The position numbers and the translations under genes were made by a program. This document shows, piece after piece, positions 1-64,000 of a DNA stretch of 64,000 nucleotides. The stretch comes from Eremomyces bilateralis CBS 781.70 (taxonomy: Eukaryota > Ascomycota > Dothideomycetes > Eremomycetales > Eremomycetaceae), in assembly GCF_010015585.1 (NCBI RefSeq), contig NW_022985069.1, positions 1,233,038-1,297,037 on the forward strand. The letters are read 5' to 3'. The notes under the pieces are model-generated. The model saw only the letters and a list, made by a program, of their open reading frames with translations, had not been told where the DNA came from and searched no databases. Position 1 is the stretch's first letter, and each line of letters opens with the position of its first letter.

Positions 1-271
1 TACTATATCTATCCTCTATCTGCCGTCTGTACAGTGACGTGAATCGCGCTTCGGTAGCCTCGAGGACTGCATCGTACTGTACCAATGCCGTGAATGCTTT
101 TCTAACCCGGCTGGTGCCATGTTCCCAAGTCATCCAAGGGTTCATTGGTTGCAGTCGCAAATCGACCTATATTGCCTCTCTAAATCAGTCTTCAACCACA
201 CCCAAGATCACATCTCTGGCACCACCAAGCCCACCAGAACCGTCATATTTTGGGCCTCTGGTCTCCTTCCT
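1..271. other. Intergenic, nothing recognised
   Basis: This stretch lies downstream of the dehydratase gene and before the window edge. Short open frames exist on both strands, but none resembles a family I know and none has a plausible exon structure. It probably holds the 3' untranslated region of the minus-strand neighbour. Confidence 0.5.
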
Positions 272-1299
272 TCAAATCTTCTGCTTCCCCCTCGCCGCCT
301 TTCGCCTCTGCTTCATCATGTGCGTATACATGACATAGCTCCCGGGCACATAGATCGCCAGAATTGCATACAGCGCCGCGGGGAGGGCCGGATGCAGGTT
401 CCCCGCATCGGCGATGGCGGAGTAGATGCACGCGCACTCGGAGACGATGCCGAGCGGGTAGAGGATGAAGAACGTGTTGTACCTACAGAGTAAAGTCGTC
501 GTGAGTTCACGTTCGAATTCTATATGGAAAAACTCCGATCCCATCCATTTCCTCATGCAGGATTTTGGAAGGGATAGGAAAGATGAAGCTGGGTAAGACG
601 CACCGTAACCCTTGGATAAACCCAGGCACACCCCGCCCGGAGAGCTGGAACACGAAGTACGCGTACCGCACCACTTCGGTGATGCTCCACGCGAGCAGCA
701 TGGTCACATAGAAGGGGTTCGTGGAGGTCGCGCTGGGGATCCAATAGGCGATCGGCCAGACGAGGAGGATGCGGGAACCGATTTGTATCAGCGTGGTGAG
801 GAGGGCGGAGCGGACGAAGCCTGGGGTTGGTTAGCTGCGGTAAGGTTGCTATAGAGGAAAAATTGTAGTCGATATAGCTCGGCGTTATATACACATTAAG
901 TGACTTGTAGGGCATGGGGGATTGAAGTGCAATAATACAGAGGTTATGGCGCGTTGTTGCCAATGAGGAAAGAACCAAAAATAAAAATTGACTGTACAAG
1001 GAAATTTCTCTTGGAAGCATCGACTCGAGACTTGATTTTGACATATTCCTTAGGACCAATTCAAACATTGCCGAAGTAGAAATAAAATCCCAATTCCAAT
1101 ACATACCGAATAGCACGTGTCCAATCTCCAACATCATCGCGCTCTGCGTCCACCGCACAAACTCCTCATTCACCTCGTACACATGCCGCCAACCTGCGAC
1201 CTGCGTAATCAGCACCACGCGCACCAGCACGGCGAACCATGCGAGCAGGGAGAGGAAGTTGTAGAGCTGGAGATACGCGGTTTTGTAGGTGGTCGCCAT
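272..1299 (-). CDS. PHS1: Very-long-chain (3R)-3-hydroxyacyl-CoA dehydratase (PHS1/HACD family)
   Basis: Seen: three coding exons at 1299-1107, 820-604 and 482-272 with GT-AG introns join in frame to 206 aa, close to the usual ~220 aa. The protein is hydrophobic throughout with several membrane segments. It carries the family signature RYNTFFILYPLGIVSE near the C-terminus, in which Tyr145 and Glu152 match the catalytic Tyr/Glu pair of yeast Phs1 with the same 7-residue spacing. The C-terminus is Lys/Arg rich (MKQRRKAARGKQ), like an ER-retention tail. Family knowledge: this ER membrane enzyme carries out the third step of the fatty acid elongation cycle, turning 3-hydroxyacyl-CoA into trans-2-enoyl-CoA for sphingolipid precursors. 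Intron 1 is long for this window (286 nt). It has no in-frame stop, but its length is not a multiple of three. Some fungi keep two paralogues, and I cannot tell which this is. Confidence 0.9.
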
Positions 1300-1728
1300 G
1301 GTGGGTGAGGGTGGAAGGGTCCCCGGTAGTCGAAGGGGGAAGGGAAGGGAGGTTTATTAGTGGAATTGGTTGGATGGAATGATGGTCCGTTTGGGCATGG
1401 CACACGGAGGAATTATCTTTTATGTGGTGGGCAATTGAACAAATGCAGACGATTGGAAAGTTGGCGTCGTGAAGAGCTTGTTTGGGAGACAGGGATTCCG
1501 GTTTAGGACGATCGACAAGAAGTTCATCGGACGGGGTTGGGCTGAAAGGGAGCGTCTTGGCGATATGGTAGACGTCAATCATTATTTCTTAATCCATTCA
1601 ATAATGTCTCAACTTATTATCTATTTATCTCAACCTATTATTTTAATCTCGTTCTTTGCAGACATTTAGTGAGTATAATGACTGAACACTTCTATCTCGA
1701 TATCTCGCAGGTCATGGATTCTCCACAA
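1300..1728. other. Intergenic, promoter side of the dehydratase gene
   Basis: About 430 bases separate the dehydratase start from the end of the decayed kinase-fold gene. There is an AT-rich patch with TTATT repeats around 1600-1660. No gene is recognised. Confidence 0.4.
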
Positions 1729-2596
1729 CTAGTACCATACACAATCAGAGTACAAATCTTTGAAATGCCACGCTAGAGAGGCCTGCCTACAAAATTGGCT
1801 GATGTACACCCAGCCGTGGTTACTACCACACATAGAGTCAACAGTTAATGCTGTAAGCGCCCTTTCACTCTTCATTACATCCATGTACTCAGCTCCTCCA
1901 AGCCTTGAAGCAAAATCATACCACCAATTATCCGTCGGACAGAATCTCATCGCCGTTGTAAACTCCCAATACGTAGGATACCAGCCGGCGGACTCCCAGT
2001 CGATGAACCCCGAAACATGGTCTTTGTAGACCATTATATTGGGCTACTTTAGATAACCATGCGTGAAGACGATGTCGTGGTGCTTGGACTCCATCTTTTT
2101 CGCAATAGCAAGGCTCTCGTCCTTCAATTCTCGATTCGGGAATCCATGAAATCCAGGACCAGTCGAGGGCTTGAGGAGGCAGTTGTTGAATTCGGATTCA
2201 TCTTCGCATGGCCCGATCAAATGACTGGGAGCACGCACACTTCTGATGGGTCCCCAAACAATAGAGCAGATGCGTTCATCCTTCCAAGGACTGGGCCAAT
2301 CCCGCATAACATGTAGCATGGTCTGCAGCTCTGTGAATATGCTTTCTCGCTCTTCATCACTGAGGTCCTTGTAAGCCTCTCCAAACTCCTTTCCCGGTAA
2401 ACGAGTCATGAGAATAGATACCGGTGCGAGTGGACAGTCGGGATGACCTCCGTAGGAAATAACCTTTGGCATTGGAAAGCTAGCGGAACGAGCAACTCTC
2501 ATCGCCGTAACCTCCTCAAGTCGAGTGCTATCGAACCATTTGAGTACCAACCTGAATGGGAGCCGGACAATTTGATTATCGAATTTGATCCCAGTC
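1729..2596 (-). pseudogene. Decayed aminoglycoside phosphotransferase-fold (APH) gene
   Basis: Seen: minus-strand reading gives VRLPFRLVLKWFDSTRLEE, then PVSILMTRLPGKEFGE, GPIRSVRAPSHLIGP, IVFTHGYLK, a TAG stop at about 2041-2043, then in the same frame PNIMVYKDHVSGFIDWES and WYPTYWEFTTAMRF. These blocks match the fungal APH-fold family, in which the catalytic loop normally reads THGDLxxxNIMV and the metal site is the Asp of FIDWES. Two lesions hit the same place: the catalytic Asp is replaced by Tyr (HGY), and the stop codon falls 3 residues later. Upstream of about 2596 the frame also closes and no clear N-terminal exon is visible. Inference: this is a host kinase-like gene in early decay, because the rest of the domain is well preserved. 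A sequencing error could explain the stop but not the Asp-to-Tyr change as well. Confidence 0.75.
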
Positions 2597-3401
2597 TAAG
2601 GGCAATAATAACGATAGGAGAAGGGAACAAGGTAAGAATGGACAATACCCAAGAGTCGGCAGACAATTCAATGAGCAAGCCGTCCTGGCTGCGGACAACT
2701 CGAACTCAGCAGGACCGCTCCGAGAAGGTGATGAGATCCAGTGAAGTTTGGGAGGAATATCCTTGGGATTAGGTAGTGTAGCCACCCCACATGGGATACA
2801 ACAGGAATTCAAACATCGCTCGAGGAACAGTAGGCCAAAAATCGGTAACGACGAGAGATGAAAGATTGCAACAAGATAGGAGCGGTAAAACGCCGAATAT
2901 AAAACATATTCGTGAGTCGTAAATCGAGACACCTCGGAAGTTTCGAGGATTAACTACTGGTAGCCTTATTTTTGAAAGGGTTCATTTTCTAAAATATGTC
3001 TGCCTATGATAGGGATCTGGCGCACGCTGGGAGTGCTTCGAGCAGAAAGTTCGATCATGAGTTGGGGATCACTGCATTGTGGCTCAATTGTACTGAGAAG
3101 TGGGTGGCTATTGTCCGCGGCGCAATTGCTGCGTGGTTAGACAGAATGGCAATATTTAAACGTATGTTGTGTCCTACCTTTAGGGTATAGTAGAGTAATT
3201 TCATGTTATATGGTAGTTTATTTGTACAATGCTCAGTTAACTCGAGACATTGAGCTTGGTCCCCTGATAAATCGGCCATTCCTATGCTCAAGTTCCATGA
3301 ATATCTTAGAAATACACTGCGCAGAAGACACCGAGCAATGAACCTCTCTCATGTATTGGGGATCGGCAATATCACCCGAGATCGAACAAGCGAGTCAAGT
3401 C
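2597..3401. other. Intergenic, nothing recognised
   Basis: Low-complexity AT-rich spacer with small open frames on both strands. One minus-strand hydrophobic frame (2576-2932) may include remains of the kinase-fold gene's N-terminus, but I could not align it. Confidence 0.4.
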
Positions 3402-4955
3402 TCATCGTCTATGCTCATGGCCGCAGTCGTGTCCCGCAGCTGGGGGACCAGCTCCTGGGCGACCACTTGGAGAACCACTTGGAGAACCGCCAGGGGAGCC
3501 ACTTGCGGAGCCACCTTCTGTGCCTGGGAGACCACTTGGTGAGCCACTCGGGACGGCTCCTGGGACGCCAGGGGGGAAAACCCCTGGGACTCCGGTTGGA
3601 ACGCCACCTGGGAAACCACCTGGGAAACCACCAGTTGGGAAACCACCCGGGAAACCGCCTGGGAAACCACCAGTTGGGAAACCCCCTGGGAAGCCACCGG
3701 GGGGACCTCCTAGGCCTCCTGGGAAACCGGCATTTTCGTTCAGCTTGCATCCGTCATCTCCACACTCTGCCGCGGCCATCACGTTTTCCCTGGAGTAGGT
3801 AGTATCAACGCCCACGGTAATCCACGAGAAGATACCATCAGCCGCGGTATCTCCGAGGTACACGTACTCCATGACTGGGTCATGTTGCCCGCTGGCAGTC
3901 TGCGCCATGATTCCATCTTGTTCATTTGTGGTGAGGCGCGCAGTGTTGGTGTTGTACGGCGCATTGGCCTCGACCTCGCCGATGAGGGACTGGTCGAAGA
4001 AGAGCTGGCCGACGTGGGAGACGTTGCCTTGGGTGATGCGGTTGTTGGCGAGCTTCTCGTAGTTGAGGTGGGTCATCACTTTCGGTCAGTTAGTATTTTC
4101 GCCTCTGCGGGAAGAAAGGAGGGAGAAAAACTAACCGTGGATATGGACGGCGCGGCCCGTGTAGTGGCCTGGGAACTTCGACTCGAACGTGACAACACCG
4201 TCGTCGCTTGTGATTTGGATTCCACGCAAGGCAGTCTTGTTGATGAGGGTCGTGTCAGCCTCGTCGCCATTCCCCATGAACCCGCCGGCTGCGACGCCGC
4301 CGTACACTCCTGTGGCGTTACAGTGCCAGAAGTCAATGGCGGCGTCGGGAATGGGTTCACAGGTATTGATATCAATGAACTGAATGTCGGTAATGAGGTC
4401 GACACCCTCTTCCTGTTCGACCAGGTTAGACCGGATAACCTCACCCGAGACGTCTGTTGGTTGTCAGTGTCTGATTCTGAGCCGAAGTGTCTATTAAACT
4501 TACAGTATGGACCTTCTGTCGTCTCAGGTGCCAGCACCGTCTCATTGTTGCTGCCGAAGATCGCCTCCACAGACGCTTCCGGCGTGATATTAGTGCCGTT
4601 GTAGCGATGGTTGGTGGACAGCACTTGGCTAAGGTCGCGGGCATGGAGCATGTCCCCTATTTTCCGCGTCAGTCATTTTCGTCCATGCTTTTGCCAACAA
4701 CCTGCACCGCTCACTCCTTGAAAGGCGACGCTTCAGGCGGTGTTCATTAATGAGGGCATTTCTCCTCGCCGCCAATTTCCCACTAACTCCCCGCGCCTTG
4801 AGCTGCTCGGAACAGGCGTCGACCGCTCGCGGTCCGATTGACGCCATGAACTCATTGCGCACGCGCAGCTCTTTGGCGACATCGCCATGAGCGTGAGCTG
4901 CCTCGAACAAGATGGCTGCTTGCAGCACAGCTGCAAGCGGCAGGAACTTGACCAT
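3402..4955 (-). CDS. Secreted intradiol ring-cleavage dioxygenase with Gly/Pro/Phe-rich tail
   Basis: Seen: four exons at 4955-4715, 4656-4504, 4453-4136 and 4078-3402 (introns 51-58 nt) give 462 aa. The start was chosen at MVKFLPLAAVLQAAILFEAAHA, a clean signal peptide. The catalytic domain has TEGPYYVSGE (Tyr131/132), PGHYTGR (Tyr229) and VHIHV (His235, His237), which match the Tyr/Tyr/His/His non-haem Fe(III) ligands of protocatechuate and catechol intradiol dioxygenases. After the domain, from about residue 335, the protein switches to repeats such as GFPGGFPGGFPTGGFPGG, then a Ser/Gly/Pro stretch ending GHDCGHEHRR. Family: extracellular fungal members cleave catechols between the hydroxyls to cis,cis-muconates and are used on lignin-derived aromatics. 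Neighbour: the tyrosinase 1.8 kb away has a similar tail. The substrate cannot be read from the sequence. Confidence 0.88.
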
Positions 4956-5959
4956 ATCGTCTAAATTCTCGTGGTGAAGGATTGGTAGGGAGTCCCTAAA
5001 AAACGAGCCAATAAGTTGACGAAGAGAATCGAATGCGACAAGTCTCTTGATGACTTCACATTTCAATCATCCATACACGGAGGGTAGTGTCATTAAAATA
5101 CCCAAGCATATATTAGAGTCTGAACGACCCCATCGGCCCATCCTAGGATGAGGCATGCAAAGAGTTGGGTATCACCCCATCACCGACAAGGTCGATCAGA
5201 TTAGCAGCCAATACAGTGGCAGCTTGCGTAATCTGGAGCCATGGACGGAGCCATTTCCCCTGATGAGGAGGAAGATCGTGATGTTCGCATCAGGATCTAC
5301 GTTTCGACCCCTTGGCTGCTAACGAATCAACGACCGACAGACGTTTGGATCTTGGGACTAGCCGTTGCGCAAGAGTGCTCGCAATTTAGGGAATCAAAAC
5401 GCGTCAGCCCTCTTGATGACAAGAACGGCGTGGCCGGCGAAACAATATCGACTGGGTGCGGCAGAGATATGACGGCAATCTATGTCAAGCTGGTCTGGCG
5501 TTTCATGATATCAGAATCGGCCCGGAACCAGTGTGCAATTGTAGGGATTTAACTTAATATCAATGGGTTAGCGGACAGCGGCTCTAAAGTCAATAAGCTT
5601 CTCTCGGCATTTATACTTTATATTGACCTTTCAACGAACACGTGAAGCCTCTCTCGACTGAAAGTGATCGTCATGTTTCAAGTTCGAAGTTTCAACGGCC
5701 TCCCAATCTCGCACAATAGGAACAGCTGCGGGGTTAGAGATCTTCGCAAAGCTGAAAAGTATTTAACACCTGATACATTCTAGAAAGAAGCTAGGTTCGA
5801 TGACTTCGATTTTCCTATCTGCGGCTAACCAAAGCTAACGAAGAGGAGAAAACAAGGGAGAATTATTACAGACCTCAGATGCTGTTGGCGATGCCAATCG
5901 CTGATAATTACTGCAGCAGCGGCCAATCACGATCAATCAATTTGATCATACTTTAAGGT
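4956..5959. other. Intergenic, upstream of the dioxygenase
   Basis: The likely dioxygenase promoter lies here. A plus-strand open frame at 5241-5552 (103 aa) has no recognisable motif and no support as a gene. Confidence 0.4.
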
Positions 5960-6201
5960 CCCTCCGGGGGAGACGAAATTGAGTTACGTTTCTTGGCATT
6001 CCCCTATGCACAGTTCCCACGATCTTAACCAGAACGCGGCGGAGAATTCACCAAAACAGACCTCTAGTAGTTGCTTAGTTAGGAAAAGAGTATACTTTTT
6101 GGTATTATGCTGTTTTTGAGCGAATTGGGCCTGCCTGTGATGGTGGTGATGGTTGGGGGAATGCCAAGAGACGTAACTCAATTTCGCCCCCCCCCGGAGG
6201 G
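5960..6201. mobile_element. MITE-like element with ~46-bp terminal inverted repeats
   Basis: Seen: the left end starts CCCTCCGGGGG and continues through a block with GAAATTGAGTTACGT to CTTGGCATTCCCC at about 6004. The right end, 6155-6201, is its reverse complement, with only a few mismatches and a longer G/C run. About 150 bases of non-coding sequence separate the ends, so the element is about 242 bp. No clear target-site duplication is visible. Inference: a non-autonomous DNA transposon. The superfamily cannot be assigned without further copies. Confidence 0.7.
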
Positions 6202-6736
6202 TCAAGTGCCTGAGGCCAATATACTATGGATATGGGTGCCTTACCTCACCACCTGCACTTGACTCAGACTTGCTCGCTCACTCACTGAGGATACGACAGA
6301 TACCACCATCAATCAGATATGCGTATCAGGGTGTGCAGTTATGCCTAACGTCTTAGAGTCGAACCGCTTACGAAGTTAAATCAAATAATAAATTCATAAC
6401 ACAAAGCCAAGCGCCCAGCGATGACTATGCGATGGGAAGTACCAAGGCACCAGCCCCAGGTGGCTACTCCCTGGTTCATCGATATCACATTCATTTGTTC
6501 CCATATCCGGGGTCGAGAGGTACGGAGTGAGCACTCCGTCGTTAAACATTCAATATAAATTGCTGGAAATAGTAGACCTCATTGGCATGGCTATAGCCCG
6601 GAAATGATGCGTCGTCTACCTAGGTAGCCTAGGAGACTTAAAAAGTGTGTCTATTAGACGCCTAGTCCCGCAAGTATGGATTGTCTTGGAGTAGGTCTAA
6701 TCTCTTCTCCGTGGCCAAGGAGACAAGTCATTCATT
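6202..6736. other. Promoter-side spacer of the tyrosinase gene
   Basis: About 535 bases between the MITE-like element and the tyrosinase start. An AT-rich patch with TATAAA-like sequence occurs near 6550, roughly 185 bases before the start codon. No gene is seen. Confidence 0.35.
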
Positions 6737-8274
6737 ATGATCCTTACTACTGTACTCGCTTGTCTCTTGACATTGAGTCCTGGCCTGGCTGCTCCTTTGG
6801 CTGATCCGCAGACTCACGACGACGGTGAAGGAGGTCACCCACCAGATGGCGTTCACCCACCGGAACCCAAAAAATGTACCGATATAGAGAAAAGAATACC
6901 ATGGTAAATTTCTCGTAAGATTTAACATGATGGTCTCGACACAGCCTGACAACATCACAGGCAAGCGTTGTCCAAGGAAGAGAAGAAGGCGTATATCAAT
7001 GCAGAGCTCTGCCTGATGGGCAAACCCTCCCAACTCGATCTCCCGGGAGCCGTGACCCGGTTCGACGACCTGGTCAAGCCGCATCAGATTCTCGCCGCCA
7101 CGATGCACGGCACCGGGTACTTCTTGCCTTTCCATCGCATGCTCATGCACACCCACGAGCACTTGCTGCGGACCGAGTGCGGTTACGAGGGTTATCAGCC
7201 GTACTGGGCGGAGGAATTGGACATCGGCAAGATCCAAGACTCGGACGTGTTTGATCCCGAAACGGGCTTCGGGGGTGGCGTTGTGGATCAGTTGGTCTGC
7301 GTCCCGGATGGTCCGTTCCAGAACTACACATTGCACACCGGTCCGGGCTTTCAGAACACAGAGTACTGCATCCAGCGCCGTTTCTCCAATGGTGCAACCC
7401 TGGGGGCTCGCCAGGAGTACATTGACCACTGCTACCAATGGGACAAGTTTGAACAGGCATGGCAGTGCATAGAAGATGGCGGTCCACATAACGGCTTCCA
7501 TGGCGGGGTGGGTGGCGTTATGCTTGTATGTGTTATGTCCTAACCCATCGGTCGAGACTGATACTAAGACTGAATTCTCTACAGAACCCCATTTCATCTC
7601 CCGGAGGTATGGCGTACGCACCGTCCATTTTACCGCGCTGACACTCCATAAGATCCGGTTTTCTATCTGCACCACACCTGGCTAGATAAGGTTTGGTGGG
7701 ATTGGTTCGTGCATCCCGATCACTCATTCACATATATCGCTAAGCTATGTTCAGGCAGAAACAAAAGCCAGAGCGCTTGTCCGACATTTCGGGCCGTAAA
7801 ACCTCTAGAAACCCCCTTTTCGGCGCGGGAAGCAATGGAACTGCGCCGCCATTTCCAGGTACGCCCGGATTTCTTTGCCATCCGGACGGCTACTCTAGTA
7901 GGAGAAGGAAAACTGCTAACAGCTGCTCATCTCATAGGATTCCCCGGTGGACTCCCTGATAGATTTCCTAGCTTTCCAGGCAACTTCAGCTTTCCGGGCA
8001 ACTTCACCTTCCCGGGGGGGTTCCCGGGAGGACCTGGAGGCAACCTCAGTGGTCCACCTACATGGAAGCCAACTGATGAGGTGGTAACTGATCCTGTCAA
8101 GCTTGGTGACATATTAACCGTGTTCGACCTTATCCCCAATACCACTATATCCAACTTGATGGATATCCAGGGCGGGTAAGTTCAGCATGTTGTGTTGGTT
8201 TCGTGGCCTGGGCTGACACCGTTAGATACTTTTGTTATGAGTACATTGACTATGCGGATGCTGTCAAGCGTTAA
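6737..8274 (+). CDS. Secreted short tyrosinase with Phe-Pro-Gly-rich tail
   Basis: Seen: seven exons at 6737-6903, 6961-7525, 7585-7606, 7653-7708, 7759-7858, 7938-8175 and 8226-8274 give 398 aa. The N-terminus MILTTVLACLLTLSPGLAAP is a signal peptide. CuA-site histidines lie in KPHQ, TMHGTGYFLPFHR and THEHLL. The CuB site is GPHNGFHGGVGG plus DPVFYLHHTWLDKVWWDW. ERLSDISG follows, as in short fungal tyrosinases. Exon 6 begins exactly where the catalytic homology ends and encodes GFPGGLPDRFPSFPGNFSFP and FTFPGGFPGG, a Gly/Phe/Pro low-complexity tail. Family: type-3 copper enzymes that hydroxylate monophenols and oxidise catechols to quinones (melanin, sclerotisation, defence). Oddities are a 22-nt exon 3 and two possible acceptors for exon 5 (7754 and 7758). 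I chose 7758 because it keeps the ERLSDISG frame. The GFPGG tail echoes the neighbouring dioxygenase. Confidence 0.85.
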
Positions 8275-8712
8275 GCACTGGTCGTGGTTCGGTAAATCGT
8301 TCTACGGTCACTGGTTTGACACTTGCTTGTGGGAAAATGGCTGCCAAAATCATAGTGTAGATCTTGATATTGAATGGAGGATGTGGGGGTTTATAGCTGA
8401 ATTGATCTATCATATGCTGTTTAAAAAATTGAAATGGCTGCTTTCCAGACCCAAACGTTGCTAAGACATTGCAAAACAGGGACATCAGTCGGGCCAGTGA
8501 CACCTGTCCGGTAGTTTGCTAGCGAGAGTATCTCCAACCATATTCATAACGCTCAAATACCCGTATATACCGAAATTAGAGAGGTTCCCTTCAAGTACGA
8601 AAAGTCATCGATACTCGTGATTTTGATCCTCATGTCATGTAACATCATCATCAAGCTGATCGAAAACCCTTCGAGGTGTCTGATAACACCTCAAGCCCGG
8701 TCGCTGGCGCAC
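8275..8712. other. Spacer between convergent tyrosinase and regulator genes
   Basis: Convergent 3' ends face each other here. There is only short AT-rich sequence, most likely the two 3' untranslated regions. Confidence 0.45.
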
Positions 8713-11072
8713 TCATTGAAAGGAAAATTCCACCTGGCCGGGAAAGTCCTCCCAGAACATCAGCGTGGCATCCGTCGCCACCGTGTCAAAGTCAACCATT
8801 TCAAGATCGTAATTCGAGAAATCGAACAAATTCACATCTCCCGGCCACGTTTCCGCGATCGGTGCGGAGGGGCCTACCTGATATGCGTCCGGTGGAACGG
8901 TGGGAATGATGTCTGGTGGCTGCAGCATTTGCTGTGCAGGAGGCTGTAGAATTGGCATTGCGGGCACAGTAGACCCATGCCGTATTACGGAGTCGAGGGC
9001 GAGCGGTTGGGTTGGTGGAGAAACGGAGCGTTTGGCAATAGCGGGTGAAGAGGTGCTTTGCGGTTGTGGAGGGGAGACTTGGTATCCAGTTGGTGATGGC
9101 ATCTGGCATATGTGAGCACGGTCATTCGGACAAGAAAGGGACACGGAACAACGAGAGAAATAGTGGACGGTACTTACAGCGCTGGCTTGAATTTCGGATA
9201 ATGGAGATGGTTCGTCTGCACTACTACTCGCCTGCGGACTGAGGGCTTGTTGAACGGCACCGTAATCCACGAGCGCTTCGCCAAGGGCGGACCGCTCGTC
9301 GGGAGAGACTCCCTCTTTTGGGTTCTGAACCTTGTGATAGAACGCTTGCATGCGCCTGATGGTCTCGAATTGCGCATCGGCCATCGGCCAATGGCCTTTC
9401 ATCTCTCTCAGAAATGAACATCCTCGGTTGACGCGCTCCTTCGCCCGGATGGTGACCGCCGGGTCGTCTTCTGAATCAGAGAAGTTGAGCTGATAGAGCA
9501 TGACGCCGATGGCCGTATAGATCGTGAAACCCGTCCAAGGGACCAAGCCACGGAGGAAGAATAGCCCAAAGCTTCGGATCTCCTCCATCATGTCGCAGAC
9601 CGTAACCGCCGTGTGGTATAACTGCCGTTTCGAGTACCGCTGCCACTCGATCCAGCTCGGATCGTCTTTGCCGGCCAAATAGTTCGGGAAGAGCTTCTGT
9701 TCGGACTGCGGGCCGAGAACCGGAACGTATTGTCGTTGCAGGAACATGACGCTCATAAAGTATATCGAATGCATATAGACGTATGCCTGCCCCTGGTCCA
9801 GCGCACTGTGTCCATGAAGCCCCGATTTACGATACTGCAATCGATGCGGGAGTGACGAGCGCCACTTTTCCAGCTGTTGTGTCAGGATCTGATACTTCGA
9901 ATCCGGATCCCAGGGTAATTGATCTTCTGCATCTCTAGAACAAGCCCATCGCGCAACGTCACCCCATATGTCAGCGACGCGCATGCTGTAGGCAATGAGG
10001 CCCAGTTCTCCGGTCGGAAATCCTAACGAGAGTCCGGAGTTATAACATCCAGGGCTCAATGACTCCGTTCGTACGGCCTCGCCAAAGACAAAGCTGTCTC
10101 TTTCGCAGGGCAATTGCACCTGCATTTCGTCCGCCGACAAGCCTCTCCTCCTCCCCTTCCCACCGCTGAGCAAGCTGTCCATTAAGAAACAGGTCCAGGC
10201 TGTTCGCCGCCTTTCTTCGCTTTCGATAAACTCTTCTTCGGTTAGGGTTTCCATGTCTTTGTATTCACCCTCCTCACAGAGCCGTAGCACCTGAACCATT
10301 CGGACGGCGAGCCCGAGGTACATCCAGGCTTTCTGGCCGTCTCCGGAGCCCCAACTGTGTCCGGTGATCATGAGAAGGGTTTGGATGGTGGTAAGGTCCG
10401 GTACCTCGAGGGAGAGTTGGAGAAGGTTGCGGGCATGAGCGGCGAAGGTGTTGCTGGCTTCGATGGGGGTAGAGAATGGTTCGGGGGCTCTTGTGGAAAA
10501 TCTGAATCGCACTCAGCTTCTTTCCTCGTCTTGAATTGCAGCAGGTTATACACGAACCTTATCGCCAGGGCCAGTATCGCCCATATCACGGCTGGCTCCA
10601 CCTCTTCCTTTCGGACCTTCTTCAACAAGGTCGGCGTATGCAAGAAACTCCACTTGTAGCTACATCTCAAATAACTGTTCTTCACCTCGTCCGTAAAATA
10701 TCTATACGGATTCACGTCCGTCAAATCCACATCCGTCCGCTTCGCCGGTATCCATCCGCCAACCACCTTTCCCTGGTGTTTCGGGTCGATGATGCTCGGC
10801 TTCCCACCATCCTCCCCATCCTGTTGTGGTCCCGGGGACGGTGGGTAATATGCCAATCGCCGGCCGCTGATCTCCCCACCGTCTCGCCCCGATTCTCGCT
10901 GTCGTCTTGCGCTTTTCGTCAGCCGGTGGTGCATGGAGGTGCCCGGCGGAGGAAAATAGCAGGTGTCGCCCCGTCCGAGCGCTCGGCAGCGGTCGCAGGG
11001 AGGGCGGGCGTCATGGTGGATGCATTGCCGCTTTGCGGTGCGGCATGGTGCGCAGGCGATAGGATTTCGCAT
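8713..11072 (-). CDS. Zn2Cys6 transcription factor with fungal-specific regulatory domain
   Basis: Seen: exons at 11072-10558, 10501-9178 and 9102-8713 give 742 aa. The N-terminus holds a Zn2Cys6 cluster with Cys7, Cys10, Cys17, Cys26, Cys29 and Cys38 (CAPCRTAKRQC, CDRC). The middle matches the Fungal_trans domain, including LLMITGHSWGSGDGQKAW and LGLAVRMVQVLRL and the ESEERRRTAWTCFLMD block. The C-terminus is Pro/Gln rich with an acidic aromatic end (VNLFDFSNYDLEMVDFD), typical of an activation region. The second intron (9177-9103, GTAAGT donor) is 75 nt with no stop, so retention would add 25 residues. Family: DNA-binding activators of nutrient or secondary-metabolism genes. Inference: it may control the adjacent tyrosinase and dioxygenase, on proximity alone. 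Confidence 0.88.
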
Positions 11073-14000
11073 TATTATGGCGAGCGGCTACGGATGAGTG
11101 GTGTCACAATGCCGCACTTCGCGGCAGCGTTAGGATCGCCGTCCTGATTGTGGAGGTGAGGCTCGTCTTTTCTCTAATCAAGGTCCTCAGCGCTTGGCCG
11201 AGGTTCGGTGGGGCTTCACTGGGGCTCCAACCAGGGTTCAGGTTGGCTACGATGGTACTGTATAGAAACAGAGAATCATGCCGATATACTGGTATTACTG
11301 CAGATTCCTCTGGATAGAGGACAAAGTTGAGGATTTATATTTGAGCCGACGACCGGAACCACTGAGCGGGACGGGGACGCCCATCGCTTGATGAAGCTGG
11401 GCTTGCATAGAGGCGTAAGGCGAGGGGGAGAGTGGGGTTGCAGGCTTGAAATCGGCCTTTTTGGGGGATGACGTTTGGCGATCGATCTACTGGCTACATA
11501 AGGGACTGACTATTAAAGTATGTAGTTCTGTGCACTTCATGTCGACAACAAAATGCCCCGATCGACCATTTTCTGAACACATTCTCATCTGGGGTGCTGC
11601 TGAGGAACCAGAATGACGCTCTCCGTCAGACTGACGAACAACCGAACAGTCGCAGCCAAGCGCCATGTCTAATTTGCGACAGGGGAGTTGATGGTGGGAG
11701 AGTCGATCATCACCACTTTGGACAAAAGCTTTGGGAACCTCCTCGGGCTCCTGGCTGGTGATCCCATTTGCCAACGATTCCATAGGATATCACTTCGATC
11801 CAAGCCACAACGACCGTGGGTGGACCAAACACTGGATCTTTTCCGATTGATGATAGGGGAGACAGAGGCTGCAACGGATCCAGTGCAATGGCACTATGTC
11901 AATTGTGTAACATTGCCAACACCGAAAGCTAGGCGCTGCAACAGGTATTAAAGCCAATTCTCGGATCTCCATATATAAGCTGATAGTCACAGTTATTGAC
12001 ACGATAAATTGTGTATGCAATGGTATGGCACTCCCGAGATGTACTAAATCGATCGATCTGCACGATGGCACTTTGCAAAGCTGAGCCAGCCAGATATATC
12101 GAAGAGATAAAAGATTTCAACCAAGGATTGGGAGCACTTGATAATGCAGTTTGGCCTATCGCGATATCGGGACCTCGCCTATGGAGCTACCCGTGGCATG
12201 CAGCTAGACCTCGAGATTTTTCCAAGGAACCGCAGCAGAGTCTTCAAGCGAATGTGCCATCTTCATGCGAGTTTCGATGCGAAAATATGATATTAGCGGC
12301 CACCCGATGCCTGATGGAATCGATACCTAGAGTGACTGCAAGAGTGGCGGTTCTAAAGAGCACCGGACGTTTATCTGGGTCTGTGATGCAGTACAGCTAT
12401 CCGAGGACATCGAAGCCATGACCCGCCATTCCTGGTCTAGGCACAAGAATGGCCACACCATATCAGAACGCATCATGAGTTCCGATAATGGAGCAACCGA
12501 ACCTAACAAACGCTGCGGGTAAACGGAGAAGGTAACATTGGCTGTGAGTCTCACCGATCCTTGAACCGATAGCGTGGATCGACATCTTTCATTCTTCGTA
12601 TCCAAAGGTCTGTGTATCCCAATTAGCCAACCACCTTCCAGGACGTGTATGGCTCCGGCCAGACAACACCCGACAGTGAGGCAAACGAACAAAACCGGTT
12701 TTGGCGAAATGACAACGAGAAAAGTGGCAGAAACATCCGAATCAGGCGGAGCAAAACTTGAGGATATCGCCGGTCGCTGGCACAGCCGACGCCGCCTCGA
12801 CTGAAGGTTGTAAATATAGCGAATCGAGAGATTTCAATATTCAAAATAGCTCAGTGCAACTCAGGAGCGACAGCAGCCAAGAAGAAATGCGACCCAATCG
12901 CACGCGCAGACAACTGAAAATTCAGGCATGAAATTGCTTTTGCTTTTTACTGGACTGTTATATCGCTAGGTTGTATCGGTATCTGAAGAAAGGATCTAAT
13001 TAGGGTGAGCGAAGGAAGGACATTGTTACGGTCGCTGGAACGGACACTCTTCTGCCCCTTTTTATTAATTGTTGAAGAGAAACTCTAGAAAGCTGCTGGG
13101 AAAGGTAATGGCTGTGATGATCATGTCTTGGTCCTCAGCATAGAAGAAATCCCTCTGGGCTGTTGTCAATTACTTGAAGCTAGTTGAAGGGATACTGCAA
13201 CGGTCCTCTTTGCTGTTAAGGAGCGGCCATTCGGGAGACTGAAATATTGACCCCTTGGGCTAACAAAGTCGTTGATACCGTACAATACCCCGATGTTCAT
13301 AAAGGCGGGCTAAGGGGATGTACTTATGTTGACGTACAGACTCGTGTCACGATCAATCACGATCTGATGGACGTGGAGAGGTTGCCTAAGGCACTCGACA
13401 CGATATCACCAGGCATCAAGCCTAGTCCACTACAAACCTTAACATCAATCCAACCCACCTTCATAATTACAGGAAATCATCTCCACATGAGTTGAGATTG
13501 ATGACGCATGGTGGCGCCTCGCTAAAATTTTATCAATACGGATCTCCGTAGGGCTCCATCCAAGACCATCCTGATGGTGATGAAGTGATGGCCAGACCAG
13601 AAAGCCTCACTTCATACCTACCTTACCTAATTAGCGCGATTTCACGTACCTCGAAGACTACTAAGTATGGTTCCAAACAATTCCTCTTAGGACCGACGGA
13701 TCCTTGTTTTGCAAAACCCCCCAGTGATGAACACTTAGCGTCTAATTCCACTTGGATTCTTCCTTGCTGTCACAACTGCTGTTGAAGTACCGGTTAAACA
13801 CCCGTTAGACGGGAAAATCTATTCCTGTGCGGAGCAGCCCGCCAAAGAACTACTGTGTTATGAAGGGGATTAGCACGTCACTCTATTTAAATCCGCTAAC
13901 TTCTATCAACTGCGATCGATCGAGCCCTCGAGCTAAACGTCTCCTATGTTCCGAAAATATTCGATATTGAACAAACAGTCAATAGGAAATGGCGTTGTCC

Positions 14001-15897
14001 CTTCTCTGAGGGTTGGATGGATTAGCGAGGTGAACGCTTCCAAAGACTCTTAAATCGATCTCGTCTGCACAAACCTGTTCAGGTGCTGATCGAGGCCAGA
14101 CAATATGCGATGGGAAAACTGAATAATACTTCGATTATCAGACCAATAGTAGGGACGTGGCGGTGCCTCATTTATGATTATGATTATTTATGAAGGATGA
14201 ACGATGAACGAACATCAGGTCCCGATATGGTGAAGTGTTCCGCCGCCTCCGTGGTCCCCCACAGGCCACAAGGGTGGCTGGGCGGGCGGTGACTCCCGTG
14301 AGGAAACCTTGAGCATCCTGTCAGGATCAAGCGAGAAGGAGGCTACACTAAGCTCAAAAAGGCTGCTCACGGGGTTTAAATCTCTTCCCCAGTCCCTGTG
14401 TCAGTCTTACGGTTGTCATCACCACCAGGCCAGGCCCAGGGGCAGGACGAACCAGCAATCACGCTTCGTCACGATTCACGCCTCCTTATGCCACAGCCGC
14501 GAAGAGTTTTTTCTCTCTTCGGGGGTTGGGATATTCAATGCATATGCGACGATGATGGGGCATTAATTCCCGCATTTCCAGGGATATCGGATACGTGCTG
14601 ATGAGCATGGAGTCCAAAAAGAAAAAGCTGCTGGATGGGAATTTCCGATTCTCCAACCTTTACGGTCGAGGCCGATGGGGACGCAAGACAAGGTTCTCCG
14701 CGCTTTCCACCATGTCGGAATCCCTGGATCACCCGCCGCACTGCATCACTGCATGAGCATGCTCTCCTCCCCCTCTCTCCATCCCTTTCGCAAGTTTTCA
14801 CATCCTCTGTACCATTCAATTGCCTAACATCAATTGAACTACTGGATTACACTCAGAGAGAGAGGCTGAAAAGACGCCCAGAATCCGACATATCACAAAT
14901 TCGACCCCAATATCCCCGTATTCTAGCTCGACAGTAGGGTGTTCACGGCTAGCCCTATACTGTCGCCTGACATCTTCCCATTAACCCTCTTGGGACCCTC
15001 CCTCTTCTCTCGTACTTCCATCCCTTCCTCGATCTTGCACTTGTCTTTCTTTTCACTCACCACTCTATCGGTTTTGATTACATTTCGAAAACGCTCCCAT
15101 CGGAGGATGTACTGACATTTCCCCTTCCCGCTATCCTTGCCTTGACGTTTCATCTCCACCCGAAACAGCACACGATCAGTTTCTTTTCTTGCATCAACCC
15201 TCAACCACCCTCTACCTATTATATCATACACACGACGGCTAGACCTGCTTGTATCGTTGACTGGCCTGCGTCTGCTGTCGTATTCTCGTTCACATCAATG
15301 GGTGGCTGACCTCGATGGGCGTTTTGCCATGCCGTTGATATCTTGTCTTCTTTTCTGTTATATAAGATGAACTAAATCGAGCCCTCTGGTGTGAAAAGTA
15401 CCCAATCCGCTGTAATACGGACGTTGCGCCTTGCAGGCTGCGAGGAGATTCGATCAATCAATCATATTTCCGCTCTGCCAGATTGGAGCGGTCTGGTGCC
15501 TGCAATTCATTTATTCAAATACCCATCGACGTCCTAGCTTGTCGACGCAGCAGACACTCTTCCTACCCCTCACCATATTTCGCTCTACATCGCATCTTTT
15601 CATATTCAGACTGAGGATTTTGATACTATTATTCTACCAATTCTGCGAGTTGGGTCTTCTAAATCTCTCGGTTGAGTGAGCATCACGGACTACTAGGAGA
15701 CTTCCAAGCTCGGTTGGTCCTAGTATCGCGACGAGCATTTCATACACGATCCGGTTCTTGATTTAGCTGCTTATAGAGCGAGCCGACCTCGCTACCACCG
15801 TACCTCAACTATCCATCCAAACGACTTCGAATAAACTCCACGACCATGTGAGCCCCGCCGCATTGCGCAGGGACGGAATGAACTGGAAACTCGAAAT
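11073..15897. other. Long spacer (4.8 kb), no gene supported
   Basis: Frames here are short, broken and without recognised motifs on either strand. The last ~900 bases (15000-15890) are pyrimidine-rich, like the long leader and promoter of the next gene. No tRNA, obvious inverted repeat or transposase fragment was seen. The first part is presumably the regulator's promoter. Confidence 0.4.
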
Positions 15898-17337
15898 ATG
15901 GGAACAACCGCGAACGCAGCCGATCGCCCTGCTACCACACCACTCCACCTGACATTTAGTGGGATCCTGCCCACCAACACTGCCTTCACCTTCTCCGCCC
16001 CGACCTTAGGGGGGCCTCTTTCCTTCTCCGCCGCTTCTCCACCGACCTGGGCATTTCGCCCTACCCCCAAGCGTCGACGCATATCGTCCGATCCATATCC
16101 TAGAAAGAAGCGGCGCTTGAGACTGAGACTGTGCACATCACGACTTTCCCTACCGTTCTCGTCTCCCCCAACCTATTTAGTCGATCGAGGCAGTTGCCGG
16201 GTTGCCGTCCTCGCGAAAATGGCCGCCGCCGCAGCGGAGAAAGAGTGGGAAGCGCAGAGGAACTGGGCGGCGACAGGGAAGGGCGCGGGGATATGGGCGG
16301 CCGGAAAGGGAAACGCAGGAGGAATTGGATCTATCCCCGCGACATGCCGTCTTGGAGTGGGCGCGGTTGCGAAGCGGCATCGACAAGGAGGGCTCGGACG
16401 GTTTGCGTGCCTGAACCGGCGGCGACAGAAGCGGTGCGGGGAATTGAGTTCGTTGGCGACGCATCCGGGTCTGCTCTTGGAGTGCCGCGACGTGATGGAC
16501 TTGAGTTCCGCCCATGAGGACGAGCACGTCGCGAGCCCGAACTTCACGGCCGATTCATCCACCATTTCTGACATCAGCGATTCCGCCACCACGGCCACCA
16601 CACTCACGAGAATATCTCTGAGTGCGTCTGAAGGTTACCCCTTCTCCACCGTCTCTCGTACTCTCAACCCTGACCCCACCGTCTCTCCAAACCTCGCCTT
16701 CTCCACCTCCACCCTCTCACCCTCCCCCACTTACCCCAACTTCCTCCCCCCAAACCCCCTCTCTACCGCCTCCCCCCTCGGCCTCTCCAACTACGACGCC
16801 TTCGACCTCGACGACGACCTCGACACCCCCTTCCTCCCTGATCCCGACACCAACATGTCCGGCACCGACCTCTGGCCCGCCCGTCGCACCCGCCCCTCCT
16901 CCAACCTCTCCTCTCCGGACCTCGCAGCCATGTCGCCGCGCTCCGCCTCCGCCTTGGCGGCCAGTAGCCCGGACATCGTGGGCCAACGACCGCGTCCTGG
17001 ATCCCCCGAGCGCGGCGTCCCGCTCTCGCAAACGCAGCCGCTGTCGCTCGGAGACGCGGGGTTGGCTACCACCCCGCCATCCAGCCCGTTCAAATCCACG
17101 TCCCCGCAGCTTCCAGCAGTCGCGCTGGCTGGGGCTCCATGTCCGGGACCCCCCAACCCCAACCTCTCCAGCGCGCCGACACCGCGTTCTTCAGGAGTCG
17201 GCGTGAATCCGAACCTTCGTTTCCTAGCGGAGTTAGGGTTGTTGGATGGGTGGGAAGAGTTGGAGATGGGGGCGGGGATGGATCCGGATCGGGGGGAGGG
17301 GGAGGTGATGCGGATGGGGTGGGGTGGGGTGGTGTGA
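15898..17337 (+). CDS. Conserved Pezizomycotina protein of unknown function, basic N-terminal motif
   Basis: Seen: a single 479-aa open frame. Near residues 50-85 it has WAFRPTPKRRRISSDPYPRK followed by KRRLRLRLCTSRLSLPFSS, a strongly basic block that could be a nuclear localisation signal. I recall this arrangement (WxFRPTPKRRR...KKRRLRLRLxTSRLSxPFS) from uncharacterised proteins of many filamentous ascomycetes. The remainder is Ser/Pro/Thr rich with an acidic patch (NYDAFDLDDDLDTPF) and looks disordered, apart from a short conserved-looking end (NPNLRFLAELGLLDGWEEL). There is no enzyme motif. The ATG at 15898 is the first in frame. A missed intron in the middle is possible, because the Ala/Arg-rich part at 115-185 aligns poorly with my memory of the family. 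No function is proposed. Confidence 0.65.
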   Translation: MGTTANAADRPATTPLHLTFSGILPTNTAFTFSAPTLGGPLSFSAASPPTWAFRPTPKRRRISSDPYPRKKRRLRLRLCTSRLSLPFSSPPTYLVDRGSCRVAVLAKMAAAAAEKEWEAQRNWAATGKGAGIWAAGKGNAGGIGSIPATCRLGVGAVAKRHRQGGLGRFACLNRRRQKRCGELSSLATHPGLLLECRDVMDLSSAHEDEHVASPNFTADSSTISDISDSATTATTLTRISLSASEGYPFSTVSRTLNPDPTVSPNLAFSTSTLSPSPTYPNFLPPNPLSTASPLGLSNYDAFDLDDDLDTPFLPDPDTNMSGTDLWPARRTRPSSNLSSPDLAAMSPRSASALAASSPDIVGQRPRPGSPERGVPLSQTQPLSLGDAGLATTPPSSPFKSTSPQLPAVALAGAPCPGPPNPNLSSAPTPRSSGVGVNPNLRFLAELGLLDGWEELEMGAGMDPDRGEGEVMRMGWGGVV

Positions 17338-17628
17338 AGGGAGGGATATATGAAGGTTCGAGGAAAGGGAGGGATAAACAAAAAGGGAGGCGATTTGGAT
17401 TTTGAATTTGTTTTTTAAAGGTTTAGCGAAGGTGTTTGGGAGCTCTGGATTAAAATAGTATGTGTTCTGTCTGATGGATGGGCTCTGGGACCATGAATGA
17501 ATGAATGAATCGGTTAATGTACCTTCCACACCTTATCCAATCATCGGTCCATGGACATGGTCGTCTTACATTGACATGCGAACCGCAACCTCCATCCCCG
17601 AGCATTTCACAGCGCCCCCTATCATCAC

Positions 17629-18351
17629 CTACCCCTTCCCCGCCTCCCTACCAACCCCCAACACCCCCACTCTCGCCTCCGCAATTCGACACACCGCCCC
17701 AACCGCCTTCCTCCGCTCCTCCGCCGCCGCCCCCGCCTCCCCCGCCTTTGCAATCGCCCCTCGTATCTCCTCCATTATCACCCCCCGCGGCCGCCCCGCC
17801 ACGAACGTCACGAACCGCAGTCCCGGATACGCGGCCTCGTACGCGGTGTTCAGGTGTGCGAGCTGCGCGGTTTCGGAATCGGCGGAGGGCGCGGGGGTTG
17901 GGGTGGTCGTTGTGGGTGTTGGCGTTGACGTGGAGGTCGAGGCGGAGTTCATCGCTTTCTGCTCCGCGGCGGACAGTGCTGACAACGCGGACGGATCGGA
18001 GCCGGATTTGACCTCCACTGGCTTCGGGGTGCCCAGGCGCGGATGGCTGTTCATCACCTCATCGACGATGGTTTGTACCATGCGGCCGTCCGCGACCCAC
18101 TTCCCGTCGGTCGACGCATACGATCCGGCCGCCTTGACAGGATCGGCCTCGATTTGGTCGACGATGGCGCAGAGGTGGAGGAGCTCGCGCTCGAGGGATG
18201 CGATGAGGGCGGGGTAGGTGGGGGGTAGGGGGTGGAGGAGGTGGAGGAAGAGGGAGTGGAGGGAGGGGGTGGGTTCGAGGAGGACGTCGAGGATTTGGGT
18301 GACGGTAGAGGGGGGGAGGGAGGGGAGGGTGAGCGGGGAGGGAAGGGACAT
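17629..18351 (-). CDS. OHCU decarboxylase (2-oxo-4-hydroxy-4-carboxy-5-ureidoimidazoline decarboxylase)
   Basis: Seen: an uninterrupted frame. The start was set at MSLPSPLTLPSLPPS (18351) because the 55 residues upstream in the open frame look like translated leader. This gives 240 aa. Motifs are NSHPRLG, containing the catalytic His of the family, and LNTAYEAAYPGLRFVTFVAG, RPRGVIMEEI, the conserved core of OHCU decarboxylases. A low-complexity Ser/Thr/Pro insert (STSTPTPTTTTPTP) separates them and is typical of fungal versions. Role: it converts OHCU to (S)-allantoin, the last stereospecific step of uric acid breakdown after uricase and hydroxyisourate hydrolase, probably peroxisomal. I see no clear C-terminal PTS1. 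Its 3' end faces the preceding gene. Confidence 0.85.
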   Translation of the reverse strand: MSLPSPLTLPSLPPSTVTQILDVLLEPTPSLHSLFLHLLHPLPPTYPALIASLERELLHLCAIVDQIEADPVKAAGSYASTDGKWVADGRMVQTIVDEVMNSHPRLGTPKPVEVKSGSDPSALSALSAAEQKAMNSASTSTSTPTPTTTTPTPAPSADSETAQLAHLNTAYEAAYPGLRFVTFVAGRPRGVIMEEIRGAIAKAGEAGAAAEERRKAVGAVCRIAEARVGVLGVGREAGKG

Positions 18352-19044
18352 TGTGAGGGGTATAGAGGGGCGAACGGAGGTTGGGATGTGGTCGTGCGGG
18401 TAGGGCTGGCGGGCTGGCGGGTTGGTGGGACGAGGATGGAGGATGTAGGATAGTGAAGTAGTACGAGCGCTGCAAGAAACCGGGAAGATGCAGTGATCCG
18501 ATGTGGGGAACGCCAAAGGGATAGTGGGGTCAAGACTAAATGGGACGGTTGAATTGAATGGGCAATGTCAAGATAGAAGGTAAGTCAGGTGTGTCGTTAT
18601 GTCAGTAGCTAAACAGTGTGCGTATCATCACCATAGCTCATCATCTCTGCGACACTCAGCATTATCAGAAATGACTTTGAAGTTTGAACGGATCCATCAT
18701 TGCCCATTGGTGGTTCACTTGCGGGAGCCGCCGAGCAGCATCGGCGTGGGACAAGCGCCCATTGGGAGTCCCGGATGGAAGACCCTGACTAGTGATTACC
18801 AGAGATCTTGGGGGGGATCCGATAGGAAACCATGGGATCTGGATGGCCGGAATAGTGATGAGGGGAGAACACTCTGAATATCAGAAGAGTTATACTGTCT
18901 GTTGGTCTTGAAGCGAGGTTGAGACAACAGAAAGACGAGACGAGACGAAATGAAACCAAACAGATTACATAACCTCATAACCTGACGGTCCTGACGCCTT
19001 GACGCCTCGTGGCCTGATTAGTCGCTCCACGTGCTCCAGGTCCA
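18352..19044. other. Intergenic, upstream of the OHCU decarboxylase gene
   Basis: Promoter-side sequence with G-rich then mixed composition. No coding signal beyond short frames. Confidence 0.4.
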
Positions 19045-19052
19045 GCCAGCTC
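19045..19052. repeat. Left 8-bp target-site duplication
   Basis: GCCAGCTC directly precedes the transposon's left terminal inverted repeat. The identical 8 bases occur at 19836-19843, immediately after its right end. Confidence 0.8.
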
Positions 19053-19835
19053 TTACCTCAGCAAGCTCAGGCCATTGTGGTCGTGCCTGAGGCAACAAAC
19101 CACACTATACCTAATCGGTAAATGCAGTTCTCGAACAAATAGCCTGAGGATTCTGTCAATGACGCTCACTGATAGATCGATAATTTTCATGTGTTTTTCA
19201 CGATTTTGGAAACCTCACTTTTGCATATTCTTCAATAACAACGCGGGGACTTATTATAATTGCCCTTAAATTCACTGGGCTGTGCAGCAAGGTATACTCT
19301 ATCTAGAATTTGAATTTTTTCCACTCCCGATGCTTGTGTCTTGCAAAAAACTCTGATATGTAAGCAACCAGACTGCGTCAGAATCGTCAACCAACCACCG
19401 CAGATCGAGTACCAGTTCGTAGCTATTCTCTGCTCTCTAGAGACGTTGGGTTCAGTTGTACGCTGCGCCGAGAGGAGATTCGATCTGACATCGTCCAAAT
19501 TTCACTGGGTTATCAAGAAACGATAGAGGATTCGATTGAACGTGTCAATTTTACTGTATGATAGCTCGTTGTGGAGGAAAACGAGGTTGAAGTGATTAAA
19601 TTGCTCTCATACAAACGATCTCGATTCAGGCCAAAAATCAATGACAGAATCCTCAGGCTATTTGGTCGAGGACCATACCAATTAGGTATAGCGCGGTTCG
19701 TTGCCTCAGGCATGACCATAATGGCCTGAGCTTGCTGAGGTAACTCAGGCTATTTGGTAGAGGACCATACCAATTAGGTATAGCGCGGTTCGTTGCCTCA
19801 GGCATGACCATAATGGCCTGAGCTTGCTGAGGTAA
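19053..19835. mobile_element. Non-autonomous DNA transposon with ~110-bp TIRs and 8-bp TSD
   Basis: Seen: the left end begins TTACCTCAGCAAGCTCAGGC and stays complementary to the right arm for about 110 bases (19053-19162). The right arm occurs twice in tandem, 19652-19743 and 19744-19835, exactly 92 bp each and nearly identical. The whole 783-bp unit is bounded by GCCAGCTC direct repeats. The interior (19163-19651) has no transposase-like frame. Inference: an 8-bp duplication fits hAT or P-type elements, though such long inverted repeats are more like a foldback element. The near-identity of the two right arms suggests a recent duplication of one end. Confidence 0.85.
19652..19835. repeat. 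Tandem duplication (2 x 92 bp) of the transposon's right end
   Basis: Two consecutive 92-bp units start CTCAGGCTATTTGGT and end TTGCTGAGGTAA. They differ at very few positions (for example a C/A change shortly after the start). Confidence 0.9.
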
Positions 19836-19843
19836 GCCAGCTC
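19836..19843. repeat. Right 8-bp target-site duplication
   Basis: GCCAGCTC, identical to 19045-19052, directly follows the transposon's terminal GAGGTAA. Confidence 0.8.
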
Positions 19844-20439
19844 TGGCTAGTGCTAGCAACTAATTAGCATTCCTCTAAGAAATTCCATTGAAGGATTCGA
19901 AGCCTCCGATCCCAATATGGTGACCTCTCCCCTTTAGCTTAAGCCTTTTCCTCCCTCTTCCCTTACGATATCAATCTTATCTCCACATTCGTTACTCTTT
20001 TTGTGTCTCTTGCTTCTAGAACAACGTGCCCGGTGCACCCTTTATTGAATTCTTCCATATGCGCCAGAGATCTGATACTCTCTCGCCTCCAGTCTCCAAC
20101 ATATGTCGAAGCATACTGCCCCTGAAACCCTGAGGGAAACCCTGGCTCGGCCCTCCGTCCTGATTCAGCCAACCACCTCCCTCCGCATTCTCTGCGTAAC
20201 CTACGGATCCCCCCAGCGGCACCGAAATTGAGTCCTGGAATAATTGACAGGAGAGGAGGGGTCGCCGTTGTGACTTGGAGTCTTGGACCGTTCTGCGACA
20301 CCGGCCTGCACGCGCCCGCTGTAATTATCCGTTGGTCCCCCAGGAATCCAGATCCCTCCCATCCGGATCGTCGAAGTCTGCGACCTGCAGGAACGTCTGC
20401 AGGTAGACGATCTATAGATCCGTCGAAAACGCTCTCGAC
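19844..20439. other. Promoter and leader of the ADF-H/PH gene
   Basis: About 600 bases between the transposon and the next start codon. A minus-strand frame (19963-20553, 196 aa) spans it, but it has no family resemblance and overlaps exon 1 of the real gene, so it is not called. Confidence 0.4.
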
Positions 20440-23400
20440 ATGTCGCTCAATGGTCTTGGTATTCCCGCGATCGCGGAAGCGCACCAGGCGGCGCTGGCGG
20501 AGGCGGGTGGATGGTGAGTTCCTGATGGCTGGCGAGCTTTGGCGACGTCGCAACTGATGGTGGTCCCATTTAGGTTCCTGCTGAAGTACACGTCACGCGA
20601 CTCAGTCGATATCCTCACGAGAGGCAATGGCGGCGCGGTGGAAGCGAAGAGCGCGATCGCGAGTTACACGGAGGTATCGCCGCTGTTTGGATTTCTTTTG
20701 TATAGACGGCGGAAAGTGCTTATAAAGTACATTCCTGAAGGCACGAGTCGGCTAATGCAAGGTACGCGAAGGATTCCTGTGACGCGGATGGATTCCAATG
20801 AGCTATCAAAATGGAATACTAATGTTTGCTATTCTCAGCTCGAGTCGCTGTCCACTTCAACGAGTTCTCAGACAAGTTCTCCCCGCATGACACCACGATA
20901 TCGATCACGACCGCGAACGGCCTAAGCGAATCGGGCCTCGCGTCTGCATGCTCGCTACATACAGCGACCGCCTCCAACACGTCCAGCAGCGGCAGTTTGC
21001 AGCGGAAGAGGTTGGACGAGATCACCGAAGATGCTGAGGAGAGCGGCGAGTTGAAAGTCATCGGCCCGCAAATCTTCATCACGGAACATTCGCCAACACG
21101 GGATGGGAATGAGCAACGGGCACATACCCCGTCTAGCAGGCCTTGGACCCCGCGATCTTCATCGTTGGCCAGAGTAGATGTAGCCAGTTTGGATGCTTCG
21201 GGTGACTCGCCAACTGAAACCAAGGAAAGCAACGACCCGGGTACATCTGTTCCTGACAAGAAACAAGACGAAGATCCAAAAGCTGAGGAGACTCCCAAAG
21301 CATGGAAGATGGACTCCTCCGAAGTTCCTCCAGCACTAGTCCAAGTGCCCCCCCTAAGTTCTGAGGAAGCTCAACCAGCAGAACCCAGCGAGTCCGCTAG
21401 ACCTCAAACCGGCAAATCCGACCACGCTCCGTCCTTCATGTCCGCCCACACCCAATCTTCATTTGCACCCACGCTCTCTATGCGGAACGAAGGCGACGTG
21501 CGCACGTCGACCTCAACAGCCCGACCCTCGCTATCCGACATCTCGTTTGCCTCACTTTACAACATGGCCAAACCCAAAGTCAAGCTGGGTCCTCGCCCTA
21601 CCACGGACCGCGGCCGCGCTCCCAATTCCGAAGGGAAACGCGTCGCGAACCTCCCAGCAGGCCTCCGCGCTGCGACCCGACGCGCCGTCCCGCACCACGA
21701 CTCCGACGAGACGTACTCCCGCCCATACAGCCGCGGCCAAGAATCCGTCTACTCCACCAAATCCGCAAAGTCCTCCCGCTTCGCACTTCAGCGCGACAAT
21801 GAACCCGAACTACCACCGCTCCCTTCATCCCCGGGAATCAACCGCTCCTTCAAAGCGTCCAACCGCACCTCCACGTCTACTATCCGTCCCGAAACCCAGC
21901 AATCAAGCCATGCGCCGTCGACACGCGCGTATTACCACTTCCCCCACGCACCCCCGCCGATCCCCGATATCCCGCCTCGCAGCCCCGCCCGACCGACCAG
22001 CGCGACCAGCGCCAAGAGCATGCCGATCAGCCTCGGGACCGGCAACCGGATGACGCCGGAGAAGCAGCGATTGATGCGCGCGGTGGAGTTGAGGAAACGG
22101 CAACAGGAGCAGCGGAAGGCGAGGCAGGAGAGAGAGGAGGAGGAGAAACAAGTGGTGGAGAGGGAAGTGGAGGAACCGCCGGAAACGAAAGTAGAGGGTA
22201 CTTCGGCTAAGGACAAAGCACCGCAAATAGAACTGGACGTATCAGCGGGCGCGATCGACGGAGACGAGGATGAAGAGGATGAAGACGGGACGCCGAAAGC
22301 AAGTAGTCCGCAAGTGGAGAACGGACAGCTGCAGGTGAAAGTGATATCAGAAGGGTCGAAGTCGGATTCGGGCGTCGGTGTGGAGGTCCCCGTGAATCCT
22401 GGATGTTTGGATCAAGCCGCGCCAGAGACGGTCGCACCGCCCGAGGAACTAGCAATCACGGAAGAAAGTGCCGAGCCAGCAACCAGCGAAGAAAATGCCC
22501 AACCAGCGATTGAAAGCTCCAGTCCGACCTCTGTGCAAGAAAGCAAGAGTAGCGATCAGGGTGAGGTCGAGAGCACGCGGCCTAGTTCTGTCGAGGACGC
22601 TAGCCAAATCTTTGGAGAGCAGACGAGCAAGGAGCCGAGTATAGAGACCGTGGTGGAAGTGAAGGTGAACGACGCTGTGTCCGAAGAACCGTCTACTCCT
22701 GAAGATATCGGTGTCGAGGTCAGTCCTCCCAGGAACAGCACGCTAGACACGAGGGATCCTGAAGCGGATGAGCCGGCCGACGACAACGCAAATTCGACCA
22801 CCCAAATTCAGCCCACAGAGCCCGAGGAGCACAACCCAACCGTCCAGCGCAACACTAGCATGCGCGACCGAAGAAAAGGAGGCGTACACGAACCTCTCCG
22901 TGTTGATGTCGTCGCCGCGACCACCGATCATTCCGACGTGGACGCGGCAGAAACCGATGCGGATGGTGACTACCTCTCGGACGATGACTCGTTTATGGAG
23001 GAGTTGCAAACTGCACAGGTCCAAGAAGCCAAGCCGATGTCTATGTCGGTTTCGAAGTCGCCTATCACTCCATTCTTCACCCGACGGCCCAGCAACGGGA
23101 GCCTCCTGAGCGTAGTGACTGCAGCTGCTCGACAGGATGGATCGGGCTCAGCCACGCCGACTCTCAAAGGGTGGACCACGCCGGTGCGCAGCTACGAGCG
23201 AAAAGCATCGTTGACGACCCCGGACGTGACTCATGCTGTCCAACAGCGCGATCGAGCGGATTCGAGTCCACGACCCGCTAGCTCCATCATGTCGGTGAAA
23301 AAGGTCCACGTCAGCTCCGGCATCAGCCAGCGCATCAAAGCCCTGACCGAAAAGTCGAATCGTGACAGCGTCGCCACCATCACTCCCGAGAAGAGCCCCC

Positions 23401-24941
23401 CCGAGGATCGTATGTCCCGGTCCAGCTTCGCCACGCGGAAATCCAGTATCCGTTCCCTCGGATGGGGCAATCGCGAGAAAGACAAAGACCAAAAAGAGTC
23501 CAACCACAAGCAACGGCCGTCCCGCACCATCCAAATGGCCTTCGGCGACGCCCCCGACGCCTCTCGGCACAGCACCCACAGCAAGCGCCTCTCCCGAGCC
23601 TCTCTCTCCTCCATGGCCCCTTCCGAGCCCCCCTACCCCTACAACCCCTCCAACACCATCCTCTCGCCCACCATCACCTCCACCCGCGACAGCACCACCC
23701 CCCACCCCCAAGCCGTCTACTCTATCTCCCACCCCGCCCCGCACAACCCCCCAAAACGCCCCCGCGATTCCGTCTCCGTCACCGCCCGCATCATCCGCCC
23801 CGCCCCCGACGGCGCCTGGGGGCCCGATCTCGCCGTTCCCGGCCCTGGTGACGCGAAGCCCCTCTTGCAGCAAAGCCCCCTCATCATCGAACACCATCGC
23901 ACCGAGCCGCCCAACGGCCGCGTCTCCGAATCGTACAGTAACCGTACCAGCCTCGTCTACGGGTCCGTCGCCGCCGCCGCCGCCAACGGGGTCGCCTCCC
24001 CGGGCAATCTCCCCTCCGGCCCGTACCGCGACAACAGCACCAACCAGAGCGGCCACAGCCATCACGCGTCGGCCGCAATGTCGCGCAGCAGCATGGACAG
24101 TGGCGCAGGCGCACCCTCCGCTAAAGAAAGCACCTGGAACCTCCGCGCGAAGATGTCCCGGCGGATGAGCGAAGCGCGCAGCGGGCCGACGAGCCCCGTA
24201 GTCCCGGTGGCATCGTCGAGCGCGTCAGTGCGGCACCGCAGCATGAGCAGCGTGAGCGTGGATTCGCTAGCGCTAGCGGCGGGGCCGGCGACGGACGACG
24301 ACGGGATGTCGATGACGGGGAGCGTTGGGGGGAAGGAGGGGAAGCGGGGGGGAGGTCGGACGAGTCGGTTGTTTAAGCGGATGAGTAGTGGGATTAGTGC
24401 GGGGGCGAGAAAGATGAGCGTGATGAGTCCGACGACGGTGAGGGAGGAGGGGGAGGAGGTGGCGGAGGTGGTGGTGGAGAGGCGGAGACCGGAGGGGTGT
24501 GAGGTGGGGGATCTGAATGTGCAGTTCCCCGACACTTTGGTAAGTGCTTCCTAACCCAATAACCCTCCCATTCCCCCTGTCATCCCACCCCATACCAATC
24601 AATCCCTACAACCACTAACCGCCCCACAGCTCTGGAAACGCCGCTACCTCCACATCTCCCCCTCCGGCGACCTCGTCATCAAGCTCGCCAAAGCCGACCC
24701 CCCCTCCACCGCCGCCGCCGCCAAGCCCCACCACGCCGCCACCAAGCGCTTCCACCTCACCGAGTTCCGTCCCCCCTACGTCCCCGACCAGGACGCCCAG
24801 GAGCTGCCCAACAGCGTCGTGCTCGACTTCGTCGACGGCCGCACGCTGCAGGTCGCGTGTCAGGATGCGGCAGGGCAGAGAAGGGTGTTGGGGTTGTTGA
24901 AGGGGAGGAGGGAGGAGTGGGTGGGGTTTGGGAGGGGGTGA
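20440..24941 (+). CDS. Large ADF-H-like N-terminus / disordered / PH-like C-terminus protein
   Basis: Seen: exons at 20440-20513, 20574-20761, 20839-24539 and 24630-24941 join in frame to 1424 aa. Residues 1-~130 (MSLNGLGIPAIAEAHQAALA, FLLKYTSRDSVDILTRG, YRRRKVLIKYIPEGTSRLMQ, ARVAVHFNEFSDKFSPHDTT) resemble an actin-depolymerising-factor homology fold of the coactosin/Abp1 type. The middle ~1100 residues are Ser/Pro/Glu rich and probably disordered. A Glu/Arg/Lys coiled coil lies near residues 390-450 (EKQRLMRAVELRKRQQEQRK). The last ~100 residues (LLWKRRYLHISPSGDLVIKL, KRFHLTEFRPPYVPDQD, SVVLDFVDGRTLQVACQD) look like a PH domain, preceded by VQFPDT. The same order occurs in uncharacterised proteins of many filamentous ascomycetes. 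Inference: a cortical actin/membrane linker. The biochemical role is unproven. A 305-aa Gly-rich antisense frame (23148-24065) is a shadow. Confidence 0.8.
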
Positions 24942-25758
24942 GAGCGGAGTGCGCTCGCTGCTAGGTCGTTCAGGCTGGAATTGCCGCCTGACTCATTTTG
25001 GTTGTTATTTTGAGCCATCCGTAAGGTATGGTTGCATAAAAGATCCGTCCGATTTTCTTGGATTCTCTGTCGATACCACATTTTTTCTCTTCCGGACTGG
25101 CCTACTCGATTTTCGTCTTTTCGATACCCCGTTCTGGCATTGCTTGCTTGCGTGCTCGGTCGCTCGGCATGGCGCCGGGATGGATGCATCTATGGATTTG
25201 GTTTGGGGAACTTTTTGGATGGCCGTCCGCGGCGGTTTCTTGTGCGAGTCGTATCGTATGGCTAGCAAGATGGATTCTGGGTGGTTGGTTACCTACCTAT
25301 TGTTTTATTCTAATGGCTGCATGTATTGGTAATAGACAATACTCTCTGTTTTCACGACGGATTAAAGAGGAATTGATCCATTGCATGAGACATAAGGCCA
25401 TGCGCTCTTCCCGCAAGCTATACCTAATCTATTGTGCGTAACAAACGTATACCTCACTACTCGTATTGTTTTATCCTTGTCCTTGCGCTCTACAGTAAAG
25501 TGACCTCCGGAATTGCAATTGCAAGAACTGTTCCGCTTCATACTGCTTCTTAAACAACTTAGGGGACAATTTCTTACATAATGACGGTTATGTATTGATG
25601 GTTTACAATATCTAATGCAGTAATGAATTATCTAGCGATCTCGTGTTTGAACTCATGGTTATCCGTCCAGTTTTGTTCTCGTCCCATCATCCAAACATGA
25701 CCTTATGCCCTTCCCAGCCCATCCCAAGACTCCAACCCAACCATTCCCATCCCACCCC
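24942..25758. other. Spacer between convergent genes
   Basis: About 800 bases between the ADF-H/PH gene and DOT1, whose 3' ends face each other. Open frames near 25000-25440 are T-rich and unrecognisable. Probably 3' untranslated sequence. Confidence 0.4.
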
Positions 25759-27309
25759 CTACCGTATCCCATTCGCCTTTTGAAACCGCCTCAATGGCGC
25801 ACTATCCTTCGTCGCGATAAAATAATCCCCATTCGCATTCGTCCAACTCACGCAGTCCGAAAAATACTCCCGCCGCACCACGCTCAGCATGTTCCGCGGA
25901 TCCTCCACATTCCGCGGCTTGATCTGCCACCCCTTCGGCACGAAGCTCTTCAGGCTCACGATCCGCGCCCCCTCCTTCACGTCCAGGAACTTCATCACCA
26001 GCTTGTCGTTCAGCTCCGGGTTGAACGCCTGGTTGTTGACGAGGATGACGTCCGCGCGCCGGATCGCCGCGTCGATCGTCGGGGAGGAGAGGAAGTCGCC
26101 TTGGATCAGGGTGGCGGGCCCCGGGGCGAGGCCCCAGAGGCGGCAGCGCGTGCGGAACTCGGCGAGCTGCTTGTCGGCGAGGGCGCACGGGTTGTCGTTC
26201 TTCTCGATACCCCAGCTCTCGCAGCCGACTTGGAGGGCGGCTTGGAGGACAACGTTGCCGACGCCGGAGCCGAGGTCGACGAAGACTTGGTCGCGTTTGA
26301 GGTGGGTTTCGCGGAACAGGCGCTCGGTGAAGCGGGGAAGGAGCTCGCCGTAGACGTCGTTGGTGCCGTTTTCGTACTTGCGGAGGAGCTCGACGGCGGG
26401 GGAGACGGTGCGGGAGTAGACTTGGGCGAGGATGCGCTCGATGAGGGGGAAGGGAAGGGTGTGGGTGATTTTGAGGACGGAGGCGACGGTACCGTCGACG
26501 AGGGCGGTGGTCAGGGCGGTGTTGAATTCGTCGACGGTGGAGGTAAACTCCTCGGCGCAATTGCGGTTTAGTGCGCGCTTGAAGCGGCGCGAAAAAACGG
26601 TGACGTCGTCGGTAAGGGGGTCGCGGATGGAGGGGGGGAGGTAGTGTTGGGCGATTTGGTCGATGGTGTGGACTATGTCGTCAATCGGGCGGTACCCCTC
26701 GTCTTCCTGGGGAACCAGGAGGTCGAAGCTGGTAGTGATGTTAGTCTGGCGATCGAAGCAAATGCGATTGAGATGCTCCCAAACTTACCGTTCTCGTGGA
26801 AGTTTGCTTGGGTATTGCAGCTCAACCTTGACAACATCCGCCCCCTCCTTGACAAACGCCGGTTTGTACTTCGGTGACCCGTTCAGTGCCGTCAGGTCCG
26901 CGCCATGTAGTAGTTGGAATTTATTCACGTCGTCCTCCATCCATTCCGCGGTATCTCTGACATCGCGATCATTGTCCGGTTCCAGCGACCGGACAGGCTC
27001 TGTTTTCCGCCGTTTGCCTATCCCGTTCGCCTCATCCGCGCTTGACTCGTCGCTCGAGCTGGAGAAATGGACGGATGGAGATGCGGACTTGCGCTTTAAC
27101 CGCGTAAAGCTGGGTTGAGGTGACAGGAACCGGTCCCGCGACTCTTTTAACAGGTGCTGAGGTCTCTGAACGGGTCGTGGAGTCGAGACAGTGCGCGTGG
27201 CAGCAGAGGAGCGTCGCGGATCGCCATTGCGCGGCTTTTGCGGCGTCTTCTCCTCTTTGATCGGGACGGTGACTTTATGGACCTTGACTGGTTTTTTGTT
27301 CAGGAACAT
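25759..27309 (-). CDS. DOT1: DOT1 histone H3 Lys79 methyltransferase
   Basis: Seen: two exons, 27309-26789 and 26728-25759, with a 60-nt intron, give 496 aa starting MFLNKKPVKVHKVTVP. The N-terminal ~150 residues are basic and Ser/Pro rich with a likely nuclear signal (GIGKRRK). The catalytic domain has VYGELLPRFTERLF, the SAM-binding motif VFVDLGSGVGNVVLQAAL, GIEKNDNPCALA, VILVNNQAFNPELND and ARIVSLKSFVPKGW, all diagnostic of DOT1. Role: a non-SET methyltransferase acting on nucleosomal H3K79, affecting telomeric silencing, the DNA damage checkpoint and transcription. The length is close to other Pezizomycotina DOT1 proteins. Nothing appears damaged. A 252-aa plus/minus frame pair over the domain is shadow. 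Confidence 0.95.
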
Positions 27310-28464
27310 GCTGGTAATTAGGAGATAAATATGGGATAGTTGTAGACATAAGGAGGGAAATATGATCGCGGTATATGAGGGGAAGTATTTGGACAAGGCG
27401 GCGAGATGTCGCAAACAAAAGGGAGGGGATGAAGTTGTGAGAGGCGGAACAGGGGGTCGAGGTGGCGGATTGTGGCGCTATTGTGGCGCTATTTCGAGTT
27501 TATATGTGGCTGGTGTTTCTTTGTTGCGGATCAGGTGATTCCGGCGCAGGAACGAAATGCTTCCATTCCAACTCCATCCATCATCCCTCAATTCCAGATT
27601 CCAGTTCCGATCCCTTCGAAAAAGCTACGACAATTTTGCGACAAATTGCGACAATCCGTCCATCCAACAACAAGGTTTCCCCTCCCTTGCTGACCCGTCT
27701 GTACAGGTTGTTACGTACAAGCGTCCATCGACGTCGCGTCCCTGTCCAGGAGAGGAATCGAGCTACACATAGAAACTCACTTTTTGCAACACTTCCGCGG
27801 ACTTGTAATATTTTCCGCAATTCGAGGAAGAAAGTGGTCGATGCGAACGTACTTATGCTCGTCGGCTTCACGAAAATTCCCTCTGGAAAATAATTCTCCT
27901 CAGCAGTGATGGATCGGATCATATGAGAGACACGCTGCTGACTGGGATGGGACGGAACGGCTCCACACTTTCGCCCAGAGCCTGGAATACTTCTGCTATT
28001 CCCGCCTGGCCATCGCATCACTCGGGACCGAACCCCATCAATAAACGATAAAATCATGAAGCATCTGTCCATGACCGTGAATCATCGTAATAGAATGTGG
28101 GTCAAGCCGGTTCCTGGCGGTGGAATGCCGTGCAACCTCGCTGTCGAGTTCGCGATGCCTAAGTCCTCTTGCGTGCTAACCACCTCTTAAGCCTTATACT
28201 GATGCATACGTCGCTCCGATCTGCATATTCTCGCTTTTCGTGTTCAATACACTCTGATTTATAGCGTGGATGGTCGTTGGTTATGTACTCACCACGACCT
28301 GGCCGTTTTCATCATCGTCCGTCGTTTCAAAATTCAATCGCTTTCTAAAAATGTCTCCGTCACGGTACCTGCGGTATTGCCATCCCTTCGCGCTCTCCGA
28401 CAACCCGCTCCAGTCCCCTCACCCTCTTCATGTCGCGCATCATCGAACGGCCCCAGGTATTGAC
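27310..28464. other. Divergent intergenic region between DOT1 and the TDT transporter
   Basis: About 1.15 kb shared by two divergent promoters. Frames of 60-160 aa occur on both strands, but none has a motif or plausible exon ends. The plus-strand frame from 28270 runs into the transporter and is probably translated leader. Confidence 0.4.
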
Positions 28465-29931
28465 ATGGGCGGCTGCCAAGAAGCCGCCCGTCGACCTTCT
28501 CCTTCCCCGGAAATATCACAACCAGACCACCCCCTCCACCTCCAAGACCCCGAGTACCTCCGCGACCTCCCCATCCCCCCATGGATCAACCGCCCGCAAC
28601 CCACCTGGCGCCGCTACATCCAGAATATCACCCCGTCCTGGTTCGCCATCAACATGGGCACCGGCGTCGTCTCCATCCTCCTGTACAATCAGCCCTACCA
28701 GGCCCGGTGGCTGCACATCCTCGCCTACATCGTGTTCGTCTTGAACATCGTGTTGTTCGTCGGCATCTTCGTCGCCTCGATTCTTCGGTATATCTTATAT
28801 CCGGAGCTCTGGCGCGTCATGTTGCGACATCCCGTGCAGAGTATGTACATTGGGACGCTGCCGATGGGGTTCGCGACGATTATCAATATGATAGTGTTCG
28901 CGTGTGTACCGCACTGGGGCGACTGGGCGCGGACGTTGGCAGTTAGCCTATGGATCGTGGATGCGGCAGTATCAATATGTTGCTGCTTGCTCCTGCCGTT
29001 CATCATGTACGCCTCTCTTCCCCGCGAGCAACACCCATCAACATCGCGCGCGGCCCACTGATCTCCCTCCAGGATGTTCAAACACCCCCGCTCCAAACCC
29101 ACCGACATGACCGCCGTCTGGCTCTTCCCCGTCCTCCCCAACATCGTCGCCTCCGCCACCGGCGCCATCGTCGCCGATGCCCTCCCCAACCCCCAACACG
29201 CCTTCTGGACCATGATCACCTGCTATGTCCTCTGGGGCATGGCCGTCCCCATGGCCCTCGCCATCATCGCCATCTACTTCAACCGCCTCATCACCTACAA
29301 GCTGCCGCCCCGCGACGTCATCGTCTCCGTCTTCCTGCCCTGCGGGCCCACCGGCCAAGGCGCCTTCGCGTAAGCCCCTCCCCCATCCGCCTCTTCAATC
29401 CACTCACCTCCTCCTGCTAGTATCATGAAACTCGGCCAAGTTGCCCACAAAGTCTTCCCCCGCACCCACGCGCTCCCCGCCGTCGCCGCCGCCGGCGACA
29501 TCCTATATGTCTTTGGCTTCCTGGCCGGGCTCGTCCTGTGGGCTTTCGGGCTAGTGTGGCTGTTCTTCGCGTTCGCGTCGGTGTCGCGCAGCCGCTTCCC
29601 GTTCAACATGGGGAGCTGGTCGTGCACGTTCCCCATCGGCGTGTGGGTGACGGCAACGATCACGATCGGGAAGGAGCTGCCGTCGACGTTTTTTAATGTC
29701 GTGGGAATCGTGAGTGCGGATTCATTGGGATTCGGTCCTTCCTGTTCGAGGGGGATCATGACGCTGACTGGTTTTCAGATCTTCTCTATCTGCGTCATCA
29801 TTTTCTGGCTGGCGGTGTCCATCCTATCGATTCAAAAAGCGTTCACGGGCGATCTGTTCTACGCGCCCTGTGTTGCAGCGTTAGAATGCCGCGCTACTAT
29901 CCTAGAAAAATCGGAGGAGTCCAGTGCCTAA
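28465..29931 (+). CDS. SSU1: Tellurite-resistance/dicarboxylate (TDT) family transporter, sulfite efflux pump SSU1-like
   Basis: Seen: exons at 28465-29006, 29073-29369, 29421-29709 and 29779-29931 give 426 aa. Around ten hydrophobic segments are visible. Family blocks include ITPSWFAINMGTGVVSILL, HPVQSMYIGTLPMGFATI, WLFPVLPNIVASATGAIVAD and FPCGPTGQGAFA-like FLPCGPTGQGAFA, then NMGSWSCTFPIGVW. These match fungal SSU1/Mae1-type voltage-dependent-anion-channel-superfamily proteins, and the GPxGQ block is shared by sulfite pumps. Role: a plasma-membrane exporter of sulfite or related anions. Malate is the alternative substrate. The start is uncertain: the ATG at 28465 gives a typical short cytosolic N-terminus, but in-frame ATGs exist upstream (for example near 28350). 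Confidence 0.82.
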
Positions 29932-30192
29932 ACTCCACTAAAAATCCAATGCACGAATAAAGCGGTATATAAATAAAAGTGACGAAGCCATGTCCCTGAG
30001 GAACATATGATTATGAGCATAGCAATAAGGACGTTATTTATTCAATGAAGCAGAGCGCGAAATCCTCTTTACCCCTAATCTTCCGCCGTCTCCTGGACAC
30101 CATCTGGACACTTATCTTACAATCAATCCCTATCCAACCTCCAGCCGGTCTCCAACAAGGCCTTGGTATAGGTCTCAATAGATTCATCCATG

Positions 30193-31408
30193 TCAAACTC
30201 CTTGTCCCTGGATCGAATTGCGTACGAGGAACTTGCAAACGGGTAGACGTTCGTGAGCTGAAGGGTACAGCGCCTGAGGATAACCATCTCTCATAAGCCG
30301 GTCCTTGAATCTTTCGAATGCTCTCGCCAAGTCATCGTCAGCGTGGCCGGATGGCGGCGCCGCGAGTCGGATGTCAAAGCTCCGAACCCCTTTACACGCG
30401 AAGATGGTGTGGACCAGACTGAAGAGGTCGGATATAGGCGGATAGAGGCCGGCATAGTGCACAGGTCGCACAGGTCGGAGTGGACTGTGTGGAGCAGATT
30501 CAGGTGCATCGGATTTTCCACCTCCCATCGATTCAAGGAGGTCCTTGAAAGCTGATGGGATCGGCATGGCTAGGACATCTTCGACTGAGGGAAACCAGAT
30601 GCCCGGGTTCATCCAGCCATCGTTGTACGTCATATGCATCCACGGTCGAATCTCGCACACTGCAATCGAGGCGCTCGATTCGTCGTCCCGCGCTTCCCCC
30701 TCGGCTTCAGCAACCCAGGCATTTGACACCAGCGACGCGTCTGCCGAAAATGCCGCCTTATTCATCCGCAATTCCAGCAACTTCCCCCGATGTTTCGGAT
30801 CTGGAAGATCCTCCTCGCCGTGCTTGCTCATGGTAGTGTGCGTGAGAAATGCAAGGGTCAAAGGGGCCGCCGAGACCATCACGTAGTTCGGGCACCCCGT
30901 ACGAAAGAGCTGGTCCCATAACCGGGAACACTCCCGCAAGTCGCGCCCTTCCTAATGCATAACTGAAGGGCCAGGGACGGTTACCCGGGGGTAGACGAGG
31001 ACGGACTCTACCGCCGGCTTCAGGTTATTCAACCGGATGAACTTGAAAAATGCCTCGAAATTCCGCCATGCGGTTGAGAAGAACTTTGGAAACTCGAACG
31101 GTTGATCTTCCTCTAGTTCGTCGATCTGGATAAAGCAGTGCTTGAACAGTGTGGGAAAGAGGATCGAGCGCCATTTCTGACAGACCCTGGAGAGAATTTT
31201 CACGGGATAACGATGAGGGTCAGGAATCAACCCATAGTGCGGATTCTCTTCGAAATCGGTGGCGGAACGCGGTCTGGCGAGGAGGTGGCTGAAGATTTGA
31301 AGTATATAATAGCTCGTCGGGGAGTTGCATGAGGTAAGGCCGAAGAGGGGTGTTGGAACTAATGGGTGTCAGGTCTGGAATCACGGAAGGGGACGCGTGG
31401 TATTCCAT
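30193..31408 (-). pseudogene. Decayed F-box-like gene
   Basis: Seen: minus-strand reading from MEYHASPS gives YLMQLPDELL, the start of an F-box. Near 31300 the homologous frame shifts by one base to ILQIFSHLL, then continues PVKILSRVCQKWRSILFPTLFKHC, the rest of an F-box-type N-terminus. The frame ends at a TAG at 30952-30954 (after PSVMH) and resumes immediately in the same frame with RDLRECSRLWDQLF and PNYVMVSAAPLTLAFLTHT, ending at 30193. This downstream pattern resembles the long C-terminal part of ascomycete F-box proteins. A 33-nt GT-AG stretch could remove the TAG, but it is shorter than fungal introns normally are. Inference: a recently broken host gene with one frameshift and one stop. 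Assembly error is the alternative. Confidence 0.6.
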
Positions 31409-32214
31409 TTTGACTTAGGAGTAAATAGAGAAATAAAGTTAATATGTGAAGGAATTCGAAAATGGACAATGGTTGCTTTGGAGGCGGAAAGGCGCTGCTG
31501 GCTGGGAAACACTGCAGCGGGTCTCGCGCACCAGGACGCCTCCCACGCGTAAAGCATATGAAATTTACTTGAAGAATCGAGGAAACCCTAGACGAGAAGT
31601 AGTAAATCAGAAAGATTTTTCGGTAGCTAATATTACGGAGTGGTTTAGGGAACGCAAAACCAAAGAAGCAGGAATTCGAAGCGAAAGGGAGCGTTGGTGG
31701 TTGATGTAAATAGCTAGGATATTGACAGGCACTCACGAGCAATCATAGATATAAGAAGGGGAATGGAACCAGTCATCGCCGTTGCGATTCATTCTCTGGG
31801 TTGATGGGAAAGAATGCAATCGAAAAGGCCATATTTCGTACAAGGACTTCCAAATGAACTGTATCTATACCTACTGGTACTGTTCAAATGGATCAAATGA
31901 AATGATCGATCCATTGTTAGAGAAAGGAATTTATGTTCACAAGTGGGCGGACAGAGGGCGGATAGAGGTCACAGACCACGACTGTGAGAGTACAAGGTGG
32001 CCCGATAGATTGCCGCTATTTGTTGTGCCGTGCTGTACCGGTGCTTCAGCTATTCCCGGTGCCAGACTACCAGTAGGTTGTCTCATAGCTGAACGAGGAT
32101 TCCTATCACGGAATCTAAGAGAAATATGATATCAAACTAGGTGGACTAAACAACGCTATTGTCTAACCCGCTACATGAATTCCAACCCATCAAAGGTCAT
32201 CCATATCCCAACCC
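31409..32214. other. Intergenic, nothing supported
   Basis: AT-rich spacer. A plus-strand frame at 31782-32129 (115 aa) and a minus-strand frame at 31359-31742 have no motifs and no exon partners. Confidence 0.4.
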
Positions 32215-34134
32215 CTAGCTCCTTAACAACCTCTCCACCCCCTTCACCAACCCATCCTCCGCCCCCAACAACCCCCGCTTCTCCCCCACCACCTCCCCCG
32301 CCTCCAACACCTTCACCAAATCCACCACCTCCCCCTCCACATCCGCACAATACACCCATAGCCCCAACGCCATAATCAGCCCCTTCGCCGCCTCCTGGCT
32401 CTCCGTCTCCCGCCGCACCGCCTCCACGATCCCCGCCACCATCTCCGTCTGCGTCCCGTCGTCGAAGAGCTCCGCACCATCGATTCGCGCGCGCACGTTC
32501 GAGGCCGCGAGGTTGAAGGCGAGGCTGGCGGCGGCGATGCGCGTGGTAGTGTGGGAAAGGTCGAGGAGGGAGGTAGTGAGGAGGGTGGAGAGGAGGGTGG
32601 TGAAGCGGGGGTTGGAGAGTGCGTGGGTGCGGAGCGCATGGTGCGGGAAGAGGTTGCAGGAGAGATGGAGGGTGATAAGACGAAGGTTGTAGGGGATGGC
32701 GGTCGCGCCGGATGTGACGTGGGAGATTAGGGCAGTGATCGTTTCGAAGTTCTGGGGGGCGGCGTAGGCGGCTGCGATTCGTGGGTCGTTGAGGGCGAGG
32801 CGGAGGAGGTCGTAGACTGCGAAGAGGGAGGTGGGGTCGGGGTTTCGGAGACTGTGGGCAAGGAAGATGTTGAAGGCATGGATGTCCGGCATCGGATTGT
32901 TCTGAGGGGTGGAAGTGTTGAGATTGGTTAGGAATGTCTTCATCCGGAGGACCGCTGGATCGGTACTTGAATCGCCCAGCTTCTGTATCAGCTTATCCAG
33001 CGGTGGAACTTTCGAGAAGCTAATCAGCGTCGTACTCGACTGAATCAACTGGCCGAGATCTAAGTTTTGATGCGGATGGAAAGTCGCCCGTTGCAGCAAT
33101 AGTCGTACTTTTCCTCGCAGGTCCGTCTCGTTGGCTCCGGTCCATTCCTCATCCTTCTGCCCTTTAAGGAACGTGATAAACGTCGGCGTTGCACGAACTC
33201 CATACCTGGCGGCCACCTGGTACGCACGGTTCAGATCGATCTTGATGAACACACCCCATTTCCCGGCCTCTTCGGCGAGCTCGTCGAACGCAGGATAGAC
33301 CAGCTTGCAGGGGGCGCAGGTGGAGCTGGTGAAGAAGATTACGGCGCAGGTCTTGGAAGCGGAGGATAAAAGCTCTTCTAGTTCGAAGTTCGAGTCGATC
33401 TCATGAACGGATTTGGATGGCTGGGTGGCCGGTTCGATTATAGCCGGGGCGCTGGGTGATGCTCCTGTTGGTACTGTGGGTGCTTGGGTGATGCCTTGCA
33501 TTGCTAGGTCCAGTTGAGGTCGTAGGAGGTAGCCGAATGGCGAGTTCATGAATGTCTCGGGTAGACCAGTTATATGGTCCGGTATCCCTTTGCCAACGAG
33601 GAACGTGGAGAGGTCATGGGTACTATCAGGAGTTCAGCATGGTAGATATAGTTCGCGACGGTATACACTTACAAGTTGTTGCAGTTGTTCAATAATAGAT
33701 CGTAGGACTGCAGTCAGTTAGTCTCCATCAACCACTCAGGAACCGCCCATGCCGACCTCCGGTGTGTAGACCTGCTTCAACGACTGCAGATAGTCCAATA
33801 TCACGTCCATAGGGATTTCCGTCTTGCCTAAATGGAGCACCTCCATCGGCTCCCCATGATGAGTTGTACCTGGGTAGGACTGCTGGACTCCCTGACCAAA
33901 GTAGTACTCGACATTGTTGAGAACGATGGACGTATGGTAAACAGCATCGATTTGAGTTCCAAGAAACTGCTGCGAGACCTAAAAAGCATTAAAACATGCT
34001 GACCAGACTGAACTTGAATATGCGGTACTTGACGGGCGATCCCCTGCGAAACCGTGTAAGCTAGAGAGACTTATAATGGACAGACTATCAAATTGTACCC
34101 TTGAGATGTCATATACGTAAAGTTGGACGTCCAT
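32215..34134 (-). CDS. PPPDE (DeSI-type) peptidase - thioredoxin - PUL fusion protein
   Basis: Seen: five exons, 34134-34099, 34043-34029 (only 15 nt, encoding GIARQ), 33978-33757, 33707-33673 and 33622-32215, join in frame to 571 aa. Residues 1-~140 are a PPPDE thiol-peptidase domain: MDVQLYVYDISRGIARQ, VYHTSIV (His32), YYFGQGV, YDLLLNNCNNF (Cys100), giving the His/Cys dyad of DeSI deSUMOylating or deubiquitinating isopeptidases. Residues ~175-280 are a thioredoxin fold with FFTSSTCAPCKLVYP (Cys205-x-x-Cys208) and YGVRATPTFITF. The C-terminal ~270 residues are a helical repeat region matching PUL, the Cdc48/p97-binding domain of PLAA/Doa1. Family: the same three-part order is found in other filamentous fungi. 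Inference: a redox-linked ubiquitin or SUMO protease that may associate with Cdc48. Confidence 0.88.
34029..34043 (-). other. 15-nt microexon of the PPPDE-thioredoxin-PUL gene
   Basis: GGGATCGCCCGTCAA is preceded by a CGCAG acceptor and followed by GTACCG, both in phase 0. It supplies Gly-Ile-Ala-Arg-Gln, which the PPPDE family has at this position. Skipping it keeps the frame but deletes these five residues. Confidence 0.8.
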
Positions 34135-34661
34135 GGTGACAGTGATCCTGTTGTTGATCTTACGGAGAAACGGCTCTTCGGGTTATTGATGTTTCATCAT
34201 GAGACTCTTGTTACGATCTATAAATCTTAATATTCGAAGATTGACAGCGTGACGGTGCAGAATCCGGGCATCTTGCTCTATTTGAATGAAACAGCATTGC
34301 GGCAGATGCTGCATTGATGTCGTCAACACGTGAGAGAGGAGATTACGCAGATCGATCTGCCTGCCTGGGACCTCGCTGTGGCGCAGGCGATATCTCGTTG
34401 GCGCCATACTAATATCGAGATCGCGGGCAGCTAACAGGAACGGGGGACTGGATCAACCTCCAGTCGTCTCCACTGACATCAACGATACGGAATAGTGTCA
34501 TACAGGTAAGAAAGCCACATGCGGTATAGAAATTTCCCTCCAACACGAGATATCTTCGACACCTTGCCCAAACCCGCCCAATCAGCAGAAGGAATCGCAG
34601 CCTACCCATCAACTAATATCCATCCCACCAACTAGGAGATCCAAGATACCTACACTTGAAA
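34135..34661. other. Divergent intergenic region
   Basis: About 530 bases between two divergent starts. No gene is seen. Presumably two promoters. Confidence 0.4.
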
Positions 34662-35444
34662 ATGGCTTCCCGGAAATCCATCCTCATCATCAACCCCAAC
34701 AGCACCCAATCCATGACCGACGGCCTCAAACCCCTCGTCGACTCCCTCCATTTCCACAATGTCCACCCCCCTCTCCCCCCTAAACCAACCCACTAACCTT
34801 CCCCATAGACCACCTACACCTATTTCACCGCCCCCAGCGGCCCTCCCTCTATCAACTCCGCCACCGACACCACCGCCTCCGCCCAGCACTGCCTCCCCTC
34901 CCTCCTCCACCTCCTCCCCCACCATGACGGCTTCCTCATCGCCTGCTACTCCGCGCACCCTCTCGTCGCCCTCCTCCAGGCGCACGAGACGGTGCGCGCC
35001 GGGAAGAAAATGGTCACCGGGATCTTCGAAGCGAGCGTCGCCACGAGCCTACAGTGCCTGGCGCCAGGCGAGCGGTTCGGGATCGTGAGCACGGGGCAGG
35101 CGTGGGAGGCGATGTTGAGCGAGGCGGTGCGGGATTTCTTGGGGGCGGAGACGAGCGCGCGGTTCGCCGGGGTGGAGACGACGGGGTTGACGGCGGTGGA
35201 GCTGCATGATGTGGGGGCGGAGGTGGTGGGGGAGAGGATGCGGGAGGCGGTGGGGCGGTTGGTGCGGAGAGGGGAGATCGGGGCGGTGTGTTTGGGGTGT
35301 GCAGGGATGGCGGGAATGAATGAGATGGTGAGGGGGGCGTTGGTGGGGGAATTGGGGGGGGAGAAGGGGGGGAGGGTGAAGATTGTGGATGGGGTGCAGG
35401 CGGGGGTGGCGTGGTTGGAGGGGGCCATTCGGATGGAGTTCTGA
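34662..35444 (+). CDS. Asp/Glu/hydantoin racemase family protein (DCG1-like)
   Basis: Seen: exon 1 34662-34760 and exon 2 34809-35444 (48-nt intron with a weak GTCCAC donor) give 244 aa. SILIINPNSTQSMT is the N-terminal signature of the hydantoin racemase/DCG1 group. The paired catalytic cysteines are present: Cys79 in FLIACYSAHP and Cys197 in VCLGCAGMAGM. The middle block VTGIFEASVATSLQCL and GERFGIVSTGQAWE also fits. Family: proton-swapping racemases with a two-cysteine active site that act on hydantoins or amino acids. The yeast homologue DCG1 lies beside the allantoin-use genes. Inference: a role in ureide or hydantoin catabolism. The substrate is unknown. The gene is GC rich with strongly G-biased codons in its 3' half. 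Confidence 0.85.
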
Positions 35445-35733
35445 TGGGTTCGAGAATATTGTAGTATAGGTCTGCTTGGGTGAAGTCGTAAATATGAATC
35501 GATTCCCGTCCTCTACTCGGCTGTGGATGCGCCATCCACTATCATGAGGCTATCAGAACTCCCCGTTCGCTATGGAAAGCCAGAAATGCTGGTATTTGAC
35601 CCTTTCCTCTGGCAAGGTCAACGTCGCCCGCCTCATCACCTCGGTTTATCCCAGCTCTACATATATCCCTCGTGATGGACAATATGCTAATTCGCTCTCC
35701 CTCAAATCAAGGGGTATCCTCTTTGCTCCCAGC

Positions 35734-36787
35734 CTACATCTCCATCTCATCGGGATCCTTCTGCATCACCCCCCTTTTCTCATTCGACCAGACCACAAAC
35801 TCATCAATCACCCCCGGCCACGCAGCATCCTCACTCCAAAACCCCAACCTTTCATCTTCCATGGTCTTCAGCGCGAACTGGTACGTCTGATCCCACATGT
35901 CGCGGTTCACACCCTTCTTCCAGTTGCTGAGCAGGTATTCTTGCCACAGCGCGAGCCAGTCGGTCGTCTTGCTCGCCCACCGCCAGCCTTGGGAGGAGAA
36001 CAGCACTTTCCAGAACTCGATCGCCATTTCCAGGTCGATGGTGCGGGCGCGCTCGGAGTTGATGCCCAGGGAAAACGTGTGGCGGTAGACTCGCTTGAAG
36101 ACAGCCGGATCTTTAGGAAGTTGGGACTGGATGCTTTTCGCGAGGGACTGTTGCTTGCTGATAGTGTCGGCCCTGGAGATATGGATATTAGCGCTTGGCG
36201 GATGGGGAAGGGTAGCTTCGGTGTATGTACCCTAACTCTTGCCAGCCCTCGATGAACTTCTCCCGCTTCATCTCCCCCATCGAAGGGCTCTTGACGATCT
36301 CAGAGACGACGAATAGCCCGATCGATTCTACCGACACTTTCAGGTCCCCGAGATATCGCATCATACCGTCCATCCCGATCGTATCAGGCGAGGAGGGGTC
36401 GTCTATATACGGATTAGAGGGGCGTCGTTCAAGCTGAGGATCGAGATCCTAACCGCAGTATTGGTCGAACAGCTTCGATAGCGTCGTCTTCTGCGGGCTG
36501 TTGCCATAATACCTATGCCACCGTCAGCAGGCCACCCTCCGAAGTCGAGCGAGCGAGACTAACGCGTTGATCGTTTGCTGGACATTCCAGGCATTTCCTC
36601 GGAGTAACTGGAGGCTCACTCGAAGTCAGTACACCTATGTATACCACGACCCATGTTGCTCCTATCCAACCCCATGTTCGACAGAAAGAAGTGCACTTGC
36701 CCTGGCTGCGGTGGTCCTGTCTATCCCAGCAACTTTCACAAAATCCGACACAGCAGCTTTCTGCTGCGCGGTCATCGGCGCCGGCAT
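35734..36787 (-). CDS. DCN1: DCN1-like cullin neddylation E3 (UBA + PONY domains)
   Basis: Seen: exons at 36787-36701, 36607-36564, 36512-36454, 36402-36231 and 36172-35734 give 266 aa. The N-terminus MPAPMTAQQKAAVSDFVKVA, then LLRGNAWNVQQTINAYYG, is a UBA-like domain. The PONY (potentiating neddylation) domain follows, with LFDQYC, MRYLGDLKVSVES, KREKFIEGWQELG, LEMAIEFWKVLF, LLSNWKKGVNRDMWDQTYQF and AAWPGVIDEFVVW. Role: a scaffold E3 that brings Ubc12~Nedd8 to cullin/Rbx1 and activates SCF-type ligases. Oddity: the first intron (36700-36608) begins GCAAGT rather than GT. No usable GT donor lies nearby that keeps the UBA helix in frame, so this is a GC-AG intron. Confidence 0.93.
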
Positions 36788-37139
36788 GATGGGGTATATA
36801 GAAGTGGCAGAACTTTCAGTTTCAGGATCGCCGTCTTCGCTGCTCCGAAAGTACCAGGGTAAGGAACCCCCTCTGGCTTCTCCAGTGCTGTGGTGTTTTT
36901 GTATATCGGATGTGATGGGTCAGCGGGGAGGCCAGGTCCGATGCTGAGCGGCAAACGAGCGGTGGGGGTTCCAGATGGGGATTCAAAACAGTCAACAATC
37001 TTGCTCGAGGCTCAGGGAAATAAATGAAGCATATAATAGGGTATCGTTACATGTGCAAAGTCATGATACTAGGCACATGAGGTAATTGACCATCATATGG
37101 TTGCGGTGGGAGGTGAAGCCAGGCGTGAGTTCACTGACT
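36788..37139. other. Upstream region of DCN1
   Basis: Promoter-side sequence. No gene is seen. Confidence 0.4.
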
Positions 37140-37690
37140 AAGAACGAAGCTGCCAAAAAACGCACTATCGTTATAAAACTTCTTAAATGGGGAAATAGCA
37201 TTTCACTAAGCTTCTTACTAAGTCATATCACCGCTCTCACGGAAAAATCATCAGCTGAAGATTAACCGTCTGCCTCCGGGCAGCCATGTGAATTTAGATT
37301 ACACTCCCCATGCTGTACCATTTTCCTCGAATTTCCCAAATAGGGAGATCAAATTTCACTAAGCTTCTTACTAAGACATACCTCCACCCTCTCGCAATTA
37401 TCGAAGTGTAAAAGATTAGGCGCCAGTCCACTCAGTGACGCATATGCTGCGCTGGCTACTAGCAAATTTGTCTCCCACCGGCTTTACTGCCTGCATCCTC
37501 CATCCTCCTGTTAAGAGCCAATTAATCCAGTGAATTTAAATTACACCATCAAACTGTATTGTCGTCATTAAATGGCCCAAATAGGAAAATATAATTCCAC
37601 TAAGTGTCTTACTAAGATATACACCCACCCTTTGGAATTTCCAGGGTCCCGAAGATTAGGCGCCAGCCCCCCCGGGTGGCGCAGGTACAG
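37140..37690. repeat. Degenerate tandem repeats (three diverged units)
   Basis: Seen: the block TTTCACTAAGCTTCTTACTA recurs near 37200 and 37353 and, with changes (TTCCACTAAGTGTCTTACTA), near 37596. Each is followed by a short AT stretch and a C-rich run (TATCACCGCTCTC, CATACCTCCACCCTCTC, TATACACCCACCC). The last two also share AAGATTAGGCGCCAG, and GTGAATTTA(G/A)ATTACAC precedes the second and third copies. Spacing is unequal (about 150 and 243 bases), so the units have gained or lost sequence. No coding potential. Origin unknown. Confidence 0.75.
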
Positions 37691-39162
37691 ACCTGATTGT
37701 GGCAGCATCCATACACCCCTCCTCCCTGCCCTTGGTAGGCACCACCCTCCCCCACAGTCCACACTTCAATGTCCACAGGCACCCGTTGGTACCCTTTTGG
37801 TGGTGTCCAAGGAGAGTTGCACCCACCCCCATCCCCCCAGACACCCACCGGAAGACCCAAAGAGATCTCCATTAAGCATCAAATCCACCTCTACCCACCG
37901 CAAGATCCTCAAGGCTTACTTACCTACAATAACTAACCCATAAGCACTCATTCATCTACAGCACCTCATTCACGTCACCAGCAACCTATCACAGCAAATC
38001 ATCTCAAAGCCAGCACATTACTGAATCAATTGCATTACTACCGATACAAGTGGCCCTCCCTCTGCAGTCTCCAGTCTCCAGTCTCCACGAATAAAGAGAT
38101 ATACCAGCCAGCCTGGTGTTGCATTTTGTTGCCATTGCCATGGCCAGCGCCCTCCGATCACGCATACCGGTATGTGGTCCCAATCCCCACCAAACCTGCA
38201 CCCAGCACTTGTGAATTATGGGTTCGTGTGTCTGCCTGTGTGCGGGTGCGCTAGTTTGCATCACAAACCGAATCCGCAAATCTAGAACAGAAGCAAACAA
38301 AGTGTGAAAGTCGAGTCGGGTCGAGTCGAGTCGAGGACAAGCGAGTTGGGTGGGTCAAACTAGGGAAAGAGACAGAAAGAGTGTAGGAAACAAAGGAATA
38401 TGAAAACCCGAAGCCCCGAAAGGTGAAAACCAGCCAGCCAGCCAGCCAGCCGACGTCCAGGTAGTAGCCCGTCCAGTCCAGTCCAGTCTATTCAGTCGGA
38501 CGTTCCCACCACCCTGCCGAACCGAACCGAACCCAGCCCCGTCATCCCAAGCCAGCCAGCAAACTCGCAAACCCCCGAAAAAGAGACAAATCAAAATCAA
38601 ACGATCAATCAAACCCCGGAAACTGAACCGAACGGGATTGTGCGCGACCCCGCGGGTACGATATGATACCCTCCGACCCCGCAAAATGCGGTAATGGAAA
38701 AAACAGGAGATAAGGAAGGGACGAATTACAAAGTGGGTAAGGTGTAGATAACACAAGTCTCGCGCACCCCGAAGGCGGGGCACTTCGAGAAGGGAACGTA
38801 TCGTATCAGAGGAGAAGGCAGGCCGTATGCTGGATGTGAGGGAAGGTGATGAAACAAGTGAGAGAGTGTGTGCGATGAACCGGTATGCGCAGCGCGTCCC
38901 GTGCCTCAAACGGGAGACACGGCACTGAAGATCGAACCATGGAAGCAGTAAGAGAAATTCGGAAAGCAGGGAGGAATCAATCTAGCAACTCCGCGCCATG
39001 CTCCGAAAACAGAATCCGAACCGATGATTTTGGTGAGGGGAGAACCGAGCGGTGGACCCAGATCGGGCCGTCGTGGCGTTCGATCCGAGATGACAAATGA
39101 AAAAGGAATCGTGGTCGTGGTATGGATGGGTGGGCGGTGAGGAGTGGTTAAGGAGCGGACGA
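37691..39162. other. Intergenic, simple repeats
   Basis: C-rich then A-rich spacer. Short simple repeats are visible: GGTCGAGTC-type units near 38310-38335, (CCAG)n near 38430-38455 and CCAGTCCAGTCCAG near 38475. The minus-strand frame 38355-38909 runs through these repeats and is not supported as a gene. This region holds the 3' side of the C2H2 regulator. Confidence 0.45.
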
Positions 39163-42130
39163 TTAGTATGCCGTCTGCATTTCCAGGGCGCGCACGTTGG
39201 GCGGCGCGATGGCGGGGGTAGGGGTGGTGTGATGGTGGGAGACGGCGTCTTCGTAGCCGACGAGCGCCTGTGCGTGAAGCTTGAACGCTTCACCCATGAG
39301 TTTCGTGATACTGTGGCAATGCATGTCAGCGTAATTCCCAATGGACGTGCGGAACAGAAAGAGAGTCATGGGAAAATGGAAAAATGGAAAAATGGAAAAA
39401 TGGAAAACATACCCCCACACCACCACCTCATCGATCATGCCCCCCCAAATCCTCGCCACGGTGCTACTCAGCTTCGTCTCCCCTCCCTCCGCCTCCTCAT
39501 CCAGCAGCGTCCGCAGCTTGTTATACATCCCCACCTCCTCTTCCGTCGCCGGCTCCTCGTCGTGCTCCAGCCGATACAGCCACAGCGTCAGGATCACCAT
39601 CAGATCCATCCCGCACAGCGGATGCTCGATGCTCCAGTTCGTCGCGCTCGTCCGCGCCACCCAGCGGATCCCCTGCAGCGCTGCCACCTCGATGCACTCG
39701 TAGCATTCCTGGATCACCTTGATCATCTCCTCCGAGCGGGAGACGCGGTCGCGCGCCTGGGTCATCGCGCTGGCGACTTCGTAAGGGTCGTGGTAGCGGA
39801 GGACTTCCTGGATGGATTTGAGGTCGACAGCGAGGCGCGCGCGGGTGTTGCGGTAGAGCGCCATGGCGTTGAAGATGAGGGGGTGGCCTTTATGCGGGGC
39901 GGACAGCCGCACGACGACGGTCTCCGACTCGCACAGATCCAGGGACTTCTCCCAGGTCTCGAGGGCGAGCCGTAGCTTGTACTCGGTGACGACGTCCTGC
40001 AGGGCCTCCGGGCTGCGCTTGTGGTACCAGACTTCGAGGAACAAGGCGTTGATCATGACGCGGGTCGCGAAGGCGGAGTAGCGGATCGGCGAGTCGGAGA
40101 AGAGGTGGTCGTGCGCGGTTTTGAAGGTGAGGATGGCGGAGGAGGCGAGGGCGTCACGCCAGGCGGCGGCGGAGGACGGGTCGAGGGTCCAGAGGGATTC
40201 AGAGGAGGGGAGTTCGAGGGTGTCGAATTCGTTGAAGGCGATCGCCGGTGTGTGGTTGTAGGTGAGGGTGAGAAGGCCGAAGAAGATGTAGACGGCGTAG
40301 TAGGTGCGGCGGCATCCTTCGTCGAGGATCCAGTCGGCGTGGCTGGGTTGCGTGCCTTTGCGGGCTTCGGTGCGGAGTTGGAGTTCGAACCGGTTTCCGG
40401 CCACCATCTGTTATCGTTAGTGAAGACCTTTCAATAGGGGATGACTACGAACATTGGCAAGAAGACCCTTAATGGAACATGCCCATTCCAGGCCTTTGGG
40501 ATCCCCGCTCCAGCTAGCGAAGGTCATATTTAACAATGTACTCTGCATCGTCCACAACGGACATCTCCTCGAGCTGAAGTTTTCCTTGTTTTGCAAGAAC
40601 TGTTGGACCAGCACCTTCGAGCCAATGTGAAGCATGTACGCCTGATCTTGTTCGAAAGTGTAGAGAGCCCCGATGGAGAGGACCGCCAACAGCAACGGTG
40701 CTGCCGTCTCCGCCGGATCGAACGACGCAGGATGCAGGAAGGGCAGGTGATGATGGAACAGGTTGAAGTACGTCGACAGATACCGGTTGAGGACCGGCAT
40801 CGTCGGTAACTGGAAGGTGTCCAGCAGCGCCACTTCACTGTCGTGTCGCTTGATGTTCTCGAGGATTCGCGCGCATTGCTCTTCGTTCTGCACCTGCGGC
40901 GCCTTGGCGACGATCAATACCTGTCCTGGGCCCGGAGATCTTCGGTAGTCCACCGGAGACACGGGTCCCATCATGGATGGGAGGGGTGATAGCGCACCGG
41001 GAGTTCCCATGCAGGACATGTGGATGGACTCGTTCAGCGATTGCGCCATGTGTGCGGACGGCTCGGTATTCGACATGGTGCGTTCCATGATGGGTGGAAG
41101 CTGTGAAGCCATCGCCTGCACGGTCGAGGAGCTGTTGAATGTGAGATGTGATTCCTGCGAGCCGGAAATGCTGGACGAGATGGAGTGCGCTTTCGGTTCG
41201 CGGACGGTCTGCGGGAGGAACGAATCCCACGGCATCTGCGGAAGTGAAACCGATCCATTCGTCGTCGTGTACGGTCCAGTGGGCTCGAGGAGCGTGGGGC
41301 CGTTCGCCGAGATGACCGCGTCGGGCATGGCACCCACATGCATTCCCATGCTGTCAACGAACGCTTCGGGTTCTTGGCTCGCCATTGCTTTGTGATGAAA
41401 GTCAGTCATCAGCATTGCTGCGGTTTCGAGGTCTACCATGCCATCACTGCTGGCTTCAATCTGCTCTAACGTCGCCGAATCCAGGCCTAGTGCTGCGGCC
41501 GGCGGCTTCGCTGCCGGTGGTGCGTTGGCCGCGGCCGCATTCGTCTTCTGGTTATTTCGACGCTTATGTTCGCTGGTGAGGGGAATCCCTCCATCTTTCG
41601 CATGGACGGTACGGTCATGTCTTAAGAGCAGATCGCGACGGACGAACGTGCTGCGACATTTAAGGCATTTGAAAGGTCGTTCTTTTGTATCTAGATCGAG
41701 GCGAACACGTTAGCAGACGACCACCACGTATTCCTCGATTTGAGCGATAATTCTCCCGACACGGTTCGACCCCACGACGATCGTCATCGATCGAGTTTCA
41801 CGTCCCATGTCCAACGTCGACCAAACCGCTCAGTTCGCGTTGTCCATGAGCTTCCCCGCTTTCGCGACCCTCCATGCACGCGACTCGTCCACGTCCCCGC
41901 GTCCCATCGAACCGTGTCCTTTCACATGTAATGGACGAGAGCGGAAAAAAATGGTACTTACGCGACCGTTCATGACGACTTCGATGCTCGCTCCGGCTGA
42001 ATGCCCGATTGCAGAACTGACACTTGTATTTCTTCTCGGGAGCGCCGGGTTGCTTGCGACCGCCGGGGGTCGCGCTCGCGGTGGAGGGAGCGGCGGGTGC
42101 AACGGCCATGGTTGCAGTTGCGGCGGGCAT
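39163..42130 (-). CDS. C2H2 zinc-finger transcription factor with Fungal_trans domain
   Basis: Seen: exons at 42130-41962, 41690-40453, 40407-39413 and 39310-39163 give 849 aa. Two C2H2 fingers sit at the N-terminus. Finger 1 is YKCQFCNRAFSRSEHRSRHE (Cys37, Cys40, His53, His57). Finger 2 is FKCLKCRSTFVRRDLLLRHD (Cys65, Cys68, His81, His86). They are joined by the linker HTKERPFKC, and intron 1 (271 nt) splits them. The central part is Ser/Met/Pro rich. From about residue 290 the Fungal_trans-type domain begins (YLSTYFNLFHHHLPFLHPAS, LLLAVLSIGALY) and runs through exon 3. The third intron (39412-39311) is 102 nt, stop-free and in phase, so it could be retained. Family: this finger pair plus regulatory domain is common in ascomycete carbon- and stress-response regulators. 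The target genes are unknown. Confidence 0.85.
39368..39406. repeat. 9-bp microsatellite inside intron 3 of the C2H2 gene
   Basis: Four near-perfect AAAATGGAA units lie within the intron. They would encode a short Phe/His/Pro-rich insert on the minus strand if the intron were retained. Confidence 0.75.
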
Positions 42131-45100
42131 TTAGAACGATGGGCGAACACGCCGGGGGGGATGGATATCTGAGGATGGTCGTTTGGTCGTGGTGATAGGC
42201 GAATTTGATGATCTTCGGCAGGCGGATGGAGATGGGGTGGTCCGGATGGTGGAGGAGCAGCAACTCGGGTTGCGCGAGGAGTTCAATTTGAAGGCGGGCA
42301 GGACGACAGTTGGTGTTTGACCGGGTGCATGCCGACGCATTTACTGGAAAGGGTATGGATGATATGTCGGGTCTGAGTTGGGTGAGGGAGTCGGGTTCGA
42401 TGCGTTTGCGAGGAGCCGTGGGTGACGATGATGATCGGAAGGGAAAGGGAAGGAGACAGCGTGGGCTTTTTCCGTGTTACGGGAAGATAGCGGCGGTGAA
42501 TGGAGGAAACTAAGCGTCGCCGACGACAAAGTATATGGATTCGGGATGTGCAGGAACAGTGAACAATCGTTGCCAGATGCAATTCAGTTGCGTGTACAAT
42601 GAATGGGACAATAGGTGGTGGAGGTGGAGGTGGCAGTTCGAAGAATTTGAGGGTATGGAGGGGAAGAGGGACTTTCTCAGCCAGGAAATGTGAGGGAGGG
42701 AGGGGAACTTTCATCCAGCTAAAGTTCAGGGTGAAAAGGTGGGCGGGACTGGAGGGGCCTTCGGTCTTCACGTTAGTGGGAGAAGGGAGAGGGAGACAGA
42801 GGGGGAAGACGCCAACAGAGTGTCGTGGTCATCCCATCGCCGTGCGTCCCTCCGTCTCCCTCTCGCTCCCAGCACTGACTCTGGTTGTGGCCTGTGTCAG
42901 GCTGTGGCTCTCGGCGACTCGGACTGGTGAGTGTCTGTGCTGAATCGCTGACTGCTGCAGTGCTGCTTTGCTTCTGCTTTCCCGCTTCGTACAAGTAAAA
43001 GGGGGATTTGCAACCCCCCCCTAAATCACAGCGGTTGAAACGTGAAACTTACACGGGACGGTTTGTCCGGGGCAAATCCCTCAATTTCCGTCTGGTTCGA
43101 TGCCCCACAGACGGGCGCTATGCCTGTTTTGATGATAATGTAATCAATAGGCGGGTGTTAAAGTTGTAACAATACGAAGGTCGACTACGGCATCCCGGGC
43201 GCATCTCATCATCTCATTTCGTTCATTTCCTCCCTCCCAAGGAAAAGTAACGTTGGTCCATCAGCGCTTCACGTTACATATCTTTGTCATTGTTTTGGAT
43301 CATGGATGTGATGTGATGAGATCCAGATAGGATGCCCATTCTTCCCCAAGATCGCTATTGATATCTCCTATTGTTATCCCCGGCCTTCCTCCGTCCTGCA
43401 TCATCCCTTCTTCACCCCAACCAACCCACTGTACCCCCCGCCGTGCCACCACCAATTCCACCCCCTCAGCTCGCCAGCCATGCCCCCGCGCACAACATGG
43501 CACAGGACACTCCATCTCCCCCCAAACCTGCAATCTCTCTCATTTCCGCATCATGGCCGTCTGCTTCATCAGTAGTGTTTCTGCCGGTCGACGATCCGGG
43601 CAACAACCGCCATGCGGCACCCAGCATCCTAGTTTTCTGCTCGTCAAAAGTGCCGCTCAAATTGCCCCTCCTTACATGTATCGTAGTGGAAGCGCGCGGG
43701 GCGGTTGCGGATACTTTTTTTGCGGTCCAGGGGTTGCTGTGAGGGCCGGAGATGCGCTGGCATATTGACGTCTCTTATAACGGACAGACGATCACTCATC
43801 ACCCCAAGGAATCCTTCACCACGCTGGCATCGTGAACTGGGTGCGTCCGATCAATAAAAATAACTCCATCCTTCCATGCGTGTCCTCGTCCGCTCGTTCG
43901 GATACGCCTTGATACCGCAGCCCTCCTCAACCCCCCCCGACCATCTTCAGAGCTCTCCCCATGAATCGTCAACGCTGCGATCGCCCAGCAAGGAAATGCT
44001 AATTTAGCTGCTGGCCATCATGCGTTGCGCCGTCCAGGATCCAATCGATCTGTCCCAACTCCCTCGTTTTCCCACCGCCGTCCCACATCGTGTCCTGTAC
44101 TCCTGCGACTGGTATCGGTGGCGGTGACAGACCGACAGGTCAATCCGAGCCAGATCGAACAGGTCTGCGTTGGGGTGAGCGTTCCGATAGGTCGCGGTCG
44201 GATGGACTGCTATGCGCGATTGCTATTGTGGGAGGGTTCAGCCACAGGATGGAAGTCATAGATAATCGATGCGAGGTGGATGTACACCGAATTTGTTGAG
44301 TGAGCCACTTGTTGTACATACTAACTACTACGCAAGGGTTGGAGAGGTCTTGGTGATTGTTCTTTGATCTTCACGTCAACTCGATACATCGAGGATGAGA
44401 TCCGTGGAAAACCAATCTCCAGGACGCCCACCAAATTGACCTATGTATATCCATTATCACAGAGCCACCCATGCCTCCGTAGCACATCCCTCTCATCAGG
44501 ATCCATCCCTCTCATCACGGCCTATGACCTCGCCGCAACGACCACTCATCTCCCCCTCCCATCTCGGCCCGCCCGCTCATCTCTCATTGTCCCAACCCCT
44601 CCATTTTCCCGATGCCCCAACCCACCAGTCCCCGCGCGCCCCTCCGTTCTCGACCCTCCATTCGCCAAGGGGTACGGGCCCGTCACCGAACGACTTCACG
44701 AATGACTTGAGACTTCCGCTCGATCCCGTCCTACATTGGTTTAATCATCAGGAGCAGCGGGGAGCGGAATTGCAGAATGACATAATACTAGGTATTCAAA
44801 GGCCCAAACCACGCCGCTCTTTTCTCACATCCCAAAAACCTCAATTCCCCTGACCATCGCCGCGATCATCGTAGCTTGGTGAGTCTAGCTCAGCCAGGCT
44901 TACTAGCACAATATTGTTCGGGACGGTGTCGTCACGTTAGCGGGGCTTTAAGGGGGAATCGCTGCTAGCGAGATGGTGATGATGTCTGATGATAATGCTC
45001 CGTAAAATATTGGATTTCTGCTTAGCACCGTACAACTCCAGCACACCGTACGAGCGTATCCGCCTTCCCCGGACCAACCGGGATGCACCACGGACTGGAG

Positions 45101-46943
45101 TCTGGAGTACCGGACTCATATGCTGGCTTCATGATAGCTTGTTTTCGACGCCAGGATGTAGGCTCTCATCCGCAAGGAAGATTTCTTCGTCGATACTCCA
45201 GACGTGCTAACGATATTGGCCGTCCGCTTCGAAATCAATTATATATAGTCATCTACATCGTCACTATTACTAAAAGCGAAAGTTCAATCCTCCATCGCGT
45301 TTAGATGGCCCGTCACACCGACGATAGGACAGCCGATACCGAGCGGCCGAGGGACCGTGGAAATCCCCACAACGTCCAGAATTCAGTTGCTAGACCACTG
45401 ATGACTGACCAGATACAGAGATCCACTGAATTCCAAAATGCTGGGCAAGGAACCCATGCCAGTCGATCAATTAGGTACGAAGAGTTCGCAGTTCGCAGTT
45501 CGCGCCTTTGACCTCGCCCATTCCCCCTTACGGCGCAGTTGCGGCGATTTCGTCTCATCGGCTTCATCTTTCCTCCAATCTTGAATTCGCGGTCCATTCG
45601 CCGCACTATGCGACCCGGCCGAATGGGCACCATTTCCGCAACGACATACTTATACAGGAATACTGTGTCCTTAAATCCTGATGTGTGCATCATCAATACG
45701 AAATCTCAAGCCCTGTGCAAATTAAACAAATCGCCATGTGCTCAGCCAATTTCCGAGGCGCGGGCCTGAATGCGCTGGGTGTGGTGGCCAGTGTGCAGTG
45801 CCCGCCTTCAGCCTTGGCTACCAAACGTTCCGAGTCCCAGTCCCTCGGTCCGGTGGAAGGTTTCTAGAAGACGGAGGTTTGGGGAGTTAGGACTTAGGAG
45901 TTAGGGGCGGGATGGCGGGGCACACTACAACACGTGTGGAGGGGGAAACGTCAATAAATTTTGAGGGGACACTGCGCCTAGGTAAGTGTAAACCGCATGG
46001 TTTGTCCGTGGATAGATAGAAGTATATTTGGTCCAAGTAAACAAGTGCCGCGGGTTCGCGGAATCGGAGTTTCGAGGATGGAAAAATTGCTGAGTTTAAC
46101 TTGAAGCGGCAGGTAGAGTTTCTGTTCGTACTACTGCATCTCCGACATTAATGATAGATGGAATTGTTAATAACAGGAGCTGGTTCACTGTGACGGTCGA
46201 CGGCCAGCTGCAGACATTCGTTATGAGGAGTCCAATCCAATATGCTAGTCAAAACGCCGGACGCAATAGAAGAGGGTTGTCCCTCATACAAAATCTCTTC
46301 TCCCGCAATAGCAGGTTGGAAAAACTGCTAAGACAGCAGAGAAACCCAACGCCTGATCCGTACGGTAATTATGCAAGGCACAACCAGAAAACACGCTTCC
46401 ATGCATGGTATGACAGGATCCGTACACTGCGGTCTGTACAGAGTAATGGCACTGCAATCAAGCGTCCGTACAACGTGCGGAAATTTGGCGGGCAAATCGC
46501 CCCGCTGGACTCATCACTATTCGACCGGTAGAAGCGAAATATGTGTGATTGGAGATGGTCGCAAGTGACACGACGTGGACGGAAATAGTTCGTAACACAT
46601 AAGATGCAGGACATCGGGATGCAAGGAAATGCATCTGGATAGAAGGATACTAATAATAATAGGACCGGGTTGGTAGCTATGGCGTCCGTAATGAAAACAA
46701 TAGGGATGCGAAAGCTAGTAAAGTAAGGGTTCAGTCAGAATTCTTGACTGAGCAAGACGTGAGCAAGGCATTATTGTTGGTATAGAAATGCAACTCTGAA
46801 ATCTAAATCCGGAAACTGTACGGAGTAGAACCATGTTAAGATTTGGGAGGAGCTCCAGAGCTCCAGTCCCCAACCGCGGCTCCTTTTCGGCAAATTCCAC
46901 ATAACATTATGTACCAAATTCCCCATTTCTTTCCATAAATGCT
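42131..46943. other. Long spacer (4.8 kb), no gene supported
   Basis: The first ~900 bases are likely promoter and leader of the C2H2 regulator. The rest has frames of up to ~136 aa on both strands (for example 43358-43768, 44443-44853, 46151-46531), none with a motif, convincing codon pattern or splice partners. No transposase, long inverted repeat or RNA gene other than the tRNA that follows was recognised. Confidence 0.4.
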
Positions 46944-47057
46944 GGCAAGGTGGCCGAGTGGTTAAGGCGTTCGACTCAAGAAATGTTTTCTTACCTGTCC
47001 TTGGCAGGTCGCATTCGAATATGGAAACATGCAAGGGTTCGAATCCCTTCCTTGCCA
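46944..47057 (+). tRNA. tRNA-Leu (anticodon CAA) with a 33-nt intron
   Basis: Seen: the acceptor stem GGCAAGG pairs with CCTTGCC, followed by discriminator A at 47057. The D-arm GGCCGAGTGGTTAAGGC and T-arm AAGGGTTCGAATCCCTT are canonical, and the variable arm is long, as in type II tRNAs. The anticodon stem TTCGA is followed by CTCAAG, giving anticodon CAA, then a 33-nt intron (46981-47013) after position 37, then T and the matching TCGAA stem half. A T-rich run just downstream (from ~47059) fits an RNA polymerase III terminator. The internal A and B boxes are intact. Introns at this site are known in fungal tRNA-Leu(CAA). Confidence 0.93.
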
Positions 47058-48765
47058 TTTATTTTTGATTTTTTTGGAACTCTATTGTTCTCTTGATTGA
47101 GAATTCAATGTTTTGCAGGTTGAGATGGTGTTGTGTACAATATCAAACCATCGCCCCAGCTTCTCAACTTTTCATTGGTAACACACTTTGTGATCATATT
47201 GAAAGGCTCTCCCCCTCATTTCCTCTATCAGAATTAAGGGTGTCCCTGGTGGCTGTATTTTCCTGGCCATATGATAATATGAGATATCCAATATCTGCAT
47301 GTTATCCGTTCTCCTGGAAGCGGCTGTCCCTCAAAATGATCTAGTCACAAAAGCAATAACCTGTTACCTATTCCAACGCAATTACACGGACTTACTCCCA
47401 TAGTAGTGGTGATTGCATAATACTCAGCTGAATACAGAACCGGACCTCTCCCCCGCTCATCCTCCTATTCAGCTATTCTTCTTTCCATCCCACCTGTCGT
47501 AAACTCATGATTCATGAAACGCTCATCGATCCCAACCCTCTCACCAACCCACCACGCTGGACCCAACGCAGCCACCAACTCCCTCGCCCCGCCTGCCGGC
47601 CTCCGCGCCCTCGCGGGCTCCCCTCCGCGACCCATCAGCCCCCCTCACCCCCGCTGGTGGCCTCTCAACAACCCACTGTAATCGCATGACCGGCCACAAA
47701 CACTCATTTCATTTGCCCGCCATCCCGCCCATGATTCGTGGAGCGACATTACCGTTTCCCAACCGCGTGGAACGGGCGGGGACATGAGTCGTAATAATGG
47801 GTCCCAGATAGACTTTCCCTTCTGTATCCGGAGAATAGCGGAGGATTAGGGGTGCGGATTCTGCGAAATGATGGGATGGTGGGGTGTACAGCTGGGTTCA
47901 TCGGTTGAGATTTCGGAAACGTTGGAGGGGAAATGAAAGATGATGGAAAGGGGGTGGGATGAAAGTGGAGGAGGGCCCGGGATCAGCGTCCCAGAGCCGT
48001 GGAAAGGGGCGGCGAAGGCTGAGAGACGAGATGGTCGGTTGGCGAGTCATGCGGTCTGTATCCAACTTCAACTTCACACTTGAGATCATCGATAGACGAC
48101 ATCATTTCCCAACACGATGGCAGGGCAGTTCTTCAGCTTTACATTGAATGTTAGGAGATATGCTTGATTGTCTGTTCTGTCTATCTGCATATCTGACTTT
48201 AGAGTGATAAATAAGACAACTCTATTGATTGCCTGGTCAAGGGCTTCCCGCAAACAATCCGAACCGTCATAGAAGTGCTCTCATTCATGTTCTTACATTC
48301 TCAAACGACCTTTCTAGAACCAGTTCCACTTGATGGAGTTCAATAACTCGAGCCGTATTAAATCAGCCTGTCCTCCAAAAGCAGCCAGTCGCTTCGTTCC
48401 TTGGGGGGGAGGACCGAACAATACTGTCTGGAGCTACACATGCTGGAGATTGAAACTAGTTTGATAAACCAAGTAGGTAACTACGAATTAACAAGTACAT
48501 GCAACCCGTTTGTACAGCTTTGGGATATCGACCATCGTTTCTTTTGTATCTTGTCTCCTTGTCACCTCCCGATTCTTGTCCTTCGCCCTCACTGTCGTTG
48601 TTCTCGCTATCTCCCTCTTCGTCCATGGTCGGCTCGTCGAGCGGGTCGTCCGCGAAGTCTGTCGTGTAAAGACCGGAGACCGACTAACACGCCATCGCAC
48701 AATGGCCAGGAATTCACTCTTCCGATCAACTAACATCGACGTTGCGGCACACCTCCTACAGTTTC
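47058..48765. other. Intergenic, nothing supported
   Basis: Spacer of 1.7 kb with short frames only. A Pro-rich plus-strand frame at 47507-47689 is unconvincing. Confidence 0.4.
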
Positions 48766-49897
48766 TTTCTATAAAGTCTCTATCTTTAAGTCCAGCTCCA
48801 GTGTCCCTTTGAGAAAAAACAATACGCCGACGATAATACCAGCGATAGTCATATCACCGGCCACACCACCTACCGCGATTCTAGCCTTGGAAGGAGAGGT
48901 ACCCCTTTTGGTGAATCGTTACCCGCTAGGGCCATTTCAGTAACGACGACGGTGGAACCACCCACGGTTACGTCGGAGGCTGTAGTGATTTCGGATGTTA
49001 GAAAGTCAAGTAGAATATTTCTGCTTCCTAAATTCTGAGTGACCGTCTTTGCGAAGAATATCCCGACAAACGTCCGGCCGCCTCCGTGTCCTGGATTTCC
49101 CGACGTTGGATAATGCCGTGAATACGCTCATCGTCCCGGAGTCGGTACTCTGAGTCCATTGCGGGCAGGTACACGTCACACGGATGATTCGGCCCCGACC
49201 AGGGTCCAATTGACGGCTCTCGAGTGCCTACACTTGCGGAAATATCGGTGCCTCCTTCGAGTACAAAGCGTTCGCGAATCGGTTTGTGAACGGTTATGCA
49301 GCGTCTCCGAACGCTACGGTGCCGAATATGGCCCAGCGGTAAAATATCAGCGCAGGCACCTTCCAGTTTCCTCCGTTGAGTACCCCAGAGTACGCGGCAG
49401 CCACCGCTGCGAGATTTCCACCTCCGACGGCACAGTTCTCGTATGGAATATGGCCGCTTGCCATGTACGCACGTGCTCCCCAGACCAAAACAGACGTAAG
49501 TAGTCCCAGAAGGATGACCTCAGTCCTTCAATAGGGTCACCCTCACATCGCATAGAAAACGGATAGATGTGTGCCACCTCGATTGGCTCGCCTGCCTTCG
49601 TAAGTACACAGTTCCTTTGGTCTCGCTCACGGCACTGACTATTATTAGCAAGAACTTAAATAGCCAATCAAGACAGACTAACCAGATCTCGCTGAGTTTT
49701 AGAGTGAGAAGGGCCCAACTGAGTATCACTAACCCCATTCCTATCGTTTCGAACCTTCCGGCCATCATCTTTGAAGAGTTTGGATCCATTTCCTCAACTC
49801 CTTTTGATCTTGCCTTTCTTCTGAGGTATGAGAAGTACCCAGCTCCTGGGTCGATTATTGAATAATGTATGCCATCCTTAATTCCCCCAAAATTCAA
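48766..49897 (-). pseudogene. Possible relic of a membrane-anchored protein gene
   Basis: Seen on the minus strand: a hydrophobic start region (residues LSEIWLVCLDWLFKFLLIIV within a frame from 49897), a segment with NLAAVAAAYSGVLNGGNWKV near 49400, a Thr/Val-rich stretch TTASDVTVGGSTVVVTEMAL near 48950, and a terminal VGGVAGDMTIAGIIVGVLFF segment near 48830 that ends LDLKIETL and a stop. The pieces are in different frames and I could not join them with convincing introns. Together they suggest a secretory or membrane protein with a Gly/Val-rich ectodomain, either decayed or with several introns I cannot place. No family recognised. Confidence 0.3.
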
Positions 49898-51532
49898 ATC
49901 AATTCAGCTATTCTATCTGCGGCACAGCCGTCGTATTCAATGCTGTGCTCATCTCTTTCCCCGAACCAGTGATATGTTCTGCGATTTGGTCGTTGCTGAA
50001 TCAGGGGAGTCGGACTCTGGCCACCCTGGCCACTGATTGGAGACGGATGACGCTATGTTCCCCGGCTTTGTCTTTCCACTCCTTCAAATGGAGAGGCATT
50101 ACTGGCTTCATAGGCCGATTTCTAGCTTCTCGTTTTTGGCACTCACCCTGGCCTCTACAAGGTCTTGCATCTGTGGGTAGACCGGTGTTTCTCCACTGCT
50201 AGAGCCAATGGGTCTCGAATCCCAAATATCTATTGTCGGTGTAGAAAACTGAGGAGAACGAAGAAGCACTGGCAGTTGAGATGCAGAAATTAACTATGTA
50301 GGAGAATTATGAATGCTAGATGAAGGTGGACTGACGCGCCGTTGAACAGAATGTTCAAAACGAAATTGTCAAAGTGCAAAGCGATGGTTCTGGCCTCGTT
50401 CATGAGACACCCCCTCGTCCCGCATCAGCGCATTTCGAAGATGAGGCCATACTGATAGTATGGCAGAGTGTCTGTAAGGAGACAAAGAACCTCAATCTTG
50501 ATCAGTTGAGCGCAGACGTACGTATTTCCGTAAAGAGGTAAGAGGAGGATGTCATTCATGTGTACCTAAACAGTGCTTACTCTCCCGTTCTTCCCCCTTC
50601 GGACCATCTAAGATCATACTTTTGTAAATACTACCAAGATTAGGATAGAATCGTTTCGCGGCATAAAGGATCCGAAAATTCCGCCTTCATTGCGCAATAT
50701 AATGAATGGGGGATGTCGTTAGCGCTGATGGTACATCCAGTGGAAATCTTGCCTGGACGACTATCGCTATTATTATTCCTCCTATTCATCTTATCCCTCT
50801 TATTAGGGATAGATGCTTACTACCCTGTGGTACAAGATCATGTATATCTAGGTATTGCTGTGCCCCAAGAAGAAAGTCGTCGATTGAGCTTAAGAGCTCG
50901 TAGGCCCTAGGGGCTTCCCGTAACGGTGTTCGAGACCTGCTTGCTTCAGTGGCCGGTGATATAAGATTTGACGACGGTAGAATCGGAATCGGAATCGGAT
51001 TTGGACTCGGCTGTGATCAATCAATCTTTCAATTGCAGTCGTGGGCTTTGCAGTACTCCGTTCTCAAGTCTTTGAGCATCCTCTCTTGCCCATCATCGAT
51101 CCTAAATGTAAACTATGGCGGGTATCTCAAAAGCCAATTTAATCTGGCATGAGCGTTCAGGCTAAGTTGAGGGCCGAACAGGTGGAGTGTCAGCAAACTG
51201 AGAAGTACAAGCCTGCCTACATCCATGGCCAGATCTATTGATGCTACTCTGTCGTCCACTATTCTCTTTCTCGTCCGAGTATCGTTAGACGTTGACTGGT
51301 GGCACTGTCAGCAAAACCTAACCCTTAGCTTACGAACAGTCGACGAGTTTGTCCGCCGGTAACGTTTCTGCCCATTCCAGTTTATACACAAACATTAATA
51401 CTTTCTCCTGGAGCTGTTTGGGTACGTGATGGCTTGGGCGTCTATTTCCACGCAAATGGATTGACTTGAGCTTGCTGATCTGACCAGCAGAGTCACAAAG
51501 GACTTATAGAGCTGTGAGATCCTGTAGATTCG
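49898..51532. other. Intergenic, weak protein-like fragments
   Basis: Minus-strand fragments such as AYELLSSIDDFLLGAQQYLD (near 50880) and a hydrophobic IGGIIIAIVVQARFPLDV (near 50770) look protein-like but are separated by stops. They may belong to another decayed gene. No confident call. Confidence 0.3.
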
Positions 51533-52094
51533 CTAGTAGGCTTGGAGTTCGAAGGCCAAGTTCACCTGCGGTTCCAGTAGCGTGGAAGAAAGAGAAAAAG
51601 AACGAAAGGAAGTGGGATTGAGATCCTTGAATAGACGTCTAAGATTCGCGATTCGCAGCTCCATCACCTCTACATTCTCGCTAGGTTGTGGTATGGTTTC
51701 TTCCTCTGGTATGTCTGCTCCTGGAAGTAGTACGATGTCGGTGAGCAGGATGAACCGAGACTTCGCAAATCGCACAACAAGACAATCGTGAGCACTGACG
51801 AGTTCGCCCTCCACAACCTGGAGGACATCATCTCGTTAGTAGGTGCTGGGTGGTCCCGTCAAGCGTTCAGGGCAAAAATATACAAGTGGAAGCTGGAGCT
51901 CCTAAAACTTGGGCATCGAAAATATCGATATAGTGAAGGATATCAGAAAGAGTACTGAAGGCCGGATTTACGTCAATGTCATCTTCAATAGCACTTCCAA
52001 CGAACAGAACGCATGAGGGTTTGGTGGACCCTGGACCCATAATGGTTGGGCCGAATGGTACTGAGGTGACTCTGAGACGCAGTTCATAATTCAA
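51533..52094 (-). CDS. Possible two-exon orphan gene
   Basis: Seen: exon 1 52094-51884 (MNYELRLRVTSVPFGPTIMG) and exon 2 51831-51533 join in frame to 169 aa across a 52-nt intron with donor GTATAT, a perfect CTACTAAC branch site and acceptor GAG right after it. The product contains LHYIDIFDAQVLGAPAST, LVVRFAKSRFILLTDIVLLP and ends NLAFELQAY. It is neither low complexity nor obviously membrane bound. I do not recognise the family. The branch-to-acceptor distance is very short (about 5 nt), which lowers confidence. The alternative acceptor CCTCCAG does not keep the frame. Confidence 0.35.
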
Positions 52095-53324
52095 GTATAC
52101 TGGAATAAACTCAGAAGGTATCTTATATGAAAACGGAAATCAAAGATGGCAGTGGATTCCATAAGTGCTATTCAGATGATCGAAGGACGTAAAATACAAG
52201 CTTTTGACTGAAGCAACAGAGTTCGGATTGAGATTGATCCCTTGAGAAGGGAAAAGTGGAAGGAAAGGAAGAACGAAAATTCTGAAAGAACATTTAAGTT
52301 CACATCGACTTAGCCATCCTCATCACGACTCGCAATTCACTAAAGTCATATGGTTACGGTGTACGTTCATCCGTTTGCTCAATGTGCCAGTCATTTTGGT
52401 CCGCATCAGGGGTCGTATTGTCCGTTTGTCAATCGGAGCTTACACAGAGCGTTGACCTGGGTTGACTTGTGGCCAAAGGACTGGAAATGGAAGAAAGACG
52501 AATATAACTAGACGGAAATGAAGGGCTCGAATTGATTGAAGTGAGAGGCCAATGGATAATGGAGACTGATGGATAGAAAGGCGGTGTCACGATGTATCAT
52601 GTGAAACTGATATCTGCGTACACCTTCCAGCTTGTGACAAAGTTGACTGGGAGACTGAGAACGTGGGCAACGCAACTCAAAGAAGCGAGAATGCGAGGCG
52701 CTGAGAGAGTGTGAGAGAGGGCAGGATCTGACTGAGTGTGTAGGATAAGTAAACGACCAGTGAGAATGCCTGAGCTGTATCCACCCTCATTCTTATTCCA
52801 ATCAAATCAGTGTGGTAATGACTGCAAAACAGTCGAGAGAGGAGCAGCCAACCAACAATTTGATCGTTAGGGCGTTGTCGAATGATGAGTGTATCTGAAG
52901 CGATGGACACTGAGAAAAGAACGGCTTAAGGTAGGTATGAGTGTGAAGGTAAAGGCGGTAAAGGTGATGAAGGTAAGGAAGGTAAAGAAGGAATGCTAAG
53001 GTTAGTTAAACTGAAGGTATATATCAAGTGCGAGTAGGATCGATTAAAGAACAATTCATTTGGCGTAGCAAGGTCCCTCCCTCTCTGCTGAAAAACTAAT
53101 ATGCGCAGGTTAGAAGGGATCCCGTAACATAGAGATTGTAATTATATGCGGACAGGATCGAGTCGATTCCGCAAGATATCCATCATGAATCTCATAGGAA
53201 AGCATAAACCTTGTCCGAACCAGTCGCAGAGCAGCGCACGCCTTTGAAAATGCCGTCAAATGAAGCATCGAATCATCCAGTAGTCATAACGGTCGTCCCC
53301 CCTCACTTCCTTCTCTTCATTTCT
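52095..53324. other. Intergenic, nothing supported
   Basis: AT-rich spacer with purine-rich runs (GGTAAAG/GGTAAGG-type near 52930-53000) before the assembly gap. No recognised gene. Confidence 0.35.
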
Positions 53325-53402
53325 TCAAATAGTCCGACAAACTCCTGCTCCTCCGCCCCTTACTCCGACTCCGACTCCGATCCCTCCCCCTCTCATCATC
53401 TC

Positions 53403-54252
53403 NNNNNNNNNNNNNNNNNNNNNNNNNNNNNNNNNNNNNNNNNNNNNNNNNNNNNNNNNNNNNNNNNNNNNNNNNNNNNNNNNNNNNNNNNNNNNNNNNN
53501 NNNNNNNNNNNNNNNNNNNNNNNNNNNNNNNNNNNNNNNNNNNNNNNNNNNNNNNNNNNNNNNNNNNNNNNNNNNNNNNNNNNNNNNNNNNNNNNNNNNN
53601 NNNNNNNNNNNNNNNNNNNNNNNNNNNNNNNNNNNNNNNNNNNNNNNNNNNNNNNNNNNNNNNNNNNNNNNNNNNNNNNNNNNNNNNNNNNNNNNNNNNN
53701 NNNNNNNNNNNNNNNNNNNNNNNNNNNNNNNNNNNNNNNNNNNNNNNNNNNNNNNNNNNNNNNNNNNNNNNNNNNNNNNNNNNNNNNNNNNNNNNNNNNN
53801 NNNNNNNNNNNNNNNNNNNNNNNNNNNNNNNNNNNNNNNNNNNNNNNNNNNNNNNNNNNNNNNNNNNNNNNNNNNNNNNNNNNNNNNNNNNNNNNNNNNN
53901 NNNNNNNNNNNNNNNNNNNNNNNNNNNNNNNNNNNNNNNNNNNNNNNNNNNNNNNNNNNNNNNNNNNNNNNNNNNNNNNNNNNNNNNNNNNNNNNNNNNN
54001 NNNNNNNNNNNNNNNNNNNNNNNNNNNNNNNNNNNNNNNNNNNNNNNNNNNNNNNNNNNNNNNNNNNNNNNNNNNNNNNNNNNNNNNNNNNNNNNNNNNN
54101 NNNNNNNNNNNNNNNNNNNNNNNNNNNNNNNNNNNNNNNNNNNNNNNNNNNNNNNNNNNNNNNNNNNNNNNNNNNNNNNNNNNNNNNNNNNNNNNNNNNN
54201 NNNNNNNNNNNNNNNNNNNNNNNNNNNNNNNNNNNNNNNNNNNNNNNNNNNN
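53403..54252. other. Assembly gap (850 N)
   Basis: A run of exactly 850 undetermined bases. It falls inside or beside the Arg/Asp-rich minus-strand gene. Any reading across it is not real sequence. Confidence 1.
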
Positions 54253-54461
54253 GGAGGATAGCCTTCGTGGTCGCGGCCGTGGGGTGGGGGAGGGGGGTCA
54301 TAGGCGTCCCGTTCGCGTTCGCGTTGACGGGAACGGTGACGGGGACTGGGGGAGTATGGTGGTGGGTTGTCGTGGCGGTTATCGTAGCGGTCGTCGTAGC
54401 GGTCGTCGCGATGACGACGGGGTGGACCGGCGTCGTAGTCGTCGTAGTCGTGTCGAGCCAT
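54253..54461 (-). CDS. Arg/Asp/Tyr-rich low-complexity protein, N-terminal part only
   Basis: Seen: 69 residues from MARHDYDDYDAGPPRRHRDD through PPPYSPSPRHRSRQRERERD to HGRDHEGYP, where the gap begins. The composition (Arg, Asp, Tyr, Pro, with DDRYDDRYD repeats) suggests a disordered protein of the kind seen in fungal RNA-associated or unknown proteins. On the far side of the gap (53325-53402, minus) a Gly/Val-rich coding-like stretch could be its C-terminus, but frame and identity are unknown. Length, introns and function cannot be judged. Confidence 0.5.
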
Positions 54462-55604
54462 CTTGGAGATTGATTGATGCTTTGGAATTGAGGTTAAGAG
54501 GTGAAGTTGGAGGAAGGATTGTTTTTTACAGGACTCAGGTTCAACTGAATTTGCAGGTCATGCAGGCAAAGTGGAGGGGAGTGTGGCTGTGGCACATGCA
54601 ACGGTCACAGTGCAGATCTGGTGCGTCATCAGGTGAGCTGGCGGGATATCTGATGGCGTCTCTGAAGTCTTAGGGAGATTTCGGGTTGGAGATTTGGAGG
54701 GGCAGGTGGGTTCCGGAAGAGCTGTCCCGCTGTTGGGATTAATTATGGGATTAATAAATGGTACATCATAATTCATAAGGGGCATGAATTGCCTTGTCAC
54801 CTGCATGAGGCATCGCTTTAGTCGTGATAGAAGCCGAGCGGAGGTTCAAAGATCTATAAATAATATTATTTAAAGCTTTGGTTTAGACATTTAAGGGGCA
54901 GGAACAAATACACGCGCCAAAGCAGGAACCGCAGCTTCAAGGAGAGATATTCTGGGATTGCCCTGAAGTTGACCATACCATGGGAAGTCTTTTCGCTTGA
55001 GTTATGGTATAGATACGGATCCATCGTGATCATACTTCCGTAATGTCCGCGCCGGGGCCTATCTCTCCCTTTCCTCGTCACCGGAGTAGCCCAGAAATTA
55101 TGTGGTACACTTCTTTTCCAGTCTACAGAGCTTAGAGATCAAGCTGTACGTCGACGTGGAGAGGGAGGACTATGATGATGTCTGGAACCAACGCCTAGTA
55201 CACAGCGCTCCTTGGGACTGTGAGCGATCGAAGAGGTGTTGGGACTTTGGAGGACTCCAGAGGATTGAAAACGTGGATAAGCTTATCCAGAACAGGATTC
55301 GCAACAAGATTTTGTACTGGGATAGTTGCATGTTCATAGTGCGAGAACAGAGACACCAATGGTCCTGATCACTGAACGGACCATTGGTATAACTTCAAAA
55401 TATGATCCGTACGGTACCAAGTAATCTGAACTGTAAATCCTCGGACCTGAATGAAAACGAGAAATCTGAACAACGGGGTATCCTCAACATTAAGCTCCAA
55501 TCCAGTGGAAGATCAAATGTCGACATCGTGAATCCCATCAAACCCATACGCACATCCGCGTATACATTCACTCTCCACAACACCACCATAATATCAAACT
55601 TCAC
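54462..55604. other. Intergenic, nothing supported
   Basis: Promoter side of the Arg/Asp-rich gene, then AT-rich spacer. Small frames at 55102-55368 and 55402-55617 have no recognised features. Confidence 0.4.
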
Positions 55605-56445
55605 TCACGGGCTATAGGCCCCCGTCTCCTCTCCATCCCTCCCTTTCCTCCCCTTCCGATTCACCCTCTGCCCCTCCACCACCTCCGCATAACTCGTCCC
55701 CGCCTCCCCCTCACTCTCCACCCCCTCCTCATTCACCAGCAACGGCTCCTCCTCATCCGTCACGGGGGTCCGCTTCGTCCAGGGGATGCCCACGTTCGGG
55801 ATGGACATCTGCGGCACGGAGATGCGGGGGAAGTGGACAGTGGGGCGCGCCGGGCGGAGCTGGTGGTGGCAGTTAGGACATTCGGATGGGGTGAAGTGGC
55901 CGGCGAGGTATTTGAGTACCTGGTCGATGCCCAAGCCGAAGTAGAAGGTGTGGACGGCGAAGTAGAAGTGGATGAAGCTGTGGGGTGGGATCGAGGGTCA
56001 GCTTACATGGCATTCTGGGATGCGATGCGAATTGGCTGGAAACAAGGAACCCGTTTCGAAGAATGCGCGGCAAATGAGCGACGGATCAATGAAATCGCAA
56101 CCAGTCTCACAAATTCACCAGCAACGGAAACGTCGCATACGCCGCCAACATTGTCTGACTCCTCGTCACCCAAGTGAGATCCACCCACGTATACACCAGC
56201 ACTATCATCAGCCCCGTCGCAAGGACTGAGTCCACCACATAGAGGATCGCCGGATGCACCGGCGTCGCGTCCTCGCGCTGCTTCTTCCACTGGATTAGGA
56301 AGATCGCGAATACGGCGGATCCGGCGAGCGGGACGAGCCCCACGGCGGGGACGGCGCGCCCCGAGTTGATGCCATGGGCGAGGCAGAGAGGGAAGGCGGG
56401 GATGAAGGTTAGCGCCGTGAGGAGGCGGAGCGAGTGGTCGTTCAT
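55605..56445 (-). CDS. Four-pass membrane protein of unknown function
   Basis: Seen: exon 1 56445-56111 and exon 2 55977-55605 (133-nt intron) give 235 aa. Hydrophobic segments: LLTALTFIPAFPLCLAHG, AVPAVGLVPLAGSAVFAIFL, ILYVVDSVLATGLMIVLVYT, and a fourth spanning the splice, TMLAAYATFPLLVNFFIHFY. After it comes LGIDQVLKYL, a CPNCHHQ motif that could bind a metal or sit in the cytosol, and an acidic polar tail (TDEEEPLLVNEEGVESEGEA). I recall similar small ascomycete membrane proteins with a post-membrane CPxC motif and a polar tail, none characterised. The start could lie in an upstream exon (an ATG near 56648 opens MAFSQIVAKSADE), which I could not connect. Confidence 0.65.
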
Positions 56446-57190
56446 GGTCTCGTCGGGGGATATTACTGCAGTATTATCAGGTTGCGAGAGAGGGAGGGGA
56501 GGAGGCGCTGTTAATTCGGATATCGATTGTAAACGAACCCGCTGGTCAGGAGAATGTGTAGTGAGGTTGCACCCCAATTGATGCGGGGAACACTGGTGCC
56601 TGGAGGGATTCATCGGCGCTTTTGGCTACGATTTGGGAGAACGCCATGCTGCGGGGTGATCAGTGATGCCCTGGATTGCGGATAGGATAGAGAGATACTG
56701 TACTCTAGAGATAGCATGGCGGCGCGAATCAACTAGCGCGCAATCGTTGGATTGGATTCTAATCCCTACGTCGGCGGTAATGACCTTGTCTGCTGTTATG
56801 TGTCGATCCCTGATGTTGGAGCTTCATCATCAATGGAAGGATTGGAAGGACCGTGTATTGTGTATTGTGAATTCAAGAAGACTAGATGACGTTGAAAATA
56901 ACTAGACTCTCTCGTCAGGGTCTTCTCGTGAACAGAAGTTCGTCGTACAAATTACAATTGATATGCCCCTGAGGTCTTCCATTTTCCCCCTCCAACCTGA
57001 AACCACCACGTCCGTACCACCAAACCAAATCAGAGAATATGCAGATTGAGGCAACGGATCACTCTACCCGGTAAATATCATTCCACTCAAATAACAGCAA
57101 GATTCGAGAATATGAACCTCCAATGTCGCCTAGGGGATCTATATCACTTGAGACTATTCGTTCTCCTTACTCCCCGTGCTCCCTTTTCTC
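56446..57190. other. Intergenic, upstream of the membrane protein gene
   Basis: About 750 bases, including a possible 5' exon near 56600-56650 on the minus strand. Otherwise nothing recognised. Confidence 0.4.
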
Positions 57191-58951
57191 CTAATCCTCC
57201 TCAACAGTCATGAATTCCTCCTCGTCCACCGCATATTCTTCGGGCACTACGGGATTCAAGAAGTCCTTGTAGGGAGTAGCACCCTCATATAGGACCTCCT
57301 CGTTCACTGACGATTCCGATTCCGATTCCGAGTCCGAGTCTGACCTAGCACTCTGCGGTTCCTTATTACGAACCCAACGAAGCGCCCTATCGGGGTTATG
57401 GTCAAAGTTCGGGTCGCAGGCCAGGCTGCGGAATCTCCTACAGGGTTGCCGTTGCTGAGCCTCCTGTTTCTGGCCCTTCTCTTCTTCCGTTTTCCGCTCT
57501 ACGTTCACTAGGTATTTTATCGTGAGTTCCTTGTGATGCATGGCCTCCCAATCCGGGCTAGATGCTCGTAGCTGCCGCTTAAACCGCCGCTGGCAGGTTC
57601 CACCTAGGGGATCGCTGTTTTGGGATTTCGCGGTCCCGCTCTGAACCCCGAGCGTGGCCCAACTCTCCCGCCCGCTGTTCCGACTGGCTTCACGGCGGGC
57701 CCTCCGCAGGTTCCGGTCGTACTCCCGATCTTCTTGGACTTGGGCCCGGCGGACCGCTGCCACTTGTTCTTCGCTTTGGGTCAGCGTCTCCATGCTGTTG
57801 ATGGTGTCGCGCCAGACACGGATGTATCGGGCCGAGGTCTCGGGAGCGCGCAGGCGATCTCGTCGGTTGTTCTGGGCGACTTGCGCATCATCTACTTGGC
57901 CCTCTGCTAGAACTTCGCCGCCGTCGTGGGCGAGGTAGGAGGGTTGGTCGGGGGCTTCTAGAATCACACGGATTGCGTCGGCGGCGCGTTCGAGTTCGAA
58001 TCCGATGCGCTGGAAATGGTTAGCGATCACCAATGTCAATGGCGAATTAGCTAGGCATACTCTCTGCATGTTTAGCATTCCGGCATTGTTACCCGTGTAC
58101 ACTGGCAGCATCCAACTCTCGACTTGGAGTCCCCCCTGGGCAGCTTCTGGCTGGGTGTTTTCGCGCCGTGCTGAGGGTGTATCATTGACCAGGGCAGTTA
58201 GCCGTTCAGCCTCCCTATCTGCTAGATTTTGCCTCATATTCCGAGCCTCCTGATCTAATACATCGGCATCGGCATTACCCGCATTGTTACCACGCAACAT
58301 CCTTGCCTGCTCCTCCCGTAACCTAGCAGTTTCAAGTGTTCTGGCACGATTGAGTCCGGGGAGATTCCGGCCCCAATCTCTATTGCGACGCACGGTTTCC
58401 AACCTATCTATGATTCGATCGGTCCCCCTAGTATCCTCGGGATTGTTACTCTTAGGACTGTTTGACCTTCGGCGTTGCGAGGCTCGTTCCCCTTCAGCCT
58501 CATCATCGGCTGGGCGTTTGCATGGGCATACACCGACGCCTGCTGGCCCCCGTTCGCCTCGAGCTCCTTGCGCTCCCGGCTCCCCTTGTGGCCCCTGTTC
58601 GCCTCGAGGTCCTGGAGGCCCTTGATCCCCTTGATCCCCATGCTCTCCTTGTGGCCCTTGGGCACCCATAGATCCGGTCGCCCGTTGCGCTGCCTCTAGG
58701 GCTCCTTGTGACGAAGTTCGCGCCGCGGTGGCGTGTTTTTGCGCATCCTGTTCCGCCGTTCGGACACCATCTTCCACCATTCGGGCACCTCGCGCCGCTG
58801 TGGTCTGCTGTTGCGCCCCCTGTTCCACGGCTTGGGCTTCTCTTAGCGTTTGAGCTGCTGTCTTTCTGGGAGGCTTAGGGGGAGACTTAGTGAGCGTTTT
58901 ACCAGTCTTGGTGGGCGTTTTGCCAGTCCCGGTGGTCTTTTTAGGACCCAT
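57191..58951 (-). CDS. Collagen-like (Gly-X-Y) repeat protein, 586 aa
   Basis: Seen: one uninterrupted frame. Residues 1-30 are Lys/Thr/Pro rich (TGTGKTPTKTGKTLTKSPPK). Residues 33-92 are Ala/Gln/Glu rich and probably coiled-coil, including two related AQxxxxAAR units. Residues 93-140 hold 16 uninterrupted Gly-X-Y triplets (GPQGEHGDQGDQGPPGPRGE), the collagen triple-helix pattern. CPC and a basic KRPADDEAEGERASQRRR follow. Residues 150-420 are a long charged helical region with one less polar block (VESWMLPVYTGNNAGMLNMQ). The C-terminus is acidic (SDSDSESESESS, then EEFMTVEED). No signal peptide. The codons are less GC biased than those of neighbouring housekeeping genes. Family: not recognised. 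Collagen repeats are rare in ascomycete proteins. Inference: an intracellular or structural homotrimer; a recently acquired or mobile-element-borne gene is possible. Confidence 0.7.
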   Translation of the reverse strand: MGPKKTTGTGKTPTKTGKTLTKSPPKPPRKTAAQTLREAQAVEQGAQQQTTAARGARMVEDGVRTAEQDAQKHATAARTSSQGALEAAQRATGSMGAQGPQGEHGDQGDQGPPGPRGEQGPQGEPGAQGARGERGPAGVGVCPCKRPADDEAEGERASQRRRSNSPKSNNPEDTRGTDRIIDRLETVRRNRDWGRNLPGLNRARTLETARLREEQARMLRGNNAGNADADVLDQEARNMRQNLADREAERLTALVNDTPSARRENTQPEAAQGGLQVESWMLPVYTGNNAGMLNMQRVCLANSPLTLVIANHFQRIGFELERAADAIRVILEAPDQPSYLAHDGGEVLAEGQVDDAQVAQNNRRDRLRAPETSARYIRVWRDTINSMETLTQSEEQVAAVRRAQVQEDREYDRNLRRARREASRNSGRESWATLGVQSGTAKSQNSDPLGGTCQRRFKRQLRASSPDWEAMHHKELTIKYLVNVERKTEEEKGQKQEAQQRQPCRRFRSLACDPNFDHNPDRALRWVRNKEPQSARSDSDSESESESSVNEEVLYEGATPYKDFLNPVVPEEYAVDEEEFMTVEED

Positions 58952-59279
58952 TTTGGTACAAGTAAATCAATTTTGTGCCAGTAGCAGCGGCCGATAGGTC
59001 AAGGGTCAAACTTGCGGTCGTCGTTGAGCCAACCGTGGGGTACTTGGCCTTCTGGAGAGGTTCAATGCTATGATTGCGAGAAAGATAGGTAGCGAAGAAG
59101 AAAAGAGATCGATCATACTGGAACCAATGGACTGGACCGATAGTTAGGAGAAGACGATCTCTTTGAAGGAAAAGGAAGCTTTGTTCTCGACTTGGACGAA
59201 AACGGAAGACTTGAGGGTAAGACAATGCATGTCATATGTAGAGGAAAGACAACGCTATTGAGAATTCGGAGTAACCTTC
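58952..59279. other. Upstream region of the collagen-like gene
   Basis: About 330 bases between the start codon and the left inverted repeat. Nothing recognised. Confidence 0.4.
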
Positions 59280-59560
59280 CCCCCTGCGTGATGGAACACC
59301 CGCTGTGCTGGAACGAATTCGAGGTACTTTGACTTCAAACCCACCCAGAGGCTCTATACACACTTTAATTCTCATAAATTCTCATAAAAATTGGTTTTCC
59401 AGCCATCTTAAACATCTGAGACTGTGTGAACCCTATAGATTACATAGCGTGGTCGCCGGTCGGCGGGTTTCAGGGCAGCACTTAGAATGTATCTTCGACG
59501 CTGAGATACTACGTCTATGCTCCAACGTCACCATCATCGTAGTTTCCTTTCAAAAAGTCA
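59280..59560 (+). repeat. Left copy of a diverged inverted repeat flanking ERG2
   Basis: Seen: starts CCCCCCTGCGTGATGGAACA, then GCTGGAACGAATTCGAGGTA and CTTTGACTTCAAACCCACCC. The same order, in reverse complement, occurs at about 62020-62292. Both copies keep an open frame beginning MLER-R-T-TS with scattered matching residues (HLRLCE versus YARLCE, ECIFDAEIL versus EYVFNAETV). Similarity is clear for about 270 bases but only moderate, so the duplication or insertion is old. Probably ends of a decayed DNA transposon. Confidence 0.7.
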
Positions 59561-60324
59561 TTAACGAATGACCCTAAATCATATAATCCCGCTGTAATGC
59601 TAGAAGTCCTTCATCCGGAGCATGCGTGGTGTTGGAAGCGGTCTTAGATATTTCGACTGCACAGGTCGGTACTGATAGCCGATTACACCGCCTCTTTCGG
59701 CGATCCATACAGTCACTGGATTGTTACATAATAGAAAGCTCTTTGTAAATTACAATGACTGAATCGGTCTCTCTAATCCTGCATTGGCAGACTAACGCTC
59801 TTGGGTGTCGCGGGGATTCCTGCGTAGAGGAAACCAGCGTGACACTCAGCCTTGTGTAACCGAACCTCTGCAGCCTTGTGCCAGATTACATTGTCCATGG
59901 TCGTCTCTTGGTATGTTACAGTACCTCACATGTGGTTCGAATTTCCCAGACCAGCCGTCATGATTCCTCGACATCGACGATCTGTCGATTCCTGCCATCA
60001 ACGATGCGCCTCTTAAAGCTCGACGGCAACGGCGGGTTCACCCAGGACGCACGCCGTTCCCAACCACTCCCTTCTGTTTCATCAAGCACCGTAGTGGACA
60101 AATTGCGCCCATTTCAGCGGCTGATTCCAGCCTACCTCTCTTTCCTCCCTCACACTCTCGTGTAAAAAGAATTCTTTTATCTAGATACCACCGTGTTTTA
60201 ATGCATCGGCCGTCCCGGCGGAGACCGCATTAGATATTATTTACATCGAAGCCATACCCTTCGCCCCTATCCTCAGTATCCAGAGTTCAACCGCGCCATA
60301 TCCCTAACGATTTCGACGGGACAT
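59561..60324. other. Intergenic between repeat and ERG2
   Basis: Downstream side of ERG2. A 95-aa plus-strand frame at 59878-60165 has no recognised features. Confidence 0.4.
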
Positions 60325-61063
60325 TTAGAGCTTCCCCCGTAACAAGTTCCCGATCATCTCCCGCGCGGTGGCGCGCGTAGTAGTCCATAGCGTCCCGAAG
60401 TCCAGCGTGCTCGTAAGCCCGTCCGCGAACCCGAAGAACAGCATCGGCGGGATCCAGCCGCGCGCGTACTCGAGCGCGAAGCAGCCCTCGGGCATCTTAT
60501 ATTGCTTAACGGTGCCGCGGACGAGGTGGTGCATGGAGCCCGGGGGGTAGACCTCGGGCTCGTAGACACCGGGACCTGGGGCGTAGGCGAGCTGAGTGCC
60601 GGAGAGGATCATGAAGTAGTCATCGGACGTGTGGCGGCCGCTGTGGCCTTCGGTGCCGACGGTGGAGCCGAAGATAATGAGGTACTCGGTGATGCCTTGG
60701 GACGGGTTAGCGTACCGTCTGATAGTTCGCCGGTTGCTTGTAGAGATGGTCAATGGCGAAAGTTGAAAACTCACTGGCATGGATGATGTGCATGGCACCC
60801 ATCGCGCCGCCCGCGTTATTGAACATCCACTCCTCGTGCACATTGACGTAGTTCAGGTGCTTCTCACGGAGCTCGTTAAGGATGTACGATACGATCTCCT
60901 TGGTGTTCTCCGGGCTGTGCGCGATCGCGCGCTGGGCGAGCTCGTGCAGCTCATTCTGATCGAAGATGTAGAACTTGTCCAGGTTCTTCTCGATGAGGTA
61001 GTACACAGGCAAGGCGATCGCCAGTAGGGCGCTGAGCTTGAAAAACCAGGAGGGGAGAGCCAT
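60325..61063 (-). CDS. ERG2: C-8 sterol isomerase
   Basis: Seen: exon 1 61063-60775 and exon 2 60695-60325 (79-nt intron) give 219 aa, the usual size. A single N-terminal membrane segment ([20 protein letters not shown]) anchors the protein. Family motifs: [70 protein letters not shown] and [20 protein letters not shown], which match yeast Erg2 and the sigma-1 receptor fold. His and Glu residues of the binding pocket are present. Role: ER enzyme moving the sterol B-ring double bond from C-8 to C-7 (fecosterol to episterol) in ergosterol synthesis, and the target of morpholine fungicides. The frame is intact despite transposon relics on both sides. Confidence 0.96.
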
Positions 61064-61860
61064 TGTCGCGAAGGCAGATGGGACCGGGAAATGGAGCGAG
61101 AAGAAACGAAAGTTGAGGAAAGGAGAGGGGCACGAAGCTGGTGTCCTGCGACTTAAAGAACGGCGGACCAGCAGAGCGCGCTTGGTGATCGGCTGGACGG
61201 ATGGGCGATGTAAAAAAATGTACGATCGACTCTCTCATATTTCTCAAGCCAGTGTAATTGACCTGGACGCTGGGCGGAGGTGCAACGGGTTGTCCATGCT
61301 GCTCTGGAACTGAGGTGGAGAGGATTGCGGCATGCCCGCGACCCGCGGATTCCACGCTCCCGATTCTCTATTTATCGCGCCCAGAGTACGAAGATCATCG
61401 GAAAAGGGATAGCGACACGGTTTAAGCAGAACGCGACAACCTTCCAGAGGGTTTCGATGGAGGTTCGACGCGATGATGGGCCCTGAATCTGGCAGGCCGC
61501 GCAATTCGGTACCTGAAGATGGGACCAGTTGCCACAAATGGCCCCAGACATCAAATGCAAGTGATGTAACTTAACTACAGGAAGTGTAACTAATCAAACA
61601 TCATTCCGATCCGGTTCCATGAAATCATTCAGTGTTTCTCAGCAACAGTGGTAGGAAGAGGTGATGCTACTGGGCCAATAAACGTTCCGCCACGCAGGGA
61701 AATCGTGGTGTTGCTAGGCACGAACGTGAGTTCCGTCCACACAGGGAGTTCTGCCCTAGCCAAAGCGTCGGCAAGGCTAGCAGCTCCGGAGAATTAGAGA
61801 GTTTAACCTGAGAGCGCCAGTTTACGCGAAAATAACTTATGCCATGTTCCCGTGACTGTT
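61064..61860. other. ERG2 promoter side
   Basis: About 800 bases with no gene. Small frames here have no recognised features. Confidence 0.4.
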
Positions 61861-62292
61861 TGGATTGCTAAAAGCGGAAGTTTGCTCGGCCAGAAGTACT
61901 GAGCGGCGTGATGGAAAGATCTAAAATCGTTGGCAACACAGCGCATACTTTGAAGGAGGCATTAATACATGATAGCAGGACAATATAGCAAGAGATATCC
62001 TCCTTACGGGAATTTGAAAAGAGAATACGCAGGTGGTGGCATTGTAGCATAGAAAATACTGTTTCGGCGTTGAAGACATATTCCGAGTGATGTGCTAAAA
62101 TCGGCTCATCAGCAATCAGGCAGTTGTAATTTTGTGTTTCACAAAGTCTCGCATATTTCAAAGTGACTGAAAAATCTAGTGAATATGAAACTATAAGAAT
62201 TACAGTATGCCTGGAGCCTTTGGGCTGTTTTGAAGTCGAAGTAGCTCGATTTCGTTCCAGCATGAGGGATGTTCCATCACGCCGGGGGGGAG
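61861..62292 (-). repeat. Right copy of the diverged inverted repeat flanking ERG2
   Basis: On the minus strand it starts CCCCCCCGGCGTGATGGAAC, then GCTGGAACGAAATCGAGCTA and ACTTCGACTTCAAAACAGCC, matching the left copy at 59280-59560 in inverted orientation. A 131-aa frame (61868-62263) survives here, but only its first ~90 residues have a counterpart in the left copy. Confidence 0.7.
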
Positions 62293-62395
62293 GTTAGTTA
62301 ACGAGCAATGAACCAAATAGTGTAGACATATTGTGGAATAGACTCTAGACATCGTCACCAAACTTGTGGCCGTATACAAGACGCCTATGGTAAGT

Positions 62396-62930
62396 ATGTC
62401 TAATGAGGATAGCAGTTAAACCGATTGCAATTGAGCATATTCGTAAACTCCCCATGAGTCAAGCGTATTCACTAGCCATTTCCGTAACGAGACTAGAATT
62501 CTGGTTTGGGATGAGGCTCGATTCTTTTGTTCGGTTGCCCAGTCGGCCGTCGACTCCGCATGCGGTACTTGAAACAAAGAAAATAATGAAGAGAGACGCC
62601 AACCCCTCCACAAAAAGGATGCACACCAGAATTTAGGCCTTGAATCCATCATGAGCTTGGCCGGATTCATACTTCTCTATTGGAATAGCTGATAACGAGT
62701 GGGATAGTGGTAGGGGGTTTCTCTTGCTTATTCATCCAGGTCAATCACCGGATCTCAATTCAATGGAAGCAATTTGGTAGATCATTAAGTAACGATTACG
62801 TCGTGGATCCTAGCGTACAGTGAGGGAGTTCAAAGAGGTGGTTCAGACCGAATGGGACCGAATTACACTGAGCCAGATCCAAAAAATGGATCTCAGAGAT
62901 GCGATGGCGATGCGATCAAGTTATTAAGCT
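62396..62930 (+). pseudogene. Tc1/mariner-type transposase relic
   Basis: Seen: plus-strand translation near 62724-62925 gives HPGQSPDLNSMEAIW, then IIK, RLRRGS and TVREFKEVVQTEWDRITLSQ with three in-frame stops between the pieces. NSPDLNPIENVW-like text followed by a Lys/Arg segment and WDRI is the hallmark of the C-terminal part of Tc1/mariner DDE transposases. Upstream, around 62505-62530, WDEARFF-like text could be the second catalytic Asp region, in another frame. The catalytic triad is not complete. No matching terminal repeats were found around it. A plain DNA transposon fossil, long inactive. Confidence 0.7.
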
Positions 62931-63489
62931 AGAAGGAAATCATATCCAAAATGATTTGTGGTAGAAATTGAAATCTTGATAACTAACTAGTTGATCAGTT
63001 GATCTTTTATATTTGGTGCACGTGCCCCGGGAAGTGAATAAACTACCCCTGGTGAAAGGGGCCAAGCTCTCCGGTATCTAGGCAATCTTTGGACGCTTTT
63101 ACTAGCGAACTCTTTAGTTAAGGCTTGTACGACTTTGCTCCACACGGATCGGAATCGGTCTAATAAGTTAGCCGGCCTACATGGACGCCTAGTGCCTAGT
63201 GGTTCACATCGGCGCTGTAGAACGCCGATACGGAGGGGATACGGACTGGTGACGATGAAATTTTAGTGGAAGGTGTCTGGTGGTGGGTGGGTCCAAGGGC
63301 ACGGATGCCGAGTTTGAAGGCGGATGGTTATTTGTAAATTGTAATGCTACCTTAATATTTCCCTACCCCTAAATAGTAAAGACATACATAGTATCAACTC
63401 ATGGTTCTATACTCACAGTAGTTGTGATCTAAAGCTTGATCCCTCGTTAGCAGATCCTGGAGGAGAAGGAAAAGGCGCATTCTCCAACC
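62931..63489. other. Intergenic, upstream of the cyclotransferase gene
   Basis: About 560 bases, AT-rich, with no gene recognised. Confidence 0.4.
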
Positions 63490-64000
63490 ATGGCGGTAAG
63501 TCCACGCCTCAGGATGTCTAACTCAAGAGGTATTGTCGTCTCACAGCCCTCACAGACCCCCATCGAAGAGACCGAATCCCAAATCGGTACCTTCTCCATC
63601 ATCCAGTGGATCCATACCCTCCTCCACCGCTCCAACCCCTCTCCCCCCTCCTTCACCCCCCTCTCCACCACCACCCCCGACCGCCTCTCCCACTCGCAGG
63701 CCGAACAGCCCATCGACCTGGACTCATACGACCCCTCGGCCCAGAAAGACACCGTCCTCTATCTCGCCTACGGCTCCAACCTCTGTGACGCCAAGTTCCA
63801 GGGCGACCGCGCCATCCGCCCCCTCTCCGCCGTCAACGTCCACGTCCCATCTCTTAAACTCGCCTTCGACCTCCCCGGCCTCCCCTACATGGAGCCCTGT
63901 TTCGCCAACTCGAACCTGCGCGACCCGGAGTCCGATGAGAAACACCCCTCAGAGGACAAAACGGACTCGGACAATAGTGATGAGAACGACGGTGCGGGCA
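63490..64000 (+). CDS. Gamma-glutamylcyclotransferase-like protein, partial (runs off the window)
   Basis: Seen: a 6-nt first coding exon (63490-63495, ATG GCG) with a GTAAGT donor, then exon 2 from 63547, in phase, running to the window end (at least 153 aa so far). The body has IGTFSIIQWIHTLLH, then VLYLAYGSNLCDAKFQGDRA, in which YGSNL is the substrate-binding loop of the gamma-glutamylcyclotransferase/AIG2 fold, followed by RPLSAVNVHVPSLKLAFDLP and YMEPCFAN, as in fungal members. An acidic low-complexity stretch (SDEKHPSEDKTDSDNSDEND) is at the edge. Family: release of 5-oxoproline from gamma-glutamyl peptides in glutathione turnover. The catalytic Glu lies beyond the window. The tiny exon 1 is inferred from frame and splice sites only. 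Confidence 0.75.
   Translation, partial: MAVSPRLRMSNSRGIVVSQPSQTPIEETESQIGTFSIIQWIHTLLHRSNPSPPSFTPLSTTTPDRLSHSQAEQPIDLDSYDPSAQKDTVLYLAYGSNLCDAKFQGDRAIRPLSAVNVHVPSLKLAFDLPGLPYMEPCFANSNLRDPESDEKHPSEDKTDSDNSDENDGAG

Follow-up and report, generated by a model that had tools for sequence, protein, structure and literature searches.

A divergent gene pair for a secreted-type intradiol dioxygenase and a short tyrosinase-like enzyme occurs twice in the genome of Eremomyces bilateralis

We describe a pair of neighbouring, divergently oriented genes in Eremomyces bilateralis CBS 781.70 whose products, as judged from sequence, both belong to known kinds of enzyme. One is a copper enzyme of the short tyrosinase/catechol-oxidase-like type; the other is a secreted intradiol dioxygenase, a non-heme iron enzyme of the CDO4 kind, which also occurs in spider mites. 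Comparison within the genome shows the pair to be present twice, each gene being closest to its counterpart, with a second tyrosinase that is intact and a second dioxygenase that is broken. We consider it probable that this is an old, separable divergent pair of secreted enzymes working on one phenolic pool, and that the glycine-rich repeats of the two proteins are low-complexity spacers that evolved independently.

The window analyzed here is a stretch of 64,000 nucleotides, and the copy of the pair that it contains is designated C3. Spliced models confirmed the two genes, strands and places put forward in an earlier note on this DNA, with 1.8 kb separating the genes (Table 1), and the signal peptides it assigned to both enzymes agree with a hydrophobic, signal-peptide-like N-terminus recognized by eye in each. 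Among the literature matches listed, no paper deals with such a pair of enzymes.

Table 1. Features of the gene pair and its surroundings, in window positions
Feature	Position	Strand	Basis
Secreted-type intradiol ring-cleavage dioxygenase, 462 aa	3402..4955	-	spliced model, Pfam, PDB matches
C-terminal low-complexity tail of the dioxygenase, aa 355-462 (108 aa, Gly/Pro/Phe)	3402..3728	-	spliced model, repeat analysis
Region between the divergent genes	4956..6736		spliced models, blastn
MITE-like element, ~44-nt terminal inverted repeats, between the two genes	5961..6200		
Secreted short-tyrosinase/catechol-oxidase-like enzyme, 398 aa, seven exons	6737..8274	+	spliced model, Pfam, PDB
Gly/Pro/Phe insertion of the tyrosinase, aa 294-341 (48 aa), four N-glycosylation sequons	exon 5 end 7828-7858 and exon 6 7938-8050	+	
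Returning domain sequence including the YEY tyrosine motif (last part of exon 6, plus exon 7)	8051..8274	+	6z1s alignment; conserved in C22
Zn2Cys6/Fungal_trans regulator gene	8716..11087	-	Pfam and by-eye Zn2Cys6 spacing

The dioxygenase model comprises exons 4955-4715, 4656-4504, 4453-4136 and 4078-3402. Searched as a whole protein, it scores 23.4 bits against PF00775, below the cut-off of 27.3; this cut-off is not counted as defining for the secreted type, and a solved member is clearly matched, with PDB matches to 6bdj (E 9.8e-35, the core-domain homology covering 6bdj_A residues 117-296) and 5vg2 (E 1.9e-34). The GPYY and GHYTGRAVHIH sequences align with the mite enzyme, and the alignment extends across Tyr131, Tyr229, His235 and His237, which we take to be the iron ligands (two Tyr and two His). 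The window enzyme resembles fungal CDO4 of Ceratocystidaceae and spider-mite DOG (6bdj, 5vg2) in its hydrophobic N-terminus, core domain and four aligned ligand positions, but differs from them in its long Gly/Pro/Phe C-terminal tail and in having a tyrosinase as neighbour. The CDO4 study describes an ASA-HP motif, with which the AHG following the N-terminus of the window dioxygenase may be compared, and a GAL4-type regulator adjoining CDO4 in Ceratocystidaceae; the legend of its Fig. 5 names quinate-catabolism and other genes as CDO4 neighbours, and the word 'tyrosinase' is absent from its main text (PMC8896014). The repeat tail attributed to the window dioxygenase is of the GFPGG type in its first part only, where six such units stand, and continues with PSG/GSP repeats to a Cys/His-containing end, GHDCGHEHRR. 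Its repeats occur in many copies at steps of mostly 12 and 15 nt, and the tail contains no N-glycosylation sequon.

The tyrosinase (exons 6737-6903, 6961-7525, 7585-7606, 7653-7704, 7755-7858, 7938-8175 and 8226-8274) matches PF00264 with E 2.4e-35 and retains all six copper-binding His residues (97/105/114 and 232/236/259). Its PDB matches are 4j3p (E 2.2e-31), a catechol oxidase that we take to be AoCO4 of A. oryzae, 6z1s (E 5.1e-30), a tyrosinase-like protein that is presumably TtPPO or a variant of it, and 4j3q (E 8.7e-30). Like the short enzymes 4j3p and 6z1s, it is without a C-terminal lid domain and carries a terminal tyrosine motif, with CYEY at residue 386 and the protein ending at 398. 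The spacing of the six His is the same in TtPPO, except for the last, which is shorter by one residue in the window enzyme, where the alignment has a one-residue gap (PMC6238066). The window enzyme differs from 6z1s in that 46 additional residues, rich in Gly, Pro and Phe and bearing the four sequons, separate the CuB region from the C-terminal segment. This stretch, which had been taken for a tail, is internal to the protein, and conserved catalytic-domain sequence with YEY follows it; the segment after it aligns to 6z1s 371-405, a weak stretch (4.9 bits) inside a strong overall match. On these alignments it is a predicted loop insertion with N-glycosylation sequons, not a tail. Nor does an exon begin exactly where catalytic homology stops, as had been proposed: exon 5 already contains the start of the insertion (SNGTAPPFP), and part of exon 6 codes for returning domain sequence. 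An 18-nt unit is present twice in the insertion, at 7970-8005.

The span between CuB His and tyrosine motif is 130 residues in C3, 58-65 residues more than in four paralogues (65, 69, 69 and 72), and 117 in the second copy on contig C22. These are the only two long loops among the six tyrosinases measured, out of nine tyrosinase loci of which the others are C5:1253k, C2:1935k and C8. By eye, the loop at C8 is short, but it is split by an intron.

The second pair has the same divergent arrangement, at C22:309.4-310.5k on the minus strand and 311.75-313k on the plus strand, and its DNA is 71.7% identical to C3 over 1083 nt of the dioxygenase and 73.2% over 855 nt of the tyrosinase. The C22 tyrosinase is intact (374 aa), shares its seven exons and their phases with the C3 copy and is 74% identical to it over the main exon; other tyrosinases reach at most 55% in any piece. 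The C22 dioxygenase is interrupted by seven in-frame stops, of which those at codons 163, 250 and 267 fall in well-aligned sequence, and its exons have also lost 1 nt at one place and gained 5 nt at another. Its amino-acid identity to the C3 dioxygenase is 72.8%, compared with 65.9% for C12 and 48.1% for C5, the C12 enzyme being nearly as close to C3 in places (75% in one exon). A four-gene tree joins the C3 dioxygenase to that of C22 as its sister, a split recovered in all 200 bootstraps (100%), and the other quartets are rejected (AU p 0.020). Values of dN/dS between C3 and C22 are 0.137 for the tyrosinase core (241 codons) and 0.106 for the catalytic part of the dioxygenase (251 codons), figures that are rough because dS between the pairs exceeds 1. 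They show that purifying selection acted on both genes during most of the period after the C3/C22 split. With ratios this low, the linkage is therefore probably old, its age and spread being read from one genome. Constraint on the C22 dioxygenase may have been lost earlier than its low dN/dS suggests, because its branch is longer than that of C3 (0.27 and 0.07 in the same tree).

The surroundings bear on whether the pairing is more than a neutral leftover, in which unrelated genes for secreted enzymes came to lie side by side by chance and were copied once as a segment, with no functional link. The broken C22 dioxygenase beside an intact tyrosinase fits such a history, as does the presence of two further secreted-type dioxygenases with no tyrosinase match nearby. 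The regulator, too, was not duplicated with the pair: its other matches in the genome are 22-47% identical and none lies on C22, and a place for it in the duplicated module was rejected. The regulator gene is convergent to the tyrosinase and is recognized by PF04082 at 8716-10512 (E 9.6e-23); its N-terminal frame (10371-11087) has no Pfam match, and the Zn2Cys6 spacing there was read by eye. Against a neutral leftover stand the low dN/dS of both genes over a long divergence and the adjacency kept at both places, which otherwise have in common only an inverted-repeat element (blastn of window positions 1-12000 against 9.5 kb of C22). That element, the MITE-like sequence of Table 1, accounts for the sole blastn match of the intergenic region, to sequence beyond the C22 dioxygenase, and has 26 other copies covering at least 200 of 286 query bases at 76-98% identity; the two intergenic regions themselves give no blastn match to each other (E up to 1e-3). 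On balance, we regard a neutral leftover as unlikely. The small phenolics module suggested earlier is strengthened as regards a linked pair, by the second divergent pair on C22 and the sister relation of the two dioxygenases, but not as regards its regulator.

A broader catabolic cluster in the window was considered and rejected, as no muconate- or quinate-pathway gene was found by Pfam in ten chosen frames (nine of the 31 frames of at least 230 aa and one of 183 aa). Two of these frames matched Fungal_trans, one a PUL/thioredoxin protein and one collagen repeats; six matched nothing. Near the C22, C5 and C12 dioxygenases, none of ten chosen frames was a phenol oxidase; a frame near the C5 enzyme encodes a short-chain dehydrogenase.

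The two window proteins do share a Gly/Phe/Pro motif, as first observed, and to a greater extent than composition predicts. The dioxygenase tail contains six GFPGG units and the tyrosinase stretch two, and the longest common peptide is FPGGFPGG, a length of sharing reached by five of 2000 shuffles (the repeat run by none of 500). Genome-wide, the GFPGG codon pattern is found at 47 places, eight of them in these two genes (17 for a reversed-pattern control). Among the matches listed, repeated GFPGG codons are confined to the two window genes, and the other places are at least tens of kb apart, barring one overlapping double match on C11; all four matches to the longer GFPGGFP pattern fall in the window dioxygenase. 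The rarity of FPGGFPGG under shuffling and the fact that the only two repeated-GFPGG genes among the matches listed are neighbours speak against convergence alone.

Both observations would also fit a GFPGG stretch copied from one gene to its neighbour, by ectopic gene conversion or by capture of an exon, and then retained for binding the same wall or melanin-like matrix. At the DNA level, however, the two stretches have no word longer than 9 nt in common, whereas the null averages 10.8 and yields a word of at least 9 nt in 930 of 1000 draws; their identity at third positions, 0.283, matches that of the synonymous null (0.281). Codon choice differs as well (Phe TTC in 9 of 9 and 5 of 9; Pro CCA in 16 of 24 and 3 of 11), as does the length of the local repeat units. 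Exchange of tails between the neighbours was accordingly rejected, as word length and third positions match the synonymous null, and the suggested origin of the motif by exchange finds no support; these DNA tests would miss an exchange so old that synonymous sites have since become saturated. The insertion, moreover, is internal to the tyrosinase domain and has sequons, which the dioxygenase tail lacks, and the C22 pair shares no such motif, GFPGG being absent from the C22 tyrosinase loop. Copying is, in our judgement, very unlikely, and the likeness looks like convergence. The idea of a joint tail function gains nothing from these data either: all four secreted-type dioxygenases found in the genome have a Gly-rich C-terminus, including the two without a tyrosinase match nearby. 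These Gly-rich ends, the difference in sequons and the motif-free C22 pair indicate that the stretches occur in part independently of any link between the genes, which the earlier note had itself named as evidence against its proposal. In secreted fungal enzymes, linkers and tails rich in proline and glycine are typically of low complexity, subject to tandem slippage and furnished with glycosylation sites. The stretches described here resemble them in low complexity and tandem slippage and, in the tyrosinase, in glycosylation sites, and differ in their repeated GFPGG codons, confined to two genes in this genome among the matches listed. Under convergence, they would be spacers grown separately through local tandem slippage, as a C-terminal tail in the dioxygenase and as a loop insertion with glycosylation sites within the tyrosinase domain.

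As regards function, both enzymes would act extracellularly and share one substrate pool, consisting of plant-type phenols and o-diphenols, the tyrosinase giving o-quinones and the dioxygenase opening the ring to muconate-type acids, so that one substrate would be divided between two fates rather than a product handed on. The contrary arrangement, in which o-diphenols made by the tyrosinase from monophenols, through hydroxylation, would be the substrate for ring cleavage by the dioxygenase, draws on the Asn after the first CuB His (GPHN) in both the C3 and C22 tyrosinases, a change linked to monophenolase activity. Tyrosinases, however, normally continue to o-quinones, which intradiol dioxygenases do not cleave, and release of catechol would need a reductant; the earlier designation of the tyrosinase as a catechol-producing oxidase is for the same reason doubtful, and we hold a sequential pathway to be highly improbable. 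The position after the first CuB His is also altered in the TtPPO variant G292N (PMC6238066). A stronger claim, that tyrosinase and dioxygenase constitute a conserved extracellular module competing for o-diphenols and setting the balance between quinone polymers and ring-opened acids, with the window proteins converging on GFPGG as both are retained in the same matrix, seems to us improbable.

The shared motif matters less than first proposed because it looks like convergence; the firmer finding is a gene pair copied long ago elsewhere in the genome, one partner of which has since decayed. On this evidence, the short tyrosinase fold may accommodate a long insert, glycosylation sites included, ahead of its tyrosine motif, and the C22 copy, having lost one partner and retained the other, amounts to a natural experiment. 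Should the linkage hold across fungi, it would represent a two-gene system for the extracellular steering of plant phenolics, towards quinone polymers or towards ring-opened carbon.

The genome was searched over 26.6 Mb in 62 contigs with both members of the divergent dioxygenase and tyrosinase pair, for which spliced models were built. The window occupies C3:1233038-1297037, and its short introns and Fungal_trans regulators indicate a filamentous fungus. Over its core, the window dioxygenase matches the spider-mite intradiol dioxygenase of known structure (6bdj/5vg2, E about 1e-34), which belongs to a mite family of reported fungal origin (PMC9167512), and its PF00775 score of 23.4 bits falls below the curated cut-off of 27.3. 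The tyrosinase matches PF00264 (E 2.4e-35), has 4j3p and 6z1s as its closest solved relatives and reproduces the spacing of the six copper His described for TtPPO (PMC6238066) except for one residue before the last.

Features of the window, in window coordinates
Feature	Position	Strand	Description
Phosphotransferase-type gene (resemblance by eye)	1729-2595	minus	open frames; no Pfam match for frame 2044-2595
Intradiol dioxygenase	4955-3402	minus	4 exons, 462 aa (spliced model)
MITE-like element	5961-6200		between the two genes; about 240 bp, terminal inverted repeats about 44 nt
Tyrosinase	6737-8274	plus	7 exons, 398 aa (spliced model)
Regulator gene	8716-11087	minus	Fungal_trans domain; Zn2Cys6 pattern by eye
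Overlapping open frames	53208-54670	both	six frames, 323-446 aa
Collagen-repeat frame	57194-58966	minus	591 aa, PF01391 E 5.4e-8

The linkage of the two genes proposed in the earlier note is supported, and shown to be older than the window sequence alone reveals, by a second divergent pair on contig C22 (dioxygenase minus, tyrosinase plus, about 1 kb apart). DNA identity with the window pair, on contig C3, is 71.7% over 1083 nt for the dioxygenase and 73.2% over 855 nt for the tyrosinase. The main exon of the window tyrosinase is 74% identical to that on C22, other paralogues reaching at most 55% in any piece; the window dioxygenase is 44-75% identical by exon to its C12 relative, not far below C22. 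In a tree of four dioxygenase genes (C3, C22, C12 and C5) the C3 and C22 copies are sisters in 100% of 200 bootstraps, and the two alternative arrangements are rejected (AU p 0.020). The C22 tyrosinase is intact (374 aa), with exon structure and phases as in the window copy, and the C22 dioxygenase carries seven in-frame stops, three of them in well-aligned sequence (codons 163, 250 and 267), together with a 1-nt deletion and a 5-nt insertion in its exons. Between C3 and C22, dN/dS is 0.106 for the dioxygenase catalytic part (dS 1.67) and 0.137 for the tyrosinase core (dS 1.20), both approximate because dS is near saturation. The second pair, the low dN/dS and the broken dioxygenase together indicate that a linked pair was duplicated long ago, that both genes were long under selection and that one dioxygenase died later. 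The C22 dioxygenase branch is about four times as long as that of C3 (0.27 vs 0.07), consistent with constraint having lapsed in the C22 copy some time ago.

Beyond the pair, blastn of window positions 1-12000 against 9.5 kb of C22 found only the inverted-repeat element in common: a sequence past the C22 dioxygenase (positions 2922-3006 of L025, an extracted piece of that contig) resembles it (73% over 90 columns). Elsewhere, 26 other copies of the element each span 200 or more of the 286 query bases, and identities of up to 98% suggest that it inserted recently. About 2 kb past the C22 tyrosinase (C22:315001-320666, positions 1-5666 of extracted piece L067) there is a retroelement with frames for a zinc knuckle, reverse transcriptase with RNase H, and integrase, an order of domains that marks it as Gypsy type; it may be relevant to how the C22 dioxygenase decayed.

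The dioxygenase C-terminal tail (aa 355-462) contains 36% Gly, 22% Pro and 8% Phe, and the tyrosinase stretch (aa 294-341) 27%, 23% and 19%, respectively. They have FPGGFPGG in common, a match of 8 residues reached in 5 of 2000 shuffles of both and in 0 of 500 in a repeat. The codon pattern for GFPGG has 47 matches genome-wide, vs 17 for a control pattern; six lie in the window dioxygenase and two in the window tyrosinase, the remainder being scattered save for one overlapping double match on contig C11. Rare in shuffles and concentrated here, the motif is therefore real and locally unusual, and to this extent the common tail described previously stands. The two stretches are nevertheless not the same kind of tail, since 57 residues follow in the tyrosinase, where aa 357-391 align with 6z1s 371-405 (weak alone, 4.9 bits). 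Nor does a tail exon start exactly where catalytic homology ends, as had been claimed: the stretch already begins within exon 5, before the boundary with exon 6. The first tyrosinase GFPGG match begins one base within an intron, the same Gly being restored by splicing. The window tyrosinase has an exon 5 of 104 nt, 30 nt more than the C22 counterpart (74 nt, L025 7056-7129); the last part of this exon (7828-7858) codes for the beginning of the Gly/Pro insertion, and its donor site may have slid. The tyrosinase stretch contains the sequons NGT, NFS, NFT and NLS, and none occurs in the dioxygenase tail. The segment between the CuB His and the tyrosine motif measures 130 residues in C3 and 117 in C22, and 65, 69, 69 and 72 in C4, C2-328k, C2-1654k and C19; among the six of nine tyrosinase loci measured, only C3 and C22 have so far shown the long loop. 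The Gly/Pro/Phe stretches are most likely spacers.

Compared at the DNA level, the stretches yield no sign of the exchange between genes that the earlier note had considered. Their longest common word is 9 nt, vs a mean of 10.8 when synonymous codons are permuted inside each stretch (930 of 1000 draws reach 9), and third-position identity across all GFPGG pairs is 0.283 vs 0.281 under the null (reached by 1038 of 2000 draws). Codon choice differs between the two, and so do the internal repeats: the tyrosinase carries two copies of an 18-nt unit, and the dioxygenase has numerous copies, mostly at 12- and 15-nt steps. An exchange old enough for synonymous similarity to be gone is possible.

A joint function of the tails is likewise not supported. 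Protein search of the genome identified at least four dioxygenases of the window type (C3, C22, C5 and C12), and all four have Gly-rich C-termini, the sequences outside the window being GFLGGFSSGLLSGFLSG... (broken C22 copy), GGGFGLLGGLAGLFGGFGGRGN (C12) and GMGGGPGGPDGPGGSGGPGGPPSGG (C5). No tyrosinase match was found near the C5 or C12 dioxygenase, so Gly-rich tails are found both beside a tyrosinase and away from one. Three more PF00775 genes (C1, C21 and C2) are by eye of intracellular catechol-dioxygenase type, and inspection revealed no Gly-rich tail in them. Only the window pair, in eight tail-loop comparisons, has more than five residues in common. The C5 tail and C3 loop have GGPGG in common (reached by 33 of 500 shuffles), and GFPGG was not found in common between tail and loop of the C22 pair, whose longest common peptide is GLPS (70 of 500 shuffles).

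The regulator gene, convergent with the window tyrosinase, has no close relatives in the genome and none at all on C22, those elsewhere being distant. In Ceratocystidaceae, a GAL4-type regulator also lies beside the secreted dioxygenase CDO4, which counts in favour of the window regulator as a candidate for the pair; CDO4 has a signal peptide, is duplicated in Endoconidiophora and differs from the window gene in having quinate-catabolism genes as neighbours in many genera, the main text never mentioning a tyrosinase (PMC8896014). Searches of open-licence papers for both enzymes together brought up none that appears to concern a tyrosinase-dioxygenase pair, and an earlier description elsewhere is possible.

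Tyrosinase-type copper enzymes convert phenols and o-diphenols to o-quinones, and intradiol-type iron enzymes open o-diphenol rings. Both enzymes would draw on one substrate pool, which they might send to different fates. A relay in which the tyrosinase feeds the dioxygenase is less likely, because the usual tyrosinase product is a quinone. According to PMC9167512, procyanidins and caffeate-type compounds are cleaved by secreted fungal or bacterial relatives of the dioxygenase. Loss of the C22 dioxygenase has left an intact tyrosinase, which suggests that this enzyme does not need a dioxygenase beside it. As judged from sequence, the analysis shows two enzymes of known kinds and predicted secreted type that form an old linked pair.
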